Of a stretch of 64,000 bases of DNA, positions 1 to 64,000 are shown in pieces. The stretch is from the NCBI RefSeq assembly GCF_900111585.1, contig NZ_FOHI01000002.1, forward strand, positions 248,001 to 312,000, in the 5' to 3' direction. The position numbers and the translations under genes are program-made. How positions within the stretch are numbered: position 1 is the first letter of the stretch; each line of letters starts with the position of its first letter. The DNA is from Nitrosospira multiformis. GTDB taxonomy: Bacteria > Pseudomonadota > Gammaproteobacteria > Burkholderiales > Nitrosomonadaceae. The notes beneath the pieces are model-generated. The model worked only from the letters and a program-made list of their open reading frames with translations. It was not told the DNA's origin and did not search any database.

Positions 1-311
1 CCCGAACCTATGCTCACCCCGATGCGGCGAGATTCATAAGCATCAAGCCCGCCGGCGTCCTCGAGGGCAAGACGCGCAGCAAGCAGGGCAAGCTGGGTGA
101 ATCTGTCGGTTTGCTCGATATACTTTTGGGAGAGGAAGGTTGAAGGATCAAAGTCCGCCACTTCTCCTGCAATTTGGGAACGCCTGCTCGATGCATCAAA
201 GCTGGTTATTCTTTTTATTCCGCTCACACCATTGACAGCCGCTGACCAGAACTGGTCAACCCCGATACCAATGGGGGAAACAACTCCCATTCCTGTAACG
301 ACTACACGCAT
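1..311 (-). CDS. Beta-ketoacyl-ACP synthase II-like protein, N-terminal part (cut by window edge)
   Basis: About 103 residues are visible, starting at an ATG at 311 and reading leftward off the window. The N-terminus carries the thiolase-fold opening of FabF-type condensing enzymes (MRVVVTGMGVVSPIG), followed by the usual FWSAAVNGVSGIKRI and DRFTQLALLAARLALEDAG segments. The family condenses acyl-ACP with malonyl-ACP in the cytoplasm. The catalytic Cys and the two His lie outside the window, so activity cannot be judged. A small membrane protein is encoded upstream on the same strand. This could be the housekeeping FabF or a ketosynthase of a specialised fatty-acid or polyene pathway; its position beside a lipid-related cluster makes the second worth testing. 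Confidence 0.85.
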   Translation of the reverse strand, partial: MRVVVTGMGVVSPIGIGVDQFWSAAVNGVSGIKRITSFDASSRRSQIAGEVADFDPSTFLSQKYIEQTDRFTQLALLAARLALEDAGGLDAYESRRIGVSIGS

Positions 312-491
312 ACAAAACCGGAAATAATCATAGGAATCTGCTCAACCTCATTATGCGGAGGCAATGCAGTGAACAGGTGAGTTCTCATTGTAATGGGCAG
401 CGTAAATGAGTAGCGGAATCCGCCGGGAATCGTTGACCGGCCATTGCCTGAAGGTTTCCGGACCTCACGGTTGAGCAGGATACTCGTATTG

Positions 492-746
492 CTATTTTGC
501 GTTGAATATCATTGGGAACAGGTATCTCAATATGCCTCCCATAATCCAGATGATGAGTAATAAACTCGAGATGACGGCTACTCCTTCGATAATCGCTGAC
601 AAGAGCGTTGCAGCCAAGCTATCGAATTCCTGTTGCCCGGCTTCGTTGCGCCGGCTCCTGCGGCGGTTCCTTACCCATATTTGCAGCCCGATAACGACAG
701 GAATAAGGGCGAGAGACACTAGCAGGTTATACTCAGAACTTTCCAT
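492..746 (-). CDS. Small two-helix membrane protein, unknown function
   Basis: This 84-residue protein has two clear hydrophobic segments: residues about 8-25 (LLVSLALIPVVIGLQIWV), and a long C-terminal one around GVAVISSLLLIIWIMGGILR. An Arg-rich loop (RNRRRSRRNE) lies between them. I start it at the ATG at 746; a TTG directly upstream at 749 is an alternative. A GGAAGG lies about 10 bases before the ATG. It reads toward the FabF-like gene with about 180 bases between them, so the two may be co-transcribed. I do not recognise a family. The hydrophobic pattern is absent from the overlapping plus-strand frame, which supports the minus-strand reading. Confidence 0.6.
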   Translation of the reverse strand: MESSEYNLLVSLALIPVVIGLQIWVRNRRRSRRNEAGQQEFDSLAATLLSAIIEGVAVISSLLLIIWIMGGILRYLFPMIFNAK

Positions 747-1138
747 CAATAATCAACCTTCCGCAAATAATCGTTACAGAATCCATTGCCAGTCGCTGTT
801 TTTTCTTTTCCTTTTACTTCATTCGCTATACTGCACCGCTCATTTTCCAGACTGAGTGCGCGAAGATCGCGGGGATAAATGCTGAAGTCCGCCCTCAGGT
901 AGCAGACCGGCAATTATAATATCACACGTCAACAAGGTGTCATCGAGTTAACAAGTTAACATATCCGCCTTGTCCGCGGGGTATGGACTGATTCCTGTCG
1001 GGATTGGGTAAAGCAGAAACCGTTTCGATCTTCAACTCATTTTCGAGGCGCAGTCTTTCACGGTACAAACGTTTCCGCTCTCTGGACGCAATGCGACCAT
1101 GGAATATCCACGTCTGATCATCACTTGGCCAGTTTTAC
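747..1138. other. Intergenic region between divergent genes
   Basis: This 392-base stretch separates the leftward small membrane gene from the rightward acyltransferase-like gene, so it should hold promoters for both. I see no convincing gene in it. A minus-strand frame is open from about 1134 to 940 but has no start codon. A repeated GTTAAC element at 947-960 is the only notable short motif. Confidence 0.5.
947..960. promoter_or_regulatory. Repeated GTTAAC element, possible operator
   Basis: Two copies of the self-complementary hexamer GTTAAC are separated by AA within the divergent intergenic region. A near-palindromic site in this position could bind a dimeric regulator of either flanking gene. 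No regulator is encoded nearby, and the match may be chance. Confidence 0.2.
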
Positions 1139-2293
1139 ATGAAAAAAAAGATTAGCGGCCCGCACTTCCCGGAAGTCATTGTCCGTCCGGTCAGAAGCTA
1201 TCGGGAAATGGGAGTTTTTATCGATATTCCCTGGAGTATTTATGCTGACGATCCCATGTGGGTGCCCCCTTTACGGCTGGAGCGACGACTGCATTTTTCG
1301 AGATTCAATCCCTTTTTCAAGCACGGAAAATGGCAGGCCTGGATTGCATACAGGGATGATCAGCCGGTAGGAAGGATCAGCGCCCAGATCGATCAACTGC
1401 ATCGGGAACGCTACGGCGGCGATACCGGACATTTCGGTCTGTTCGAGTGCATAGATGATAAGGAGGTTTCGGCCGCCCTCATCCAGATGGCTGAGGCATG
1501 GCTGAGGGCGCAGCAGACGAGACATGTGACCGGTCCCTTCAATTTATCGATCAACCAGGAATGCGGCATATTGGTGGACGGTTTTGATACGCCGCCGGTA
1601 GTGATGATGCCGCACTCCCGCAGATGGTACGGCCGCCTGCTGGAAGAACAAGGGTATCAACAGGCGAAGGATTTGCTTGCCTATTGGATAGAGCTCGATT
1701 TCAAGGTGCCGCGGCTGATGGACGCCTTGATCGGTAAATTTGCGGATCAGGTGCGACTGAGAACCTTGCGCCGCGACAAGTTCAGTGAGGAACTGGAAGT
1801 TCTGCGTGATATATTCAACGATGCCTGGTCCGAGAATTGGGGTTTCGTTCCTTTTACCCAGGCAGAGTTCGCGGAACTTGGCACCAGTCTTCGCTTGCTC
1901 GTACCCGATGATTGTATCCAGATTGCGGAGGTCGACGGGGTGCCCGCTGCGTTCATGGTGGCATTGCCAAACCTCAACGAAATTTTTGCCGAACTGAACG
2001 GACACTTGTTTCCGTTTGGCTGGACCAGACTGGTCCGGATCAGATCCAGGGGAGGGGTGCATACCGGTCGCATACCATTAATGGGAGTACGCAGGCGCTT
2101 CCATAGTACTCCGCTCGGCATGGCGCTTGCCTTCATGGTCATCGACGCGCCGAGGGAACTCGGACGAGCCATGGGAGTGAAGGCAATGGAATTATCCTGG
2201 ATACTTGAGGACAACAAACCCATGCGTGCCATTCTGGATAGTTTGGGCTGCAGGGAGTATAAACGTTACCGGATTTACCAGAAGACGCTGTGA
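1139..2293 (+). CDS. GNAT-like acyltransferase (YghO-type), unknown substrate
   Basis: A 384-residue protein. The N-terminal part has the pattern FIDIPWSIYADDPMWVPPL and a stretch around FGLFECIDD and RHVTGPFNLSIN. The C-terminal half has a GNAT-like end, with LGRAMGVKAMELSWILEDN followed by LGCREYKRYRIYQKTL. Family members related to E. coli YghO are usually annotated only as hypothetical or N-acetyltransferase. An acyl-CoA or acyl-ACP donor is plausible from the fold but is not shown. No strong ribosome-binding site precedes the ATG at 1139; Met24 is a less likely alternative start. The next gene follows after 46 bases in the same direction, and the run continues through LptFG to phospholipid-type enzymes, so an acyl-transfer step in lipid synthesis is the context-based guess. 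Confidence 0.65.
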   Translation: MKKKISGPHFPEVIVRPVRSYREMGVFIDIPWSIYADDPMWVPPLRLERRLHFSRFNPFFKHGKWQAWIAYRDDQPVGRISAQIDQLHRERYGGDTGHFGLFECIDDKEVSAALIQMAEAWLRAQQTRHVTGPFNLSINQECGILVDGFDTPPVVMMPHSRRWYGRLLEEQGYQQAKDLLAYWIELDFKVPRLMDALIGKFADQVRLRTLRRDKFSEELEVLRDIFNDAWSENWGFVPFTQAEFAELGTSLRLLVPDDCIQIAEVDGVPAAFMVALPNLNEIFAELNGHLFPFGWTRLVRIRSRGGVHTGRIPLMGVRRRFHSTPLGMALAFMVIDAPRELGRAMGVKAMELSWILEDNKPMRAILDSLGCREYKRYRIYQKTL

Positions 2294-2339
2294 ATGCCGG
2301 ATGGAGCAACTGAAGAACCGGAATCGGTAAAACGATGCA

Positions 2340-3182
2340 ATGAAAAAGAATGATCTGTTCACCGCCGTGGTGCTGGCAGCGGACCGCACGGCTCGAGATC
2401 CCATCTCCTTGGAAACGGGAGCGCCCTGCAAGGCATTCGCGCGCGTCGGGGGAATACCGATGATCATCCGCGTACTGGACGCGCTGGAAGCCAGCGGCAT
2501 GGTGAAGAGCATCATTTTGTGCGGACCACCGAAGTCCTTGCTGCCCGCTTGTCCGGAACTGCAGGAACGTATTCGCAATGGGCGCGTCGTCTGGCTGCCA
2601 AATCTCGATTCTCCCAGCCGCAGCGCCCGCAGCGGCTTCTCCCAGGTGAATCAGGAAGCCCCGATATTATTGACCACAGCCGACCACGCGTTGTTGACAC
2701 CGGCCATCGTGCAATATTTTCTTCGCAGCTCCCAAGCGTCGGGTTGCGATGCTGCTGTCGGGGTCGTCAAATATGAAGATGTGGCAGCTGCATTTCCCGG
2801 GGCAAGGCGAACGGTAATAAGGTTAAAGGATGCGAATGTTTGCGGCTGCAACCTATATGCCTTTCTCAATGATCGCGGCCGTGGTCTCGTATCATTCTGG
2901 CAACGTGCGGAAGAGCTGCGCAAGCGGCCCGTACGCTTGATCATGGAGACCTTCGGGTTCGCGACCGTCTTCTATTATCTGCTGGGATTATTGACGATAG
3001 AAAGGGGATTGAGAGCAGTCAGAAGGAAAACCGGCATCAGGACGCATCCGGTATTCCTGCCCTATCCTCAGGCGGGGGTCGATGTGGACAAGGTTGCAGA
3101 CCTGGTGCTTGCGGAGTCGGTACTGGCGGGCGAGGCGCCGGCTGCCCGAGGAGAGGCCGGTTTGCGCGGACCCGCTCCCTGA
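2340..3182 (+). CDS. MobA-like nucleotidyltransferase (NTP transferase fold)
   Basis: A 280-residue protein with a GT-A/NTP-transferase fold. The opening AVVLAADRTARDP is a variant of the LAAG-x-G-x-R nucleotide loop. GAPCKAFARVGGIPMI supplies the conserved Lys and the GGxPM segment, and LLTTADHALLTP matches the metal-binding Asp region. The C-terminal 80 residues are atypical, with a possible hydrophobic patch at FATVFYYLLGLLTI. Relatives transfer a nucleotide to a phosphorylated alcohol or cofactor. The gene lies 46 bases after the acyltransferase-like gene and 47 before lptF. In inositol-lipid pathways of archaea a related domain makes CDP-inositol phosphate and is fused to a CDP-alcohol phosphatidyltransferase. 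Here the active-looking copy is a separate gene, while a degenerate copy is fused to the transferase at 5447. The substrate is unknown. Confidence 0.7.
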   Translation: MKKNDLFTAVVLAADRTARDPISLETGAPCKAFARVGGIPMIIRVLDALEASGMVKSIILCGPPKSLLPACPELQERIRNGRVVWLPNLDSPSRSARSGFSQVNQEAPILLTTADHALLTPAIVQYFLRSSQASGCDAAVGVVKYEDVAAAFPGARRTVIRLKDANVCGCNLYAFLNDRGRGLVSFWQRAEELRKRPVRLIMETFGFATVFYYLLGLLTIERGLRAVRRKTGIRTHPVFLPYPQAGVDVDKVADLVLAESVLAGEAPAARGEAGLRGPAP

Positions 3183-3229
3183 AATGTGAGAGGCTTGAAT
3201 TCCGATTCCGATCAACGGCGATAGGCAAC

Positions 3230-4306
3230 GTGAAAATAATAGAACGATATATCACGCGGGAACTGCTGATACCGTTTATGGTAGTCGCCGTGATCCTCGC
3301 GACATTGTTTGCAAGTTTCAGCACAGCCCGTTTTCTGGCCGGAGCAGTGACAGATTCGCTTGGCCTTGTCCCCGTGCTCAGGCTCGTGCTGCTGAAAACG
3401 CTGATCGCACTGGAAGTGCTGATGCCGATTGCCCTGTACGTGGCTGTCATCATGGGGCTGGGCCGCCTGCACCGGGACCAGGAAATAGTCGTTTTGCGTT
3501 CCGCCGGGGTCAGTGAGCATCGCATTATCTATGCAGTGCTCATCGTTGCGGTTCCTGTGGGGCTTATCAGTGGTTTCCTTTCCATTTTTGCGCGTCCGTG
3601 GGCGTATGAGGAAAGCTATCTGCTCAATGCCCAGGCAGAGGCAGAGTTGAATACGGATCGGTTCCGCGCCGGGCGTTTCTACGGCAGCGAAAAAAAAGGC
3701 CGAGTGATTTATGTGCAGTCCAAGGATAGCTCGGGCAAACAGATGAAAGAGGTATTCCATTATCTGAACAAGCATGACAGCAGCGAGATCATTCTTGCCA
3801 GGAAGGCTTACCAGCCCGAGCTTGTGTTCGGCCAGCGCCCCCAGATACATCTGCTGGATGGCTCCATTTACCGGCTATCGCACACCGGAAAGGGTGATAC
3901 CGTCGTCCAGTTTGAAAAGCTGGTTTATTTCACGGACAGCGGAAACGTAATGGATTACAGGCGCAAGGCTGCCCCTACCGCTGCATTGATGCAATCCGAT
4001 CGCCCACGGGATATTGCCGAGCTTCAGTGGCGGCTATCACGCCCGTTGGCAACGATCCTGCTGGCGCTGATAGCGGTGCCCTTCAGCCGCGCTTCGCCTC
4101 GCCAGACAAAGGGGGATAAGACTTATTATCTGGCAGCTCTGGTTTTTGCCATCTACTACATTTTGAGCGGATTGGCCCAGACCTGGGTCGAGCAGGGCAC
4201 AATCGGCAGGGTGCCGGGGGTATGGTGGCTCTATGCTGTCATGCTGCTGTTTGCAATCTCGTTATTGTTACCCGGTTTCTGGCGGAAGTTGCTTCTGCGC
4301 AGATGA
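3230..4306 (+). CDS. lptF: LptF/LptG-family permease, LptF-like (YjgP)
   Basis: A 358-residue inner-membrane protein that starts with GTG at 3230 (VKIIERYITRELL, the usual first line of the family). Three hydrophobic helices come at the N-terminus (about 15-35, 55-78 and 100-122). A large periplasmic domain of mostly beta strands follows (about 130-265), then three C-terminal helices. Known LptF pairs with LptG and the ATPase LptB to extract LPS from the inner membrane and pass it to LptC and LptA. The stop overlaps the lptG start as ATGA, giving translational coupling. In many relatives lptFG sits next to pepA; here it lies inside a lipid-enzyme run, so this could be either the LPS pair or a paralogous pair serving another lipid. 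Confidence 0.9.
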   Translation: MKIIERYITRELLIPFMVVAVILATLFASFSTARFLAGAVTDSLGLVPVLRLVLLKTLIALEVLMPIALYVAVIMGLGRLHRDQEIVVLRSAGVSEHRIIYAVLIVAVPVGLISGFLSIFARPWAYEESYLLNAQAEAELNTDRFRAGRFYGSEKKGRVIYVQSKDSSGKQMKEVFHYLNKHDSSEIILARKAYQPELVFGQRPQIHLLDGSIYRLSHTGKGDTVVQFEKLVYFTDSGNVMDYRRKAAPTAALMQSDRPRDIAELQWRLSRPLATILLALIAVPFSRASPRQTKGDKTYYLAALVFAIYYILSGLAQTWVEQGTIGRVPGVWWLYAVMLLFAISLLLPGFWRKLLLRR

Positions 4307-5367
4307 CGATAATTTACCGCTACCTGGCGCTTCAGGTTTTGATGGGTCTGGGAATCGCTACTGCAGTGCTTCTGCCGCTCTTCGGTTTCCTTGATTTGCT
4401 GGATCAGCTCGATGACGTGGGAAAGGGCACGTACAGCGTCAAGGATGCGTTTCTTTATACGGCTCTACTGCTGCCTCGACGGTTTATTCAACTCGCGCCT
4501 TTCATCGCATTGATGGGCAATGTAACTGCATTGGGAAGGCTTGCCGTCGGATCGGAACTCACGGCATTACGAGGAGCAGGTATATCTCCGCTGGGCATCA
4601 GTCTCGCACCGGTTGCCGTTGGAATAATTCTTTTACTGTTTATTACTGTACTGGATCAGTTCGTGGCGCCGCAATTTCAGCAGAAAGCCATTTCATCTCG
4701 CGCAGCCGCGCTTGAGAAGAGCGCGGCGCTTGGCAAGCAATTGGGGATATGGACGCGGGATGAGCGGAATATACTGCGAATCGGAGAAATGCTGCATGCG
4801 GGAAGGGCGGCGAACATCGAAATAATGCATTTTGACGATAATGGTTTCCTGTTACGCTATACGTATGCCAAGTATGCTGATATCATAAACGAGGGGTTGT
4901 GGGAGTTAAGGGACGTCGTCATAAAGACATTCAACGGCAATGCCATGGAGATCGTAAGCAGAGAATCGGTACCCTGGGAACCCTTCCTGAAGGAGGAGGA
5001 TATCTCGACATTGACCAAATCGCCGGAAAGTCTCTCACCTACCGAGTTATTTTTACATGTGCATTTTCTGCGCACCACGGGTCAGGAGTCGGATGCTTAT
5101 GAGCTTGCCTTGTGGCGCAAGGCGGGCGGTGCCCTGACGACCATCGCGATGCTGTTGCTTTCGATTCCCTTTGTTTTTGGATCGGTACGGGCGGGACTCG
5201 GCAACAGGCTCGTGGTTGCATCAATGCTCGGAATCAGCGTCTATCTCTTCGACCAGATCATTGCCAATGCCGGCTTGTTACTGCATTTGAATCCCGCGCT
5301 GAGCGCACTTCTTCCAGGAGTGGTGCTGATCGCCGTGGCTTATTTCTGGCTACGGCGAATTTTTTAA
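4303..5367 (+). CDS. lptG: LptF/LptG-family permease, LptG-like (YjgQ)
   Basis: A 354-residue partner of LptF. I start it at the ATG at 4303, which overlaps the lptF stop by four bases and gives the conserved opening MTIIYRYLALQVL. A frame 27 codons longer exists but extends into lptF. The architecture matches LptF: three N-terminal helices, a periplasmic beta domain (about residues 120-260) and three C-terminal helices ending in YFWLRRIF. Conserved family landmarks include LTALRGAGISPLGIS and the LPRRFIQLAPFIALMG loop. The likely role is the second half of the transmembrane dimer of an LptB2FG-type exporter. No lptA, lptB or lptC lies in the window. An 80-base gap with a strong hairpin separates it from the next gene. 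Confidence 0.9.
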   Translation: MTIIYRYLALQVLMGLGIATAVLLPLFGFLDLLDQLDDVGKGTYSVKDAFLYTALLLPRRFIQLAPFIALMGNVTALGRLAVGSELTALRGAGISPLGISLAPVAVGIILLLFITVLDQFVAPQFQQKAISSRAAALEKSAALGKQLGIWTRDERNILRIGEMLHAGRAANIEIMHFDDNGFLLRYTYAKYADIINEGLWELRDVVIKTFNGNAMEIVSRESVPWEPFLKEEDISTLTKSPESLSPTELFLHVHFLRTTGQESDAYELALWRKAGGALTTIAMLLLSIPFVFGSVRAGLGNRLVVASMLGISVYLFDQIIANAGLLLHLNPALSALLPGVVLIAVAYFWLRRIF

Positions 5368-5406
5368 CAAACTCCGGATTTGTTCACGATTTTCTTGACC
5401 TGAATG

Positions 5407-5427
5407 CCTCCCGCATCTCGCGGGAGG
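5407..5427. other. Perfect hairpin before the phosphatidyltransferase gene
   Basis: CCTCCCGC at 5407-5414 pairs with GCGGGAGG at 5420-5427 across a five-base loop. No T-run follows, so it is not a standard terminator. The right arm contains GGGAGG, the best Shine-Dalgarno-like string upstream of the gene, although it lies about 19 bases before the TTG start. The hairpin could act in attenuation, mRNA processing or translation control. Confidence 0.5.
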
Positions 5428-5446
5428 ACTTGCGAAACCTATCAAT

Positions 5447-6694
5447 TTGACAACTCCAGACGCAGAGATAATCAAGCAGCCGGCGGATTCGTCGATGTCT
5501 GTTTATATCCATATCATTGGCGATAGCGAAACCGATATCTGGGGCTTAAGTGGCCGGGAACGTCTGCAGCGCATGTTAAAAGCATTCGCCGGGACGAAGC
5601 GGGTCGACAATCCCGCACGGATTCCCGCTCCTGCCTCGGCACTGCTTTTACGCGGAGATTACCTTTTTGACGCTATCGTACTGGGCGCGCTGATCAAGGC
5701 AAAAATGGATCTTGTGCTTGTCAGCGAGGAGGGTAAGCCAGTCGCGGTGCGGATTTCCCGCGGGAACGTGCAACAGGCGCTTGGTGAATTTGCGAGCGGA
5801 GGAGAAGGGCAAACCCTTTCTTCCTTGCCGCGTTATGAACTGAAAGACCTTGATTTGCCAAGCCTGCGCCAGAACCTCAAGAAAAGAGATGCTCCTTACG
5901 TTTTGCCGATCAGCAGGAACAGCCGCTGCAATCTGGAGTCAGAGCTATTCAAGCGGTCTTACAAAGGGGTGACCGATTTTGTGACAAAGTGGCTGTGGCC
6001 GGCGCCTGCATTTCAGGCGGTACACTTCTGCATACTTGCGGGTCTGCGCCCCAATCATATTACACTGCTCAGTCTTTTGTTTGCCGTGCTGGCCGGGGTT
6101 GCGTTCTGGTACGGTTTCTATGGATCGGGACTGGTGATGGGATGGTTCATGACCTTCCTGGATACCGTCGACGGCAAACTGGCGCGGGTAACCGTTACTT
6201 CCAGCCGCTTCGGTGACGTGCTCGACCATGGCCTGGATATCATTCATCCGCCGCTCTGGTACGTTGCCTGGGGCATGGGGTTGCCCGCCGACTATTCCTT
6301 ATCCTCGCATCTGCCGCTATTATTCGGGCTGATTCTTATCGGTTACATCGGCGGGCGGCTGTGTGAGGGAGCCTTCCAATTCTGGGTCGCGTCATTCGAT
6401 ATTTTCATCTGGCGTCCACTGGATTCCTTCAATCGGCTCATTACTGCCCGCCGCAATCCCAACCTGGTTCTGCTGACATTTGGTTGGCTGGCGGGCAGGC
6501 CGGATATCGGCCTTTTGTCCGTCGTGATCTGGCACTTGCTTTCGACCGGTTTTCTCTTAGTGAGAGTGGCGATGGGATGGCTATCGCGCCGGTCGCGTGG
6601 ACCCTTGCATTCCTGGTTTGAGGAGATCGTTGCGGGGCAGGATGAAGGAAAGCTGGCCGTTCGTATTTTTGCACCTTTAAAATCACGTAGATGA
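5447..6694 (+). CDS. CDP-alcohol phosphatidyltransferase with degenerate nucleotidyltransferase N-domain
   Basis: A 415-residue protein. The membrane half carries the complete CDP-alcohol phosphatidyltransferase signature D-x2-DG-x2-AR-x8-G-x3-D-x3-D at residues about 239-264 (DTVDGKLARVT ... DVLDHGLD), with several transmembrane helices around it. The first 150 or so residues resemble the nucleotidyltransferase domain of fused inositol-lipid synthases: GRERLQRML, LLLRGDYLFDA, and the linker ESELFKRSYKGVTDFVTKW before LRPNHITLLSLL. The glycine-rich nucleotide loop and its Lys are missing, so that domain is probably inactive. The family joins a CDP-activated lipid or alcohol to a second alcohol in the inner membrane. 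The start is TTG at 5447; ATG at 5495 is an alternative. Its stop overlaps the lipid kinase start (ATGA). Confidence 0.85.
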   Translation: MTTPDAEIIKQPADSSMSVYIHIIGDSETDIWGLSGRERLQRMLKAFAGTKRVDNPARIPAPASALLLRGDYLFDAIVLGALIKAKMDLVLVSEEGKPVAVRISRGNVQQALGEFASGGEGQTLSSLPRYELKDLDLPSLRQNLKKRDAPYVLPISRNSRCNLESELFKRSYKGVTDFVTKWLWPAPAFQAVHFCILAGLRPNHITLLSLLFAVLAGVAFWYGFYGSGLVMGWFMTFLDTVDGKLARVTVTSSRFGDVLDHGLDIIHPPLWYVAWGMGLPADYSLSSHLPLLFGLILIGYIGGRLCEGAFQFWVASFDIFIWRPLDSFNRLITARRNPNLVLLTFGWLAGRPDIGLLSVVIWHLLSTGFLLVRVAMGWLSRRSRGPLHSWFEEIVAGQDEGKLAVRIFAPLKSRR

Positions 6695-7707
6695 CAGAAA
6701 GATCATGGGTCGATAGATTGAAGTCCGGAACAGGATCCGTCGGATTGCTTTTCAATCCGCTCAGTGGACGCATCCGTAAGCGGAAGGAGGCGATCCGGCG
6801 CGCGGCGGGGGAGATTCCCGGCGCCTGCAGGGAAGTGACGAATGCTCAAGAAATCAGCGCCTCGGTGGATATGTTCGTGAACGCTGGCACGGATCTACTG
6901 GTCATTATCGGCGGGGACGGCACGGTACAGGGTGTACTGTCCCATCTGTTCGCCACTCAGCCTTTGGCAAAGTGGCCCCTCCTGACGATAGTGCCGGGCG
7001 GTACAACCAACATGACCGCGCTCGATCTCGGCATAAGCGGCAGCCCGGAATCCGTCCTGCGGCAATTGAGCGCCTGCTTTCAAAAAGATTTCTCCTCCGC
7101 ACTCGTGGAGCGTCATGTTCTTTGCATAGAACAGGCCGGGGCGGAGAAGGTTTATGGGATGTTTTTCGGCGTGGGACTCATCGCCCGCGCTGTGATCTTT
7201 TCCCAGAGCAGGATAAAGCGGTTGGGTATTACCGGAGAAATCTACTCTGCCCTTATCACCTTCGGCTATATTGCAGGCTTCCTGCTCGGGCGGCGTCAGG
7301 GAGCATGGGCACCGGTCCGGATGACCATTACCGAGAAAACCTTATCCCGGCCCCACGGAACCTACGCATTCCTTTTCGCCAGCACCCTTGATCGCCTGCT
7401 GTTTGGCATGAGGCCATACTGGGGGGAGCAGCCGGAGCCGCTGCACGTCACATTCGTCAGGCAGCAGCGGCAGCTTCCCTTGCGCTCCGTGCTTCGGTTG
7501 CTGATAGGACGTGGAAACGATCTTAAGGACAAGGATGGTTATCATAGTTGCAATACCGATGAGCTGGAGTTGCTGATCGATGACGATTACATCGTCGACG
7601 GCGAATCTTATCGTGCCGCCAGCCAGAGTGGACCCTTACGCATTACGCCGGCTGGCCCGATCGTCTTTCTGACGGCGGAGAGGGCAGCCGCAAATGCAAA
7701 ATCATGA
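6691..7707 (+). CDS. Diacylglycerol/sphingoid-type lipid kinase
   Basis: A 338-residue protein of the DAGK catalytic-domain family (YegS/BmrU/LCB5-like). The N-terminal domain opens with GLLFNPLSGR and carries the GGDGT nucleotide motif at about residues 74-78, followed by VPGGTTNMTALDLGI in place of the common GTxNDxAR. The C-terminal beta-sandwich includes CNTDELELLIDDDYIVDGE, which matches the family's xxxDGE segment. Such enzymes phosphorylate diacylglycerol or related lipid alcohols at the membrane. The gene overlaps both neighbours by ATGA (start with the phosphatidyltransferase, stop with the Tam41-like gene), which points to tight co-expression and one pathway. The exact lipid substrate cannot be read from sequence. 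Confidence 0.85.
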   Translation: MTERSWVDRLKSGTGSVGLLFNPLSGRIRKRKEAIRRAAGEIPGACREVTNAQEISASVDMFVNAGTDLLVIIGGDGTVQGVLSHLFATQPLAKWPLLTIVPGGTTNMTALDLGISGSPESVLRQLSACFQKDFSSALVERHVLCIEQAGAEKVYGMFFGVGLIARAVIFSQSRIKRLGITGEIYSALITFGYIAGFLLGRRQGAWAPVRMTITEKTLSRPHGTYAFLFASTLDRLLFGMRPYWGEQPEPLHVTFVRQQRQLPLRSVLRLLIGRGNDLKDKDGYHSCNTDELELLIDDDYIVDGESYRAASQSGPLRITPAGPIVFLTAERAAANAKS

Positions 7708-8690
7708 GTATTCTTCAAGGGGCTGCAACAGCGGGTCCGCCGCTTCCCGAGGGTTTGATTTCGGAGATGACGGCACTGAGTTCAAATACGGTATCAGCGG
7801 ATTTTTTCGTTTTGCTCGAGGCGTTGAAATTGCGCTTCGGTTCAGCCCTCGACGCTGTGCTTCTTTATGGATCGTGCCTGCGCGCACGTGAGATAGGGGA
7901 TGGGGTGGTCGATTTTTACGCGGTCGTGAGCAGTTACAGCAGTGCTTATCCGGAGCGCTACCTGCGTTATTTCAACGCATTGCTACCTCCGAATGTCTTT
8001 TATCTGGAGGTATCCCAAGCGGAGAAAACGTTTCGTGCCAAATATGCCGTAGTTTCGATGGCGGATTTTGAGCAGGGGACTCGCCGCTGGTTCCATCCTT
8101 ATCTCTGGGCGCGTTTTGCTCAGCCCTCGAGGTTATTATTTTTCCGCGACGAGGCGGCTCGCAAGCGAATTTCGGAGTCTCTGGCCCATGCGGTCGTCAC
8201 TTTTCTCGGATCCACCCTGCCCACCCTCGATTGTTCCGGGACCGCCGCGACCAACATCGAAATGATCTGGACCAATGGACTGACCCAGACTTACGCTGCG
8301 GAATTGCGACCCGAGAGAACAGGGCGCGCGTGCCAGCTCGCACAGATGAACCTGGAGGTCTATTCACGCCTGACTGCTTTGGCAATACCTGCACTGGCAG
8401 GAAAATTGAGGCTCTTGCCGGATGGAAGTTACGAATCTCTGATAGACGATGCAGGACGTCGGAGATCGCTTTGGCATTGGCGGCTGCGACGCTGGCAGGG
8501 AAAAGTCCTGTCCGTGCTGCGGCTGTCCAAGGCGGCTTTTACCTTTCATGACAGCATCAGCTATGCCGCCTGGAAAATCGAGCGCCATACCGGCGTTCGC
8601 GTCGAAGTGACTCCTATGCTGCGGCGTCATCCCCTGTTGTGGGGTTTTAAAGTTTCATGGCGCCTGTTGCGGCGAGGCGTGATGCGCTGA
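7704..8690 (+). CDS. Tam41-like nucleotidyltransferase, candidate CDP-diacylglycerol synthase
   Basis: A 328-residue protein without an obvious standard annotation. It has a polymerase-beta-type nucleotidyltransferase opening, LLYGSCLRAREIGDGVVDFY (Gly56-Ser57, then an Asp at about 70). The order of later segments resembles mitochondrial Tam41: AKYAVVSMADFEQG, then a W-x3-LxARFAQPSRLLFF stretch that matches the yeast/human W..LYxAGRLQKPV region, and a C-terminal SYAAWKIERH helix where Tam41 has its ILTAG..K segment. This comparison is from memory of the family, not a search. Tam41 makes CDP-diacylglycerol from phosphatidate and CTP without being a CdsA-type integral enzyme. The gene is translationally coupled to a lipid kinase and a CDP-alcohol phosphatidyltransferase, which fits that chemistry. 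Its last 44 bases overlap the convergent NeuA-fusion gene. Confidence 0.65.
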   Translation: MSILQGAATAGPPLPEGLISEMTALSSNTVSADFFVLLEALKLRFGSALDAVLLYGSCLRAREIGDGVVDFYAVVSSYSSAYPERYLRYFNALLPPNVFYLEVSQAEKTFRAKYAVVSMADFEQGTRRWFHPYLWARFAQPSRLLFFRDEAARKRISESLAHAVVTFLGSTLPTLDCSGTAATNIEMIWTNGLTQTYAAELRPERTGRACQLAQMNLEVYSRLTALAIPALAGKLRLLPDGSYESLIDDAGRRRSLWHWRLRRWQGKVLSVLRLSKAAFTFHDSISYAAWKIERHTGVRVEVTPMLRRHPLLWGFKVSWRLLRRGVMR

Positions 8691-9849
8691 CTTCAGCAAG
8701 CACTGCCGTGCGCGCTTTGAGAATGAGATCACAGACTTCCCGCACCGCGTCATTTCCTCCGGCGTGTCCGCAGACATGATGCGCCTGCTGCATGATTTCC
8801 GGAACAGCATCCGCGGGACAAAACGCCGCACCGACCCGCCGCATGCATTCCAGGTCGCAGAGATCGTCGCCAATGTATGCGATATGTTGTAATGAAACCG
8901 ACCAGCGTGTTGCCAGTTGCAGAAGAACCGCGAATTTGTCACGGGCGCCAGGGTAATATTCATCAATCCCGAGTTTTCTCATGCGTGCCTCGACTGAAGG
9001 ACTGGTTTCGGTGGTGATGACACCGACCCGGATGCCATTCTCCCGCAGCAGTTTCATTCCATGCGCGTCTCGAGTATTGAATTTCTTAAGGGCCTCACCG
9101 CCAGGTCCATAATACATCCCCCCGTCGGTCAGCGTGCCATCCACATCGAGCACCAACGCCTTGATTTCAGCTGCGACGGCATTAACCGTCTGGCGTTTCT
9201 GCTTGAGCAGGAGCTGTTCTACAACAATCCAGTCAGTTTCATCGTCAATTTCGATTCCGCTCTCCGCCGCCATTTCATGGATGCCGATACGCCCCCCCAA
9301 CCGGCAACCGCATTCCTCCAGCAGTTTCCTCTGCGTCAGGTAAAAAGCGCCATTTTCCATGAGATAGCCTTCGAAGTCCTGCCGTCTTGGCCGGTGCAGC
9401 GGATCATAGTTGACGGGTGTGCCGTGCACGCTCCAGAAAAAGCGCTTTGAAGGTACAGCGGTCAGAAGGGAATCAAGGTTTTCTGTCAGGAACTTATGCC
9501 TGGCGGAGCGAAAATCGTCTGCCCGGGTGAGCGGCGAGGTCGCCTGGATAAGACACATGACGTCAAAGGGAACCTGCTGTTGAAATTCGAGCATTGCGCT
9601 TTCTGTACTGGCCGTGTCCATGCAGGTTGCCGCCGAGCGTTCCAGAACCGTGACTGACGGAAATTCCTCCAATACCGCTTTCCGGATCTTGGGAGAATCG
9701 GTCGCAACATAGATGTCGTCGAAACACTGCGATGCGATTGCCTGTTCCAGGCTCCATGCGAATAATGGCCGTCCTGCGATGTTGCGCACATTCTTTTCGA
9801 TAATCGATTTCGAGTGCGCGCGCAGAGGCATGAAAGCTACCCAGCGCAC
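8647..9849 (-). CDS. neuA: Acylneuraminate cytidylyltransferase fused to KdsC-type HAD phosphatase
   Basis: A 400-residue two-domain protein. Residues 1-225 are a CMP-sugar synthetase: FMPLRAHSKSIIEKNVRNIA replaces the common ARGGSKGIPRKNI, and CLIQATSPLTRADDF and EIDDETDWIVVE are typical. Residues from about 230 form a KdsC-like HAD phosphatase, with DVDGTLTDGGMYYG and IGDDLCDLECMRRVG. The pair would dephosphorylate a nonulosonate 9-phosphate and activate the free acid with CTP. The start is GTG, overlapping the neuB stop as TAGTG. The AH..SII substitutions in the nucleotide loop differ from textbook NeuA and may mark a subfamily rather than loss of function. The 3' end overlaps the convergent Tam41-like gene by 44 bases. 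Confidence 0.85.
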   Translation of the reverse strand: MRWVAFMPLRAHSKSIIEKNVRNIAGRPLFAWSLEQAIASQCFDDIYVATDSPKIRKAVLEEFPSVTVLERSAATCMDTASTESAMLEFQQQVPFDVMCLIQATSPLTRADDFRSARHKFLTENLDSLLTAVPSKRFFWSVHGTPVNYDPLHRPRRQDFEGYLMENGAFYLTQRKLLEECGCRLGGRIGIHEMAAESGIEIDDETDWIVVEQLLLKQKRQTVNAVAAEIKALVLDVDGTLTDGGMYYGPGGEALKKFNTRDAHGMKLLRENGIRVGVITTETSPSVEARMRKLGIDEYYPGARDKFAVLLQLATRWSVSLQHIAYIGDDLCDLECMRRVGAAFCPADAVPEIMQQAHHVCGHAGGNDAVREVCDLILKARTAVLAEVSASRLAATGAMKL

Positions 9850-10727
9850 TAGTGAAAGTGAATCCCTTGGATGCGTTTGAGCTTATTACGCTGGGCGACT
9901 TCGATTTCCACTATCGGTGCATTCTTGAAAGTCAGCGCCTTGGATACTGCGCGAACGTCACGGACCAGCTTCCGCAACCCGTCGGGTTCGAGCGAAGCGG
10001 CATGGTCGGTGCCCTTCCAGGTTCGGTCCAGCGTAAAATGCCGCTCGATCCATGAGGCACCCAACGTGAGCGCAGCAATGTCCACCGCAATGCCAAGGTG
10101 ATGACCTGAAAAGCCAATTTCCTTGATGCGCGCTCCGAATCTCTCCTCCAGGGCCTGCAACTCGAGCAGGCAGACCTGCTCGAAGGGGACGGGGTAGCCG
10201 GAAGTGCAAGCGTACAGCACCACCCTGCGGGCGACCCCATGCTTTTCCATCAATTGCACGATTTGTTCCTGCTCGGCAGGGGTGGTCATGCCGAGCGATA
10301 TATGGATCTCTCCACCATAGTTCCTTGCGAGATATTCCAGCATCGGGAAATGCAGGTTGCATGCGGAAGGGATCTTGATGAATTCCGGGTTGAGGCCGGC
10401 AATTTCCTTTGCCGAGGTCAGATCCCAGACGGATGTGGAGTAGCCGATTCCAAACTCCTCGCACCATTTCTGCAGCAGCCGATGCTGGTTCACATCGAAT
10501 TCCAGAAACTCGCGATGCTCCCCGTAACTGTTGCCATAACTGTGCTGCGGGTTCGGATGGTGGGCATTATATTCTTCGGGGGTGAGCAATTCCCGGTTCG
10601 AGCGTTTCTGAAACTTGACGAAATCGCATTTGGCGAAGGTTGCGGCAATTCCTATCATTTCCCTGGCGATTTCGATATCGCCTTTGTGATTACAGCCGAT
10701 CTCGGCCACTACTGTCGGGGTTTTCAT
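9849..10727 (-). CDS. neuB: N-acetylneuraminate synthase-like protein lacking the SAF domain
   Basis: A 292-residue NeuB-family TIM barrel (VVAEIGCNHKGDIEIAREMI, FVKFQKR, EFIKIPSACN, HFTLDRTWKGTDHAASLEP). The family condenses phosphoenolpyruvate with an N-acyl hexosamine or its phosphate. Typical NeuB proteins are about 340-350 residues and end in an antifreeze-like SAF domain that covers the partner subunit's active site. This one stops right after the barrel (EVAQRNKLKRIQGIHFH), so SAF is absent. I start at ATG 10727, which has AGGTC upstream; a frame seven codons longer exists. It overlaps the NeuA fusion by one base. No NeuC epimerase is in the window, so the hexosamine precursor must come from elsewhere. 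Confidence 0.85.
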   Translation of the reverse strand: MKTPTVVAEIGCNHKGDIEIAREMIGIAATFAKCDFVKFQKRSNRELLTPEEYNAHHPNPQHSYGNSYGEHREFLEFDVNQHRLLQKWCEEFGIGYSTSVWDLTSAKEIAGLNPEFIKIPSACNLHFPMLEYLARNYGGEIHISLGMTTPAEQEQIVQLMEKHGVARRVVLYACTSGYPVPFEQVCLLELQALEERFGARIKEIGFSGHHLGIAVDIAALTLGASWIERHFTLDRTWKGTDHAASLEPDGLRKLVRDVRAVSKALTFKNAPIVEIEVAQRNKLKRIQGIHFH

Positions 10728-10864
10728 AAGTATTCGACCTGTACACAAATACTACGATGACTGCGATGGGATGGCGAAAATTTAACTGCGATGCGACTCT
10801 TCATCCGCTTCAAATCTCCGGGCCCGAAATGCCGGCTTTTCCCTGCTTTCTGAAAAGCATCCTG

Positions 10865-12277
10865 CTATTGGGTATTCAACCGCCTGATCCAGAACAGATG
10901 CTTGGAGTGTTGCTCCACGCGAATAGTGCCGAAGCGATTCAGTAATTTTCCGAAACGGGCGATTTTTTGCTCGATCTCGCTCACTGAAATCTGCGGAAAA
11001 CGGTGATCGTGGTACGCCAGCCGGTTAGGGCCGGGCCGGTGCATATTCAACTTGGTCGTCATTGCTTTCAGCGTAGCGAGCGCCCATCCCTGAGCGTAAG
11101 TTCCGAGAGGCTTTGGCGGGGGCTGGGATTGGCGGTAGCCGCTCTCCTCGAGAATGTCGACGATGCGCTCACAAGCCAATCGTCCATCCTGCGCCGCCAG
11201 ATAGTATTTTATCAGCGCCTCGCGCTCCCCACCTGCCGCAGCGCCCAATTCCCCGCCAAGAATGCAGCTCAAGGTATCCCTTAATTCCTCGAAATTGAAG
11301 CACTGATGGCTTAGCTGGGTGGGTAACCCTTGGAAATCATAGTCATAATACTCGTTGAACGTGGCCAGGTAGGATATTGCCGGTACTCCCAGAACATAAG
11401 CTTCCAGTCCAGTAGTGCAACCATTGTGCACCATGGTTTTTGCGGCGAGAAGCCAGGGGATGACGTTTCCTTCGCTTGTTACCGCCACCCGCTCGCATTG
11501 CGAGGCAATATCGTGATAAATCTCGTGGTTTTCGCTCGGATGGGGACGGACAACGATGTTGAAATCGGGGAATGCACGTTCGAGCGCCGGGATGAGTTTA
11601 GTGAAATCTCTGAGTATCGCCTGCTTGTGATCCCACAGCCCTTCGGCAAACGCACGGCTCATCCCGATTCCCGATTGACCGCGGCGTGCTTTTTCCCCTC
11701 GCTTTTTCTCCGGCTGAAACAGGCCGATACTTCCGATAAAAGGATTTACATCGCTGAAATTGGTATTGATAAGAATGAAATTTCCGTGGAGATTTCGCAG
11801 TCTTTGCACCTCTGTCTCGAAGTAGGGGCGCATTTCACTTCGAAGTATGTCGCCGCGGGGGTTTCCCGTGATGTGAATCGGCATGTTTGCAGGTAAAGCC
11901 GGATATTGTCGAAGCAGGTCGACGTTTTCCTGTCCCCATGCGAATATATGGGACACATTTTTTATCGTTGTTGGCGAAAGCCGGAGGGTGAAATAAGTAT
12001 CCGCAGGGGGGTGTACGAGAGCCTCTTCCTCCCAGGCAACAATCTCATGACCGAGCTGGCGTACTATTCTGAACATGGTGTTGCTCAGACTGCGCATGCT
12101 CTTCGCAAGATACACGCCGCGTGGGATCGACGCCAGTTCGAAATGGGCGTATGCGCGTGAGCCCATGATGACGGGAAAGCCACGCTCAGCCGCAACGCAG
12201 GAGAGAAGGATTTTGGCATCCAGCTCGCGTACCTGGCTTTCCACGGGAATGATAAGCGTCGAAACAGAATTTCCCAT
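10865..12277 (-). CDS. Surface carbohydrate biosynthesis protein, GT-B-like
   Basis: A 470-residue protein whose opening (LIIPVESQVRELDAKILLSC) matches a family annotated as surface carbohydrate biosynthesis protein, often found with neuA and neuB. The second half looks like a GT-B glycosyltransferase or glycerophosphotransferase domain: FNIVVRPHPSENHEIYHDIA, then MVHNGCTTGLEAYVLGVPAI. That is the usual RPHP ... N/D-G-CT-S/T-G-EA donor-site pattern of capsule transferases. It may transfer the CMP-activated acid made by the two downstream genes. The gene begins 16 bases after the PLD-like gene; 137 bases separate it from neuB. The residue-level substrate is unknown. Confidence 0.75.
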   Translation of the reverse strand: MGNSVSTLIIPVESQVRELDAKILLSCVAAERGFPVIMGSRAYAHFELASIPRGVYLAKSMRSLSNTMFRIVRQLGHEIVAWEEEALVHPPADTYFTLRLSPTTIKNVSHIFAWGQENVDLLRQYPALPANMPIHITGNPRGDILRSEMRPYFETEVQRLRNLHGNFILINTNFSDVNPFIGSIGLFQPEKKRGEKARRGQSGIGMSRAFAEGLWDHKQAILRDFTKLIPALERAFPDFNIVVRPHPSENHEIYHDIASQCERVAVTSEGNVIPWLLAAKTMVHNGCTTGLEAYVLGVPAISYLATFNEYYDYDFQGLPTQLSHQCFNFEELRDTLSCILGGELGAAAGGEREALIKYYLAAQDGRLACERIVDILEESGYRQSQPPPKPLGTYAQGWALATLKAMTTKLNMHRPGPNRLAYHDHRFPQISVSEIEQKIARFGKLLNRFGTIRVEQHSKHLFWIRRLNTQ

Positions 12278-12293
12278 AGGTTATTTCAAGAGT

Positions 12294-13439
12294 TCAATCA
12301 GAACATTTTAGACTATCTACGGTTTTCGGGTTTGTCTCGTTTTTCAATACTTCCCATCGCCCGGCAAAAGCCCGAAAAAGCCCGGGGTCGCTGGAGATGA
12401 GGGCTATCTCATGATTGAGCCAGAACGACGGCTTGGTCCAGTTGAAACTGCCGAAAATGGTGAACACACGGTCGCCATCTTCCACCAGTACAAACTTGAG
12501 GTGCATCGGCAGATCCTGCGGGTCCTGGAAACGTGAAAATTGCACATTGGCGGCCGAAAAGCGCTTTTCCACCTTTGCGGTTACGCGCCTCAGCGTTGAT
12601 TCGGCAAGAACCTGTACTGTAATCCCGCGTTGCGCAAGCGCGATCATGACTTCAACTGCGCGTTCGGTTCTGATGTGGGAGGCGACTACGCGCACCCGTG
12701 CGCCTGGGCGCACACTCGCCAGGAACTGCACTACCGGGTGCGGATATATGCGTGGCCAGAAATAAAGGGTCGCGTCCTTTCCGCAAATTGTCTCATTTGC
12801 ACGGGAAGAGAAGCGGTACAGGAGGCCGGGCGGCATGCTGTGCAAGCACCGGGCATGCGCCGTCAACTGCACGACCAGCGTTGGATCGACGAGTCCGACA
12901 AGCACGTTGTGTCCTCTGTCCTGATCCCCCAACTCGCGGAGGATTTCCGGGTTTTCGTCCGGCATGTTTCCTGACGGGTTGAAAGAGCCGACAAAAGCGA
13001 TGGGTGCAGGATGAGAAAAACAGTAGAGTTTCTCGTGCAACTGTGGTTTCCACGATTTTCCCACCGGCGCCGGAATACCTGGAATACGGATGATGCGCAG
13101 TGCTTTTCCGAGACCGTGAGGTTGGGAAAGCAGGGTAATTACTCTGTCGTTGGCATGGGGAACGCGCGGCTTTCCTTCCAGGGTCACGGTCACTTTCACC
13201 CCCCGTCTGTGTGCCTGAACAAGTGCTTCCGCCAGACCCATATCGCGGAAATAATAAGTCACCCAATCGATGGCTCCTCCTGGGGGTACGGCAGCGATGT
13301 GTGCTGCCAATACATCGCGCAAGTAGCCTGGTGGCTGGTCCGGGCCACCAAAGTGAATCTCGAGCGGAACCCGGATCTCCACCTCGATTATCAAGTCTGA
13401 AGAGGGGGGGCTGGGGGCATGTGCAAGCGGCTTGCTCAA
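12294..13439 (-). CDS. Phospholipase D-like protein with two HxK motifs
   Basis: A 381-residue protein with two PLD-type half sites: LHEKLYCF followed by FVGSFNPSGN (about residues 144-170), and MHLKFVLVEDGDRVFTIFGSFNWT near residue 330. Each gives H-x-K and the downstream G-S-x-N of the superfamily. Members hydrolyse or transfer phosphodiester bonds, including cardiolipin synthesis. No signal peptide or membrane helix is visible, so a cytoplasmic site is suggested. The start is TTG at 13439, with GAGGA upstream inside a hairpin. It lies within a glycan operon, 43 bases after a glycosyltransferase gene and 16 before the surface-carbohydrate gene, so a role in building or trimming a phosphodiester-linked glycan or lipid is possible but unproven. 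Confidence 0.8.
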   Translation of the reverse strand: MSKPLAHAPSPPSSDLIIEVEIRVPLEIHFGGPDQPPGYLRDVLAAHIAAVPPGGAIDWVTYYFRDMGLAEALVQAHRRGVKVTVTLEGKPRVPHANDRVITLLSQPHGLGKALRIIRIPGIPAPVGKSWKPQLHEKLYCFSHPAPIAFVGSFNPSGNMPDENPEILRELGDQDRGHNVLVGLVDPTLVVQLTAHARCLHSMPPGLLYRFSSRANETICGKDATLYFWPRIYPHPVVQFLASVRPGARVRVVASHIRTERAVEVMIALAQRGITVQVLAESTLRRVTAKVEKRFSAANVQFSRFQDPQDLPMHLKFVLVEDGDRVFTIFGSFNWTKPSFWLNHEIALISSDPGLFRAFAGRWEVLKNETNPKTVDSLKCSD

Positions 13440-13447
13440 TTAAGGGA

Positions 13448-13468
13448 GGGTCCTCAGAGTGAGGATCC
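13448..13468. other. Short hairpin over the PLD gene ribosome-binding region
   Basis: GGGTCCTCA and TGAGGATCC pair across a three-base loop (one G-T pair) between the glycosyltransferase stop and the PLD-like TTG start. On the coding strand the arm holds GAGGA, the best Shine-Dalgarno match for the downstream gene. No T-run follows. Confidence 0.4.
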
Positions 13469-13482
13469 TGTATTCGATGCTT

Positions 13483-15387
13483 TCATGCCAGTCTGCGGTT
13501 TTGCAGGTGAGCGGATTCCACCGTGGTTCTGCTGCGCGTCTGTTTCCTGGAAGTGGACGCTATCACGCGGCGGAAGAAATCAACCAGTTCCGGTACATGA
13601 TGATCGAATGTGAACAGGTGCCGCTGCTGCCAAACCCGTTCACGCGTTGCTCGCAACTGCTTGCAATCGTGCAACTGTGCGGCGAGCTCATCCACGGTGT
13701 CAAAGAAAATTCCAATGCCAAGCTGCTTTGTCAGTGTCCGGGTAGCGACGAATGCGCTCTCATTTGCTTTCTGCAGCATCGGCAGGCCGGCTACCGCAAG
13801 GGTGCTGAGCCGCGCCGGGTAGTTCAGGTCATCCCAGTTTGCCCGCCTGATTTCCCCTCCATTGCTGCTTTCGAAGAGGTGCAGCCAGCCCGCATCATAT
13901 TGGGAAAACTCGGCAGTCCAGCGGCTTTGGTCCACGTTCGGGTGTAAATGCAGGTGGTCTGGCGCCAACGCCCAAGTTTTTTCAATCCACTGCAGCCACT
14001 GTCCATGGGTTATCTCCCCATAAAAATGCAGATGGATGCCATGACCGGCCAACTCCGCTACATGATGGGGGTGTAGGCCGATAGGTCGCCCCGGGGATAC
14101 GGTATGAATATCACCTTCGCTGGCGGAACGCAGTGGCGCTCGAGGTTGATCAAACCAGTCACGCTTGGGCAGGTCTCCATCCAACAGATGAGTGGGTTTG
14201 TCCAGCGACAAGCCGGGAATGATGGTATCAAACCAATCCCGCATTTCGGGGCTGGAGAAGATCTGCCCATCCGAATACCGGTGCAGGTCAATCAGGTGCG
14301 GCCAGGTTCCCTTTTCAAGGCAGATGAAAGGCCCCTCCTTGAAATGCCAGACGAAAGGAATGCCCCGGGTGGCCATCAATACCTCATGTGCAAACGGCAC
14401 GGCCTGCCAATTGAGCAGCGCATAGATAACATCGGGCTGCACCTGCTTCACTGCTTCGCGCCAGTTGTCGCGCGGCAGGTCCTCCACATGTCCGAAAGGC
14501 ATCGGCCCCACCGCGTTGTACCAGTACGGGCTTTGCATCCACAGGCCATACAGCTTGTGCCCCTGCTCTTCCAGGGCGAGCACGCGCTCCGCGTTATAAG
14601 CCAGTTCCCCGACCAGAAGTATTTTCAATCCACTGGCGGACCGCAAAGTATCCGGTCGTTCGCGCATTTTCCGGTAGTGTTCCGCTTCGTCGATCCAATG
14701 GCCCACGGTCGTATGAAAGCGCAGGGGTTCTTTGACGCGATAATAGGAGCGAAACGTATTGATGCCGCCTTCCGGTTCCTGCATGATCTTGTGCCGTTGC
14801 ATCGGGTGGGAGACCCACTCGCAGGTAAGACTTCCGCTTTCGGCAAAAGTGCCGAGGGGCCGCAGCAGGCTCCAGTAGAGACGTTCAAGATCATCCGACT
14901 CCAGTTCTGCGCGTTCCACCCAGCGCACCGGCATTTTCCGATGCATGCACTGCACCAGTTGCAAAGGAAATTCCGGAATCTGTCCAGCGGCCTCGCGGTT
15001 GTAATGGTGGCGAACGCCTGAACAAGCCAGCACAGCGCCTTTCTGCGTCTCGAGGCATGTTTTCAGGCTGCGCAGGTGATCGCGGTAATAAACGTCATCG
15101 CTTGGCAAGTAAGCGATGAGTGGCGCTTTTGCTTTGGCAATGCCTTCATTCAGGGCGTGACCCAGCCCCCGATTTTCGGGAAAGCGATAATAATGGATGC
15201 GCGTGTCGACCAGGTATGCCGATACGACTTCCGCCGTAGAATCCCGTGAGCCATCGTCGATGATGACGGCTTCCCAATCCGTCAGAACCTGCGCCTGCAG
15301 ACTATCCAGTGCGCGTTCGATGAATCTTGCTTGTTCATAGGTGGGAACCACTACGCTGACTGAGGGAGAAGATGGCTGCGGCATCAT
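13483..15387 (-). CDS. Two-domain glycosyltransferase (GT2 fused to GT-B-like)
   Basis: A 634-residue protein. The N-terminal 250 or so residues are a GT2/GT-A domain: VSVVVPTYEQARFIERALDS, then VIIDDGSRD, and IAYLPSDDVYYRDH with the DxD-like metal site. From about residue 265 a separate GT-B-like domain starts at KILLVGELAYNAERVLALEE, with IYALLNWQAVPFAHE and VAGLPMLQK later. The two domains probably add two sugars in sequence to the same surface glycan. Two adjacent ATGs (15387 and 15384) follow AAAGGA; the second has better spacing. It lies 96 bases after the 450-residue transferase gene, in the same direction. Confidence 0.8.
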   Translation of the reverse strand: MMPQPSSPSVSVVVPTYEQARFIERALDSLQAQVLTDWEAVIIDDGSRDSTAEVVSAYLVDTRIHYYRFPENRGLGHALNEGIAKAKAPLIAYLPSDDVYYRDHLRSLKTCLETQKGAVLACSGVRHHYNREAAGQIPEFPLQLVQCMHRKMPVRWVERAELESDDLERLYWSLLRPLGTFAESGSLTCEWVSHPMQRHKIMQEPEGGINTFRSYYRVKEPLRFHTTVGHWIDEAEHYRKMRERPDTLRSASGLKILLVGELAYNAERVLALEEQGHKLYGLWMQSPYWYNAVGPMPFGHVEDLPRDNWREAVKQVQPDVIYALLNWQAVPFAHEVLMATRGIPFVWHFKEGPFICLEKGTWPHLIDLHRYSDGQIFSSPEMRDWFDTIIPGLSLDKPTHLLDGDLPKRDWFDQPRAPLRSASEGDIHTVSPGRPIGLHPHHVAELAGHGIHLHFYGEITHGQWLQWIEKTWALAPDHLHLHPNVDQSRWTAEFSQYDAGWLHLFESSNGGEIRRANWDDLNYPARLSTLAVAGLPMLQKANESAFVATRTLTKQLGIGIFFDTVDELAAQLHDCKQLRATRERVWQQRHLFTFDHHVPELVDFFRRVIASTSRKQTRSRTTVESAHLQNRRLA

Positions 15388-15483
15388 GTGTCCTTTTTAT
15401 CGTTGTGTACCTGAGGCCGCGTTAACTCCTCGCGGATAGCAAATTTAATTATAGAAGCAGAGTCAGTATTTTTTAAGGTTCAG

Positions 15484-16836
15484 TCACATGAATTCATCTT
15501 TTCGCCTGTTCTCGATCTCCGATGCCTGCGCTTGTATTTCAAGCAGCGCCACATAACGCGGCAATACATCTGTCCCGCCCACATGAAGCATTTCGTTGAT
15601 GAAGCGTTGCCGGTGTTCCTCTATATAGAATGAATCGCAACCATCGGAAAGAAATCCGGCGATTCTCCGGTATACGTCATCCCGGCACTTCAATTCCGTC
15701 TCTGGCATGAAATGTGCCAAGGTAGAGCGGCCGGCGTGCAGGTAGTCGGCGGCGAGCACTGGTTTTTTTCCTTTGACCGCTTCAAATACTACTGAGGTGG
15801 CAAGATCGATAATGACATGAGCCCAGTTCATCAGATGAATGGAATGGATATGATCGGGTGCCACGCTCACATTGGGGAGGCCTCGCAGCGAGGCGTTTCT
15901 GGTGAGGGGCTGTCTCCAGCCGCCACGGGTATGAGGTTTGATCACCAGTTCCACGTTCGGAAAAGCTGCAATCATTCCCACTATTTCCTCGATCTCTTCC
16001 CAGAAGGTCGTAAAATTACTCTTTCTCAGGAATATCACGACTTTAAGCCCTTCGGTTTCCGTGGACTCCTCCGTTCCTTTCGGTTCCTTCCGGCAGAGCT
16101 CCTTCTGGGGGAGGATCGCAGGCGGGGCAGGAGAAAGCTCCGCCAATTTCATCAGCCACTCATCACAGTAGCGAGGGGAGCCGAGGACGACGATGGATTG
16201 ATCGTCCAGGAATGGACGAAAACGTTCCGCGCATAACTCGTTGGGCACCACCAGCTTATCGAATACTCTTGCTGCGGAGTAGAGGGAATCCGGCTTGAGA
16301 CTCCACTCGCGATGTCGTATCAGTTGAGTGGCATGCGGACTGTCCCCGTGCGGCAGCGACACTGTGCCCAGGCCCTTGCTGCGCGCGAGGGAAACAACCA
16401 CTTCGACCCATTCCACGGAAACAGGTGAATCCCTCGTGATCCAGTCAAACACCACTACGCCTCTGTCAGCTGCGGTGAAACTGCGTTCCAGCAATCTGCA
16501 GGCGGTGCTGCTCCAGAGCGGTTGACGCCGGTCCACGCTGTACGTGCGAGCAAGTGCATTGACGAGCGGACTCACTATCGATCGTCGCAAGCGGTTGGCC
16601 AGCAGCAGTGTCTGTAGCCGCCACCCAAAAAATTCCAAGGAGGGGAGGAGATCGCGAATATGGGCAACACGCGTGCCCTGCAATGTAGCCAGAAATTCAA
16701 CACGATAATCATTACGGAATTTCGGCTTGCCTATCAGCACGACATCGCACTGGTGGCCAGACTCCAGCCATTTTGATATTACCGGTGTAATATGGTCTAT
16801 ATCATTGTAATGTCTGAGAAAAACGAGCGCTTTCAT
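15484..16836 (-). CDS. Glycosyltransferase-like protein, paralogue A
   Basis: A 450-residue protein opening with MKALVFLRHYNDIDHITPVI. Conserved stretches include LGTVSLPHGDSPHATQLIRH, VIKPHTRGGW, and VIIDLATSVVFEAV followed by GKKPVLAADYLHAG. The last resembles a GT-B donor site. It is closely similar along its whole length to the gene at 32056-33378, so the two are paralogues about 15 kb apart in opposite orientation. I do not recognise a named family; capsule or O-chain glycosyltransferase, or glycerophosphotransferase, is the best guess. It is the first gene of a leftward run that continues to neuA. Copy A carries an Ala/Pro/Lys/Glu-rich insert at about residues 232-252 (SPAPPAILPQKELCRKEPKG) that is shorter in copy B. 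Confidence 0.65.
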   Translation of the reverse strand: MKALVFLRHYNDIDHITPVISKWLESGHQCDVVLIGKPKFRNDYRVEFLATLQGTRVAHIRDLLPSLEFFGWRLQTLLLANRLRRSIVSPLVNALARTYSVDRRQPLWSSTACRLLERSFTAADRGVVVFDWITRDSPVSVEWVEVVVSLARSKGLGTVSLPHGDSPHATQLIRHREWSLKPDSLYSAARVFDKLVVPNELCAERFRPFLDDQSIVVLGSPRYCDEWLMKLAELSPAPPAILPQKELCRKEPKGTEESTETEGLKVVIFLRKSNFTTFWEEIEEIVGMIAAFPNVELVIKPHTRGGWRQPLTRNASLRGLPNVSVAPDHIHSIHLMNWAHVIIDLATSVVFEAVKGKKPVLAADYLHAGRSTLAHFMPETELKCRDDVYRRIAGFLSDGCDSFYIEEHRQRFINEMLHVGGTDVLPRYVALLEIQAQASEIENRRKDEFM

Positions 16837-17148
16837 ATAGGGGTTGAGGGAAAGGTCTGTGCCGGAAGAGCGTTTTTCGCCTTGTCCAGCAACAGGTATA
16901 AAGACAGTACAGCTGTTTCAGCTCGTTGATCTATCCCGAACTTCCTTCTGAGATTATTGTTCACAGTTCCTTATGTTCGGTACCGCACAGTTGGTTTTAT
17001 TTCCGGTCCTTAGATTTATCGGCTTAACCATGATCGAGCAGACTTTTTAGCAGCGTTCAAATTCAATGACCAAAATCATTGCCGCTTTCCCGCTGATGTA
17101 TTACTTTACTGGTAGACTACTTGTACGTCCAACAGATCAAGGGATACC
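16837..17148. other. Divergent intergenic region
   Basis: These 312 bases lie between the leftward transferase operon and the rightward Kdo hydroxylase gene. The region is AT-richer than its flanks. I see no gene, RNA or clear repeat. It should hold the promoters for both directions, but I cannot point to a confident -35/-10 pair. Confidence 0.5.
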
Positions 17149-18102
17149 GTGATAAATAAGGAACAGGATGCGGGATACCAGGAAGGCGATACCGTGCAGA
17201 TGCTGACGATAGCGCCGGAAACCGACTTGAGGGCGCCCGAATTGCAGCGCGCGGCTATCGACGCGCTGGAAGGGGGTGGGGTCATCTATCTGCCAAAAAG
17301 CGGATTTGAGTTGTCTGGCTATGAACGGGAGCTGATCTCTGACACGGCGAATATCCTGTCCCGAACGCCAGACGTCGAGGACGGGCGTCCAACCATCATT
17401 TTTGATCCAGAGCGTGGCCGTATCAAGAAATATCATTATGCTCAAGTGCGTGGAAAGATGATGCGGGCCCAGGTCAAGGACTCGGCCCGTCCTCGGATCG
17501 AGGCGATGATGTCTCGCTACAGCAAATGGACGGAGAGTGTCATCACTCAATTGTTCCCCACCTACCAGGGGGCCTTGGAGCGGAAACGCGTTACCTATCG
17601 GCCTTTTCCCCGCAATAACATCCAATCCCTGCACATTGATTCAAGCTATGGTTATCCCACGCAGGGGCGGAGCATGCTGCGCATATTCTCCAATATCAAT
17701 CCGGTCGACAGACTGCGTATCTGGCAGCTCGGTGAACCGTTTGAGCCCTTCGTGCGGCGCTTCTTGCCTGCCGTGCACCTGAGCGAACCGAGCTGGATCA
17801 CCTCTATTCTGGGCCGTCTCGGCATCATCGACGGTCCCAAGACCCCATACGACCGTTATATTGCAACCTTGCGTTCTCTCGGCATGCGCGACAAGGAGTA
17901 CCAGCGGACAGCACCGCGCAAGGTCATGGAATTTCCCGCAGGCGCGAGCTGGATTGCGATCACCGATCTGGTGTTGCATGGGGCCATATCGGGGCAGCAT
18001 AGTCTCGATCAGACCTTTTATTTACCAGTGGAGGCGATGAAGGATTCCTCGCGCTCCTCATTGCGTATTCTGGAGAGGTTGGCGGGCGAGGCTTTAGTTT
18101 AA
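17149..18102 (+). CDS. kdoO: Kdo 3-hydroxylase, Fe(II)/2-oxoglutarate dioxygenase
   Basis: A 317-residue protein of the Kdo hydroxylase family, which converts Kdo in the LPS inner core to Ko (D-glycero-D-talo-oct-2-ulosonic acid). Landmarks are VIYLPKSGFELSGYERELIS near the N-terminus, QSLHIDSSYGYPTQG with the H-x-D iron site at His162 and Asp164, and WIAITDLVLHGAISGQHSLD carrying candidate distal His residues (277 or 284). The listed start is GTG 17149. A GTG at 17194, with GGAAGG seven bases upstream, is an equally good start and would shorten the N-terminus by 15 residues. It is not overlapped by its neighbours and is probably transcribed alone. The enzyme needs oxygen, consistent with an aerobe. 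Confidence 0.85.
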   Translation: MINKEQDAGYQEGDTVQMLTIAPETDLRAPELQRAAIDALEGGGVIYLPKSGFELSGYERELISDTANILSRTPDVEDGRPTIIFDPERGRIKKYHYAQVRGKMMRAQVKDSARPRIEAMMSRYSKWTESVITQLFPTYQGALERKRVTYRPFPRNNIQSLHIDSSYGYPTQGRSMLRIFSNINPVDRLRIWQLGEPFEPFVRRFLPAVHLSEPSWITSILGRLGIIDGPKTPYDRYIATLRSLGMRDKEYQRTAPRKVMEFPAGASWIAITDLVLHGAISGQHSLDQTFYLPVEAMKDSSRSSLRILERLAGEALV

Positions 18103-18298
18103 GCGTGAGAGGTGCCAGTGAGAGGTGACGCAGGCTCCGATAAAATCATGCGAGCGGTCATCGGGTAAAAGCATCCAGGCGGCCAGTTGGGATGAAACCG
18201 GGACAAAGGCGGCGGAACGACCTCGGCGGCTATCCAGTTGAATCAGTCATAAGCTTATCACCCATGCCCCAGACATTCGGCACCCGTACCGGAATACA

Positions 18299-19603
18299 AT
18301 GAGTGCCTGGAGTATCGACAGAATTACGCAGGCATTGAGCGGTGCAATGTGGACGTTCTCTTCCCTGCCTGATGACAACTCAGCCGCCACTTTTGTCCAT
18401 CGATGTTTCCGGCGGGAAAGCTGGCGGGATGCCGGGTTTCGCGAACGCACCCTCATGTATGCGGCTTTGCCGTTTGCGCCATTCGTCACCCTGGTGTTGG
18501 CTATCGCCTTCACTGCGCTTAACGGACAGGCTATAAAGAAGCAGACCGGAAAAAGGATAATCCGGCAAGTCCGGGAGCAGTTTGAGATCGCGCTGCGATA
18601 CGCGATTTTGCCCCCCTGGTATTATATTTTTGAACTCCATGACGACGACAAGCGGCAGCGCGCTTCTGAATACATCAACCGCTTTGAAGTAAAAACCTGC
18701 CTCTACCGCGTCCTCCGCGACTACAACGGTGGTCTTCCCATCCCTGCAGAGCGCAGCACCTCCTGCATCAAGGACAAATTATGCTTCCTGTCACGCTGTC
18801 GTAGGTTCTCTATTGCCACAGCTCCTGTGTTTTTGATTGTCTCAAAGGGGGAGATCAAATCGATTGATTGGAGGGGTTCCCTGCTCCCGGAAACCGATCT
18901 GTTCGTGAAACCGCTGCAGGGCGAGAACGGGAAGAATGCGGTACGGTGGGATTATCTGGGTTCGGGGCAATATCGGCGCAACGATGGTAAACACGCCACC
19001 GCCCAAGAGGTGCTGGAGAGCCTGTGCAAGGCATCATGGCGCAGGTCTTTCCTGGTGCAGCCACGGCTTGTTAACCATAGAGAGGTTGCTGATCTTGCAA
19101 ATGGCACCTTGGCGACGGTACGGGTAATGAGCTGCCGTAATGAACGGGGTGAATTCGAAGCAACCAATGCGGTTTTTCGAATGGCGCAGAATGAGGCCGT
19201 GGTTGTCGATAACTTTCACAGAGGCGGAATCGCGGTCAATGTCGATCTTCATACCGGAGAATTGGGAAGCGGCACCTGCGGAGCGTGGGGATCTACAGGA
19301 GGAGGATGGTACGAGCGACATTACAAGACAGGCGTGCAGATTCTGCACCGCAAGCTTCCGTATTGGGCCGAGGTGCTCGACCTGGTTCGATACGCCCATG
19401 AGAATGCATTTTCGGACCAGGTGGTGATTGGCTGGGATGTTGCCCTGCTCGACAGCGGGCCGTGCATGATTGGAATCAACAAGGCTCCCGATCTGGATAT
19501 GATCCAGCGGATAGGTCGGTGCCCGCTGGGTAACGAGCGGTTCGGGAAGCTTCTGGCATTCAACCTGGAATGCACTGTCAAGGCTATGGATCAGTCTTTT
19601 TAA
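18299..19603 (+). CDS. Membrane-anchored sugar-transfer-associated ATP-grasp protein, degenerate paralogue
   Basis: A 434-residue protein similar along its length to the gene at 25361. An N-terminal region is followed by a likely membrane helix at about residues 55-80 (AALPFAPFVTLVLAIAFTAL), then an ATP-grasp domain of the type found in exopolysaccharide loci. Compared with its paralogue two key sites are altered. The glycine loop HGRGG reads QGENG (about residues 205-210). The metal-binding Glu in the MEANKAPDLD segment is Gly392 here (MIGINKAPDLD). The rest of the domain (FLVQPRLVNHREVADLANGT, RVMSCRNERGEFE) is well kept, so it is expressed or recent rather than decayed. It may be a regulatory or scaffold partner of the intact copy. 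Confidence 0.75.
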   Translation: MSAWSIDRITQALSGAMWTFSSLPDDNSAATFVHRCFRRESWRDAGFRERTLMYAALPFAPFVTLVLAIAFTALNGQAIKKQTGKRIIRQVREQFEIALRYAILPPWYYIFELHDDDKRQRASEYINRFEVKTCLYRVLRDYNGGLPIPAERSTSCIKDKLCFLSRCRRFSIATAPVFLIVSKGEIKSIDWRGSLLPETDLFVKPLQGENGKNAVRWDYLGSGQYRRNDGKHATAQEVLESLCKASWRRSFLVQPRLVNHREVADLANGTLATVRVMSCRNERGEFEATNAVFRMAQNEAVVVDNFHRGGIAVNVDLHTGELGSGTCGAWGSTGGGWYERHYKTGVQILHRKLPYWAEVLDLVRYAHENAFSDQVVIGWDVALLDSGPCMIGINKAPDLDMIQRIGRCPLGNERFGKLLAFNLECTVKAMDQSF

Positions 19604-19809
19604 GCAGATTTGGAGAGTCGAAACCAGAGTTTGATCATGCTGATCAGAGCGGATAGGGATTCGATCCAAGGATTACCGCAATGACACATTTGTAACCTTG
19701 TTTAGATTTCCTTGATGGTGCTGGCTGACCAGCACTGATTTCTCAGCCGGTTATTTGCTTATATTCCCGCTCTCCAGCTTGTTTATATTACCTGCATGAG
19801 CCCTATTCC

Positions 19810-21096
19810 ATGAGTGAGAAAGCTGTATTTTCTTATAGTCCGGTACACGGCATGCGCACATGGCAAGACATGGCTGCAAAGTTTGTGCTGCTGTTTTTCG
19901 GGCTCGCCTTGTGGAGCAAATGGCTGAGCCTGGGTACCGGCATTCTTCTGACCTTCATCTGGATTCTCGATAGCGGCCCTCGAAGGCTCGGCCAGATCAT
20001 TAGAGAGCCGCTCGTGCTGGGAATACTCCTCCTGTGTGCGGTATTGGCGCTGGGGCTCCTTTGGGCAGATTATCCCGAGGCAGGTCGAATGAAATGGAGG
20101 CGATATTTTGGCTTCCTGGTTTTCATCCCGTTTTTATCACTTCTCAATAGAGACCGCTTGCCTTGGGCGATTGCCGGCCTGCTCACGGGTTACATCATTG
20201 TCCTGTTGTCAGGGGTTTACCAATGGGCTGTTTCCGGAGTGCAAGGCATTCCACTCCTTAACATGAGCTATCTCGTGTTTTCTTCCCTGCTGGGGATCGG
20301 TGTCATTCTTTTACTCTATCTTGCCACGACCATCGGCGAGATAAAATGGAAATGCGCCTTGGGGCTCGGGAGCCTGTTTTTATTGCTGATCCAGTTTGGG
20401 CAATATGGACGCGGTCCCTTGCTGGCCACGCTTCTTGCCGTTTTTTTGTTGGTTTTCCTAACTTATAAAACGGAAAAAAAAGCACTCCTGGGAATCATCG
20501 CATCGCTGACTATTGTGGTTGCGGTTCTGGTATACGGCAGTAACAGCTTTCAGGCCAGACTTGAGCAGGTACAGGTCGAAGTGAAGTTATCCCAGCAGGG
20601 AAAATACGATACCAGCCTGGGGTATCGGCTGGCAATGTGGGATGTCGGCCTGCACGGAATTCTGGAGCATCCGTTCTTTGGCCACGGCACCGGGATGCCG
20701 GAAAGCTATTTCGAAAAAACCGTGGCAACATATAAGGGCGGGATTTACAGGGATTTACCCCAGTATGTAGGAGCGTCTCATTATCATAATGACTGGATCG
20801 AGATTGGAATGCATACGGGCGCACTGGGAATTCTGGCTTACGGCTTTTTCCTGTGGAGCTGGTTTCAAACACTCAGATCGCACCGTCTTCCAGTTCTGGG
20901 GGCGGCTTTGGTGTTCTTCATCTTCCTATCCGGCTTGACGGATACTTTTGCCCTTTACAGCAAAATTCCTACCTTTCTCGTGGTCATCACCGCCATAGCC
21001 ATAGCCTGGCAGAAGGAAAGAGAAGGAAGGAAATTGGCAGAAAAATCAGGAAGCTTCATTCAGAAACTCTCTGCCCAACCAGGCTCCCGGACTTGA
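19810..21096 (+). CDS. O-antigen ligase/polymerase-like membrane protein (Wzy_C/WaaL)
   Basis: A 428-residue polytopic inner-membrane protein with about ten to twelve hydrophobic helices. The Wzy_C-type segment FGQYGRGPLLATLLAVFLLV is followed by a periplasmic loop with FGHGTGMPESYFEKT and GASHYHNDWIEIGMHTGALG. Arg in YGRGP and His in SHYHND match the pattern of WaaL-like ligases. The family joins undecaprenyl-linked O-chains to lipid A-core or polymerises repeat units in the periplasm. Its neighbour on the opposite strand is a GT39-type transferase, so both may act on the same lipid-linked glycan. Ligase and polymerase cannot be separated by sequence alone. Confidence 0.8.
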   Translation: MSEKAVFSYSPVHGMRTWQDMAAKFVLLFFGLALWSKWLSLGTGILLTFIWILDSGPRRLGQIIREPLVLGILLLCAVLALGLLWADYPEAGRMKWRRYFGFLVFIPFLSLLNRDRLPWAIAGLLTGYIIVLLSGVYQWAVSGVQGIPLLNMSYLVFSSLLGIGVILLLYLATTIGEIKWKCALGLGSLFLLLIQFGQYGRGPLLATLLAVFLLVFLTYKTEKKALLGIIASLTIVVAVLVYGSNSFQARLEQVQVEVKLSQQGKYDTSLGYRLAMWDVGLHGILEHPFFGHGTGMPESYFEKTVATYKGGIYRDLPQYVGASHYHNDWIEIGMHTGALGILAYGFFLWSWFQTLRSHRLPVLGAALVFFIFLSGLTDTFALYSKIPTFLVVITAIAIAWQKEREGRKLAEKSGSFIQKLSAQPGSRT

Positions 21097-21126
21097 GCGG
21101 TTAGGGGATATATGACATAGCGCCGG

Positions 21127-23118
21127 CTATGTATGCTTTTCCTCTGCGCACTTGGGCGAGATTTGCCGATATTGCTTGCCGAGGTAGCCATGTGCAACGC
21201 GATAGTATACCCCCCGCAACGATTTACCGTTCTCCGTGATGGCCAGTTGCCGAACCGGATCAGGGTCGGCAAGCATCTTCCCGATCTCGATGCTGCCTCG
21301 GACGCATTCGAGATTGTCCTGCCACATGCCGACGAGAATGACGGGTCGGGTTGTAGGGGATTCCGACGGATACCAGAGATCGTACATGGCGCCGCTGTCG
21401 CCGAATATGTTGCGCGAGCGTATTTCCATGGGTTTGCCCCGGTTATAGAAAGTGACGATACTTGCCACGGACCACTTGCTCATGCCCACGACGATGGGCT
21501 CCTGGCCGGTCTGCCGGCGCGTATCCTCTACAATTTGCTCAATGCCCATCGTTGCCTGGCGCCAGAAATAATGCTCGGGGAAACCTTTATATATGCCCTG
21601 GTAGGGAATGCCGGGGAAGCCGAGAACGAGGTAATGCAGCGCAAACGCATAACAAACCAGGCATGCCAGAATAGTGGGCTTCCAGGCTGCCATTACCCGA
21701 TCCGAAATCGTCGGGTTACCGGAGAAATTTCGCATTTTCCCCATCATCGAAGCCATGGCAGGCAGTGCCATAAGCCACAGGGGACCGGTCCAATGGAACC
21801 GCTGGGTATCGAAAATGCTGAGAATCAGGAAAATAGCCAGTGGCACGCCGGTGAATACCATAATGAACAGGCGTCGCTTGCAAATGGAGGAGCCATTATT
21901 CTGCTTGGTACCCGGCAGCAATACTATCGCAGCAGCAAGCAAACCGGTCGGCGTAAGCAGTACGGCAAAATGAAGAATCAATTCGAATAGTCCGAACTCG
22001 TTATCTCCTATGCCCCTGGCGCGGCCGGACTGGAACAATATCGACATCCAGCCATGCTCCATGTTCCAGATGATTACTGGGGAGAACAAGAGCAGCGCAA
22101 GCAGTACGGCGAGGTATGGATAAGGATGGCGCAACCAGCGGCGTGCAGGCGGCTCGATAATCACAAAAACCAATGCGGCAATACCCACCAAACCCAGCGT
22201 ATACTTGGAGAGAATGCCCAGACCGAAGGCAATGCCTACCCCGAGCCAAGCCCGCTCCCGATTGGCGATCAGGGCCTGCTCGAGATAGTACAGGGTTGCC
22301 GCCCACGCGGCCACGAGCGGCGCGTCTGTCGTCATCAATGCGCCAGTGGCAAAGAAAAAGGGAAGAATCGCGAGCAGCAGCACAGCGCGAATCCCCGTTG
22401 CGCTATCGTATAGATTGCGCGTGAGCGCAAATAAATAACCCATCGTTATCAAGCCGCACAGGAATGCACCGATCCGGACGCCAAACTCGCTGTTTCCAAA
22501 AATGGACGTACCAAGCCATATCAGCCAGGCAACCATGGGTGGATGATCGTAGAAACTCAGATCCATGTGCTGAGCGTAATTCCAGTAATATGCTTCATCG
22601 GGAATCAGTTGTGCCACGCCAATGTAGATGAGGCGCAACAGGATGACAAATGCGATGATCCCGAACGAGGCGGTCCGCCAATCTGCGTCAGGCGAGGGTA
22701 TGGCGTTCCCAGTGGGAACCACGTAGAAAACAGATCCCAGATACAGTATTACGGCTGTTGCCGCGATTGCGGGGAGTATGGCCGCAGCCGGCGGTATATG
22801 CCAAGCCTGGATCAGCACCGCTAATATGCCGCCGCGCACGGAAAGCGCCAGCACACAGATAATCAGGAAGCGGCCGAATTCAGTCCATCTGGAATAACCC
22901 GCGAGGTCGTATAAAAGCCGCGGTCTCGAAATAAACCAGTAGTGCAGGATGGCAGCCGCGAGGAAGCCCGCGATATGCGACAGGGCGAGGCTCGCTCCAT
23001 AGCTCATCAGTGACTCGAACAGCAGCCCGTCGAGGAGCGCGGCTAATAACCCTGGGACTGCAAAACGACTGTGATCCGGAAATAGGGGGCGTCGCGCAAC
23101 TCCAGCCAGCTCAAGCAT
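21127..23118 (-). CDS. GtrA-like domain fused to GT39 (ArnT/PMT-type) glycosyltransferase
   Basis: A 663-residue multi-pass membrane protein. I start it at ATG 23118, preceded by AGGAG, rather than at the TTG ten codons upstream. Residues about 10-145 form a GtrA-like four-helix unit (GLLAALLDGLLFESLMSYG ... YLGSVFYVVP), a flippase-type domain for polyprenyl-phosphate sugars. From about 165 a GT39 domain follows, with QLIPDEAYYWNYAQHMDLSF carrying the acidic catalytic site, then DHPPMVAWLIWLG and ALMTTDAPLVAAWAATLYYL. The C-terminal 180 residues form a soluble periplasmic domain. The fusion suggests flipping and transfer by one polypeptide. The gene converges with the O-antigen ligase-like gene. 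Confidence 0.8.
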   Translation of the reverse strand: MLELAGVARRPLFPDHSRFAVPGLLAALLDGLLFESLMSYGASLALSHIAGFLAAAILHYWFISRPRLLYDLAGYSRWTEFGRFLIICVLALSVRGGILAVLIQAWHIPPAAAILPAIAATAVILYLGSVFYVVPTGNAIPSPDADWRTASFGIIAFVILLRLIYIGVAQLIPDEAYYWNYAQHMDLSFYDHPPMVAWLIWLGTSIFGNSEFGVRIGAFLCGLITMGYLFALTRNLYDSATGIRAVLLLAILPFFFATGALMTTDAPLVAAWAATLYYLEQALIANRERAWLGVGIAFGLGILSKYTLGLVGIAALVFVIIEPPARRWLRHPYPYLAVLLALLLFSPVIIWNMEHGWMSILFQSGRARGIGDNEFGLFELILHFAVLLTPTGLLAAAIVLLPGTKQNNGSSICKRRLFIMVFTGVPLAIFLILSIFDTQRFHWTGPLWLMALPAMASMMGKMRNFSGNPTISDRVMAAWKPTILACLVCYAFALHYLVLGFPGIPYQGIYKGFPEHYFWRQATMGIEQIVEDTRRQTGQEPIVVGMSKWSVASIVTFYNRGKPMEIRSRNIFGDSGAMYDLWYPSESPTTRPVILVGMWQDNLECVRGSIEIGKMLADPDPVRQLAITENGKSLRGVYYRVAHGYLGKQYRQISPKCAEEKHT

Positions 23119-23390
23119 TTTTTCCTGCTCCTGTGGAAACCATATCAAGTTGTCTTTGTTCTGTTTTTCTCGCTTGTGCCGATTTTATCTATTCTGCTCT
23201 CAGATAAGATGAAAGATAACTCTGGAATTCATTTTCGTCCCCCTCATCTTGTAGCACAAGTTCGTTACACGGTGGTTACCCACAAGCCCGGGATTGCCGG
23301 CAGGTATTTTCGCAGACGGAGGAGTCTTGCAGACTCTGATACAGCTACCATTCCGGCATCGGAATACTGGCTGCGTCTCCTGTTCAACGT

Positions 23391-24104
23391 TCAACCTGTA
23401 TGACCGGTCAACCCGGTGTCTGCGTAGTAATGCCGGATGGGATGCAGGTTATCGTCAAGCTCATAGATCAGTGGGCGGCCAGTGGCAACTGACAACTTTA
23501 TGAGCTGAATAATGGACAGGCCATCCAACTGCATCATCAGCGCTCGCAGGATATGCTTGTGGGCGACAATGAGCACTCGCTTGCCGCGCTGGATTTCCGG
23601 GGCGATTGTTTGCTGCCAGTAAGGCAGCATTCGCGCGAAGGCTTGCCGCATGCTCTCACCAAGCGGCAGTTCCCCAGGATCGATGGTTGCATAGCACGGT
23701 TGGTTTCCGGGAAAACGGATATCGGCGGGATCAAGTGGGGGTGGCGGAGCATCAAAACGGCATTGCGAACTGAGAATAGGGCAAAAGCCGTATTTCCTGA
23801 TTGCCTTCCAGCGATTGATTCCTTCCAGAGCCCCATAGTGACGTTCATTCAAGCGCCAGTTCCGTTGCACCACCGGTTCATCCTGCCCCATGACCGATAG
23901 CACGATGCGGAGCGTGTCGTTCGCACGGCTGAGCTCGGAGGTGAAGCAGATATCGAACTTGTGTCCTGCCTTTTTCAAGAGATTGCCCGCCTGCTCTGCC
24001 TCCCGCTCGCCCCGGGGCGTCAAAGGGGCATCGCCCCACCCGGTAAAGCATCCGTCGCGGTTCGAGACGCTTTCTCCATGTCGCAGCAGAACGAGTTGTG
24101 TCAT
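23391..24104 (-). CDS. Phosphoglycerate mutase-family protein with altered substrate site
   Basis: A 237-residue protein of the dPGM/GpmA family: [18 protein letters not shown] with the phosphohistidine at His9, [13 protein letters not shown], and a second catalytic His in [13 protein letters not shown]. Several residues that hold 3-phosphoglycerate in canonical GpmA are changed. The WRR before the PPPP stretch reads SQC here ([12 protein letters not shown]), the Lys after GLN is Arg, and HGN-S reads HKH-I. The catalytic pair is kept. It may therefore act on another phosphate ester, for example in glycan precursor synthesis. It is flanked by polysaccharide genes rather than glycolytic ones. 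It could still be a divergent mutase. Confidence 0.75.
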
Positions 24105-24363
24105 ATGTGGTTTGCTTCTCGATTAGGGAATGGATTCGACACGGGCATGCTCCGCGGAGGGCATCTCTTTTGCATGAATGTGTCATTTGATTTGAAATTT
24201 CGATGATATGTACAACATAGACAAAATACCGGGAAAAAACTACCCCAGTTCACGACGAGGGTGGGTGCCAATAACCCGGGTCGGAACGGACATCTGATCG
24301 GCAGCGGAGGAATGCGGCGATAGCCGAATTCCCCAAGCTTTCGAGGCGCACATTATCAAGGTA

Positions 24364-24822
24364 TCAAGGCCAACAGGAGATGAGATGCTCTCTTATCAGC
24401 CGATTGGTGTCGGCATCCGTCTTTGTAGCCTTGTTGAAGTCGGGCGGACCCGGCCAACCGGAATCGATGAATTTCACGCCGTTGAAATAGCGGCCTTCCA
24501 CATATCGCGGAATGACATGAAAATGCACATCCGGGTCGACCATCATCAGCATGAGATAGTTGAGCTTGTCGTAGTTGAATGCTTTAGCCAAAGCTGATTC
24601 CAGCTGACCCGTTACTTTGTGAAGCTCAATAAAGCTTTCCTGACCAAGCTGGGAGAAGGAGCGGGCTGGTTCATGCGCAGCAAGAACGAGAGAACCCAGT
24701 GTCAACTGGATTGGACGCAGCATGACGATCCAGTGCTGAAATTGATGAATGATTGTCTCCGGCGCGCCGAATTTCCGCATCGTGGGATTCAGGATTGCGG
24801 TACCGGAGGGAGTGGGAGTCAT
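24364..24822 (-). CDS. HIT-family nucleotide hydrolase/transferase-like protein
   Basis: A 152-residue protein with the HIT-type segment VDPDVHFHVIPRYVEGRYF near residue 95. The first His of the textbook H-x-H-x-H triad is Asp here, giving D-x-H-x-H, as in a common bacterial subfamily with the same PRY continuation. A downstream FIDSGWPGPPD segment is typical of that subfamily. HIT proteins cleave or transfer nucleoside monophosphates from dinucleotides or nucleotide esters in the cytosol. AAGG precedes the ATG at 24822. It lies 259 bases upstream of the mutase-like gene on the same strand. Confidence 0.75.
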   Translation of the reverse strand: MTPTPSGTAILNPTMRKFGAPETIIHQFQHWIVMLRPIQLTLGSLVLAAHEPARSFSQLGQESFIELHKVTGQLESALAKAFNYDKLNYLMLMMVDPDVHFHVIPRYVEGRYFNGVKFIDSGWPGPPDFNKATKTDADTNRLIREHLISCWP

Positions 24823-25360
24823 TTAGCACCTTCTGAACGGGTAGTTTTGCTGACGAGGTTTGAATATGTGGATTATGCGGATCGCCCAATGGAGGCAGCA
24901 TCAAAGGTTTTCCAGAATAGCATGAAGCCATGAATAAGTCCCTGCAGCCGCGGGTATGACTTTACGGGATGAGCGGCATGAACTGTAACGGGGGATGCGG
25001 CTGCTGACAGCAAAGTGGTATTTCAAGGGGAGAGCAGACCTATACTCGCTTGCCGCGTTTTTCCCTATGCGTCCATCTGTTCATACTCTGGCAATTGGGG
25101 CTCGTGATCAGGGATGATCGCGGAAAAACAATCCCGGTTATGTGCGCTGGTACACATACACTTTTGCTCCCGAGTGAAAGAATTTCGCTGACCCGAAAAA
25201 CGCTGTCGACAATCGGTTTGACGCTTGACTGCCATTCAGCCCGCTTTCAAGAATCTGCCCATGCGCAGGCTCGCCCTGGTTCTTCAGAGTGCATGACAAA
25301 AACTAGAAATACATTATTATTCCCATTTTTTGCCATTTCGTTGAAGGAAGTCGAAGAACC
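24823..25360. other. 538-base divergent intergenic region without a gene
   Basis: This is the longest gene-free stretch in the window, between the HIT gene (leftward) and the intact ATP-grasp gene (rightward). Short open frames exist on both strands but have no recognisable protein character or ribosome-binding sites. I see no clear repeat, tRNA or terminator. It could hold long 5' regulatory sequence for the ATP-grasp gene or a small RNA. Confidence 0.5.
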
Positions 25361-26683
25361 ATGAAGATTGTGAATGATCTGGGTATCGACAGGATCACGC
25401 GGGACTTGAGCGGTGCCATGTGGATCTTTGCCCGTTTGCGTGAAGACGACAGCTCCACGGCGACTTTTATCCACCGCTGCTTCCAGCGCGAGATCTGGCG
25501 CGAGATCAGGTTACGCGACAGGATCGCGATGTGCGCAGTTTTGCCAGCCGTGCCGCTCGTCATCATGGCGGTGACCGCTGTCTTCACCGCGCTCAACGGG
25601 TTTGCCATAAAGAGACGCACAGGAAAAGGAATCATCCGGCAGATTCGTGAGCAGATCGAGCTTGCGCTTCGCTGTGCGATCCTGTCTCCCTGGTACTACA
25701 TCTTCGAGTTGCATGACGATGATAAGAAGCGGCACGCCGGAGAGTATCTGAATCGCCTCGAAACGAAGGCCGGACTTTATCGCTTCCTGCGCGATTACAA
25801 TGGGGGTCTTCCTGTTCCTGCTGAACGAAGCACACCCTGCATTTCCGACAAATCGCGCTTCATGGCTCGTTGCCGCGAACATGGAATCATGACAGCCCCT
25901 GTCTTCTTCAAGATCATGGGAGAGAAGGTCACAGCAGTGGATTGGAATGGCTCCGGACTGCCGGAGACCGATCTCTTTGTGAAGCCATCGCATGGCCGGG
26001 GCGGTAGAAATGCGACTCGCTGGATTTACCTGGGTTCAGGGCAGTACCGGCGCAACGATGGCGAGATTCTGACCGGAAATCAGTTGCTGGAGCGCTTGCG
26101 ACTGGAGTCGCGGCAAAAAGCTTTCCTGATTCAGCCTCGGCTTCTGAATCATGAGGATATCGCAGACCTTGCCAATGGTACGCTGGCGACAGTGCGGGTA
26201 ATGAGCTGCCGTAACGAACGGGGCGAATTTGAAGTAACCAATGCAGTTTTTCGGATGGCCCGGAAAAAATCTGTGGTAGTGGACAATTTTCACGCTGGAG
26301 GAATTGCAGCCAACGTCGATATTCGCACCGGTGAATTGGGAAGAGGAACCGGTGGCGCGTGGGGCGCGACTGCTGATGGATGGTACGAGCGCCATTGCGA
26401 GACGGGGGTGCAGATCTTGCACCGGAGGCTTCCATGCTGGCCTGCACTGGTCGATCTTGTGCAATATGCTCATGCCAGCGCCTTTTCCGATCAGGTGGTA
26501 ATCGGATGGGATGTTGCCCTGCTCAACAGCGGACCGTGCATAATGGAGGCCAACAAGGCCCCTGACCTGGATATCATTCAGAGAGTGGGAGGCGGTCCGG
26601 TTGGCGAGCAGCGGCTGGGAAAACTTCTGGCATTTAATCTCAGACAAACTGTCGAGACTAAATACAACAGGCCTGCCGCCTAG
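25361..26683 (+). CDS. Membrane-anchored sugar-transfer-associated ATP-grasp protein, intact paralogue
   Basis: A 440-residue protein starting MKIVNDLGIDRITRDLSGAM with GGAAG upstream. A likely membrane helix lies at about residues 58-82 (PAVPLVIMAVTAVFTALNG). The ATP-grasp domain keeps the glycine loop HGRGGRNATRW (about 211-221), FLIQPRLLNHEDIADLANGT, and the metal-binding segment MEANKAPDLD with Glu396. The Pfam type is found in exopolysaccharide clusters and is thought to be linked to sugar transfer. Related enzymes form amide or ester bonds through acyl phosphates, so attachment of an amino acid or acid to a surface glycan is possible. It is a paralogue of the gene at 18299, which has lost key residues. 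Its last four bases overlap the convergent LicC-like gene. Confidence 0.8.
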   Translation: MKIVNDLGIDRITRDLSGAMWIFARLREDDSSTATFIHRCFQREIWREIRLRDRIAMCAVLPAVPLVIMAVTAVFTALNGFAIKRRTGKGIIRQIREQIELALRCAILSPWYYIFELHDDDKKRHAGEYLNRLETKAGLYRFLRDYNGGLPVPAERSTPCISDKSRFMARCREHGIMTAPVFFKIMGEKVTAVDWNGSGLPETDLFVKPSHGRGGRNATRWIYLGSGQYRRNDGEILTGNQLLERLRLESRQKAFLIQPRLLNHEDIADLANGTLATVRVMSCRNERGEFEVTNAVFRMARKKSVVVDNFHAGGIAANVDIRTGELGRGTGGAWGATADGWYERHCETGVQILHRRLPCWPALVDLVQYAHASAFSDQVVIGWDVALLNSGPCIMEANKAPDLDIIQRVGGGPVGEQRLGKLLAFNLRQTVETKYNRPAA

Positions 26684-27465
26684 CGCTGCATGGTTACGCT
26701 TCTACTCAGCTTCTTCTCGCTGAAGAGTTCCTCTGCCTTTATCAGATCGGCGGGAAAATCAATTTCACACCAGGAGCTTTCCGGTACAAAACACGCTTTT
26801 ACCAGTTGTCTGCTGGCGAGGTTCTCTATTATGGAGAGGTACCAGGCTTTGAGTCCACTCTGATGTCGCAGCGCTTCCTCTAGGGTATCGCGAAAAAGCA
26901 GCGGCCCACGTTCCCTGAAAAGAACAAGGCCGACAGATTCGGCATTGATCTGATCTGTCGGGAGAGTCTTGCTGACATGTCTGACCCATCCGTTTTCATC
27001 CAGTTGGACTTTCATGTCATCCGCATCATAGACAGGCTTTTGATCTACACCGAGCGTAACAGGCGCTGGATCAGAGTCCAGCACTCTCGCCAGTAAAACT
27101 TCCTCAAACAGCGTATCCCCATTCAGAAGCAGAAAGTCGCGGTCCATGGCCGCGCGTGCGATCCAGCAACTTACCAGGTTATCCGTAATACTGAAAAAAG
27201 GGTTGAAAACGGTCTCGATCCTTCCATCGTTTCCATAACGCTGTTGCAGCAAAGTTTCAATCAGACAGGATTGGAAACCGGTGACCACTGTCACCTGATT
27301 GATCCCCGTTGAAAACAGGGCATCTATCTGCCATTCGATGATCGGTTTGCCTGAAATCGGCAACAGGCATTTGGGAATACTGGTTGTCAGCGGACCCAGC
27401 CGGTGTCCCTGGCCGGCGCTCAGAATAATCGCCTTGACAGGAGGTTTTTCTTCGCTACCCGCCAT
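26680..27465 (-). CDS. LicC-like sugar-phosphate/choline-phosphate nucleotidyltransferase
   Basis: A 261-residue NTP-transferase: KAIILSAGQGHRLGPLT is the nucleotide loop, IPKCLLPISGKPIIEWQIDA has the conserved Lys, and FLLLNGDTLFEE is the metal-binding site. The later stretch SSWCEIDFPADLIKAEELFS is typical of the phosphocholine/sugar-phosphate cytidylyl- or uridylyltransferase group. It is the last gene of a leftward operon with a HAD protein, epimerase, 2-hydroxyacid dehydrogenase, aldolase and KdsB-like enzyme, though 130 bases separate it from the HAD gene. It probably activates a phosphorylated product of that pathway. The nucleotide and substrate are not determinable here. Confidence 0.8.
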   Translation of the reverse strand: MAGSEEKPPVKAIILSAGQGHRLGPLTTSIPKCLLPISGKPIIEWQIDALFSTGINQVTVVTGFQSCLIETLLQQRYGNDGRIETVFNPFFSITDNLVSCWIARAAMDRDFLLLNGDTLFEEVLLARVLDSDPAPVTLGVDQKPVYDADDMKVQLDENGWVRHVSKTLPTDQINAESVGLVLFRERGPLLFRDTLEEALRHQSGLKAWYLSIIENLASRQLVKACFVPESSWCEIDFPADLIKAEELFSEKKLSRSVTMQR

Positions 27466-27595
27466 ATTGCAATCAGCTCCCGAAATGGAACAAGCCCTTG
27501 AAGGTTATATCTTTAAAGCATTCCCGGTTTTGTATCTGGCCGCTTGACGTGGAGTGAGTAGAGCATGCGGCTGGGCGCTGTTCATGAGGCTGTAT

Positions 27596-28237
27596 TCAAA
27601 GGAGTAATGGACTCAGGTCGGGTAGTACATCTACATGAGCTGGAAAAGGATTTTGATCGCCAGGGCGTACGCGGCCTATAAACGCGACATTGTTGACCAT
27701 GGCGCTCTGGTAATCGATCAAGGCGTCTCCGATCATCAGCACGCGCTCTGGCAGGAGGCGATGGGTAGTCAGGATATCCGCGATCAGTTTCTGCTTGGGA
27801 GTGGGTGAACCGCGCACAGCAGTAAAATAGGACCCCAGACCGCGGCGAACAACGATCGTGTTCAATTCGGTTTCCGGCGTACCGGATGCAACAAACAAGG
27901 GAATTCGTCCGGCTTCACGCTGAATCAGTTCCGCTGCGCCAGGGACCGGCGCGCTGGCAATCACAGCTTCGACCACCAGTTCGGAGAAGCGCTGATCGAG
28001 TTGCCGCTCCTCCTCCGCGGTGAGCGGAGGTTTTTCCAGCAGCGTTTCCTGAAAGTAACGGAATTTCTGATAGCGCGACATGCCGCCGTTCAGGACATGA
28101 TATTTCGCGACCTCGACCATTACCTCCTCGCCATATTCCTGGTAGAGATTGGCAAAGGCCTGTGTCTTGATTTCTCCTGATTCGACCACGACCCCGTCGA
28201 AATCGAAGATGATCGCTCGCCATGCAGCAGTCTTCAT
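27596..28237 (-). CDS. HAD-superfamily phosphatase or phosphomutase
   Basis: A 213-residue HAD protein: IIFDFDGVVVESGEIKTQAF supplies the nucleophile Asp (motif I), LFVASGTPETELN is motif II with Ser/Thr, SPTPKQKLIADIL gives the Lys (motif III), and VLMIGDALIDYQSAM is motif IV. The helical cap follows motif I, as in the phosphoglycolate phosphatase and beta-phosphoglucomutase subclass. The start overlaps the epimerase stop by four bases, so the genes are coupled. Removal of phosphate from an acid intermediate made by the aldolase and dehydrogenase upstream is a reasonable inference. Confidence 0.85.
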   Translation of the reverse strand: MKTAAWRAIIFDFDGVVVESGEIKTQAFANLYQEYGEEVMVEVAKYHVLNGGMSRYQKFRYFQETLLEKPPLTAEEERQLDQRFSELVVEAVIASAPVPGAAELIQREAGRIPLFVASGTPETELNTIVVRRGLGSYFTAVRGSPTPKQKLIADILTTHRLLPERVLMIGDALIDYQSAMVNNVAFIGRVRPGDQNPFPAHVDVLPDLSPLLL

Positions 28238-29163
28238 GCCTTGTTATCCGATGCCAGCGGTATGATTTCCTCATTTTCACCCGAATGATGCATGCTCTGA
28301 TGAATATCCTGAAGGCAATCCAGCAGTCCCTGGCCCAGATCGACATGCTCGTTCAGCACCAGCTTGCGGCCGATACGCGGCTGATAAGCATAAGGCGTTA
28401 CTTCGTAATGATGTCCCGCACGGGCTTCATCAAAACGCAGATCGACTTTCCAGGGCATGATTTCTGAAATCATTGTCATCACATCCTTGATATGCAGCCG
28501 CTCCTGCCCTGTCAGGATCAGGTGGCGATTCGCAAACTCCGGCCCCAGCACCTGTACGCTCATGCGTGCCGCATCTTCCACATGAATATATTCCCGAATT
28601 GCTTCTCCACTGCCGTGATAAGTAATCGAGTGCTGTTCCAGCGCCTCGTACAGCATGCGGTAGATGCCGTTTCTCGCGTCGGCGCGTCGGCCATAGAGCG
28701 AGCCATAGCGCAAAATACTATACTCCAGGCCATAACGTTCGTGGTAGGTTTCGATGAAACGTTCCGCTGCCTGCTTGCTAGCCCGGTAAAAGGAACCGGA
28801 TTCGGAATAGACGTAAATCGTGCTCGCGAAAACGAAGCGCCGGGCGCCGGCAAGACGCGCCGCTTCCAGCGTATGCATGTTACCCAGCACATTGATAGTC
28901 GCGGTAGCGATGGGTTTTTCCTGTGCTTCGTCAATATCTGCAATGGCGGCAAAATTATAAACTACGTCGGCACCGTGAGCCGCTTCCTTCACCTGCTCAA
29001 GATCCATGATGTCGCCAATGATCATCTCCTGATCCGCGCGCTGGTAGCGCGATGGAGAACGGTCGAACAGGCGCACCCGATAGCCCGAGTCAGAGAGAGC
29101 GTCGGCGACATGACTGCCCAGAAAACCACTGGCGCCATAGACAATGGCAATCTCGCTAGACAT
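28234..29163 (-). CDS. NAD-dependent sugar epimerase/dehydratase (extended SDR)
   Basis: A 309-residue extended short-chain dehydrogenase. The cofactor loop is VYGASGFLGSHVADALSDSG. NFAAIADIDEAQEKP and FASTIYVYSESGSFYRASK give the Ser/Tyr/Lys site, with Tyr and Lys in YRASK. LRYGSLYGRRADARNGIYRM is the usual substrate-binding segment. Relatives epimerise or dehydrate NDP-sugars in the cytosol. It lies 8 bases after the dehydrogenase gene and overlaps the HAD gene by four. Its presence means the pathway includes a nucleotide-linked sugar as well as a keto acid. Confidence 0.85.
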   Translation of the reverse strand: MSSEIAIVYGASGFLGSHVADALSDSGYRVRLFDRSPSRYQRADQEMIIGDIMDLEQVKEAAHGADVVYNFAAIADIDEAQEKPIATATINVLGNMHTLEAARLAGARRFVFASTIYVYSESGSFYRASKQAAERFIETYHERYGLEYSILRYGSLYGRRADARNGIYRMLYEALEQHSITYHGSGEAIREYIHVEDAARMSVQVLGPEFANRHLILTGQERLHIKDVMTMISEIMPWKVDLRFDEARAGHHYEVTPYAYQPRIGRKLVLNEHVDLGQGLLDCLQDIHQSMHHSGENEEIIPLASDNKA

Positions 29164-29171
29164 CTGCTGTT

Positions 29172-30119
29172 TTAACCTTTTTCCATTACACCCGCTTCGA
29201 TCAATCCGCGCACCAGATTTTCCGCGGCTTCCAGTTCCATGCGCTGACGCGATTCTTTTGCAAGAGAGCCGATATGTGACGTCAGAATTGCGTTATCGCA
29301 TTGCAGTAACGGGCCATGGTACGGTTCCTGCTCGAAAACGTCCATTGCCGCTCCCCCAAGCCGCCCACTGTTCAGGGCGTCGGCCAGCGCTGCTTCATCT
29401 ATCAGACCCCCCCGGGCCGTATTGATGACAATCGCGCCAGGCTTCATCCGCGCAAATGCTTTTTCATTCAACAGATGGTGAGTGTCCGCATCGTAGGTCA
29501 GGTGCAGACTGATAATATCCGCTTCGGCTATCAAGGTTTCAAAAGGTGTGAGTTTCACGCCTTCCATTCCCGGAGGCACTTCCTTTACATAGGTATCGTG
29601 TGCCACCACCTGCGCTTCGAACGCACGGCACAGTCGGGCTACACGTGATCCCACCCGCCCAAGCCCCACAATTCCCACCTTTTGGGCAGCCAGCAGGCCT
29701 CCCTGGGCCCTGGGCCACTGCCCCGCGTGAACCAGTTTATCTGTCTGGCATATCTTCCTCAATGCTGCCATTATAAGAGCCAGCGAGAGTTCGGCAACCG
29801 CCTGGGCGGGAGCTTCCGGCGTGTTCAACACCTTGATTCCGTGCCGCTTCGCTGCACCAAGATCGACGCTGTCGAGGCCGCTGCCGCAGCGCGATACGAC
29901 TTTCAGGCTCTTGGCACAGGAGAAAACCCGCTCTGTGAGAGGCTCCACGCCTGCGATCATCCCCACCGTATCTTCGCCCAGCAGGGCGATAACCTCCTCC
30001 TCGGTAAGTTTCCGCTTATGACTGTTTTCGGCAATGTGTATGCCTCTCTCCTGTAAAGGCCGGAGAGCCATATTATGGCTGACGTCGAATGACGAGGTGG
30101 AGATCGCAAGTTTGTTCAT
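29172..30119 (-). CDS. D-isomer-specific 2-hydroxyacid dehydrogenase
   Basis: A 315-residue protein related to phosphoglycerate dehydrogenase. The Rossmann loop is VGIVGLGRVGSRVARLCRAF with Asp in AHDTYV. The catalytic Arg lies in INTARGGLIDEAAL, Glu in VFEQEPYHGP, and His in LTSHIGSLAKES. No ACT domain is present, so it is shorter than SerA. Such enzymes interconvert 2-keto and 2-hydroxy acids using NAD(H). The start overlaps the aldolase stop by four bases, so aldolase product and dehydrogenase substrate are likely linked. It could supply a glycerate or other hydroxy acid substituent for a glycan. Confidence 0.85.
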   Translation of the reverse strand: MNKLAISTSSFDVSHNMALRPLQERGIHIAENSHKRKLTEEEVIALLGEDTVGMIAGVEPLTERVFSCAKSLKVVSRCGSGLDSVDLGAAKRHGIKVLNTPEAPAQAVAELSLALIMAALRKICQTDKLVHAGQWPRAQGGLLAAQKVGIVGLGRVGSRVARLCRAFEAQVVAHDTYVKEVPPGMEGVKLTPFETLIAEADIISLHLTYDADTHHLLNEKAFARMKPGAIVINTARGGLIDEAALADALNSGRLGGAAMDVFEQEPYHGPLLQCDNAILTSHIGSLAKESRQRMELEAAENLVRGLIEAGVMEKG

Positions 30120-30877
30120 AGAGCTTCCCTGATGTTTTGCAAATGACTGCGGCAGACGGTATCGAGAATGCGGATATCCAGGCCATAGCCAAGAAAACTG
30201 AAGCCCGCCTCGATATTTCGACGCAACTGTTCCGGATGGGGTTCGACTACATGAATTCCGCCTGCCTTGCCTGCGCGTCGCCCGGCATCTTTTACCCGTT
30301 CTATCGCAGCCTGGACTTCCGGATCATCGAGTTCTCCTGGACGGCCGAGTGATCCCGAAAGATCGTAGGGGCCTATGATATAAGCATCGATTCCCGGAAC
30401 GGAAAGAATCGAATCGATGGCATCGACCGCATCGATATGCTCGATCATGGCAATGATGACTGCATTTTCTTCCAGCCAGTGGCGATATTGCTGAAACCGC
30501 GCACCATACCCTTGGGCGCGCGCGAGGCCGACCCCCCGTTGTCCACGTGGAGGGTAATATACTGCGTTTACGGCCGCTTCGGCATCCGCCGCCGTTTTGA
30601 TCATGGGCACCATTACGCCTGTTGCCCCCGCATCCATGATCCGCTTGATCTGGTCAGGATGATTCGACGTCAATCGCACGATGGCGGGGCATGCACGGCT
30701 GTCGAGCACCTGGATCAGCATCTGAACTTCGCTCAGTTCCAGAACGCTGTGTTCCGTATCCAGCACCAGCCAGTCAAATCCCGCCGCAGCCATGATATCG
30801 GCGATGGAAGGATGTCCCAAGGTGATCCAGGAGCCGATGGTCAAGGCGTTGCGGGCCAGTTTTGCTTTTAATTGCAC
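30116..30877 (-). CDS. HpcH/HpaI-family class II pyruvate aldolase
   Basis: A 253-residue TIM-barrel enzyme: SWITLGHPSIADIMAAAGFD, LVLDTEHSVLELSE, GATGVMVPMIKTAADAEA, YYPPRGQRGVG and IIGPYDLSGSLGRPGE are the hallmark blocks, with metal ligands Glu and Asp in the MIEHID and GPYDLS regions. The family reversibly adds pyruvate or a related keto acid to an aldehyde. In this operon it sits directly after a KdsB-like CMP-transferase, so making a deoxy-ulosonic acid by aldol addition is an attractive inference. Breakdown chemistry, as in aromatic degradation, fits the neighbours less well. Confidence 0.85.
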   Translation of the reverse strand: MQLKAKLARNALTIGSWITLGHPSIADIMAAAGFDWLVLDTEHSVLELSEVQMLIQVLDSRACPAIVRLTSNHPDQIKRIMDAGATGVMVPMIKTAADAEAAVNAVYYPPRGQRGVGLARAQGYGARFQQYRHWLEENAVIIAMIEHIDAVDAIDSILSVPGIDAYIIGPYDLSGSLGRPGELDDPEVQAAIERVKDAGRRAGKAGGIHVVEPHPEQLRRNIEAGFSFLGYGLDIRILDTVCRSHLQNIREAL

Positions 30878-30927
30878 GTATGAACCTTGAGAAATGAATT
30901 GCGTTCGAGAGAGTTATAGAGTCCGCA

Positions 30928-31695
30928 TCAGTATGATGCGAGTAACGGGTCTTTCTCCATCAGTCTGGCTACACGCTCCAGGTCGGCCTGGGTATCGACA
31001 GCTTGGGTATTGAACCGGGTTTCCACCATTTTTACACGATAACCATGCTCCAATAGCCGCAGCATGTCCACCGATTCAAGCTTCTCGAGCGGCGTGGATG
31101 GCAGCCTGAAGAATTCGAGCAACGTTTTACGGCGGAAAGGAATGATGCACACCTGTTTGAAGGCCAGAGTATGTGGAAAATCAGAGCCGGCGGACAGGGC
31201 GGGCGCCGGCACAGTCGGAATCGGCTGGCGTGACATGAAGAGGGCGTCGCCACGCTGGTCTGTAACAACCTTGATTGTATTGAAGTCGTAGAAGTCCCCT
31301 TTATTATCGATGCTCCGCATGAGATTCACGCAACCCAGTTCCGGATCATGCCGGAATGGAGCCACTGCTGCGTCGATCATCTCCGGGTGAGTCATCGGTT
31401 CATCGCCCTGTACCATGACGATAAGTTCAGCATCGATTTCTGCCACCGCCTCGGCCACCCGGTCGCTCGCACGTTCGTGAGTATCTGCGGTCATAATCAC
31501 CGGCGCACCGAAATTCTCTGCGGCGCGTCGTATTTCGTCATCGCAGGTGGCTATATAGGTTGCATCAAGCGCCTTGCTCAAGGCGACACGTTTATACACA
31601 TGCTCGAGCATGGTTCGGCCCAGCAGATTCGCAATGGGTTTTCCTGGAAAACGGGACGAACCCATACGGGCCGGTATAACAGCAATTGTTTTCAT
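30928..31695 (-). CDS. KdsB-like CMP-ulosonate cytidylyltransferase
   Basis: A 255-residue protein of the KdsB family: AVIPARMGSSRFPGKPIANL is the nucleotide loop, TADTHERASDRVAEA corresponds to the usual SGTDR segment but reads RASDR, and VMVQGDEPMTHPEM matches VQGDEP. DFNTIKVVTDQRGDALFMSR is typical. KdsB activates Kdo with CTP for lipid A-core synthesis. The substitutions and the operon with an aldolase and a hydroxyacid dehydrogenase suggest a paralogue for another ulosonic or sugar acid. It could equally be the cell's only KdsB; kdsA and kdsD are not in the window. It is the first gene of the leftward operon. Confidence 0.75.
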   Translation of the reverse strand: MKTIAVIPARMGSSRFPGKPIANLLGRTMLEHVYKRVALSKALDATYIATCDDEIRRAAENFGAPVIMTADTHERASDRVAEAVAEIDAELIVMVQGDEPMTHPEMIDAAVAPFRHDPELGCVNLMRSIDNKGDFYDFNTIKVVTDQRGDALFMSRQPIPTVPAPALSAGSDFPHTLAFKQVCIIPFRRKTLLEFFRLPSTPLEKLESVDMLRLLEHGYRVKMVETRFNTQAVDTQADLERVARLMEKDPLLASY

Positions 31696-32055
31696 GTGGG
31701 ATTTATGTTAATTGAAGGCGATGAAGCCGAGCTTTTCACTTTGACTGATGACTGCCTTTATTTATCGGGATAGGTTGCCCTTAAAGGTGCGCATCAGGCA
31801 TCGGAGGATTATACAGTGAGTGATTTCTGAAGCTATGTTTTGGCGATTGCAGCAGGGGTGCCGCAAAAATCGGGCTAATGGCTCAGTGGTGACTCCATTT
31901 TAACAGAAGGCTGGGGAAGTAAAAACATCTGCAATGCTAGTAAAATCGTTATCAGCCCGTGTAAAATTGCAAGATTTTTCCCTGAGAATGTCTCAAGGGC
32001 CTCAAAATGAGGAGATGCAGCGTATTGCTTGCGTCCAAGGAATGGGTATGTTGGT
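31696..32055. other. Divergent intergenic region
   Basis: These 360 bases separate the KdsB-like operon (leftward) from the paralogue B glycosyltransferase (rightward). The sequence is AT-rich near 31900-31980 and probably contains both promoters. I see no gene, repeat or structured RNA that I can support. Confidence 0.5.
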
Positions 32056-33378
32056 ATGAAAGCTTTATTTTTCCTCCGTCATTATAATGACATCGATCAC
32101 ATTACACCGGTCATTTACAAATGGACCAGCAAGGGTCATACCTGCGACATTGTCCTGATCGGCAACTCGCGATTCCGCACGGATTATCGCATCGGATTCC
32201 TGAAAGACCTCAAGGGCGTGCGGATGGCCTACATTGCGGATGTATTGCCGCCGCTCGACTTTATCAGATGGTTTTTCCAGACGCTGATACTGATCCGTAG
32301 CCTGCGTCGCCCCTTCCTCGGGCCGATCATGAAGAAACTGGAGGAGGTTTATGATGCCAAGCGGCGCGAGCCGGTTTGGGAGCGCACAGCAAAGCACTTG
32401 CTGACCCGGAGTTTCGCAGCGAATGAGGAAGGCGTGGTGGTGTTTGACTGGATAGAACGCAATTCCTCCATCTGTGTGGAATGGGTCAAGGTGGTATTGG
32501 CGACGGCGCGCGGAATGGGGTTGGGTACGGTATCGCTGCCGCATGGGGACAGTCCCCACGCCAGTCAGTTGATCCGGCGGCGCGAGTTGCGGCTGGAGCC
32601 GGATACCACATTTGCCAACGCCGGTATTTTCGAGAAGGTTGTGGTGCCGAACGAGTTATGCTCAGTGCGCTTTCGCCCTTTCATGGATAACCAGAAACTT
32701 GCGATACTCGGTTCCCCACGCTACTGCGACGAGTGGCTCGCTAAACTGGCAATGTTGATGCCCCCATCACCGCTGACGCGCTCCGATAGCAACCTCAAGG
32801 TGGTGATGTTTCTGAGAAAGAGTAATTTTTCCACTTTCTGGGAAGAAGTGGGAGAGGTAGTGCGCATAGTGGCAGGCTTTCCTGGAGTGGAGCTTATAAT
32901 AAAGCCGCATACCCGCGGTGGCTGGCAGCAATCCCTGACAAAAGATGTTTCGCTCCGGCGTTTGCCCAACGTGCGGGTAGCGGGGGGCAGTCTTCATTCC
33001 ATCCATCTGATGAACTGGGCAGATGTCATTATCGATCTTGCCACCTCTGTAGTATTCGAGGCGGTAAAGGTCGGGAAGCCTGTACTGGCGGCGGATTACC
33101 TCCACGCCGGCCGCTCGGCTCTTGCTGAATACCTGCCGGAAGCAGAATTGCGTTGCCGCGATGATGTGTATAAACACATGGAAAAATTCCTTGCCCAAGG
33201 TTGTGATTCTTTTTATATAGAAGAGCATCGTCAGCGTTTCCTCAAGGAAATGATCGATGTAGGGGACCCGGACGTGTTATCGCGTTATGTCGCGCTGCTG
33301 GAGGGACAAGTGCGGCCAAAGGCAGACCAGAGTCAGCCTGAGTCGCAAAGCAACACCAAAGATTTTGCTTTTGCCTGA
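32056..33378 (+). CDS. Glycosyltransferase-like protein, paralogue B
   Basis: A 440-residue protein similar throughout to the gene at 15484. I start at ATG 32056 because it gives MKALFFLRHYNDIDHITPVI, matching the paralogue; a TTG nine codons upstream is possible but not shared. The same landmarks are present: LGTVSLPHGDSPHASQLIRR, IKPHTRGGWQQSL, VIIDLATSVVFEAVKVGKP and AADYLHAGRSALAEYLPE. The C-terminus carries a Gln/Ser-rich tail absent from the other copy. It precedes a GT2 gene by 46 bases in the same direction. Function is inferred only from context and GT-B-like motifs. Confidence 0.65.
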   Translation: MKALFFLRHYNDIDHITPVIYKWTSKGHTCDIVLIGNSRFRTDYRIGFLKDLKGVRMAYIADVLPPLDFIRWFFQTLILIRSLRRPFLGPIMKKLEEVYDAKRREPVWERTAKHLLTRSFAANEEGVVVFDWIERNSSICVEWVKVVLATARGMGLGTVSLPHGDSPHASQLIRRRELRLEPDTTFANAGIFEKVVVPNELCSVRFRPFMDNQKLAILGSPRYCDEWLAKLAMLMPPSPLTRSDSNLKVVMFLRKSNFSTFWEEVGEVVRIVAGFPGVELIIKPHTRGGWQQSLTKDVSLRRLPNVRVAGGSLHSIHLMNWADVIIDLATSVVFEAVKVGKPVLAADYLHAGRSALAEYLPEAELRCRDDVYKHMEKFLAQGCDSFYIEEHRQRFLKEMIDVGDPDVLSRYVALLEGQVRPKADQSQPESQSNTKDFAFA

Positions 33379-33424
33379 TTAGCCGGCTTCGCTGGTAGTT
33401 TTCTCAAGGAGGTTACTGAGCCGT

Positions 33425-34471
33425 ATGCCGGCGATGCCACCCATCGATGTGGTGATTCCCGTCTATAATGCACCGGTGTTGACACGGCGCTGCATCGATT
33501 CGGTCGTTGCCTGCCTGAGCCAATCCATACGCTTCATTTTCATTCAGGACGATGCCTCGGGCATGGAAACCCACGCCATGCTGGATCAATTGCCGTGCGA
33601 GCGCATACGCGTGCACCACGCGCGGGAGAACCAGGGTTTCGGCGCCTCGGTAAACGAAGCAATCGGTCGATCCGACGCATGCTACGTGTTGGTCCTGAAC
33701 TCCGACACAGTAGTGGGTGAAGATTTTTTACCGCTCTTATACGCAGCATTCGTCGCTGATTCCCGGTTGGCGGTCATCATCCCTGCGGGGAATGATTTTG
33801 CCAGATATGATTTGAACCGGTATGTGCGGCAGCCAGGCGGCTATGTTCAGACACACCGCCTTCGGGGTCACGCGTTTCTCATCCGCCGGGAGGTATTCCG
33901 GGATGCGGACGGTTTCGATCTGGCATTCGGCCGCGGCTACTATGAAGATGTCGATCTTGGGCGCCGGCTCAACAAGCGCGGTTGGCGGGTGGGCGTGCAT
34001 CCGGACGCTCACATACAACATGAGGGTGGTGGATCGTTCGGTCGCGGCCGCTCTTTCAAGAAACTGGTCAGGCGCAATCGTAAGCTTTTTTTTTCGCGCC
34101 ATCCCAGCGCAAAGCGTAATATTCTCCTTCTTTCCGGAGACTGCCCGCTGGCGGGTTTTCCATTGAGCCTGCTGGAGGCGCTCGACGATGTGTTTTGCGG
34201 AGGAGGATACGTTTACTGGCTTTCGCCCGAAGCGGCAGGCATGCTTCTCTGTTTGCAGATGAGGAGTCTCTCGTCGGGCGTGGATGCTGCCGTGAGGCTA
34301 TTCTTATGCAGTTGGCGTGAGGACAAGCGTATTTCGGAAATCTGGATATTGCCCGATGTCCCACGCTTGCGATATGGAGCGCTGACCTTATGGGCGCGTA
34401 TTTGCGGCTTGCGGATACTGACCTGGGAAAGAGCGCCTGCCGAGGAAAATTGTACTCCTAAGCTACTTTGA
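33425..34471 (+). CDS. GT2-family glycosyltransferase (rhamnosyltransferase-like)
   Basis: A 348-residue GT-A protein: DVVIPVYNAPVLTRRCIDSV opens the domain, FIQDDASG is the nucleotide Asp, VLVLNSDTVVGEDFLPLL is the DxD-type site (NSD), and GHAFLIRREVFRDADGFD with GRGYYEDVDLGRRL is the ED(V)D acceptor region. The last 120 residues are atypical and lack a clear domain. An inverting transferase adding rhamnose or another deoxyhexose to a surface glycan is likely. It closes the polysaccharide region; the next gene, corA, is on the other strand 120 bases away. Confidence 0.85.
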   Translation: MPAMPPIDVVIPVYNAPVLTRRCIDSVVACLSQSIRFIFIQDDASGMETHAMLDQLPCERIRVHHARENQGFGASVNEAIGRSDACYVLVLNSDTVVGEDFLPLLYAAFVADSRLAVIIPAGNDFARYDLNRYVRQPGGYVQTHRLRGHAFLIRREVFRDADGFDLAFGRGYYEDVDLGRRLNKRGWRVGVHPDAHIQHEGGGSFGRGRSFKKLVRRNRKLFFSRHPSAKRNILLLSGDCPLAGFPLSLLEALDDVFCGGGYVYWLSPEAAGMLLCLQMRSLSSGVDAAVRLFLCSWREDKRISEIWILPDVPRLRYGALTLWARICGLRILTWERAPAEENCTPKLL

Positions 34472-34591
34472 ATGCTCTGCGGAGAGAACGGTGATTTCAG
34501 CCGAAGCGATGAATCTCCCGCAAGAACTGCGAGGTCCCTGAAGTTTAAAAAAATTCTGCAGCTATCCTTTTGGGCTTTTGTATCCGGGCTG

Positions 34592-35662
34592 TTACAACCA
34601 TTTTTTCCAGCGGAACAGTAGCAGCATCGCAACACTGATGACTGCCATTGTGGCCAGTACAACAAAAAAACCCATATGCCATTCAAGCCCGGGCATGTAT
34701 ATGAAGTTCATTCCGTAAATGCCTGTTATCAGCGTCAATGGCATGAATATCGTGGTAATGACGGTAAGAACTTTCATGACAGTGCTGATGCGGAAGCTTA
34801 CACTCGATAAATAAATATCGAGCATACCCGCCGTGACATCACGTAGCGATTCAATCGATTCGATAATGTGGATGGTATGATCATACACATCCCGCAGATA
34901 GAGCAGGGTATTGCGGCTAAACAGGGGTGAATCTCCACGCTGCAACGAACTGATCACTTCACGGAGCGGCCACAGCGCTCTGCGTAAAAAAACGCCTTCA
35001 CGCTTGAGTCTCTGAATGGATTGCAAGGTTCTCGGCTGCGGGTGGGCGACCAGTTCCGTTTCCAGCACCTCCGTTTTTTCGTCGAGGCGTTCAAGAATGC
35101 TGAAGTAGGTGTCGACTACTGCGTCAATCAGGCTGTACATCAGGAAATCGGCACCGAGCTTTGCGCTTTGGCCTTTGCCCGATCGCAGGCGGTCGCGGAC
35201 TGACTTGAATTGAACATCACTCGCTTCCAGAAACGACAGCACGAAATCCTTGCCGAGTACGAGGCTTATCTGTTCGGAATATATTTTCTCTTCCGTGCCT
35301 CTGGTTTCATACCCGAAGGTTTTGAGCACCACGTACAGGTAATTTCCGTAATCCTCCACCTTGGAGCGTTGCTCTGTGTTGAATATGTCTTCCAGTACCA
35401 GAGGGTGAAGGTCAAAACACGCGCCGATTTGCTCGATCATGTGGATGTCGCCCAGTCCCTGCAGGTTAACCCACTTGACCCCGGAAGCATGTTTGATCTT
35501 TTCGGCAAGTTCCGCGGGAGCCACTTCGGATTCACGCACGCCTTCCAGATCGTAATCCAGCAAGGTTATGCGTGGTGCCGCGCCTTTCTTTGCCCCGATA
35601 TGCATCAGCATGCCCGGCGGCAGGCCTGCTTTCGTGGATCTCTTTTTGGAAGGGGATGTCAT
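34592..35662 (-). CDS. corA: CorA magnesium/cobalt transporter
   Basis: A 356-residue protein with a long soluble N-terminal domain rich in helices and two C-terminal membrane helices. The first helix ends with the signature YGMNF in ITGIYGMNFIYMPGLEW; the second is FFVVLATMAVISVAMLLLF, followed by a basic tail. CorA forms a homopentamer that takes up Mg2+ across the inner membrane. The gene begins 18 bases after the ppx stop on the same strand, so it is likely co-transcribed with the phosphatase gene. The start ATG at 35662 gives an N-terminus rich in Lys/Ser/Pro. Confidence 0.93.
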   Translation of the reverse strand: MTSPSKKRSTKAGLPPGMLMHIGAKKGAAPRITLLDYDLEGVRESEVAPAELAEKIKHASGVKWVNLQGLGDIHMIEQIGACFDLHPLVLEDIFNTEQRSKVEDYGNYLYVVLKTFGYETRGTEEKIYSEQISLVLGKDFVLSFLEASDVQFKSVRDRLRSGKGQSAKLGADFLMYSLIDAVVDTYFSILERLDEKTEVLETELVAHPQPRTLQSIQRLKREGVFLRRALWPLREVISSLQRGDSPLFSRNTLLYLRDVYDHTIHIIESIESLRDVTAGMLDIYLSSVSFRISTVMKVLTVITTIFMPLTLITGIYGMNFIYMPGLEWHMGFFVVLATMAVISVAMLLLFRWKKWL

Positions 35663-35680
35663 TGCATCCGGATGATGGTT

Positions 35681-37201
35681 TTATACAGAGGCGGGCAGCT
35701 TGCTTCCGTCGGCTCCGGTTATGCCAAAACGAAAACCAAGGGTATCCCACTGTTCAATTTCGGCCAGCAACGCGTTATGCGTCAGGGGATTACGTTCCAG
35801 CCACTTTCTTTCAAGACATAAACTGAATTCCTTGCCTCGAAGGCTGACATCGAGCCTTGGAAGCATCGTCTCACAGCGGCTGCGATGAAACAATGCCGCG
35901 AGGCGAAGCGCTAACAGCAGGGCGAAATCAGGCTCTATCATGTTTCCCCGCGCTTTGCCGATATCGCCGCGGTGGACGAGCGCAAGCATGCTTAAGCGCT
36001 CCTGCTCCCTTTGGGAAAAACCTGGCATGTCTGCATTGCCCAGGATATATGCAGAATGCTTGTGATAACCGGAGTGTGCGACCGAAATACCTACTTCATG
36101 CAGCCGGGCAGCCCATGAGAGAACTTGCAGATGTTCTTCTCCATTATCAAGAAAGGCCGTCAGCAACTGTTCTCCAAGCAAAAGCGCAGTCGATTCCACC
36201 CGTTTTGCCTGCGCGCCATCCACATGGTACCGGCGCATGAACTGCCTGACCGTCACTTCGCGCATGTCATGTTTATGGAAGCGACCCAGCAGATCGTACA
36301 GCACGCCCTGGCGTAAAGCACCCATGCCTTGCGCCATTTGGGAAATTCCCAGCTCTGAGAACGCGGCGGACATGATGGCGAAACCACCGGCTATGACAGG
36401 CGCCCGATCGGCTCTGATACCCGCGAGGTCGAGTTTTTTGATGTCGTCCACCTTGAGCAGATGATTACGAAAATTTTCCAACCCTTCCCGCGTAATCTCT
36501 CCGTTACTGCTTCCACTGTCCAGCTGGTTCAACCGGATGATATCGCCTAAGGCGCGTGCCGTGCCGGATGATCCGTATGCAAGCTGCCAGTGTTCACTGG
36601 AAAATTCCTTTGCGATCGCCTGAATATCGCTGCGGGCCGAAAGTTCGGCACGGTTTATGGCATCCCTGCTGATCCTGCCGCCCGGAAAAAAGCGCAGGCT
36701 ATAGCTGACGCAACCCATATAGAGGCTTTCCAGCTTGACCGGCTTCAGCTTGCGGCCAATGATAAATTCAGTAGAGCCGCCTCCGATGTCCATCACCAGG
36801 CGAGCATCAGGAGAAGCAGGGAGGCTGTGCGCAACGCCCAGATAGATGAGGCGCGCCTCTTCGTGACCCGAGATGACTTCAATGGGAAAACCCATCGCTG
36901 CCTCGGCTTTTTTGAGAAATACGGTCGCATTTTTCGCCACCCTGAGAGTGTTGGTCGCAACCGCACGTACAGCATGGGGAGGGAAGCCGCGCAGGCGTTC
37001 ACTGAAACGCTTGAGACAGGCCAGTGCGCGTGCCTGGGAATCCTCATCCAGGCGCTTGTCGGGAGTAAGACCGGCGGCAAGACGAACCATTTCACGCAGA
37101 TTGTCCAGCGGATAAAGCTGTCTGCCTTCCACTCGCGCGACTTGCAAACGAAAGCTGTTGGAACCGAGATCTACCGCCGCAAGTGTGGAGTATTCGGGCA
37201 T
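35681..37201 (-). CDS. ppx: Exopolyphosphatase / pppGpp phosphohydrolase (Ppx/GppA)
   Basis: A 506-residue protein. The actin-like ASKHA fold is marked by LAAVDLGSNSFRLQVARVEG, ISGHEEARLIYLGVAHSL, and VMDIGGGSTEFIIGRKLKP. A C-terminal HD-like helical domain includes LHEVGISVAHSGYHKHS. The enzyme removes terminal phosphates from polyphosphate or converts pppGpp to ppGpp. It lies 36 bases downstream of phoU on the same strand, and corA follows. This phoU-ppx pairing links it to phosphate homeostasis. Confidence 0.93.
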   Translation of the reverse strand: MPEYSTLAAVDLGSNSFRLQVARVEGRQLYPLDNLREMVRLAAGLTPDKRLDEDSQARALACLKRFSERLRGFPPHAVRAVATNTLRVAKNATVFLKKAEAAMGFPIEVISGHEEARLIYLGVAHSLPASPDARLVMDIGGGSTEFIIGRKLKPVKLESLYMGCVSYSLRFFPGGRISRDAINRAELSARSDIQAIAKEFSSEHWQLAYGSSGTARALGDIIRLNQLDSGSSNGEITREGLENFRNHLLKVDDIKKLDLAGIRADRAPVIAGGFAIMSAAFSELGISQMAQGMGALRQGVLYDLLGRFHKHDMREVTVRQFMRRYHVDGAQAKRVESTALLLGEQLLTAFLDNGEEHLQVLSWAARLHEVGISVAHSGYHKHSAYILGNADMPGFSQREQERLSMLALVHRGDIGKARGNMIEPDFALLLALRLAALFHRSRCETMLPRLDVSLRGKEFSLCLERKWLERNPLTHNALLAEIEQWDTLGFRFGITGADGSKLPASV

Positions 37202-37237
37202 GAGGTCTATTGGCAGGCTTCCAGGCGACGGGAGGAC

Positions 37238-37945
37238 CTACTCCCGTATTTCGCGCTCGATTTCTTCAACGGTGACGTGACGCACGTCCCTGCCCTTTAC
37301 CATGTATACCACATATTCGGACATGTTTTTGGCATGATCGCCGATGCGCTCGATCGCTTTTGCAATAAACAGGATTTCCAGGGCAGTCGATATCTTGCGC
37401 GGATCTTCCATCATGAAAGTGATAAGTTGACGCATGATGGAGCGGAATTCCTCATCCACGAGCTCGTCCTGGCGCACTACCTGAGCGGCGGCCGTGAGGT
37501 CCAGACGCGCAAAAGCGTCCAGCGATTTGCGCAGCATCTCCAGCGCAACGTTGGCCACATGACGTATCTCGACGAAACGGGGCATGTGCATGCGGTCCGC
37601 AGCATAGATGAGTTTGGCCATGCGCGCGATCTTTTCCGCTTCATCCCCGATGCGCTCGAGGTCGGTAATGGTTTTGATGACCGTCATGATCATGCGTAAA
37701 TCACCCGCGGCTGGCTGCCGGCGCGCGATGATCTGATTGCAGATCTCGTCTATCGATACCTCCATCGCATTGACCCGATGGTCATCGGCAATGATATTTT
37801 CGATCAGACTCTCGTTGCCGGTGATCAGCGCTTCAATCGCTTTTTCGATCTGTTCTTCCACGAATCCGCCCATATGCAACACGCGTGTGCGCACCGCTTC
37901 GAGATCCGCGTCAAATTGCTTGGATATATGTTCGTGGCTTCCCAT
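37238..37945 (-). CDS. phoU: Phosphate signalling protein PhoU
   Basis: A 235-residue all-helical protein with two PhoU repeats. Conserved E/D clusters include ERIGDEAEKIARMA in the first repeat and KAIERIGDHAKNMSEYVVYM in the second, the metal-binding motifs of the family. PhoU represses the Pho regulon through the Pst transporter and the PhoR kinase. No pst genes lie in the window. It heads a leftward run with ppx and corA, spaced by 36 and 18 bases. Confidence 0.95.
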   Translation of the reverse strand: MGSHEHISKQFDADLEAVRTRVLHMGGFVEEQIEKAIEALITGNESLIENIIADDHRVNAMEVSIDEICNQIIARRQPAAGDLRMIMTVIKTITDLERIGDEAEKIARMAKLIYAADRMHMPRFVEIRHVANVALEMLRKSLDAFARLDLTAAAQVVRQDELVDEEFRSIMRQLITFMMEDPRKISTALEILFIAKAIERIGDHAKNMSEYVVYMVKGRDVRHVTVEEIEREIRE

Positions 37946-38032
37946 TTCTCACCTGTGGATCGATTGAAAGCAAAAAATAACAAAGGATAATATCAGTCCG
38001 TTGTGACAATTCTACTGATCTTTGACCTTCCC

Positions 38033-38692
38033 TCAGATAACAATGGTGCGAACGCCTCCTTCGCTCCCCAACAACAGCAAATCCGCAGGGCGTCTCGCAA
38101 ACAGGCCATTGGTTACGATGCCGGTGATCTGATTGAGTTCCGTCTCCAGTTCAATGGGATTCAGGATCTGCAAGCCATGCACATCAAGAATCACGTTACC
38201 GTTATCGGTGGTAAATCCCTGCCTGAGCATGGGTTGCCCCCCCAGCCGTATTATCTGGCGCGCCACATAACCGCGCGCCATCGGGATAACCTCCACGGGC
38301 AGTGGAAATTTGCCGAGCACATCCACGAGCTTGCTCTGGTCCGCAATGCAGATAAATTTTTTCGCCACGGCGGCCACGACTTTTTCCCTGGTCAGCGCTC
38401 CACCACCCCCTTTTATCATATGCAAATGCGGCGTTATCTCATCAGCACCATCCACATATAACGGAAGCTCGTCGACATTGTTCAGGTCCATGACCTCGAT
38501 TTCATGTCCGCTGAGCCGGCGGGCAGTTGCTTCTGAACTTGCTACCGCTCCATCGATCCTGCTTCTGATGTCGGCCAGTGCATCTATGAAGTAGTTGGCG
38601 GTAGAGCCGGTGCCGACGCCGACAATGCAGCCTGCGGGAATATGTTGAATAGCGGCGTGCGCGGCCGCACGTTTCTGCTCGTCCTGATTCAT
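38033..38692 (-). CDS. rpiA: Ribose-5-phosphate isomerase A
   Basis: A 219-residue enzyme that interconverts ribose 5-phosphate and ribulose 5-phosphate. The landmarks are [36 protein letters not shown] (catalytic Asp residues) and [14 protein letters not shown] with the catalytic Glu/Lys. The length is normal. It is divergent from ilvA with 137 bases between, and 87 bases upstream of phoU on the same strand. Confidence 0.96.
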
Positions 38693-38829
38693 GATGTTAT
38701 TTTTTATGTCTGAAAATATTGATTGTTTATGAGCATAATACTATCAGCCCATTTTAACAATGAAGCTGGACATTTAGAGTTTCGCGACATGTTAAAATGC
38801 TCAACCTTTAAAATCGCAACCCCATTTCG

Positions 38830-40341
38830 ATGAAGATCAGTTACCTCGAAAGAATTCTTACTGCGCGGGTTTATGACGTCGCGGTAGAGAGTCCTCTGGA
38901 GCTTGCGCCGAATCTTTCCACACGTATAAATAATCAGCTATTCCTGAAACGGGAAGATGTGCAGGATGTTTTCTCGTTCAAAGTGCGGGGAGCTTACAAC
39001 AAAATGGTCAAGCTTTCTCCCGCGGCGCTCGAACGCGGAGTGGTCACTGCCTCTGCCGGCAACCATGCGCAAGGTGTGGCCCTCGCTGCGCAGCGATTGA
39101 ACTGTCGGGCCACCATCGTGATGCCTGTCACCACGCCCCAGATCAAGTTGCAGGCGGTCGAGGCACGCGGGGCAACAGTGGTTTCCTATGGTGACTCCTA
39201 TGACGAAGCCTATGCGCACGCCCATGAATTCGCCGAAAAGAACCAGGTAACCTTCGTACACCCCTATGACGATCCCGACGTCATTGCCGGACAGGGAACG
39301 ATCGGAATGGAGATACTGCGCCAGCATCCGGGGGAAATTCATGCGATATTCGCGCCCATCGGTGGAGGTGGGTTGATTTCGGGTGTTGCGGCTTATGTAA
39401 AAAGGCTTTATCCGGAAATCAGGATTATCGGTGTGGAACCCGTCGACGCCGATTCCATGTATCAGTCGTTGAAAAAGAACCGCCGTGTCCGGTTGCCGCA
39501 AGTCGGATTGTTTGCAGACGGGGTCGCTGTCAAGCAGGTAGGGGTGGAAACTTTTCATTTATGCCGCGAACTGGTCGATGAGATCCTGCTTGTAGATACG
39601 GATGCCATCTGTGCGGCAATCAAGGATGTGTTCGAGGATACGCGCGCCATACTTGAACCTTCGGGAGCGCTCTCGATTGCAGGGGCCAAGGCTTATGCAA
39701 AGCGGGAAGGTATCCGCGGCAAGAACCTGATTGCGATCGCCTCAGGTGCGAATATGAATTTCGACCGATTGCGCCATGTATCCGAACGGGCGGAACTGGG
39801 TGAGCAGCGGGAAGCGGTCATGGCGGTGACGATTCCCGAGGAACCCGGCAGTTTCAAGAAGTTCTGCGCAATGCTGGGACCGAGAAGTATCACCGAGTTC
39901 AACTATCGTTTTGCCGGTCCGAAGGAGGCGCATGTGTTTGTAGGGGTGTCGGTAAAAAACCGGGAGGAAGCGGCGAAACTGATCAAGGACCTGGAGAGCC
40001 ACGGCTTGCGCACCGAGGATTTGAGCGACAATGAAATGGCAAAATTGCATATTCGCCACCTCGTGGGCGGGCATGCACGTGATGTTAAAAATGAAATCGT
40101 CTATCGTTTTGAGTTTCCCGATCGTCCGGGAGCGCTCATGCAATTTCTGAACAGCATGAGCAATCATTGGAATATCAGTCTGTTTCATTACCGCAACCAC
40201 GGGGCAGACTATGGAAGGGTGCTGGTTGGCATGGAGGTGCCGCCGGAGGAGAAAGCAGATTTCAAGGCATTTCTCGCTCAACTCGACAATCGTTATTGGG
40301 ACGAAACCCAGAATCCGGCCTACAAATTATTCCTGGGATAG
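38830..40341 (+). CDS. ilvA: Threonine ammonia-lyase, biosynthetic (two ACT-like domains)
   Basis: A 503-residue PLP enzyme making 2-oxobutanoate from threonine, the first isoleucine step. The PLP Lys lies in FSFKVRGAYNKM (about residue 56), the phosphate-binding loop is GGGGLISGVAAY, and SAGNHAQGVALAAQ is conserved. The C-terminal 170 residues hold two ACT-like regulatory segments (AVTIPEEPGSFKKFCAML and RFEFPDRPGALMQFLNSM) that sense isoleucine and valine. The length is typical for the allosteric long form. It is probably monocistronic. Confidence 0.96.
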   Translation: MKISYLERILTARVYDVAVESPLELAPNLSTRINNQLFLKREDVQDVFSFKVRGAYNKMVKLSPAALERGVVTASAGNHAQGVALAAQRLNCRATIVMPVTTPQIKLQAVEARGATVVSYGDSYDEAYAHAHEFAEKNQVTFVHPYDDPDVIAGQGTIGMEILRQHPGEIHAIFAPIGGGGLISGVAAYVKRLYPEIRIIGVEPVDADSMYQSLKKNRRVRLPQVGLFADGVAVKQVGVETFHLCRELVDEILLVDTDAICAAIKDVFEDTRAILEPSGALSIAGAKAYAKREGIRGKNLIAIASGANMNFDRLRHVSERAELGEQREAVMAVTIPEEPGSFKKFCAMLGPRSITEFNYRFAGPKEAHVFVGVSVKNREEAAKLIKDLESHGLRTEDLSDNEMAKLHIRHLVGGHARDVKNEIVYRFEFPDRPGALMQFLNSMSNHWNISLFHYRNHGADYGRVLVGMEVPPEEKADFKAFLAQLDNRYWDETQNPAYKLFLG

Positions 40342-40516
40342 GGACAGATAGCGCTGGCTGTTTATCCCCCGACAAGCTTTGTGCGCCCTCGAAATTGAGT
40401 ATTGCGTGGGTTGCAGTGTTAAACCTTCAATAGTCCAATTCAGATGAATACAGTCATGTAAAAAAACGGTTTTGAAGGTTTCACAGCCGTGTCCGGGAGC
40501 TAAGGAAAAATTCAGA

Positions 40517-41845
40517 ATGAAATGCATGCGAAAGCGCAGCAGCCGGATTCCGTACGGAGTAGGTTGTTTTTTATTGATCTTCATGAGCAACAGCATTGTT
40601 CAGGCGGTTGATATAGCAGGGTGGTTGAAGGAGAATGGTGTAAGGGCGGGAGGATGGATCAATGCAGGAGCAACCTATAATCCCAGCAATCCCGTCAACG
40701 GATACAACGGCCCCGTTACCTTTGCCGACCGCGCAAACCGGTTTCAGTTGAATCAGTTCAATCTATATCTCCAGCGCACGGTGGTTACGGAAGGCAAGGC
40801 TTTTGATCTCGGGGGGCGTGTCGATTTCATGTTCGGCACGGATGCGATCTATACCCAGGCTTTCGGTGTTCCGCCATTCGACGTGAATACCGGTCAAGTC
40901 TTGAATAGGGGCCACTGGGATCTGAATATATGCTGTTCATCGACACGGACGTACGGCATCGCGCTACCGCAAGCGTATCTCGAAGCCTATATACCGTTGG
41001 GTAATGGCTTGAACATCAAGGCAGGTCATTTTTATTCACCGACAGGATATGAAACCGTTCCTGCACCCGACAATTTTTTTTACACTCACGCCTATACCTT
41101 TAACAATGGGGAGCCATTCACCCACACGGGTGTCGTAGGGAACTATACCATCAACGGGAATTGGTCGGTAATGGGTGGCGTCATCACCGGGAGCGCAACC
41201 GGCGGTTGGGATGGCGGATTTGACAGAGAGCTGGGAAACTGGGGAGGGCTGGGCGGTATTACCTGGGTCAGCGACGACAAAAGGACTTCGGCCAACATCA
41301 CGGGGAGCTACAGTGCGACGTCCACCCGCAGCAACAGACCATGGGGAATGTACAACATTGTGCTGCAACACAGGATCACACCGAAAACCCATCTGGTTCT
41401 ACACCACGTTCACGGCTATGCCGGCGGCGTTTTGCTGGGAGGGGTGCCAAAGAATGTCGAATGGTATGGCATCAATACTCACCTCTATTATGACCTGTTG
41501 GAAGACCTTTCGGTGGGTATTCGCGGCGAATGGTTCCGGGATCGGGACGGTTTTCGCGTCTCTTCGCCCTTTCGCGTGGTAGCCGCGCTCAACCATACCG
41601 GCACCAGTTTTGCAGGCGATCCATCCGGCGTGATCGCGGCGCCTGCAGACTACTATGAAATCACCTTCGGGATGAACTGGAAGCCCTCGAAAAGGTTGCG
41701 GCTGGACTGGAAGCCGATGCAAAAACTGAACATCCGTCCAAATATCCGCTACGACCGTGCCGACGGCATTGACCATTCGATCCGGCCTTTCAACAACAAG
41801 AAGGATCAGATCATATTTTCCCTCGATGCGATAATTCCCTTTTGA
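40517..41845 (+). CDS. Bbp2/OmpL-like beta-barrel porin, copy 1
   Basis: A 442-residue outer-membrane protein. I start it at ATG 40517, with AAGGA upstream, which gives a basic n-region (KCMRKRSSR) and a hydrophobic signal ending SIVQA. The mature part is rich in aromatic and Gly residues with alternating strands (GWINAGATYNPSNP, RFQLNQFNLYLQRTV, GSATGGWDGGFDRELG) and ends in a terminal Phe (IIPF), as expected for BAM substrates. It is very similar to copy 2 at 42655, from which a divergently oriented lipoprotein gene separates it. Substrate specificity is unknown. Confidence 0.8.
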   Translation: MKCMRKRSSRIPYGVGCFLLIFMSNSIVQAVDIAGWLKENGVRAGGWINAGATYNPSNPVNGYNGPVTFADRANRFQLNQFNLYLQRTVVTEGKAFDLGGRVDFMFGTDAIYTQAFGVPPFDVNTGQVLNRGHWDLNICCSSTRTYGIALPQAYLEAYIPLGNGLNIKAGHFYSPTGYETVPAPDNFFYTHAYTFNNGEPFTHTGVVGNYTINGNWSVMGGVITGSATGGWDGGFDRELGNWGGLGGITWVSDDKRTSANITGSYSATSTRSNRPWGMYNIVLQHRITPKTHLVLHHVHGYAGGVLLGGVPKNVEWYGINTHLYYDLLEDLSVGIRGEWFRDRDGFRVSSPFRVVAALNHTGTSFAGDPSGVIAAPADYYEITFGMNWKPSKRLRLDWKPMQKLNIRPNIRYDRADGIDHSIRPFNNKKDQIIFSLDAIIPF

Positions 41846-41929
41846 CGCGAGGGGGCGGGCGCTCTGGAAAAACTGGCTTATCGCGGAGGGAAGTAAGAGT
41901 TGGACAATAGGAAATAGCCTGGCAGCCTG

Positions 41930-42370
41930 TTATTCCACAAGCCCGGTATGCTGTCCCCCCTCCCCATGTCTTTGGACTGCGTGCAGCGGGCGCGAGTGGA
42001 GATCGGGCTGGGCCTGCTCTCGAGCCATTTTTCGGTGAAAAGCGGCCTGCATCATGTTTTCTTCCGTTTTTTTCATATATTTACGCAATAAAGCTGCAGT
42101 ATGAGCCTTCAGGTCCTGGGCACGCCTTCCGTATAGATAGCTTTTTTCCTCGTAGTGGTCCAGCAACTTTTTCTCTTCCTCGGCCTTTGCCTGCATTTTT
42201 CGCGCCGCATCCTCAAAATACTCGCTCAAGGCCTCGTGATCGCCGCGCATTCGCGCGTTCTGGATGACGCGACGTGCACTCGTGTTCTGAACCGCTTCAT
42301 GAGGGCTTAACTGCGCGCAAGCGGCTAATAAACCCAAGGATAAGCCATAAAAAAAAGTTCTTTTATTCAT
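41930..42370 (-). CDS. Small helical lipoprotein between the porin genes
   Basis: A 146-residue protein with a signal sequence and lipobox (LSLGLLAACAQ), so the mature protein begins at Cys18. The remainder is charged and probably coiled coil (KMQAKAEEEKKLLDHYEEKS ... LLRKYMKKTEENMM). The Lys/Glu-rich region is about residues 55-115, followed by a His-rich tail (QPDLHSRPLHAVQRHGEGG). I do not recognise a family. Anchoring in the inner leaflet of the outer membrane is likely (Ala at +2 rather than Asp). Its position on the opposite strand between two paralogous porins suggests, but does not show, a functional link. Confidence 0.7.
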   Translation of the reverse strand: MNKRTFFYGLSLGLLAACAQLSPHEAVQNTSARRVIQNARMRGDHEALSEYFEDAARKMQAKAEEEKKLLDHYEEKSYLYGRRAQDLKAHTAALLRKYMKKTEENMMQAAFHRKMAREQAQPDLHSRPLHAVQRHGEGGQHTGLVE

Positions 42371-42654
42371 GGGCCCCTCTTTTTACGTGCTAATTACGTA
42401 CTCATCAGAGTGAGAACAAACACCCAATCTTGAAGGTACTGAATTGTCGATACTTTGTCAAGCGTCCAATGTTATAAGTACCTACTCCTGCCTGCCGCTT
42501 CCGTCTCTTTCGTTCATTCTCCATCTCTTTGTGGGTGAGCAGAATAACTTCACAAATACTTAACAATAATCTAACACTTTCTTTATTTATCTCATGTTAC
42601 GTTGCAAACAGAATAACAATTTTCGTGGTAGTGTTTTGCCAAGGGGAGCCAATC

Positions 42655-44010
42655 ATGAAACGCCTACCGAAACGCAGAAGAGGAATGATCTTTGCCTCTG
42701 CGGTCAGCCTGTTTACAACTCTCGAGAATCCCGACAGCGCTTACGCCAATACCGCGTTGGAATGGTTCAACGACAACGGCATCAGACTCGGCGGCTGGAT
42801 CAACGGCGGGGCGACTTTCAATCCTACCCAGCTCACCGGTTTCAATGGTCCAGTAACATTTGCCGACCGCTCCAACCGATTTCAGTTAAACCAGTTCAAT
42901 ATTTATGTGCAACGCCCTGTAGTAGCCGAGGGCAGCACCTGGGATTTCGGGGGACGTATCGATTTCATGTTCGGAACGGATGCAATTTTTACCCAGGCTT
43001 ATGGTGTTCCCGCGTTCGATGCGAATACAGGCCAGCCTTTAAACAGAAGCAATTGGGATCTTGATGTGTGCTGCGCTTCAACCCGATATTATGGGATTGC
43101 GTTTCCGCAGGCTTTTGCCGAAGCCTATGTTCCTGTTGGGAACGGATTGAACGTCAAGGTAGGTCATTTTTACACTCCAATCGGCTACGAGTCGGTACCG
43201 GCACCCGACAATTTCTTTTACACTCATGCCTATACCATGCAGTATGGGGAGCCGTTCACGCATACCGGGGTGCTGGGCAACTATAAGATCGCGCAAAACT
43301 GGACGTTCATGGGGGGCGTTACCACAGGTAGCGCCACCGGCGGCTGGGACGGCGGGTTCGACAAGCAGTTGGGCAATTGGGGGGGGATTGCGGGCATCAC
43401 CTGGACCAGCGAGGATATGGGCACGTCGGCCAATATCAGCGGAACCTACAGCGCAACCTCGACACGCAGCGATGAACCGTGGATGTTGTACAGCATCGTG
43501 CTGAAGCATAAATTCACCGACAAGACCCATTTTGTGCTGCAACACGACCACGGTTTCGCGGGAAATGTTTTCCTGAATAATGTCTTTTATAGTAACGTGA
43601 TCAAGGATGCCGAATGGTACGGCATCAACACCCATCTGTATTACGACCTCATGCCGGAATTGACGATCGGAGTGCGGGCCGAGTGGTTCCGCGACCGGGA
43701 CGGGTTCCGGGTATTTTCACCGGGACGGGTGGCTGCCGCCACCGACAACCGGGGATTCAGTTACGCGCTTGGACGCAATCAGCTTGGCAATAGTACCAGC
43801 AGTCCGGCTGATTATTATGCAGTCACGGTAGGCATGAACTGGAGGGCGGCGAAGAGGCTGAAGCTCGACTGGAAGCCGTTGCAGCAGTTCAATATTCGTC
43901 CAAACGTTCGCTACGATGCCGCCGACGGACTACATGGCATCGATTATCGGCCCTTCGGGGGGCATAAAGATCAGGTGGTTTTATCCCTTGATTTTATGGT
44001 TCCGTTTTGA
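42655..44010 (+). CDS. Bbp2/OmpL-like beta-barrel porin, copy 2
   Basis: A 451-residue outer-membrane protein starting at ATG 42655 after AAGGGGAG; a longer frame of 42 codons upstream lacks a good signal. The signal runs to about residue 30 (FTTLENPDSAYA). The barrel repeats the same order of strands as copy 1: LGGWINGGATFNPTQ, RFQLNQFNIYVQRPV, GSATGGWDGGFDKQLGN, and ends with a terminal Phe (FMVPF). An extra loop near residue 312 (NVFLNNVFYSNVIKDAE) and one near 380 are not in copy 1, so the two probably differ at surface loops. It follows the intervening lipoprotein gene by about 284 bases. Confidence 0.8.
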   Translation: MKRLPKRRRGMIFASAVSLFTTLENPDSAYANTALEWFNDNGIRLGGWINGGATFNPTQLTGFNGPVTFADRSNRFQLNQFNIYVQRPVVAEGSTWDFGGRIDFMFGTDAIFTQAYGVPAFDANTGQPLNRSNWDLDVCCASTRYYGIAFPQAFAEAYVPVGNGLNVKVGHFYTPIGYESVPAPDNFFYTHAYTMQYGEPFTHTGVLGNYKIAQNWTFMGGVTTGSATGGWDGGFDKQLGNWGGIAGITWTSEDMGTSANISGTYSATSTRSDEPWMLYSIVLKHKFTDKTHFVLQHDHGFAGNVFLNNVFYSNVIKDAEWYGINTHLYYDLMPELTIGVRAEWFRDRDGFRVFSPGRVAAATDNRGFSYALGRNQLGNSTSSPADYYAVTVGMNWRAAKRLKLDWKPLQQFNIRPNVRYDAADGLHGIDYRPFGGHKDQVVLSLDFMVPF

Positions 44011-44109
44011 TTTCCTGATTTCCACTTTCTCAGCCCGCTACAGGGTCTAATCTGTAACGCCGAAAAGGAGGAGAACGGGACAAGTTAGCGTTTCAAGGTG
44101 CTTCTATCG

Positions 44110-44544
44110 TTAGCGCGGCCGAAATTGCAACATCATTTTCACGTGAGGAATTCCGGCATCCAGGAATTCCGGTCCTGCCTGCTGAAAACCAAACCTGCTA
44201 TAAAATCCGATTGCGTGTGTCTGCGCGTTCAAGGTAACTGAAGGAAGCTGCCGGTTTTCCGCTTCCTTCAGCAACCGATCCATGAGTGCGCTGCCCACTC
44301 CTTTGCAACGCCAATCCCCCAATACGGCCATGCGTCCGATCGAAGCATCCGGTAGCAACCTTGCCGTACCTATCGGGTTTCCTGAAGGATTCATCGCCAG
44401 CAGATGTACGCAAATGACGTCGAACTCGTCCCATTCGAGTTCCGCAGGTACTCCTTGTTCTCTGATAAAAACCGCCTCTCGTACTGCTCGTAGTGCCAGA
44501 CCGTCTTCCTGCCAGCTTGCCGCGCGTACTATGTAGAGGCTCAT
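44110..44544 (-). CDS. GNAT-family N-acetyltransferase (ElaA/YitI type)
   Basis: I list a 144-residue form from ATG 44544 (MSLYIVRAASWQEDGLALRA). A GTG at 44601 would add 19 poorly characterised residues. The acetyl-CoA-binding loop is GDWRCKGVGSALMDRLLKEA (R-x2-G-x-G/A) and the C-terminal segment HAIGFYSRFGFQQAGPEFLD is standard. VREAVFIREQGVPAELEWDE near the N-terminus is typical of this subgroup. The substrate is unknown. It lies just after purA on the same strand. Confidence 0.85.
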   Translation of the reverse strand: MSLYIVRAASWQEDGLALRAVREAVFIREQGVPAELEWDEFDVICVHLLAMNPSGNPIGTARLLPDASIGRMAVLGDWRCKGVGSALMDRLLKEAENRQLPSVTLNAQTHAIGFYSRFGFQQAGPEFLDAGIPHVKMMLQFRPR

Positions 44545-44639
44545 ATTGGTTCGACTGGGCCTGGTAATCTGCGGGTGTGGCGAAAGTTTCTGTTCCTGCA
44601 CTGTCTGCCTCTCTGCCTGTCGGGCGACAGGCTTTCCAG

Positions 44640-45956
<1,317 letters not shown>

Positions 45957-46036
45957 TTAACGTTTAAACCTCTGTAATGTTTGAAAGGTAAAGGGAGGAA
46001 GAACTTTCCTTCCTAAAGCTGGCTAATGACTGGCAT

Positions 46037-47218
46037 TCAGATGAGTGCATCCACTATCGACCACACACCGTTTTCCGATACGAGTTTTTTATCGCAATTG
46101 AAGGAGTTGACGTCATTTTCATGACCCGGCAGGGCAACTATCACGATCTGGCCTTCGTTACGAAGCTGTTCGATTTTCTTTTCCAGCGCTCTGTCCTCCT
46201 TTATGAAAGGGGCCAGAATTCCTCTGGGATAAGAGTCCGAGGACATCAAACCGGATAACTCGCGCAGATCCATGCTGAAACCTGTTGCGGGTCGCGCTCT
46301 CCCGAATGCCTTTCCAACCTCGTCGTAGCGTCCACCCACTGCGATTGCATTGGGACAATTGTCGGTATATGCGGCGAAGACCATCCCACTGTGGTAGTGA
46401 TATCCGCGCAAGTCGGCAAGATCGAATGCCAATGTATCCACGAGCGGGCTCAGTTCGCCCGCTACCATTTCGAGTTCGTCCAGCGCCTTCATGATTTCGG
46501 GGTAGGGCGGGAGGGCGCTGCGCGCCAATGTCAACACATTCTCGTCCCCGTAGAGCTCGGGTAACAGCAGAAGCGCCTCCCGCACCGAGGCATCCACCTG
46601 TTTTTTCAGCCCGGCGCAGAGCTCTTTCAATGCTGCCTTATCCTTCCCCTGCAAGGCTCCGGACAATTCCATTTCCAGGTCAGGGGAGATACCTGTACTT
46701 CTGATCAAGCCGCGAAATACCGCGACATGGCCGAGATCCAGGTGTATGTTTCCCACACCGGCGATTGCGAGAGATTGCAGCATCAGACGCTGGATTTCCA
46801 GATCGCTCTCAAGTCCCTGATGACCGTAAAGTTCCGCGCCGATCTGCAACGGTTCCCGGGTGCGGGTCAGGCCCGATGGCCGTGCATGCAGCACGCTGCC
46901 CGCATAACAAAGTCGGGTGATGCCCTTCCGGTTCAGAAGGTGTGCATCGATGCGAGCCACCTGTGGCGTCATGTCCGCGCGCAAGCCCATCATGCGGCCG
47001 CTCAGTTGATCCACCACCTTAAGCACGCGCAAATTCATTTTCCCCCCGCTGCCAGTGAGAAGCGATTCCACATATTCCAGCAACGGCGGGCCCACGAGTT
47101 CGTAGCCATTCACGAACAACCAGTCCAATACCCGCCGGCGCATCATTTCTATCTTCAGCGCTTCGGCGGGCAGAATGTCCTCAATGTATTCGGGAAGAGC
47201 CCATGCACTCATATTCAT
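46037..47218 (-). CDS. hisZ: ATP phosphoribosyltransferase regulatory subunit HisZ
   Basis: A 393-residue paralogue of histidyl-tRNA synthetase that lacks aminoacylation function and pairs with short HisG. Landmarks include ALPEYIEDILPAEALKIE, motif 2-like LRVLKVVDQLSGRMMGLRAD, MTPQVARIDAHLLNR and the CoA-like region AVGGRYDEVGKAFGRARPAT. Residue 1 is uncertain: MNMSAW or MSAW both work. Short hisG is not in the window. It sits between DUF2065 and purA in the same direction. Confidence 0.93.
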   Translation of the reverse strand: MNMSAWALPEYIEDILPAEALKIEMMRRRVLDWLFVNGYELVGPPLLEYVESLLTGSGGKMNLRVLKVVDQLSGRMMGLRADMTPQVARIDAHLLNRKGITRLCYAGSVLHARPSGLTRTREPLQIGAELYGHQGLESDLEIQRLMLQSLAIAGVGNIHLDLGHVAVFRGLIRSTGISPDLEMELSGALQGKDKAALKELCAGLKKQVDASVREALLLLPELYGDENVLTLARSALPPYPEIMKALDELEMVAGELSPLVDTLAFDLADLRGYHYHSGMVFAAYTDNCPNAIAVGGRYDEVGKAFGRARPATGFSMDLRELSGLMSSDSYPRGILAPFIKEDRALEKKIEQLRNEGQIVIVALPGHENDVNSFNCDKKLVSENGVWSIVDALI

Positions 47219-47271
47219 GTCGGGGTCGTGATCAAGACAGGATAAGGCGGGTATGGAGGGTATGGAAAGAA

Positions 47272-47457
47272 TTATTTCACAAGATAGAGCAGGAGCAACC
47301 CGACCAGCATGGAGGTCAGGCCGATAAAACGTATCTGGTTGTCGCCGGCTTCGGTCAGTTTTCTGAAAGCCTCACGCCATACACCCGGCATCAGAAAGGG
47401 GACCAGCCCTTCAAGCACCAGCATCAGGGCAAAGGCCATTAACAGAGTGTCCCACAT
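47272..47457 (-). CDS. DUF2065 small membrane protein
   Basis: A 61-residue protein of the DUF2065/YjeT family with two hydrophobic helices (LLMAFALMLVLEGLVPFL and IGLTSMLVGLLLLYLVK) and a short basic loop (WREAFRKL). It commonly follows hflC in proteobacteria, as here after a 246-base gap that contains a hairpin. Function is unknown. Confidence 0.85.
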   Translation of the reverse strand: MWDTLLMAFALMLVLEGLVPFLMPGVWREAFRKLTEAGDNQIRFIGLTSMLVGLLLLYLVK

Positions 47458-47642
47458 ATTGGAATAACCCGAACAGACGGATGCTTACCGCGTCAGCCGA
47501 CATCGAAGCGGGTGTCGGCCCAGAAATTCGCTGGAGAAATTGCCAGGAGTTGCCGCTCTATGTGGAATCATTTACAGCGAGGAAAAAAGACTGGAAAAGC
47601 GGGGAGCGATATTCGACCCATGGAATTACTGTCGGTAGCCCC

Positions 47643-47676
47643 GAAGCAGCCAGCCGTATTCCCGAACGGCTGCTTC
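47643..47676 (-). terminator. Hairpin downstream of hflC, weak terminator candidate
   Basis: GAAGCAGCC and GGCTGCTTC pair across a 16-base loop, 28 bases after the hflC stop on the minus strand. A smaller alternative pairing (AGCCGT with ACGGCT) is nested inside. No run of T follows, so Rho-independent termination is doubtful; it may slow or process the transcript before DUF2065. Confidence 0.35.
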
Positions 47677-47703
47677 ATCCGAATGAGCTATCTACCGGCA
47701 CAT

Positions 47704-48582
47704 CTATTTCCCTCCTCGCCCCGAATTCCTCATATACTTGAAAAACTCGGAGGTCGGTTCCAGTACCATGATATCGCTCTTGTTTTTGAAGATTTCCGTG
47801 TAGGCGTCGAGGCTGCGATAAAAGGAATAGAATTCCGGATTCGACTCGTAGGCGCTGGCATAAATACTTGATGCTTTCGCATCGCCTTCACCCTTTATTT
47901 CCTGGGCTTTCCGGTAGGCTTCGGCAAGAACGACCTCGCGCTGGCGATCCGCATCCGCGCGAATCTTCTCAGATTCCGCAGCACCCGTCGAGCGCAGTTC
48001 ATTCGCCACCCGTTTCCGCTCAGCTTCCATTCTACGGTAGACCGATTCACTTACTTCCTGCGGCAGGTCTACTCTCTTCAAACGCACGTCTACGACTTCC
48101 ACTCCGATTTTACGCGCATCCGCATCGGCCTTTTGCCGCATGATTTCCATGATTTTGTCGCGCTCGCCGGACACGACGTCATGTACCGTCCGATTACCGA
48201 ATTCATCGCGCAAGCTGGAATTGACCGTTTGCGACAGACGCGTCTGGGCGAGCATCTCGTCCCCGCGCACGCTGACATAGTATTGCTTGACGTCCACGAT
48301 ACGCCACTTCACGAACAGATCCACCAGAACGTTCTTTTTTTCGGACGTTATGAAGCGTTCCGGCTCGGCCGTATCCAGCGTCAGAATGCGCGAATCAAAG
48401 TAGCGCACGTTCTGCGCCAGCGGGATTTTGAAATAAAGACCCGGAGATGTCTTTACATCCACCACTTCACCCAACTGGAACAGAATTGCCTGCTGCCGCT
48501 GGTCGACTATATACAGTGACGAGCTTGCCACAAGAAACAGGATGATAAGGACAACAAATAACATTGGGGTATAGTTTTTCAC
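47704..48582 (-). CDS. hflC: HflC, SPFH-domain regulator of FtsH
   Basis: A 292-residue membrane-anchored SPFH/prohibitin protein: an N-terminal helix (PMLFVVLIILFLVASSSLYI) is followed by VDQRQQAILFQLGEVVDV and the long helical stalk (EAERKRVANELRSTGAAESE). HflK and HflC form a cage around the FtsH protease in the inner membrane and limit its action. It is immediately adjacent to hflK (no gap), as in other proteobacteria. Confidence 0.95.
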   Translation of the reverse strand: MKNYTPMLFVVLIILFLVASSSLYIVDQRQQAILFQLGEVVDVKTSPGLYFKIPLAQNVRYFDSRILTLDTAEPERFITSEKKNVLVDLFVKWRIVDVKQYYVSVRGDEMLAQTRLSQTVNSSLRDEFGNRTVHDVVSGERDKIMEIMRQKADADARKIGVEVVDVRLKRVDLPQEVSESVYRRMEAERKRVANELRSTGAAESEKIRADADRQREVVLAEAYRKAQEIKGEGDAKASSIYASAYESNPEFYSFYRSLDAYTEIFKNKSDIMVLEPTSEFFKYMRNSGRGGK

Positions 48583-49782
48583 TTATCTTGTCTCCCGTTC
48601 GCGGCCACGAAATGCTTCCCGGGTGCGGGTAGCGGCGTCTGCCGTAGGTTCCGGCGGCGACGCAGGCTGTGTCTCCGGCATTGTGCCAGACGAGGAAGAA
48701 GGTCCGCTCATCTGGATCAGCTTGTCCAATGGCAGATAAAGCAGGTTATTGCCATTTTTCTGGTCCACGATAATTTTGCTGGTGTTGGAAAGTACCTGTT
48801 CCATCATATCCAGATAAAGCCGGTCACGTGTCACACCCGGTGCCTTGCTGTATTCAACGAGAACCTGCTTAAAGCGGCTCGCCTCACCTTCGGAGCTCGC
48901 AATCACCCGTTGCTTGTACCCCTCAGCCTCTTCGAGGAGGCGGGCCGCATTACCTTTGGCCTTCGGAATCACATCATTCGCATAGGCCTGACCTTCGTTT
49001 TTCTGCCGTTCCCTATCCTGTCCGGCTTTGACGGCGTCATCGAACGCCGCCTGTACCTGTTCGGGCGGTTGGGCGTTCTGCATCGTTACCTTGCTGATGG
49101 CGATGCCGATCTTGTAGCGGTCAAGGATATCCTGCATCAGCTCTGTGGCTTTTGCCGCCACCTGTTCACGCCCTTCATAGAGCACGAAGTCCATCTTGCT
49201 CTTTCCGATGATTTCCCGTATCGCGGTTTCCGCTGCTTGTAGCACGGCGTTTTCAGGGTCACGATTGGTGAACAGGAACTCCTCCGGATTTTTCAGGATG
49301 TATTGCACGGCGAACTGGATATCAATGATGTTCTCGTCGTCGGTCAACATGAGCGACTCCTTCAGCACCTTGCTCCGGACATTGTTACGATAGCCGATTT
49401 CAACAGTCCGCACCTGGCTTACGTTAACGGGTTCAACGACCTCGATAGGGTAGGGCAGATGCCAGCGCAAGCCGGCCTGCGTACTCTCCACATATTTTCC
49501 GAATCGCAGCACGATACCGCGCTGGCCCTCGTTGACAATATAAAATCCGCTTCCTATCCACAACAGCAGAAGCAATCCGGCAAGCAGTCCGACGCCGCCG
49601 CTGTATTTTTTGGGACCGACCGGAGGGCCGCCTTCATCACCTCCTGAACTGTCGCGCCTTCCTCCACCCTTGCGCTTCAACAGGTTGTTGAGCTTCTTGT
49701 TAAAATTTCGCCACAACTGATCCAGATCGGGTGGACCGGAATTGCCTTTTTTTCTTCCCCACTGAGGATCATTTAATCCCAT
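48583..49782 (-). CDS. hflK: HflK, SPFH-domain regulator of FtsH
   Basis: A 399-residue partner of HflC. A Gly/Lys-rich cytoplasmic N-terminus (PQWGRKKGNSGPPDLDQLW) precedes one membrane helix (GLLAGLLLLLWIGSGFYIV), then the SPFH domain (EGQRGIVLRFGKYVESTQAG) and coiled-coil tail. The C-terminus is Pro/Ala/Thr-rich. It lies 104 bases downstream of hflX on the same strand and touches hflC. Confidence 0.95.
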   Translation of the reverse strand: MGLNDPQWGRKKGNSGPPDLDQLWRNFNKKLNNLLKRKGGGRRDSSGGDEGGPPVGPKKYSGGVGLLAGLLLLLWIGSGFYIVNEGQRGIVLRFGKYVESTQAGLRWHLPYPIEVVEPVNVSQVRTVEIGYRNNVRSKVLKESLMLTDDENIIDIQFAVQYILKNPEEFLFTNRDPENAVLQAAETAIREIIGKSKMDFVLYEGREQVAAKATELMQDILDRYKIGIAISKVTMQNAQPPEQVQAAFDDAVKAGQDRERQKNEGQAYANDVIPKAKGNAARLLEEAEGYKQRVIASSEGEASRFKQVLVEYSKAPGVTRDRLYLDMMEQVLSNTSKIIVDQKNGNNLLYLPLDKLIQMSGPSSSSGTMPETQPASPPEPTADAATRTREAFRGRERETR

Positions 49783-49886
49783 GATGATTCCTATTTTTTT
49801 GTTTAATGGAGCAGCCCATCAAACTCTACCGTGAAAAACCCCGAACCAGATTTGTGGAAAGCAAAAATTCCTGCATTATTTGACAT

Positions 49887-51071
49887 TCAGTGATACCCGC
49901 TCGTTATATCCCGGGCTTCCGACTGATTATCGGGCTCTCGTAAAGCCGCGCGCTCCCCGAGTTCTTCGGACAATGCCAGATTAATAAATTCCAGCCCTTC
50001 GCCAGTTTTGGCGCTCAATCGAACTTGTACGATTCTACCATACTCGTCCCGCTGGTAACCCGCAGAGCTTCCCGGCAAATCGATCAGATCTGCCTTGTTC
50101 AGTACCAGTATTTGTGGAATGCGGTCAGCACCGATTTCCTTCAGCACTTTGTTGACTTCATCAATCTGTTCGCTGCGATTGGAGCTGCTGGCATCCACGA
50201 TGTGGAGCAACAAATCTGCTTGCACCGTTTCTTCCAGTGTCGCCCGGAATGCTGCCACCAGCGTGTGCGGCAGGTCCCGGATGAAGCCCACCGTGTCGGA
50301 AAGCACGAGCGGACCGCGACCCGCAATAAACAACTTGCGGGTGGTGGCATCAAGGGTTGCAAACAACTGGTCAGCAACATAGGTATGGGCGCGAGTGAGT
50401 CTATTGAAAAGAGTGGATTTGCCGGCATTGGTATAACCGACCAACGAAACCGACATCACTTGCGCACGCTGCCTGGCGCGCCGTTGCAGGGCTCTTTGCC
50501 GCTCGAATTTAGCGAGCTTTTCTTTCAGCACCTTGACACGTTTTCCGAGCAGGCGACGATCGGTTTCCAACTGTGTTTCACCAGGGCCGCGCAGACCGAT
50601 ACCGCCCTTCTGCCGCTCCAGGTGTGTCCAGCCCCGCACCAGCCGCGTGGCCAGATGTTCGAGCTGGGCAAGTTCCACCTGCAACTTGCCTTCGTGACTC
50701 TTTGCGCGCTGCGCGAAAATGTCCAAGATAAGGCTCGTGCGATCGATGACCCGCCGCCTGAGTCGTTGCTCCAAGTTACGCTGCTGGGCAGGCGAAAGAT
50801 CATGATTGAAAATAACCAGCGAAGCGCCGGTTTGCTCCACCGCGCCCATTATTTCATCGACTTTCCCGCTACCTGCGAAAGTCGCAGGATCCGGGCGAAG
50901 CCGTTTCCCCAGCACTACAGCGGAAATTGCAAGGCGATCACTGGCGGCCAGTTGCCGTAATTCTTCGAGATTTTCTGCAGAGTCGCTGTCATTTAGATCG
51001 AGACTTACCAGAACAGCAGAATCAACAGCGGCGTGAGTGTCGGGCGCGTTCCCACTAGAGGAATCAAGCAT
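49887..51071 (-). CDS. hflX: GTPase HflX
   Basis: A 394-residue GTPase that rescues or splits stalled ribosomes. I start at ATG 51071, which overlaps the hfq stop by eight bases; a longer frame of seven codons exists. The Gly-rich linker [18 protein letters not shown] is diagnostic, the P-loop is [15 protein letters not shown]3 is [17 protein letters not shown] and G4 is LNKADL. The C-terminal domain is short. The hfq-hflX-hflK-hflC order is a strong proteobacterial conservation. Confidence 0.95.
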
Positions 51072-51309
51072 CAGATATAGGAGGCGCCTCAAATGGAATG
51101 TTGACAGCTCTTGCGGGGACTACCGTAGAAATTGCGTGCTTGTAGACCATCTGGGTGACGGTATTCTTCAACAGCACTACGTACTGATCGAATGAATCGA
51201 TGTGTCCCTGCAGTTTGATTCCGTTTACCAGATAAATCGAAACCGGAATATGTTCCTTCCGCAAGGTATTCAGAAACGGGTCTTGTAACAATTGCCCTTT
51301 AGCGCTCAT
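51064..51309 (-). CDS. hfq: RNA chaperone Hfq
   Basis: An 81-residue Sm-like protein forming a hexamer that pairs small RNAs with mRNAs. The sequence [20 protein letters not shown], then [20 protein letters not shown] (Sm1) and [14 protein letters not shown] (Sm2, with YKHA) is almost invariant. The C-terminal tail is short, as in many betaproteobacteria. GGAG precedes the ATG by about six bases. Confidence 0.98.
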
Positions 51310-51567
51310 ACGTGACTCCGTGTTTTAATTATTCAAAAAATAAACTCTACTTGATTTTGAAGCGTAAATCCATATTCCTGCTGAGGTCGACTGAAGGTCG
51401 AATCGGGCAGGTATAAAGAGTTATAGGTCAGTTTGCGCCTATTTCCAATATAAATATTCCGCCAACTATCAGATACGCCATTGCTGCACTCCATCCAGGC
51501 GCTGCTATACAGCCCGGATAGAGTGCAAGCCTTGTTTTCTCTGCCGATGAACAGAACCTCCCGCTGA

Positions 51568-52569
51568 TCAATCGAACGGATGAGGTTTGGGTGTATCCTT
51601 GCTCGAGGGGGGGAGAATAGGCAAGGTGAGATGGGGTTGCTTGCCGGTCAACGTCTTCAGAAACGCCACGATTTTGGCATTTTCGTCCTTGGTGAAATTA
51701 CGTCCCAATTGTATCCGGCCCATGGTATTTACCGCGTCTTCCAGGGTTGCCGCGGCCCCGTCATGGAAATAGGGATAGGTTAGTTCCACATTTCGCAATG
51801 TGGGCACTTTGAAGAACAGGCGATCCTCCTCTTTGCCGGTTACGGCAAAACGGCCTTCAGCCTTGCTCTGGGTTTTATAGGGTTCAAGTACGCCCATTTT
51901 CTGGAACGATGCCCCCCCTACGGCCTGTCCGTTGTGGCAACCCGTGCAGCCCGCGTCCTTGAACAGTTTGTACCCTTCGAGTTCCGTCTTGTTGATGGCG
52001 TTCTTATCGCCTTTGAGCCATTTGTCGAAACGGGAATCCGGCGTTACCAGTGTTTCTTCGAAGGCAGCGATCGCGTCCGTTGCCATGCCTATATCGACCT
52101 TGTCCGAACTGTATATCTGCTTGAAGCGCGCCCTGTACTGGGGAATGGATTGCAGGACGCCCACTGCCAATTCATGGCTGAATGCCATTTCCCCCGGATT
52201 GGCAATGGGACCGCCTGCCTGATCTTTCAGGTCTTTGGCGCGACCATCCCAGAATTGGGCCAGATTCAGGCTGGAATTCAGTACCGTGGGCGAATTGATC
52301 GGACCCTGGTGCCATTTGTGGCCAATGGATGATGGGAGATTGTCGGATCCACCCATGCTCAGGTTATGACAGGAGTTGCACGAGATGAAGCCGGATTTGG
52401 AAAGACGGGGATCAAAAAAAAGCATTTTGCCCAGTTCCACCTTGTTTTCATTCTTGGGCTTGGCTGCCTCGATCGGTTTTATGGGTTCGTCGGCGGCAGC
52501 GGCCAGAGCAGGCGGAGCGGCAATCGTTCCAACAGCTAGCAGCGACGTTATTAATGCCCGCAATATCAT
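51568..52569 (-). CDS. Dihaem cytochrome c peroxidase
   Basis: A 333-residue secreted protein. A signal peptide ends near residue 26 (APPALAAA). The first haem site is SCNSCHN (about residue 64) and the second is GCTGCHNG (about residue 211). The segment HKWHQGPINSPTVLNSSLN and the FFDPRLSKSGFISC opening are typical of the CcpA/MauG superfamily. It reduces hydrogen peroxide in the periplasm using electrons from a c-type cytochrome. It stands alone between hfq and rppH with about 260 bases on each side. Confidence 0.93.
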   Translation of the reverse strand: MILRALITSLLAVGTIAAPPALAAAADEPIKPIEAAKPKNENKVELGKMLFFDPRLSKSGFISCNSCHNLSMGGSDNLPSSIGHKWHQGPINSPTVLNSSLNLAQFWDGRAKDLKDQAGGPIANPGEMAFSHELAVGVLQSIPQYRARFKQIYSSDKVDIGMATDAIAAFEETLVTPDSRFDKWLKGDKNAINKTELEGYKLFKDAGCTGCHNGQAVGGASFQKMGVLEPYKTQSKAEGRFAVTGKEEDRLFFKVPTLRNVELTYPYFHDGAAATLEDAVNTMGRIQLGRNFTKDENAKIVAFLKTLTGKQPHLTLPILPPSSKDTPKPHPFD

Positions 52570-52831
52570 CGTAATCTCCTAAAAAGCTCGGCTGTAGTGG
52601 CGCAGCCGGTTACGCCTACATCGGAAAACTGAGGGCAGGGCTATCCGCCAGCTGGGGATGAACACAACTGTTCGCGAGTATATCCGATAGCCGCAATATC
52701 AATATTAAAGGCAGTGTGTGGCAACTAGCAGCTTTGCTGTCAGCTGCCTGATACGCATCAGTTCCCGTTGCGGCGGCAGCGGCACCTGTGGCGGTGATAT
52801 TGTAACGAGCGCGCTTTTGCAATGCGATTGC

Positions 52832-53404
52832 TTATTCAGACTGCTTGGCGGTGCTGCCTGTGAGCTGCCCGCTGGCGGAATAGTCGCATTTTTCATATCC
52901 GCTGTGTCCGAAGGGAACAGGTGGACGATTCAGCAGACGTGCCAGTTCCGTCAGTGCCTGGCGGTAAACCTGGCGTTTAAACTCGACTACCGACTCCAAC
53001 TCTACCCAGTACTGATTCCACCGCCATGCGTCAAATTCAGGACGCCCGCTGGTGTGGAGCGAAACGTCACAATCACTTCCCAGCAAGCGCAGCAGATACC
53101 AGATCTGTTTCTGCCCCCGGTAATTTCCCCGCCAGTCGCGTTTAATCCATTGGGCAGGTACATCGTATCGGAGCCAGTCGCGTGTGCGGCCGAGGATTTG
53201 CACGTGCCAGGGGCGCAATCCTACTTCTTCAGTCAATTCACGATACATTGCTTGTTCCGGACTTTCGCCGGGCTTGATACCTCCCTGAGGAAATTGCCAG
53301 GAGTCCTGTCTGATGCGTTTGCCCCAAAAAACCTCGTTCTTCGAATTGAGTAGAATGATTCCTACATTTGAGCGATATCCATTACGGTCGATCATATGAT
53401 TCAC
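52832..53404 (-). CDS. rppH: RNA pyrophosphohydrolase RppH
   Basis: A 190-residue Nudix hydrolase that removes pyrophosphate from mRNA 5' ends before decay. The opening [20 protein letters not shown] is typical, and the Nudix box is [20 protein letters not shown] followed by VGL. The segment [20 protein letters not shown] is also characteristic of RppH. It is divergent from proS with 193 bases between, and no convincing gene lies between it and the peroxidase. Confidence 0.95.
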
Positions 53405-53597
53405 CCGTTTGATCCTTCACGATAGGATTAGATTTTTCCACATTTCGTGCCGGATTGAAAGCTGTCACTGGTTGGGGGGCATCGGGAGGAGTGGCAACTG
53501 CATTATTGTTTGAACACTTTGCCTTTCAGATTCCTCATAGCCAACCTGCGCTGCTTTTCAGAGTAAAATCGGAGATTGGACTTGTTATGGACAGAAT

Positions 53598-55307
53598 ATG
53601 CGAGCATCAGGTTTTTTTATTTCGACACTCAAGGAAGCACCCTCCGAAGCGGAGTTGATTAGTCACAAGCTGATGCTGAGGGCCGGTCTCATCCGGCGTC
53701 TGGGAAGCGGTCTCTACACATGGATGCCCCTTGGCTTGAAGGTTCTGCGCAAAGTTGAAAACATCGTGCGGGAGGAAATGGATGCGGCGGGCGCACTGGA
53801 ACTGCTGATGCCGGCTGTGCAGCCTGCGGAGCTATGGCGGGAAACAGGGCGATGGGACGTCTTTGGTCCCCAGATGTTGAAAATCAGAGACAGACACGAG
53901 CGCGATTTCTGTTTTGGTCCAACCCATGAAGAGGTCATCACGGATATTGCACGGCGTGAAATCAAGAGTTACCGGCAGTTACCTCTCAATTTTTATCAGA
54001 TACAAACCAAATTTCGCGACGAGGTTCGCCCTCGCTTCGGCGTCATGCGCGCGCGCGAGTTCGTGATGAAAGATGCCTACTCGTTCCACACCGATATCCC
54101 CAGCCTGGAAGAGACCTATCAGGCGATGCACGTGGCCTATTGCCGGATATTTGATCGCTTGGGGCTGAGATTTCGCCCGGTCAAGGCCGATACGGGTGCG
54201 ATTGGTGGCAGCAGTTCGCATGAATTTCATGTCCTGGCCGATTCCGGCGAAGACGCCATCGCTTTTTGTCCCGATTCCGATTACGCAGCGAACGTTGAAA
54301 TGGCCGAGTCGCTGCCACCGGCAGTACTGCGGGAGCCTGCGGCGGGCGAGATGCGGAAAGTGCGAACAATCGCCCAAAAGACATGCGAAGAGGTTGCCGC
54401 CTTTCTCGAGGTATCCATCGAGCAGACGGTAAAAACGCTGGCGGTCATGGCCAATGGCGGAATGCATCTTTTGCTGCTGCGTGGCGATCATCATCTCAAC
54501 GAGACAAAAGCTCGAAAGATTCCTTTTCTTTCCGATTTCCGGCTTGCCAGCGAAGAAGAAATTCGCACCGAAACAAGGTGTCTTCCCGGGTTTATCGGTC
54601 CTACCGGATTGTCTCTTCCGGTTATCGCAGACCGTACCGTAGCGGCCATGAGTAATTTCGTGTGTGGCGCCAACGAAGAGGATTATCACCTCGTCAACGT
54701 CAATTTCGGGCGTGATCTGAAAGAGCCGGATCATATTTTCGATATTCGCAACGTGGTTTCCGGGGACTTGTCGCCGGACGGAAAGGGTAAGCTGGAAATC
54801 TGCCGCGGCATAGAAGTCGGCCATATTTTCCAATTGCTCACAAAGTATTCGGAAGCGATGAAAGCCAATTATCTCGATGAATCCGGGCAAGCGTGTCCCA
54901 TGGAAATGGGCTGCTACGGGATCGGGGTTTCACGTATTGTGGCAGCCGCCATCGAGCAGAACCATGACGAGCGCGGCATTATATTTCCCGCGGCAATGGC
55001 GCCATTCCAGGTAGTCATCATTCCGATCGGGTTGAAGAAGAATGCAGAAGTGAGGGTTGAGGCGGAGAAACTATACGCGATGCTTTCCAGCGCCGGCATC
55101 GAAGTTCTGCTCGACGATCGCGATGACCGTCCCGGTGTCATGTTCGCCGATATGGAACTGATCGGTATTCCTCACCGGGTTGTCGTCGGCGAGCGAGGCT
55201 TGAAGGAAGGAAATGCCGAGTACCGGGGGCGGCGCGACGAAAAATCGGTGGTCGTCCCGCTTCCTGAGATTGCAGATTTTATAAAATCAAAATTAGCCGG
55301 AAGTTGA
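53598..55307 (+). CDS. proS: Prolyl-tRNA synthetase (bacterial type with editing insertion)
   Basis: A 569-residue class II synthetase. Motif 1 lies in [20 protein letters not shown], motif 2 is [20 protein letters not shown], and motif 3 lies in [20 protein letters not shown]. The YbaK-like editing insertion spans about residues 225-390 ([20 protein letters not shown]). The C-terminal anticodon-binding domain is present ([20 protein letters not shown]). The start [20 protein letters not shown] is standard. Confidence 0.97.
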
Positions 55308-55434
55308 CGACAGAACCTTCTTAGTTTGCCGGCCTGATTGGCGCTCAATAGCCCGACCGTAGACTGATCCGAGGAGGACAAGGCTGAGGGCTGAGGAATT
55401 ATTGCCCTCGCAGAGACTCAACCACTAACGTCCT

Positions 55435-55977
55435 CTAACGTCCTTTTGGCTGCGTTTTTCCAGCAGGCTGGGAGTTCGGAATATTGTTCGAATTCTCACG
55501 CATGAATTCTTCCAACGCTTCGCGGGACACAATCCCGATCTTATAAACTGCCGGCTTGCCTTCGGGATCGAAAACATAGGTAGTCGGCAGCATGGATACC
55601 GGGCCGACCTGGCGTGCCAGTTCCTGATCGCCCAACACGATCGGGTAGGTCACTGAAAGCCGTTTCGCATGTTTGAGCACAACGTCCGGGTTGCGATAAT
55701 CCATCGCCACGCCGATCACCATTATGTCTTTTTTCCGACTTTCGTAGAGAGAGACAAGATCAGGAATTTCCTTCAGACATGGGGGACACCATGTGGCCCA
55801 GAAATTTACCAGCACCCATTTCCCCTTGAAATCGGAAAGGGACAGTTTCTTTCCGGTATGATCGGTAAAGGTAAAACCATAGGTTTGTGCAACCGGTACT
55901 GCCGAAAGCATGACGCATAAACAGAACCGGTAAAGCAGAATACTCAAATGGCATCGTTTCATATGACGTCGTTTCAT
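55435..55977 (-). CDS. TlpA-like periplasmic thioredoxin
   Basis: A 180-residue protein with an N-terminal signal (LLYRFCLCVMLSAVPVAQTY) and a thioredoxin fold: GKWVLVNFWATWCPPCLKEI has the CPPC redox pair, and GPVSMLPTTYVFDPEGKPAV holds the cis-Pro. TlpA/ResA proteins reduce disulphides during cytochrome c or oxidase maturation in the periplasm. Two initiating Met codons (residues 1 and 6) are possible. It follows yihY by 26 bases. Confidence 0.9.
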   Translation of the reverse strand: MKRRHMKRCHLSILLYRFCLCVMLSAVPVAQTYGFTFTDHTGKKLSLSDFKGKWVLVNFWATWCPPCLKEIPDLVSLYESRKKDIMVIGVAMDYRNPDVVLKHAKRLSVTYPIVLGDQELARQVGPVSMLPTTYVFDPEGKPAVYKIGIVSREALEEFMRENSNNIPNSQPAGKTQPKGR

Positions 55978-56003
55978 TTTTCCAACAACTCCTCCAACCT
56001 TTG

Positions 56004-57242
56004 CTAAGCTGACATTTCTGCGGGTGGTTCCGGTTCCGCGGAAGCAAAAAGTTGCGACAGCGGAAGGCTCATTTTCTCATCGATCCCCACAGCAATATCA
56101 TCGAGCAGCTGCTCCAGCCTGGTATCGCCCCCTGCTGTACCCCGTAGTGCTTCGGGACGAAACGCAAACAGGCGGTAGACATCGGCAATGCGGATCTCGG
56201 CGGGATCGAGTATTTGAACCCATCCCCCTCCCTGAACCTGTCGCACGAAATTGGCTTTCACCATGAGCTCCAGTATCCGCTCTACTTCTTCGGGACTTAG
56301 CATCAACTGCTGCTGCAAGCTGGAGGCGGTTTCAACTTTACCTGCCTTCAGCGCCTCTCCAAGTATCCCCAATAAACGCAATGCATCAAAAAACTGCTTA
56401 CCCCTGGCGTTCGGGTCATCGCGCCACTCGCGGAAACGCCAGCTTGAAAGGGATGCGGCAATAACTGCTCCGAGCAGCACCATCAACCACGAAAGATAAA
56501 GCCATAGCAGGAAAATGGGAATAGTCGCAAAGGTGCCATATACTGCCTGATAAGTCGGGAATCGGGTGATGTAGAAGGCAAAGCCTTCCTTCATTATCTC
56601 GAATCCTATTGCCGCAGCCACCCCCCCCGCTATCGCGTGCTGCCATGCCACCTGGCGATTCGGCACAATGAGATAGGAAGTCGAAAAGGCAATACTCGTC
56701 AGCACGAGCGGACCCAACCGCAAAAGCATAATGTCCCCACCCGGGATATCACGGGTAAATCCCATGGTGGTGGTCATGAGCCAGGACGTAAGCGACAGGC
56801 TCGCGCCGATCAATAAGGGGCCAATCGTCAGAACGGACCAATATATCAGGAGGCGATGCAGGAGCGGACGCAGCCGGGATACTCGCCAGATGCTGTTGAG
56901 CGCTTCGTCTATTGTGAGCATGAGCGCAAGCGCGGTTACGCCCAGGAAGGCGATGCCGATCGCGGTCAGCTTGGCCGCATTGTCAGCGAATTGCTGCATA
57001 TACACGGAGATGACCTTGTTTGCTGCGTCCGGCACCATGGTGGTGAGAATGAATTCCTTTATCCGATCCGAGAATTCAGCGAATGCGGGAAACGCCGCTA
57101 CTACCGATAACCCAATCGCGAGCAGCGGTACCAACGAAAGCAAGGTAGTGAAGGTAAGGCTGCCCGCAATCTGGGTGCAGTTGTGCTGGAAAAAGCGCAC
57201 AAGGACATAGTGCATGAAATCGACGGGGCGTACGGATTTCAT
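56004..57242 (-). CDS. YihY/virulence factor BrkB-family inner-membrane protein
   Basis: A 412-residue protein from ATG 57242 (MKSVRPVDFMHYVLVRFFQH). A TTG frame 34 codons longer runs into a hairpin and is less likely. Six or so helices carry the family blocks TQIAGSLTFTTLLSLVPLLA, YMQQFADNAAKLTAIGIAFL, and LWLYLSWLMVLLGAVIAASL. The C-terminal 130 residues form a soluble extension with a winged-helix-like look (SLQQQLMLSPEEVERILELM). It was once called ribonuclease BN, but that activity belongs to another gene. Function is uncertain. Confidence 0.85.
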   Translation of the reverse strand: MKSVRPVDFMHYVLVRFFQHNCTQIAGSLTFTTLLSLVPLLAIGLSVVAAFPAFAEFSDRIKEFILTTMVPDAANKVISVYMQQFADNAAKLTAIGIAFLGVTALALMLTIDEALNSIWRVSRLRPLLHRLLIYWSVLTIGPLLIGASLSLTSWLMTTTMGFTRDIPGGDIMLLRLGPLVLTSIAFSTSYLIVPNRQVAWQHAIAGGVAAAIGFEIMKEGFAFYITRFPTYQAVYGTFATIPIFLLWLYLSWLMVLLGAVIAASLSSWRFREWRDDPNARGKQFFDALRLLGILGEALKAGKVETASSLQQQLMLSPEEVERILELMVKANFVRQVQGGGWVQILDPAEIRIADVYRLFAFRPEALRGTAGGDTRLEQLLDDIAVGIDEKMSLPLSQLFASAEPEPPAEMSA

Positions 57243-57303
57243 TACTTTTGCGACAGGTCGTGAGGATTGAGAGAAAAGTTCCACGCGCAGCCCCACTTTG
57301 GAG

Positions 57304-57332
57304 GCAGGACAGACAGTCCCGGTTTGTCCTGC
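57304..57332 (-). terminator. Hairpin after leuA, weak terminator candidate
   Basis: GCAGGACA and TGTCCTGC pair across a 13-base loop, starting about 18 bases after the leuA stop on the minus strand. No T-run follows, so termination by it alone is uncertain. It lies before the preferred yihY start. Confidence 0.35.
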
Positions 57333-57349
57333 CGCGTTCTTCAAGATTT

Positions 57350-58882
57350 CTACACTTGCGGGTGTGCCCGCTCCAGCTTGCTGTGCAGCTTGTTCAGAGC
57401 GCTGAGATACGCCTTGGCGGAGGCGACGACAATGTCCGTATCAGCGCCATTACCATTGACGATACGGCCCGACTTCTGCAACCGGACCGTGACCTCGCCC
57501 TGGGAATCGGTACCGCTGGTGATCGCATTGACGGAGTAGAGCTGCAGTTCCACGCCGCTGTTCAGTATCTTTTCGATGGCGCGAAAAGTGGCGTCGACCG
57601 GTCCGCTTCCATCCGACTCCGCACGGGATTCCCTGCCTTCTTCACCGATTACTATACTAGCATGGGGAGTTTCACCGGTTTCGCTGTGCGCCGTCAGTGA
57701 CAGGAGCTTGTAATGCTCCTGCAGGGCGGCGGCGTCATCGGAAACCAGGGCATGCAGGTCTTCATCGAAAATATCATGCTTCTTGTCCGCCAGCTCCTTG
57801 AAGCGCATGAAGGTAGCATTAAGGATTTCTTCCGATTCCAGCTCGATCCCGAGCTCTGCCAGCCGACTGCGGAAGGCGTTGCGTCCCGAATGCTTGCCCA
57901 GCAGCAATTTGTTTGCCCCCCAGCCGACATCCTCCGCTCGCATGATTTCATATGTTTCGCGGTGTTTCAATACGCCGTCCTGATGTATCCCGGATTCGTG
58001 TGCGAATGCGTTTGCTCCCACAATTGCCTTGTTCGGCTGTACCGGAAACCCGGTAACGCCCGAAACCAGCTTGCTTGCGGGCACAATATGGACGGTATCG
58101 ATGCGGGTATCACAAGGAAAGAAATCCTGGCGGGTGCGCACAGCCATGACGATCTCCTCCAGGGAGGCATTGCCCGCGCGCTCGCCCAGTCCGTTTACTG
58201 TGCATTCGACCTGGCGCGCTCCGTTCATCACTGCCGACAACGAATTGGCCACTGCCAGTCCAAGATCATTATGGCAATGCACCGAGAATATGACTTTATC
58301 CGAATTGGGAATCCTCTCGCGGAGGGTACGAATGAGTTCCCCGAATTGCTGGGGCATGGTATAGCCCACCGTATCGGGAATATTCACAGTTCCCGCTCCG
58401 GCATCGATGACCGCTTCGAGCACGCGGCAAAGAAAGGCGATGTCAGAGCGTCCCGCATCCTCAGGGGAGAATTCGACGTCATCGGTGTATTGGCGCGCCC
58501 ATTTCACCGCTTTCACCGCCTGTTCCACCACCTGATCCGGGGACATGCGCAGTTTCTTTTCCATGTGAATGGGTGAGGTGGCGATAAAGGTGTGGATGCG
58601 CGCCGAGTTGGCTCCCTGCAATGCTTCGCCTGCACGCCTGATATCGCCTTCGATTGCACGGGCAAGGCCGCATATGGTACTTCCCTTGATCGCAGCCGCT
58701 ACGGCTTTTACCGCTTCGAAATCGCCATTCGAGGCAGCTGGAAACCCCGCTTCAATGACATCAACCCGCATTCGTTCGAGTTGTCGAGCGATGCGTACTT
58801 TCTCCTCCCTCGTCATGGAGGCACCCGGGCTTTGCTCGCCGTCACGCAAGGTGGTATCAAAAATGATGAGATGGTCTTTCAA
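57350..58882 (-). CDS. leuA: 2-isopropylmalate synthase
   Basis: A 510-residue enzyme of leucine synthesis that condenses acetyl-CoA with 2-oxoisovalerate. The TIM barrel opens with [20 protein letters not shown] (metal Asp), continues with [20 protein letters not shown], and [20 protein letters not shown] contains a catalytic segment. The C-terminal LeuA dimer domain for leucine feedback includes [20 protein letters not shown]. The length is normal. The 323 bases upstream lack an obvious leucine-rich leader peptide. Confidence 0.96.
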
Positions 58883-59205
58883 TTGTTTCTCCGTTTTTCA
58901 GAAAGAATACTCGAACTCTGATAGGGAATCCAGAAACGGATTCCATCGATAAAAACTGGTAAAGACTTGAGGGAGATCGGTAATTAGCGCGCGAGGCGCA
59001 GCAGCGGTCTTGCAAGAAGCTGCAGGCGGGGCTGAAGGCAGAATGGAATGGACTGAACGAAGTTTGCGATGTGCATGTCCCAAATATAAAGGGTTTCCGG
59101 AACGCGTGCAATAGCGAAATTGAATGCTATATTGAAACTGACCGGTATTGAAACTGATCGATTGACTCTCCAGGAAGGCTCCTCAAGAATTTTCGATGCT
59201 TCTCA
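58883..59205. other. Divergent intergenic region between leuA and sco
   Basis: These 323 bases should carry the promoters of leuA (leftward) and the sco-ctaG pair (rightward). Short frames on the minus strand have no protein-like character or repeated Leu codons. I see no strong terminator or riboswitch fold. Confidence 0.45.
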
Positions 59206-59817
59206 ATGGGTAAGAACTTTGCCGGAAGCCGGAACTTTGGTTACGACCGACTCGCGGCGGGTCTTGTGATTGCGCTCGCCATGAGCGCATGCAATTCGAC
59301 AGAACAAGGACATGTAAAGGAGGTCACCGGCCACTTGCCGGATTTGAGTTTTTCTCTCAGCTCCGATGAGGGGCAGCCGGTTACAGCCAAAACATATGAG
59401 GGAAAAGTATTGCTCATGTATTTTGGATTTACACATTGCCGGGAAGAGTGTCCGATTTCCATGGCGCGTCTTACGCGGGTAATGCATCTCCTCGGGGAAG
59501 ACGCAGATCGGGCGCATATCCTCTTTGTAACCGTGGACCCGACGCGGGATGGTCCCAGGGAATTGCGCCGCTATCTGGCGCAATTCGATCTTGAGCAGGC
59601 GACAGGATTGACCGGCACTCCAGATGAAATCGGGGGGCTTGCAAAACGATACCGCAATGCGTTCCGGCCGCATTTTCCCGCTGGGGGAGAGGGCGGCATC
59701 ATGCATGGCGACGCGGTTTATATATTTGACACACAAGGCCGCGCTCGCCTGCTGGCAACCTCCGGCGATCCAGAAGAGACGCTGGCGGAAGACCTGCGGG
59801 ATTTGCTTCCTTCCTGA
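59206..59817 (+). CDS. SCO1/SenC copper-delivery protein for cytochrome oxidase
   Basis: A 203-residue lipoprotein: the lipobox is ALAMSACNS (Cys29), so it is anchored in the periplasm. The thioredoxin fold carries the copper site C-x3-C in GFTHCREECPISMARL, with the third ligand His in GIMHGDAVYIFDTQGRARLL. Other Sco blocks are FVTVDPTRDGPRELRRYLAQ and GLTGTPDEIGGLAKRYRNAF. It delivers copper to the CuA centre of subunit II. It starts a two-gene plus-strand unit with ctaG, facing the oxidase genes. Confidence 0.93.
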   Translation: MGKNFAGSRNFGYDRLAAGLVIALAMSACNSTEQGHVKEVTGHLPDLSFSLSSDEGQPVTAKTYEGKVLLMYFGFTHCREECPISMARLTRVMHLLGEDADRAHILFVTVDPTRDGPRELRRYLAQFDLEQATGLTGTPDEIGGLAKRYRNAFRPHFPAGGEGGIMHGDAVYIFDTQGRARLLATSGDPEETLAEDLRDLLPS

Positions 59818-59853
59818 AAAACTTTTCCAGGCAAATAACGGATATTAATTGTA

Positions 59854-60678
59854 ATGGAATGGTTTTACTGGCTGGTGCCTTGGGAAGAGTCTATTCTGGT
59901 GGTTGCCGCCACTGGTAGCGCAGCTCTTTTCTTTCTGAGAGGCTGCGCCTTGGTTCGTCCGTCGCTCCATCGCAAATTGTGCTTCTGGGGTGGATTAAGC
60001 CTGGTATATCTCGTTTCTCACACTCAGCTCGATTATTACTCCGAGCACCAGTTTTTCATTCACCGGCTTCAGCATCTTGCATTGCATCATCTCGGGCCTT
60101 TTCTGATTGTATTGAGCAGGCCATGCCCGGTTCTTCTTGCGGGCATGCCGTCAAGGATGAGGCAGGCATTTCATCTGATGGCGGGATGGAAGCCCATTCA
60201 ATATCCCGCTCAGGCTTTGTGCAACCCGGTCGTCGCAGTCGTACTGTTCAGCATGCTCATCGGCTTCTGGTTGCTGCCTTCGATCCATTTTACGGCGATG
60301 ATCGATTGGCGTCTCTATCGTGTGATGAACTGGAGCATGTTTCTCAGCGGATTGATTTTCTGGGGACTGGTCTTAACTCCCGGTCCGGTGTTTGCCGTCA
60401 AGCTGTCACCCGGCTCTCGCATTGGCATGATGCTTGCCATAATTCCGCCTCAAATCGTCATCGGCGCCATCATTTTCTTTACTTCTCACGAGTTGTATCC
60501 GATCTATACGATTTGCGGACGTGCTATTGGCGGTATCAACGCCCTTGCGGATCAGCAGATCGGAGGCATCATTCTGTGGATACACGGTGCGATGATGAGC
60601 GCGGTCGGGATTCTGATTGTCATCCTGATGGAATTGATGCTTGCAGAATATCCGAAACACGGACAAAAGGTAGCATAA
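59854..60678 (+). CDS. ctaG: CtaG-type (caa3) cytochrome oxidase assembly membrane protein
   Basis: A 274-residue protein with about seven hydrophobic helices. Conserved blocks are FIHRLQHLALHHLGPFLIVL, with the three His that mark the caa3_CtaG family, MNWSMFLSGLIFWGLVLTPG, and ADQQIGGIILWIHGAMMSAV. The family is needed for copper insertion into haem-copper oxidases. It follows sco by 36 bases and converges on the three-haem cytochrome gene. Confidence 0.9.
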   Translation: MEWFYWLVPWEESILVVAATGSAALFFLRGCALVRPSLHRKLCFWGGLSLVYLVSHTQLDYYSEHQFFIHRLQHLALHHLGPFLIVLSRPCPVLLAGMPSRMRQAFHLMAGWKPIQYPAQALCNPVVAVVLFSMLIGFWLLPSIHFTAMIDWRLYRVMNWSMFLSGLIFWGLVLTPGPVFAVKLSPGSRIGMMLAIIPPQIVIGAIIFFTSHELYPIYTICGRAIGGINALADQQIGGIILWIHGAMMSAVGILIVILMELMLAEYPKHGQKVA

Positions 60679-60733
60679 ACCTTTGCTTTCCTCTTTCCCA
60701 TTTCCGGACGGGTAGAAACAAAATCTTTTGCAA

Positions 60734-62110
60734 TTACTCGTTCAGGGCTTCACGCATCAAATATACATCGCGAGTGGTCACAGGCGGAGCCTTGTTGCCC
60801 CAGCTGTTACGGATGAACGTGAGCACTTCAGCGATTTCCCGGTCGGTAAATCTTTCGGCATAGCCTGGCATTTTCTCCGGTTTCGGTCCCGTCTTTGTCC
60901 ACGGGCCTTTTCCTCCTTCCAGCATGAGCCGGATCAGGGAAGAGGCATTCTCCGAAAGCACGATCGAACTTCCAGATAGGGGAGGAAACTTTGGCGGTTT
61001 GCCACTTCCCTCACTCCGATGGCATTTGGCGCAGAAGCCACTATATATTCCCGCGCCTGGTTTCTCGAACCGGCTCATTCCGACGGGAACGACAGCCGGC
61101 GTTCTGCGAGGGTTATACGATGACTTTTCTCCGTTGGCAGGAAGTGATTTGAGGTAATGGGCGACCGCATCGAGGTCCTCATGACGCAGGTACTGGGTGC
61201 TGTTTTCAATGACAGTGACCATACTGCCAAATGCAACGGTATGGCCACTATGGCCGGTCTTGAGAAATGCGGCAATCTCCTCTTCCGTCCATCTGCCCAG
61301 GCCCGATGCGGTGTTTCCGGTCAATTCCGGAGCAAACCAGTTATCTATCATCGCACCGGTCAAATAGTCGGATGAGGTTTCCGAATAGGCCTTTTCCTGA
61401 TAGGCCAAACCGCGCGGAGTATGACAGGCACCACAGTGACCGAGTGCCTGCACCAGGTATGCACCGCGGTTCCACTTTTCACCCCGATCAGTACGGGATT
61501 CGAACCGTTTGTGTTCCACAAAGGCAAGATCCCAGAACTTGAGGGTCCAGCGCTGATTGAAGGGGAATGGCAGGCGAGTCTGCGAGGGCGTGTGCCGGAC
61601 CGGTTTCACCCCGTGCATGAAGTAGGCATATAACGCGCGCACATCGTTGTCCGACATTGCCGTGAATGACGGGTAAGGCATGGCCGGGTACAACCATTTG
61701 CCGTCCTTCCTGATGCCGCCGCGCACGGCCCGGCTGAAATCCTCATAGCTGTAGCGGCCGATGCCAGTTTCTGGATCAGGCGTAATATTGGTCGAATAAA
61801 TGGTACCGAAGGGTGAATTGATTGCCAATCCGCCCCCAAAAGCCGGGTGAGCGGCTCCTGCCGTGTGACATCCGGTGCAGTCTGCGATAGTGGCGAGATA
61901 GGCGCCGCGTGTAATCAGTGTGCTCTCACCCTCCCCCCCAGCATCTGCGGCATGACCGGCAGCGGCAGTCGCAATGGAAACCGGCGCCACGACTGCACCC
62001 ATGGCAAGCAGGACAGCACTCAGAAGAATTCCAGTTTCTTTGCCCTTCCGGATGATCCAATCGAAAACCGCCATGCGCGGCTTTATGTGCTTCAGATCCA
62101 GGCGCTGCAT
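60734..62110 (-). CDS. Three-haem cytochrome c (AdhB/gluconate-dehydrogenase subunit type)
   Basis: A 458-residue periplasmic protein with a signal anchor near residue 28-48 (GILLSAVLLAMGAVVAPVSI). Three CxxCH sites are visible: DCTGCHTAGAAH (about residue 78), HCGACHTPRG (about 226) and FCAKCHRSEGSG (about 353). The spacing and the linker AMPYPSFTAMSDNDVRALYA resemble alcohol or sugar-acid dehydrogenase cytochrome subunits, but no such dehydrogenase is next to it. It is the last gene of an oxidase run and may donate electrons to that oxidase. Its start overlaps the upstream membrane protein by 19 bases. Confidence 0.9.
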   Translation of the reverse strand: MQRLDLKHIKPRMAVFDWIIRKGKETGILLSAVLLAMGAVVAPVSIATAAAGHAADAGGEGESTLITRGAYLATIADCTGCHTAGAAHPAFGGGLAINSPFGTIYSTNITPDPETGIGRYSYEDFSRAVRGGIRKDGKWLYPAMPYPSFTAMSDNDVRALYAYFMHGVKPVRHTPSQTRLPFPFNQRWTLKFWDLAFVEHKRFESRTDRGEKWNRGAYLVQALGHCGACHTPRGLAYQEKAYSETSSDYLTGAMIDNWFAPELTGNTASGLGRWTEEEIAAFLKTGHSGHTVAFGSMVTVIENSTQYLRHEDLDAVAHYLKSLPANGEKSSYNPRRTPAVVPVGMSRFEKPGAGIYSGFCAKCHRSEGSGKPPKFPPLSGSSIVLSENASSLIRLMLEGGKGPWTKTGPKPEKMPGYAERFTDREIAEVLTFIRNSWGNKAPPVTTRDVYLMREALNE

Positions 62111-62538
62111 GATCGGATCGAAAGCACGGCAAAAGTGTTGAACAGGATCGCAACGATGAACACAAAGCTCGACATCATTCCCAGCATCGTCAGAAATCGC
62201 GCCTGCCCTTCATCTTTCTGAAAGGGAAGCTGTTTATTCGACGCGTCTTTCGAGTAGCGGGCGAGGCTCCGCCAGGAGGCAAGAGCGATATAGCCGGAAA
62301 ATAGAGCGCCGGCCAGGCAGACAAAGCCTATTGTTGCCAGTATTGCCGTCAATCCGGGCCAAAGCGGGACAGGGAGCGGAAACTGATGCGGATAGCAGGC
62401 ATAGGCGGCAATCGGCGGGGTCAACGCCATTTGCATTACCCAGGCTCCGGGCGCGCCGAAGAGCGCAAGCAATGTCCTGATCCTTTGCGGGGAATGAAGG
62501 AAGTGATGTTCTGTGGAAACAGTTTGTCTTGCATCCAT
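62092..62538 (-). CDS. Membrane protein of the oxidase cluster, unknown function
   Basis: A 148-residue protein from ATG 62538 (MDARQTVSTEHHFLHSPQRI); longer frames extend into subunit III. It has about three hydrophobic helices (LLALFGAPGAWVMQMALTPP, AILATIGFVCLAGALFSGYI and MLGMMSSFVFIVAILFNTFA). The His-rich N-terminus precedes them. It begins 7 bases after subunit III and overlaps the cytochrome c gene by 19, so it is clearly part of the operon. It may correspond to a small oxidase subunit, but I cannot assign it. Confidence 0.75.
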   Translation of the reverse strand: MDARQTVSTEHHFLHSPQRIRTLLALFGAPGAWVMQMALTPPIAAYACYPHQFPLPVPLWPGLTAILATIGFVCLAGALFSGYIALASWRSLARYSKDASNKQLPFQKDEGQARFLTMLGMMSSFVFIVAILFNTFAVLSIRSCSAWI

Positions 62539-62545
62539 TTGAAGA

Positions 62546-63154
62546 TCATCCGCGCTGGAGATAAGGAGACAAATACAAGGCGGAGAAAACGAACAGCCAG
62601 ACGACATCGACAAAATGCCAGTAAACCCCGCCGATGGTGATTGCAACATGACGCTTGTGGTCAAAATAACCCATCATGGTCCAGGCGAGCAGGAGCAAAA
62701 GCACTCCCAGTCCGATAATGACATGGCACAAGTGAAAGCCGGTGATCGTAAAGTAGAGTGATCCGTACAGGTCGGAGTTGATGCTGAATGTCTTGTTTTT
62801 CCACTCCAGAAGCTGAATCGCGACAAAGGCGCTACCCAAGGCAATCGCGGCGATAAATCCGAAAATGCTGGATCGTGTTCCACCTTGCTGGATGCGCCGT
62901 TCTCCCGCCCAGAAAGCAGCGCTGCTGGCAAGCAGGATGATGGTATTGATGCCCGGAATGAGCAGGCCCGGCAATCCGGTTGGGGGCCAGTCCTGCCCGC
63001 TTTGTGCCGCGAGGTAGAAGTAGGTGAACAGCAGGTATCCGAACAGGGAAGCCTCGGTTACGATGAGCGCGATCATCCCCCACCATCCGCCGGAGAGCTT
63101 ACCGACGCTTCCCACCGGCAAAGGCTGGCTGACGACGCGGGCAGTCTCGCTCAT
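62546..63154 (-). CDS. ctaE: Cytochrome c oxidase subunit III (haem-copper oxidase)
   Basis: A 202-residue membrane protein from ATG 63154, preceded by GAGGAGGAG; a longer frame enters subunit I. Blocks include ALIVTEASLFGYLLFTYFYL, GLLIPGINTIILLASSAAFW, and FTITGFHLCHVIIGLGVLLL, the last with the conserved subunit III His pair. The final helix VYWHFVDVVWLFVFSALYL is invariant in the family. Its start overlaps the subunit I stop by four bases (ATGA). Confidence 0.93.
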   Translation of the reverse strand: MSETARVVSQPLPVGSVGKLSGGWWGMIALIVTEASLFGYLLFTYFYLAAQSGQDWPPTGLPGLLIPGINTIILLASSAAFWAGERRIQQGGTRSSIFGFIAAIALGSAFVAIQLLEWKNKTFSINSDLYGSLYFTITGFHLCHVIIGLGVLLLLLAWTMMGYFDHKRHVAITIGGVYWHFVDVVWLFVFSALYLSPYLQRG

Positions 63155-64000
63155 GGGCCTTCTCCTCCTCTTCCGGCAGAGGCTGGGCCGTGCCTGGTAG
63201 TACGCTGACCCAGTTTCCTGCGAGGCCACATCCAGCTGCTCAACGCGGCACAGCTTAAAGCCGCCATTAATGCGGTGAATGTCCATGAATGCAGCAACAG
63301 GCCGACGAATAGCAACGAGACGAACAAACCGACAAGGAAAGGCGTATAGGAATCCTCCGGCATTTTGAGGATGACAACCGGCTTTGCATCGATGGGCGAG
63401 GTGCCCAGTGTTTCCCGGCCCCGCATCAGCAGGTAACCTTCTTCCAGTTTGGTTCGGCTATGTTCTTCTTCTCCTTCGATCCGTCCCTCCCATAACGGGT
63501 GCCGGCTGGCAATCGTAGGAATAGTCGCAAAGTTATAAGCGGGCGGCGGGGAAGATACTGCCCATTCCAGAGTGGGCGCATCCCATGGATTGGCGCCTGC
63601 CCGCGCTCCACGTTTCACGCTGAGGACGACATTGACGAGGAAGATCAGCACGCCAACGGCGAATATGAAGGATCCGACAGTCGTAATCAGGTTGACTTCG
63701 TCCCACCCCATGCGGGAGGGATAGGTATAAATGCGGCGCGGCATCCCGAGCAGTCCAGCGATATGCATTGGAAAAAATCCGGCGTTGAAGCCAATAAACA
63801 TGGTCCAGAAACTCCACTTGCCCAGTTTTTCACTCATCATGCGCCCGGTGAATTTGGGAAACCAGTAGTAGATCGCTCCTACCACCGGAAACACGTTGAT
63901 CCCGAGCAGGACATAGTGCAGGTGCGCCACGATGAAGTAGGTTTCGTTAAGTTGCCAGTCGAGCGGCACCGCGGCTGTCATGACTCCCGACATGCCCCCG
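63151..64000 (-). CDS. ctaD: Cytochrome c oxidase subunit I, C-terminal part (cut by window end)
   Basis: About 283 residues are visible, ending at 63151; the 5' part lies beyond the window. The haem ligands lie in YFIVAHLHYVLLGINVFPVV (His of a and a3) and the propionate-binding Arg pair in GMPRRIYTYP. The last 100 residues after the core (from about LKMPEDSYTPFLVGLFVSLL) add two further hydrophobic helices and a basic tail (SSWMWPRRKLGQR), so this subunit carries a C-terminal extension beyond the usual 12-helix core. The CuB His triad and the K- and D-channel residues are outside the window. Subunit II should lie upstream. Confidence 0.9.
   Translation of the reverse strand, partial: GGMSGVMTAAVPLDWQLNETYFIVAHLHYVLLGINVFPVVGAIYYWFPKFTGRMMSEKLGKWSFWTMFIGFNAGFFPMHIAGLLGMPRRIYTYPSRMGWDEVNLITTVGSFIFAVGVLIFLVNVVLSVKRGARAGANPWDAPTLEWAVSSPPPAYNFATIPTIASRHPLWEGRIEGEEEHSRTKLEEGYLLMRGRETLGTSPIDAKPVVILKMPEDSYTPFLVGLFVSLLFVGLLLHSWTFTALMAALSCAALSSWMWPRRKLGQRTTRHGPASAGRGGEGP

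Follow-up and report, generated by a model that had tools for sequence, protein, structure and literature searches.

Five adjacent genes of Nitrosospira multiformis form a conserved cassette that looks made for producing and activating a Kdo-like acid sugar of the cell surface. We consider it fairly likely that this cassette is a pathway to a CMP-activated 2-ulosonic acid other than Kdo. Observed directly, and described below, are the make-up of the gene set and how well it is conserved, the retained catalytic residues, the clade of the KdsB-like enzyme and the absence of marker genes. Positions refer to the window, meaning the whole 64,000-nucleotide stretch that was analyzed.

Gene content of the locus

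Six minus-strand ORFs fill positions 26680-31695 exactly. Four-base overlaps join the aldolase and dehydrogenase genes and the SDR and HAD genes, and the remaining gaps are 8 bases (dehydrogenase-SDR), 50 bases (KdsB-aldolase) and 130 bases (HAD-LicC). An earlier sequence-only reading had described six leftward genes with two such overlaps, and the ORF coordinates bear this out. The features used in this analysis are:

30928..31695, minus strand: KdsB-like cytidylyltransferase of 255 aa at the head of the cassette, with clade signatures ERASDR, KQV and ESVDMLR
30116..30877, minus strand: HpcH/HpaI-type class II pyruvate aldolase, 253 aa, GTG start
29172..30119, minus strand: D-2-hydroxyacid dehydrogenase, PGDH/hydroxypyruvate-reductase-like, 315 aa
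28234..29163, minus strand: extended SDR, sugar epimerase/dehydratase-like, 309 aa
27596..28237, minus strand: HAD phosphatase, 213 aa
26680..27465, minus strand: LicC/NTP-transferase-like gene, 261 aa, a neighbor here but outside the conserved cassette
32029..33378, plus strand: divergent GT-B-fold transferase, 449 aa, with an HG...KPH motif
33425..34471, plus strand: GT2 glycosyltransferase, 348 aa, adjoining the GT-B gene
17149..18102, plus strand: homologue of the Kdo 3-hydroxylase KdoO (PF11004, 294 bits)
3230..5367, plus strand: retained export permeases LptF and LptG (3230-4306 and 4222-5367)

Domains of the six genes were assigned by Pfam and NCBIfam profile searches. Scores were 152.8 bits for the KdsB-like protein (Pfam CTP_transf_3), 124 bits against a cut-off of 25 for the aldolase (HpcH_HpaI, PF03328), 194.8 bits for the dehydrogenase (2-Hacid_dh_C, PF02826), 148.9 bits for the SDR (Epimerase), 60.8 bits for the HAD protein (Hydrolase) and 48.2 bits for the LicC-like protein (NTP_transferase), in agreement with the enzyme names given in the earlier reading. 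PDB sequence searches with the SDR and HAD proteins returned general homologues only. The cassette is surrounded by glycosyltransferases, an O-antigen-ligase-like protein and NeuB/NeuA-type genes. The latter include a NeuB family protein at 9849-10748, apart from the five cassette genes, and a NeuA-like protein at 8647-9849 that is fused to a KdsC-like domain (TIGR01670, 144 bits over a cut-off of 106.95).

Conservation of the cassette

Eighty loci, 50 from Nitrosomonadaceae and 30 from outside this family, were sampled from 240 aldolase relatives. Because the sample contains near-copies, and because some contigs, going by their length and range, are shared with G-handle loci (L140 and L119; L133 and L120), locus counts should not be considered independent events. 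Score floors retained 77 KdsB, 78 dehydrogenase, 67 SDR and 63 HAD sequences from the 80 loci.

At E ≤ 1e-40, the aldolase was found in 59 of 61 Nitrosomonadaceae genomes, including all 50 of the good ones. The five genes were contiguous, on one strand and in the same order in 46 of the 50 family loci examined. Going by this recurrence, the grouping of the five genes, but not that of the LicC-like gene, is far beyond chance. A conserved six-gene operon had been proposed, but only its five-gene part recurs: the LicC-like gene adjoins the HAD gene in only 5 of 20 loci, and a six-gene unit was ruled out because this gene is not kept with the other five.

Beyond the family, cassettes are sparse and occur in other phyla, and some sit with TIGR04326/TIGR04331 surface-carbohydrate proteins. 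Among the 30 outside loci, counted with identity floors of 38% (KdsB), 45% (SDR) and 38% (SIS and Gfo/Idh), 28 had a KdsB-like gene no farther than 8 kb from the aldolase, 27 a dehydrogenase, 20 an SDR and 7 a SIS gene plus a Gfo/Idh gene; at these floors the SDR and the SIS-Gfo/Idh pair were found together in none. This division is not absolute, since one locus (L158) has an SDR plus a SIS gene at 34% identity, which is under the 38% floor. Without identity floors, other loci also give SDR matches at 25-32%, and looser clustering places SIS genes in 9 of 32 loci and Gfo/Idh genes in 9 of 32. No description of the five-gene cassette was found in the titles or abstract openings of the open-licence PMC literature that was searched.

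Absence of Kdo and lipid A markers

No Nitrosomonadaceae genome of the 61 gave a match over cut-off to KdsA (TIGR01362; best score 111.1 bits versus 314), KdsD/KpsF (TIGR00393; best score 56.1 bits versus 203.7) or LpxC, and the Kdo transferase WaaA (PF04413) was likewise found in 0 of 61. The same searches rang in some of 14 control genomes (over cut-off: KdsA in 4, WaaA in 3, KdsD in 3, LpxC in 4), and LptD was present in all 61 family genomes. For these two reasons, genome incompleteness was ruled out as the cause of the missing genes. The N. multiformis genome itself keeps LptF and LptG and has no LpxC match. Lipid A genes have already been recorded as absent in two species of these ammonia oxidizers (excerpt of PMC3087551). 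A domain search found no NeuB-type synthase among the five cassette genes; together with the 0 of 61 results for KdsA, KdsD and WaaA, this upholds the earlier statement that the gene set differs from the standard Kdo and sialic acid pathways.

The KdoO homologue shares its locus with the cassette in a genome that lacks Kdo markers. Homologues were detected in 11 of 61 family genomes by a search that operated without a positive control, as 0 of the 14 control genomes rang. Possibly, this enzyme tailors the cassette's sugar.

Aldolase and dehydrogenase

The aldolase residues D, H, R, E and D, which we take to be catalytic, were present in 80 of 80 loci examined, as was an invariant Tyr ahead of the metal Asp. 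The protein misses the equivalog cut-offs for HpaI (189.1 versus 368.8 bits) and GarL (177 versus 406.75 bits). In the dehydrogenase, the presumably catalytic R/E/H set was present in 76 of 78 sequences, the remaining two being gapped. Its nearest relatives are phosphoglycerate and glyoxylate/hydroxypyruvate enzymes. Note that a simple aldol route leaves the dehydrogenase without an explained role.

The KdsB-like enzyme

Cassette KdsB-like proteins formed a single long-stemmed clade in the tree (SH-aLRT 99, stem 0.95), separate from other KdsB proteins, which supports the earlier reading on this enzyme. The Mg-binding Asp pair, R10, K19 and R79 are kept in 77 of 77 cassette sequences. All 77 also have Q181 and D210-M211, where the commonest non-cassette types are H and E-Q. 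The motif RHIGVYAYR, which opens with an R-H pair, is termed substrate-binding in the excerpt of PMC7717453. This motif (RHIG.YAYR) is unmatched in the cassette enzymes, whose first two positions are K (75/77) and Q (77/77).

The earlier reading had instead taken RASDR as a hint of another substrate. ERASDR, which spans residues 74-79, marks the clade well. The loop, however, sits in the CTP-binding domain (excerpt of PMC3149649), and RASDR was rejected as a sign of a new sugar on this ground. Its last Arg is equivalent to R76 of Aquifex KdsB, as counted by hand via a KpsU alignment; in the excerpt of PMC3149649, R76 touches the cytosine and ribose. Judged from the residues, a non-Kdo substrate would be argued better from the changes RH to KQ and EQ to DM.

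In N. multiformis, TIGR00466 (kdsB) was matched by the cassette gene only, at 127.8 bits and so short of the cut-off of 155.2, while two broader KdsB subfamily models were passed (NF009905, 291.6; NF003952, 280.5). Of 13 hand-picked cassette genomes, nine had a second KdsB elsewhere that scored over cut-off and four had none (G272, G402, G636 and G637). The cassette enzyme itself exceeded the kdsB cut-off in G322 (165.8 bits), G375 (155.9), G632 (173.8) and G639 (174.3), and in G635 only when neighbors in frame were included. Because some cassette enzymes pass, the kdsB model cannot tell the two kinds of enzyme apart. G402 has a cassette-clade KdsB; the 9.6 kb on one side of it contain no aldolase, and the contig ends on the other. 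The earlier reading had regarded a sole, Kdo-specific KdsB as fatal to its proposal. The enzyme is indeed the sole TIGR00466 match in its genome, but specificity for Kdo is unlikely, given that KdsA, KdsD and WaaA lack matches over cut-off in that genome and in the family sample. We conclude that this is probably not a Kdo enzyme.

Proposed pathway

We infer the substrates, step order, acceptor and destination as follows. The HAD enzyme would prepare a free aldehyde sugar, a job that in other phyla might be done by the SIS isomerase and Gfo/Idh enzyme, sometimes with an IMPase. The HpcH-type aldolase would then condense this aldehyde sugar with pyruvate (or hydroxypyruvate), and a (3-deoxy-)2-ulosonic acid would result. 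Either the donor or the product may be modified by the 2-hydroxyacid dehydrogenase and the SDR, and the KdsB-like enzyme would convert the ulosonic acid to its CMP-activated form. A transferase, in Nitrosomonadaceae probably the divergently encoded GT-B protein, would place the acid onto a surface glycan.

The GT-B protein is a candidate user of the CMP-sugar by virtue of its position: in 48 of 50 Nitrosomonadaceae loci, its gene and that of the aldolase are no more than 6.5 kb apart. In some relatives, the GT2 gene forms a single open frame with the GT-B gene. A fold search with the GT-B protein returned GT-B/UDP-GlcNAc 2-epimerase folds (Z ~24) with no named donor or acceptor; a KpsC/WaaA-like Kdo transferase was not among the 50 fold matches listed, which excludes nothing.

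Alternative explanations

Ordinary Kdo could be the product of a non-orthologous pathway in which the aldolase replaces KdsA, the HAD or IMPase enzyme KdsC and the SIS enzyme KdsD, with a diverged KdsB performing the last step. The two cassette variants together offer an analogue for each Kdo step; moreover, the N. multiformis genome has no KdsB besides the KdsB-like protein, the kdsB cut-off is passed by some cassette enzymes and the locus also holds a homologue of a Kdo hydroxylase. We nevertheless judge this unlikely. WaaA is absent from 61 genomes and there is therefore no known lipid acceptor for Kdo, another KdsB is already present in 9 of 13 cassette genomes, the Kdo-binding motif is altered in the 77 sequences examined, and neither the dehydrogenase nor the SDR (or Gfo/Idh enzyme) would have a role. 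It is very unlikely that the cassette instead supplies a short hydroxy or keto acid (glycerate-like) as head group of a phosphosphingolipid, rather than a cyclic ulosonic acid. KdsB-family enzymes activate ulosonic acids at the anomeric hydroxyl, and the cassette is found again in 30 loci outside Nitrosomonadaceae. A phosphosphingolipid gene cluster may nonetheless lie at 1.1-8.7 kb of the window, whose NTP-transferase, CDP-alcohol transferase, lipid kinase and LptF/G genes resemble the Caulobacter ceramide-phosphoglycerate cluster; the five cassette genes are unnamed in the excerpted account of that cluster (PMC11324152). The kinship of the dehydrogenase to phosphoglycerate and hydroxypyruvate enzymes and the nearby LicC-like gene also fit a head group.

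The activated ulosonic acid might go into a variable surface polymer, a capsule or one resembling O-antigen, that is unrelated to the missing lipid A, with conservation in the family reflecting a shared capsule locus. This differs from our explanation in destination, not chemistry, and overlaps with it. The glycosyltransferases, O-antigen-ligase-like protein and NeuB/NeuA-type genes around the cassette are consistent with such a polymer, as are the scattered loci outside the family, some with TIGR04326/TIGR04331 proteins. However, capsule sugars are usually patchy in distribution, whereas the cassette is near-universal in the family (59/61), and we regard a capsule as a doubtful destination. 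For the non-Kdo CMP-ulosonic acid pathway that we favor, a larger role can be suggested only tentatively: a cross-phylum route using a pyruvate-type aldolase, absent from the searched literature, whose product in Nitrosomonadaceae might have taken the place of Kdo. There it would be the acidic inner sugar in a glycolipid that has no lipid A, is perhaps anchored on a sphingolipid and is carried to the outer membrane by the retained Lpt machinery.

Significance and comparison with known systems

These bacterial ammonia oxidizers are without lipid A genes (LpxC in 0 of 61 genomes) yet retain LptD (61 of 61), and the near-universal cassette, proposed to yield an activated ulosonic acid, provides a direct handle on what covers their outer membrane. 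If the proposed pathway is correct, an aldolase-based route joins the PEP-based ones already known for CMP-ulosonic acids. The clade signature is a means of finding the cassette in many phyla.

The TIGR04425/TIGR04326/TIGR04331 surface-carbohydrate families, which lie beside some cassettes outside the family, are likened to this system by label only; a literature search for them gave a single paper, in which one of the labels occurs once. By domain content only, the window resembles the Caulobacter phosphosphingolipid cluster CC_1168-CC_1152 in holding GNAT, CofC-like NTP transferase, LptF/G, CDP-alcohol transferase and lipid kinase genes; at least 13 of the 17 genes of that cluster are reported to have orthologues in N. 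eutropha (excerpt of PMC11324152). HpcH/HpaI aldolases (HpaI, GarL and RhmA) share PF03328 and the catalytic and metal residues with the cassette aldolase, which differs in scoring below the equivalog cut-off for each of the four models that it matched, in its invariant Tyr ahead of the metal Asp and in its biosynthetic gene context.

Sialic, legionaminic and pseudaminic acid pathways likewise make a CMP-activated ulosonic acid for the surface and employ SDR enzymes, but they rely on PEP synthases of the NeuB type together with NeuA-type enzymes, and such a pair is separate here (8647-10748). The Kdo pathway (KdsD-KdsA-KdsC-KdsB, then WaaA) also combines an aldehyde sugar with a C3 unit, uses a phosphatase and ends in CMP activation by a KdsB-fold enzyme. 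It relies on the PEP-dependent KdsA where the cassette has a pyruvate-type aldolase, to which the cassette adds a dehydrogenase and an SDR; the family sample has no KdsA, KdsD or WaaA over cut-off, and the sugar-binding residues of the cassette enzyme are changed.

Conservation of the gene cassette

The sequence-only reading described a leftward operon of six genes with two four-base overlaps. All six genes and both overlaps are seen among the window's open reading frames, and the family assignments hold when checked against Pfam and NCBIfam:

30928–31695, −: KdsB-like protein
30116–30877, −: HpcH aldolase
29172–30119, −: 2-hydroxyacid dehydrogenase
28234–29163, −: SDR protein
27596–28237, −: HAD phosphatase
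26680–27465, −: LicC-like (NTP-transferase-like) gene

The proposed grouping stands for five of these genes, which are kept together across loci, but not for the LicC-like gene. The latter directly follows the HAD gene in 5 of 20 loci and, of 50 Nitrosomonadaceae loci, 3 have it within 6.5 kb of the aldolase; it is therefore considered a neighbour rather than a member. The KdsB-like, aldolase and dehydrogenase genes occur together in all 20 loci (four genera of the same family), and SDR and HAD genes are also present in 19, the remaining contig ending first. Among the 50 Nitrosomonadaceae loci (L153, labelled Nitrosomonadales, and L188, labelled Betaproteobacteria, assigned by similarity), the five genes are contiguous, ordered and on the same strand in 46. 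Three of the four non-intact loci run into a contig end, and in the fourth, L212, HAD was not found. Nitrosospira multiformis Nl18 (L209) carries eight corresponding genes that are 97–100% identical to those of the window. In a sample of 61 genomes, taken as Nitrosomonadaceae by inference, the aldolase is found in 59 (50 of 50 good ones), and the two genomes without a match are 89% and 74% complete. Note that in L075 (genome G230, of the window's genus) the aldolase is split between two frames at about 9.7–10.4 kb, representing a pseudogene or a sequencing error.

Proposed pathway

The best reading of the cassette is a non-Kdo ulosonic acid pathway. In the sequences examined, residues that we take to be catalytic are retained by all five enzymes: D, H, R, E and D of the aldolase are kept in 80/80 sequences, R/E/H of the dehydrogenase in 76/78 (the other two are gapped), S, Y and K of the SDR in 67/67, and D and D of the HAD protein in 63/63. 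In the simplest reading, the HAD phosphatase would act first and the aldolase would then add the substrate to pyruvate. Tailoring would come next, before activation of the acid with CMP by the KdsB-like enzyme, and transfer by a glycosyltransferase would be the last step. The dehydrogenase is the weak point of this route. Phosphoglycerate, glyoxylate and hydroxypyruvate are the substrates of its closest relatives, and the enzyme may accordingly provide the donor of the aldol reaction, hydroxypyruvate, or work on the product instead.

Relationship to KdsB

A search of the window's own genome with the kdsB model TIGR00466 gave the KdsB-like protein as sole match, at 127.8 bits versus a cut-off of 155.2; the protein passes two broader KdsB subfamily models. 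In 200 genomes of the order, five same-family relatives are 72–77% identical to it and all others among the matches listed are ≤39% identical. In two genomes from another family of the order (G040 and G085, f40; 98–99% complete), no KdsB hit reached E ≤ 0.001.

In a quick tree of 91 proteins, made without bootstraps, the cassette enzymes group in a single clade (SH-aLRT 99, stem 0.95, 47 rows). Three rows labelled as not near an aldolase fall inside it. L091 and L093 are genes of L120 and L122, and in both an aldolase is nearby; for L089 (G402), no aldolase was found in 9.6 kb on one side, and the contig ends on the other. The single aldolase-near row outside the clade is a second KdsB:

L122 15094–15909, −: very divergent KdsB-type gene in the cassette region of G272, on a long tree branch

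All 77 cassette KdsB-like sequences examined keep the Mg-binding aspartates, R10, K19 and R79, the last being the residue that contacts CTP. In the sugar domain, H is replaced by Q (77/77), R by K (75/77) and the E-Q pair, which in KdsB presumably contacts Kdo, by D-M (77/77). The motif containing the R-H pair has been described as substrate-binding (PMC7717453). For 13 cassette genomes picked by hand from outside the family, KdsB places were matched to cassette loci by coordinate arithmetic. Nine have a separate KdsB over the cut-off elsewhere in the genome, and none was found over it in G272, G402, G636 (0.7 Mb Nealsonbacteria) or G637 (Sphingomonas). The cassette enzyme itself passes TIGR00466 in 4 of the 13 and in a fifth only with neighbours in frame, which speaks against a clean split of the cassette enzyme from other KdsB at this cut-off.

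Kdo, lipid A and Lpt genes

KdsA, KdsD, the WaaA N-terminal domain and LpxC were each over cut-off in 0/61 family genomes. Weaker matches occur for KdsA (52/61) and KdsD (57/61), which we infer to be DAHP synthases and CBS domains, respectively. Because LptD is present in 61/61, the missing markers are not due to incomplete genomes. The LPS exporter is to this extent kept in the family sample without LPS marker genes; LptF and LptG are encoded in the window, each above its equivalog cut-off. Lipid A genes were already reported lacking, with only lpxK in N. europaea and only lpxA in N. multiformis (PMC3087551). What is new here is that a lipid A marker is lost across the family sample, jointly with Kdo genes, and that LptD is retained. 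The cassette may be tied to a glycolipid that is built without lipid A and exported by Lpt, an appealing idea still short of proof.

Candidate transferase and neighbouring genes

15484–16836, −: GT-B protein, paralogous to the next
32029–33378, +: GT-B protein, divergent from the cassette
33425–34471, +: GT2 protein
17149–18102, +: homologue of KdoO (Kdo 3-hydroxylase; PF11004 294 bits, PDB 5y9i 145.8 bits)
8647–10748, −: NeuB-type synthase adjoining a fusion of a NeuA-like protein with a KdsC-like HAD domain
18299–19603 and 25361–26683, +: paralogous “sugar-transfer associated” ATP-grasp proteins

The GT-B protein at 32029–33378 (structure model pLDDT 77.6, pTM 0.82) is a candidate transferase by position only. 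In 48/50 family loci its gene and the aldolase are no more than 6.5 kb apart, and a distant relative (70.1 bits) is found beside a Rhodobacteraceae cassette (L211). GT-B and GT2 counterparts share one open frame of about 820 codons in L085, L155, L157 and L172, and the same joint frame is cut by a contig end in L153, which suggests a fused GT-B/GT2 transferase.

The KdoO homologue scores below the NCBIfam equivalog cut-off and was found in 11/61 family genomes. Finding it in this locus, when the genome lacks Kdo markers, is a hint, short of proof, that the substrate is Kdo-like. The NeuB/NeuA-like pair is a separate nonulosonic acid pathway.

Distribution outside the family

GTDB genomes were scanned with an aldolase alignment, and the best 80 of 240 confirmed relatives comprise the 50 Nitrosomonadaceae loci and 30 others, the latter mostly from MAGs, where contig misbinning is possible. 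Among these best 80, the 30 include Magnetococcales, Desulfarculus, Desulfobaccales, Thermodesulfovibrionia, an Olavius symbiont, SAR86, Achromatium, Rhodocyclaceae, Sulfuricella, Elusimicrobia, Omnitrophota, Nealsonbacteria, Desulfovibrio, Sphingomonas and Rhodobacteraceae. Within 8 kb of the aldolase, these 30 loci carry KdsB-like (28), dehydrogenase (27), SDR (20), HAD (16), SIS and Gfo/Idh (7) and IMPase (3) genes. SDR and SIS/Gfo-Idh never occur together at the set identity floors (the one near-exception is L158, where a SIS gene of 34% identity accompanies the SDR), and 3/30 loci have neither. The pattern suggests that a shared core of aldolase, KdsB-like enzyme and dehydrogenase is combined with either of two exchangeable gene sets for preparing or adjusting the sugar. 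Extras in some loci are a methyltransferase, an AroB-like cyclase (TIGR04425) and TIGR04326/TIGR04331 surface-carbohydrate proteins. AroB-like “sugar phosphate phospholyase (cyclizing)” genes stand beside SIS/Gfo-Idh cassettes in L134, L147, L197 and L202; the family call TIGR04425 was made on the protein of L197, and the remaining three were assigned by similarity.

Sphingolipid-like cluster

1139–8690, +: consecutive genes for GNAT, MobA/CofC-like NTP transferase, LptF, LptG, CDP-alcohol transferase, lipid kinase and a protein of no assigned family

The Caulobacter phosphosphingolipid cluster has 17 genes, at least 13 of which are reported to have orthologues in N. eutropha, a species also reported to carry ceramide genes (PMC9386255, PMC11324152). 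By domain content, the genes at 1139–8690 resemble part of that biosynthesis and transport cluster.
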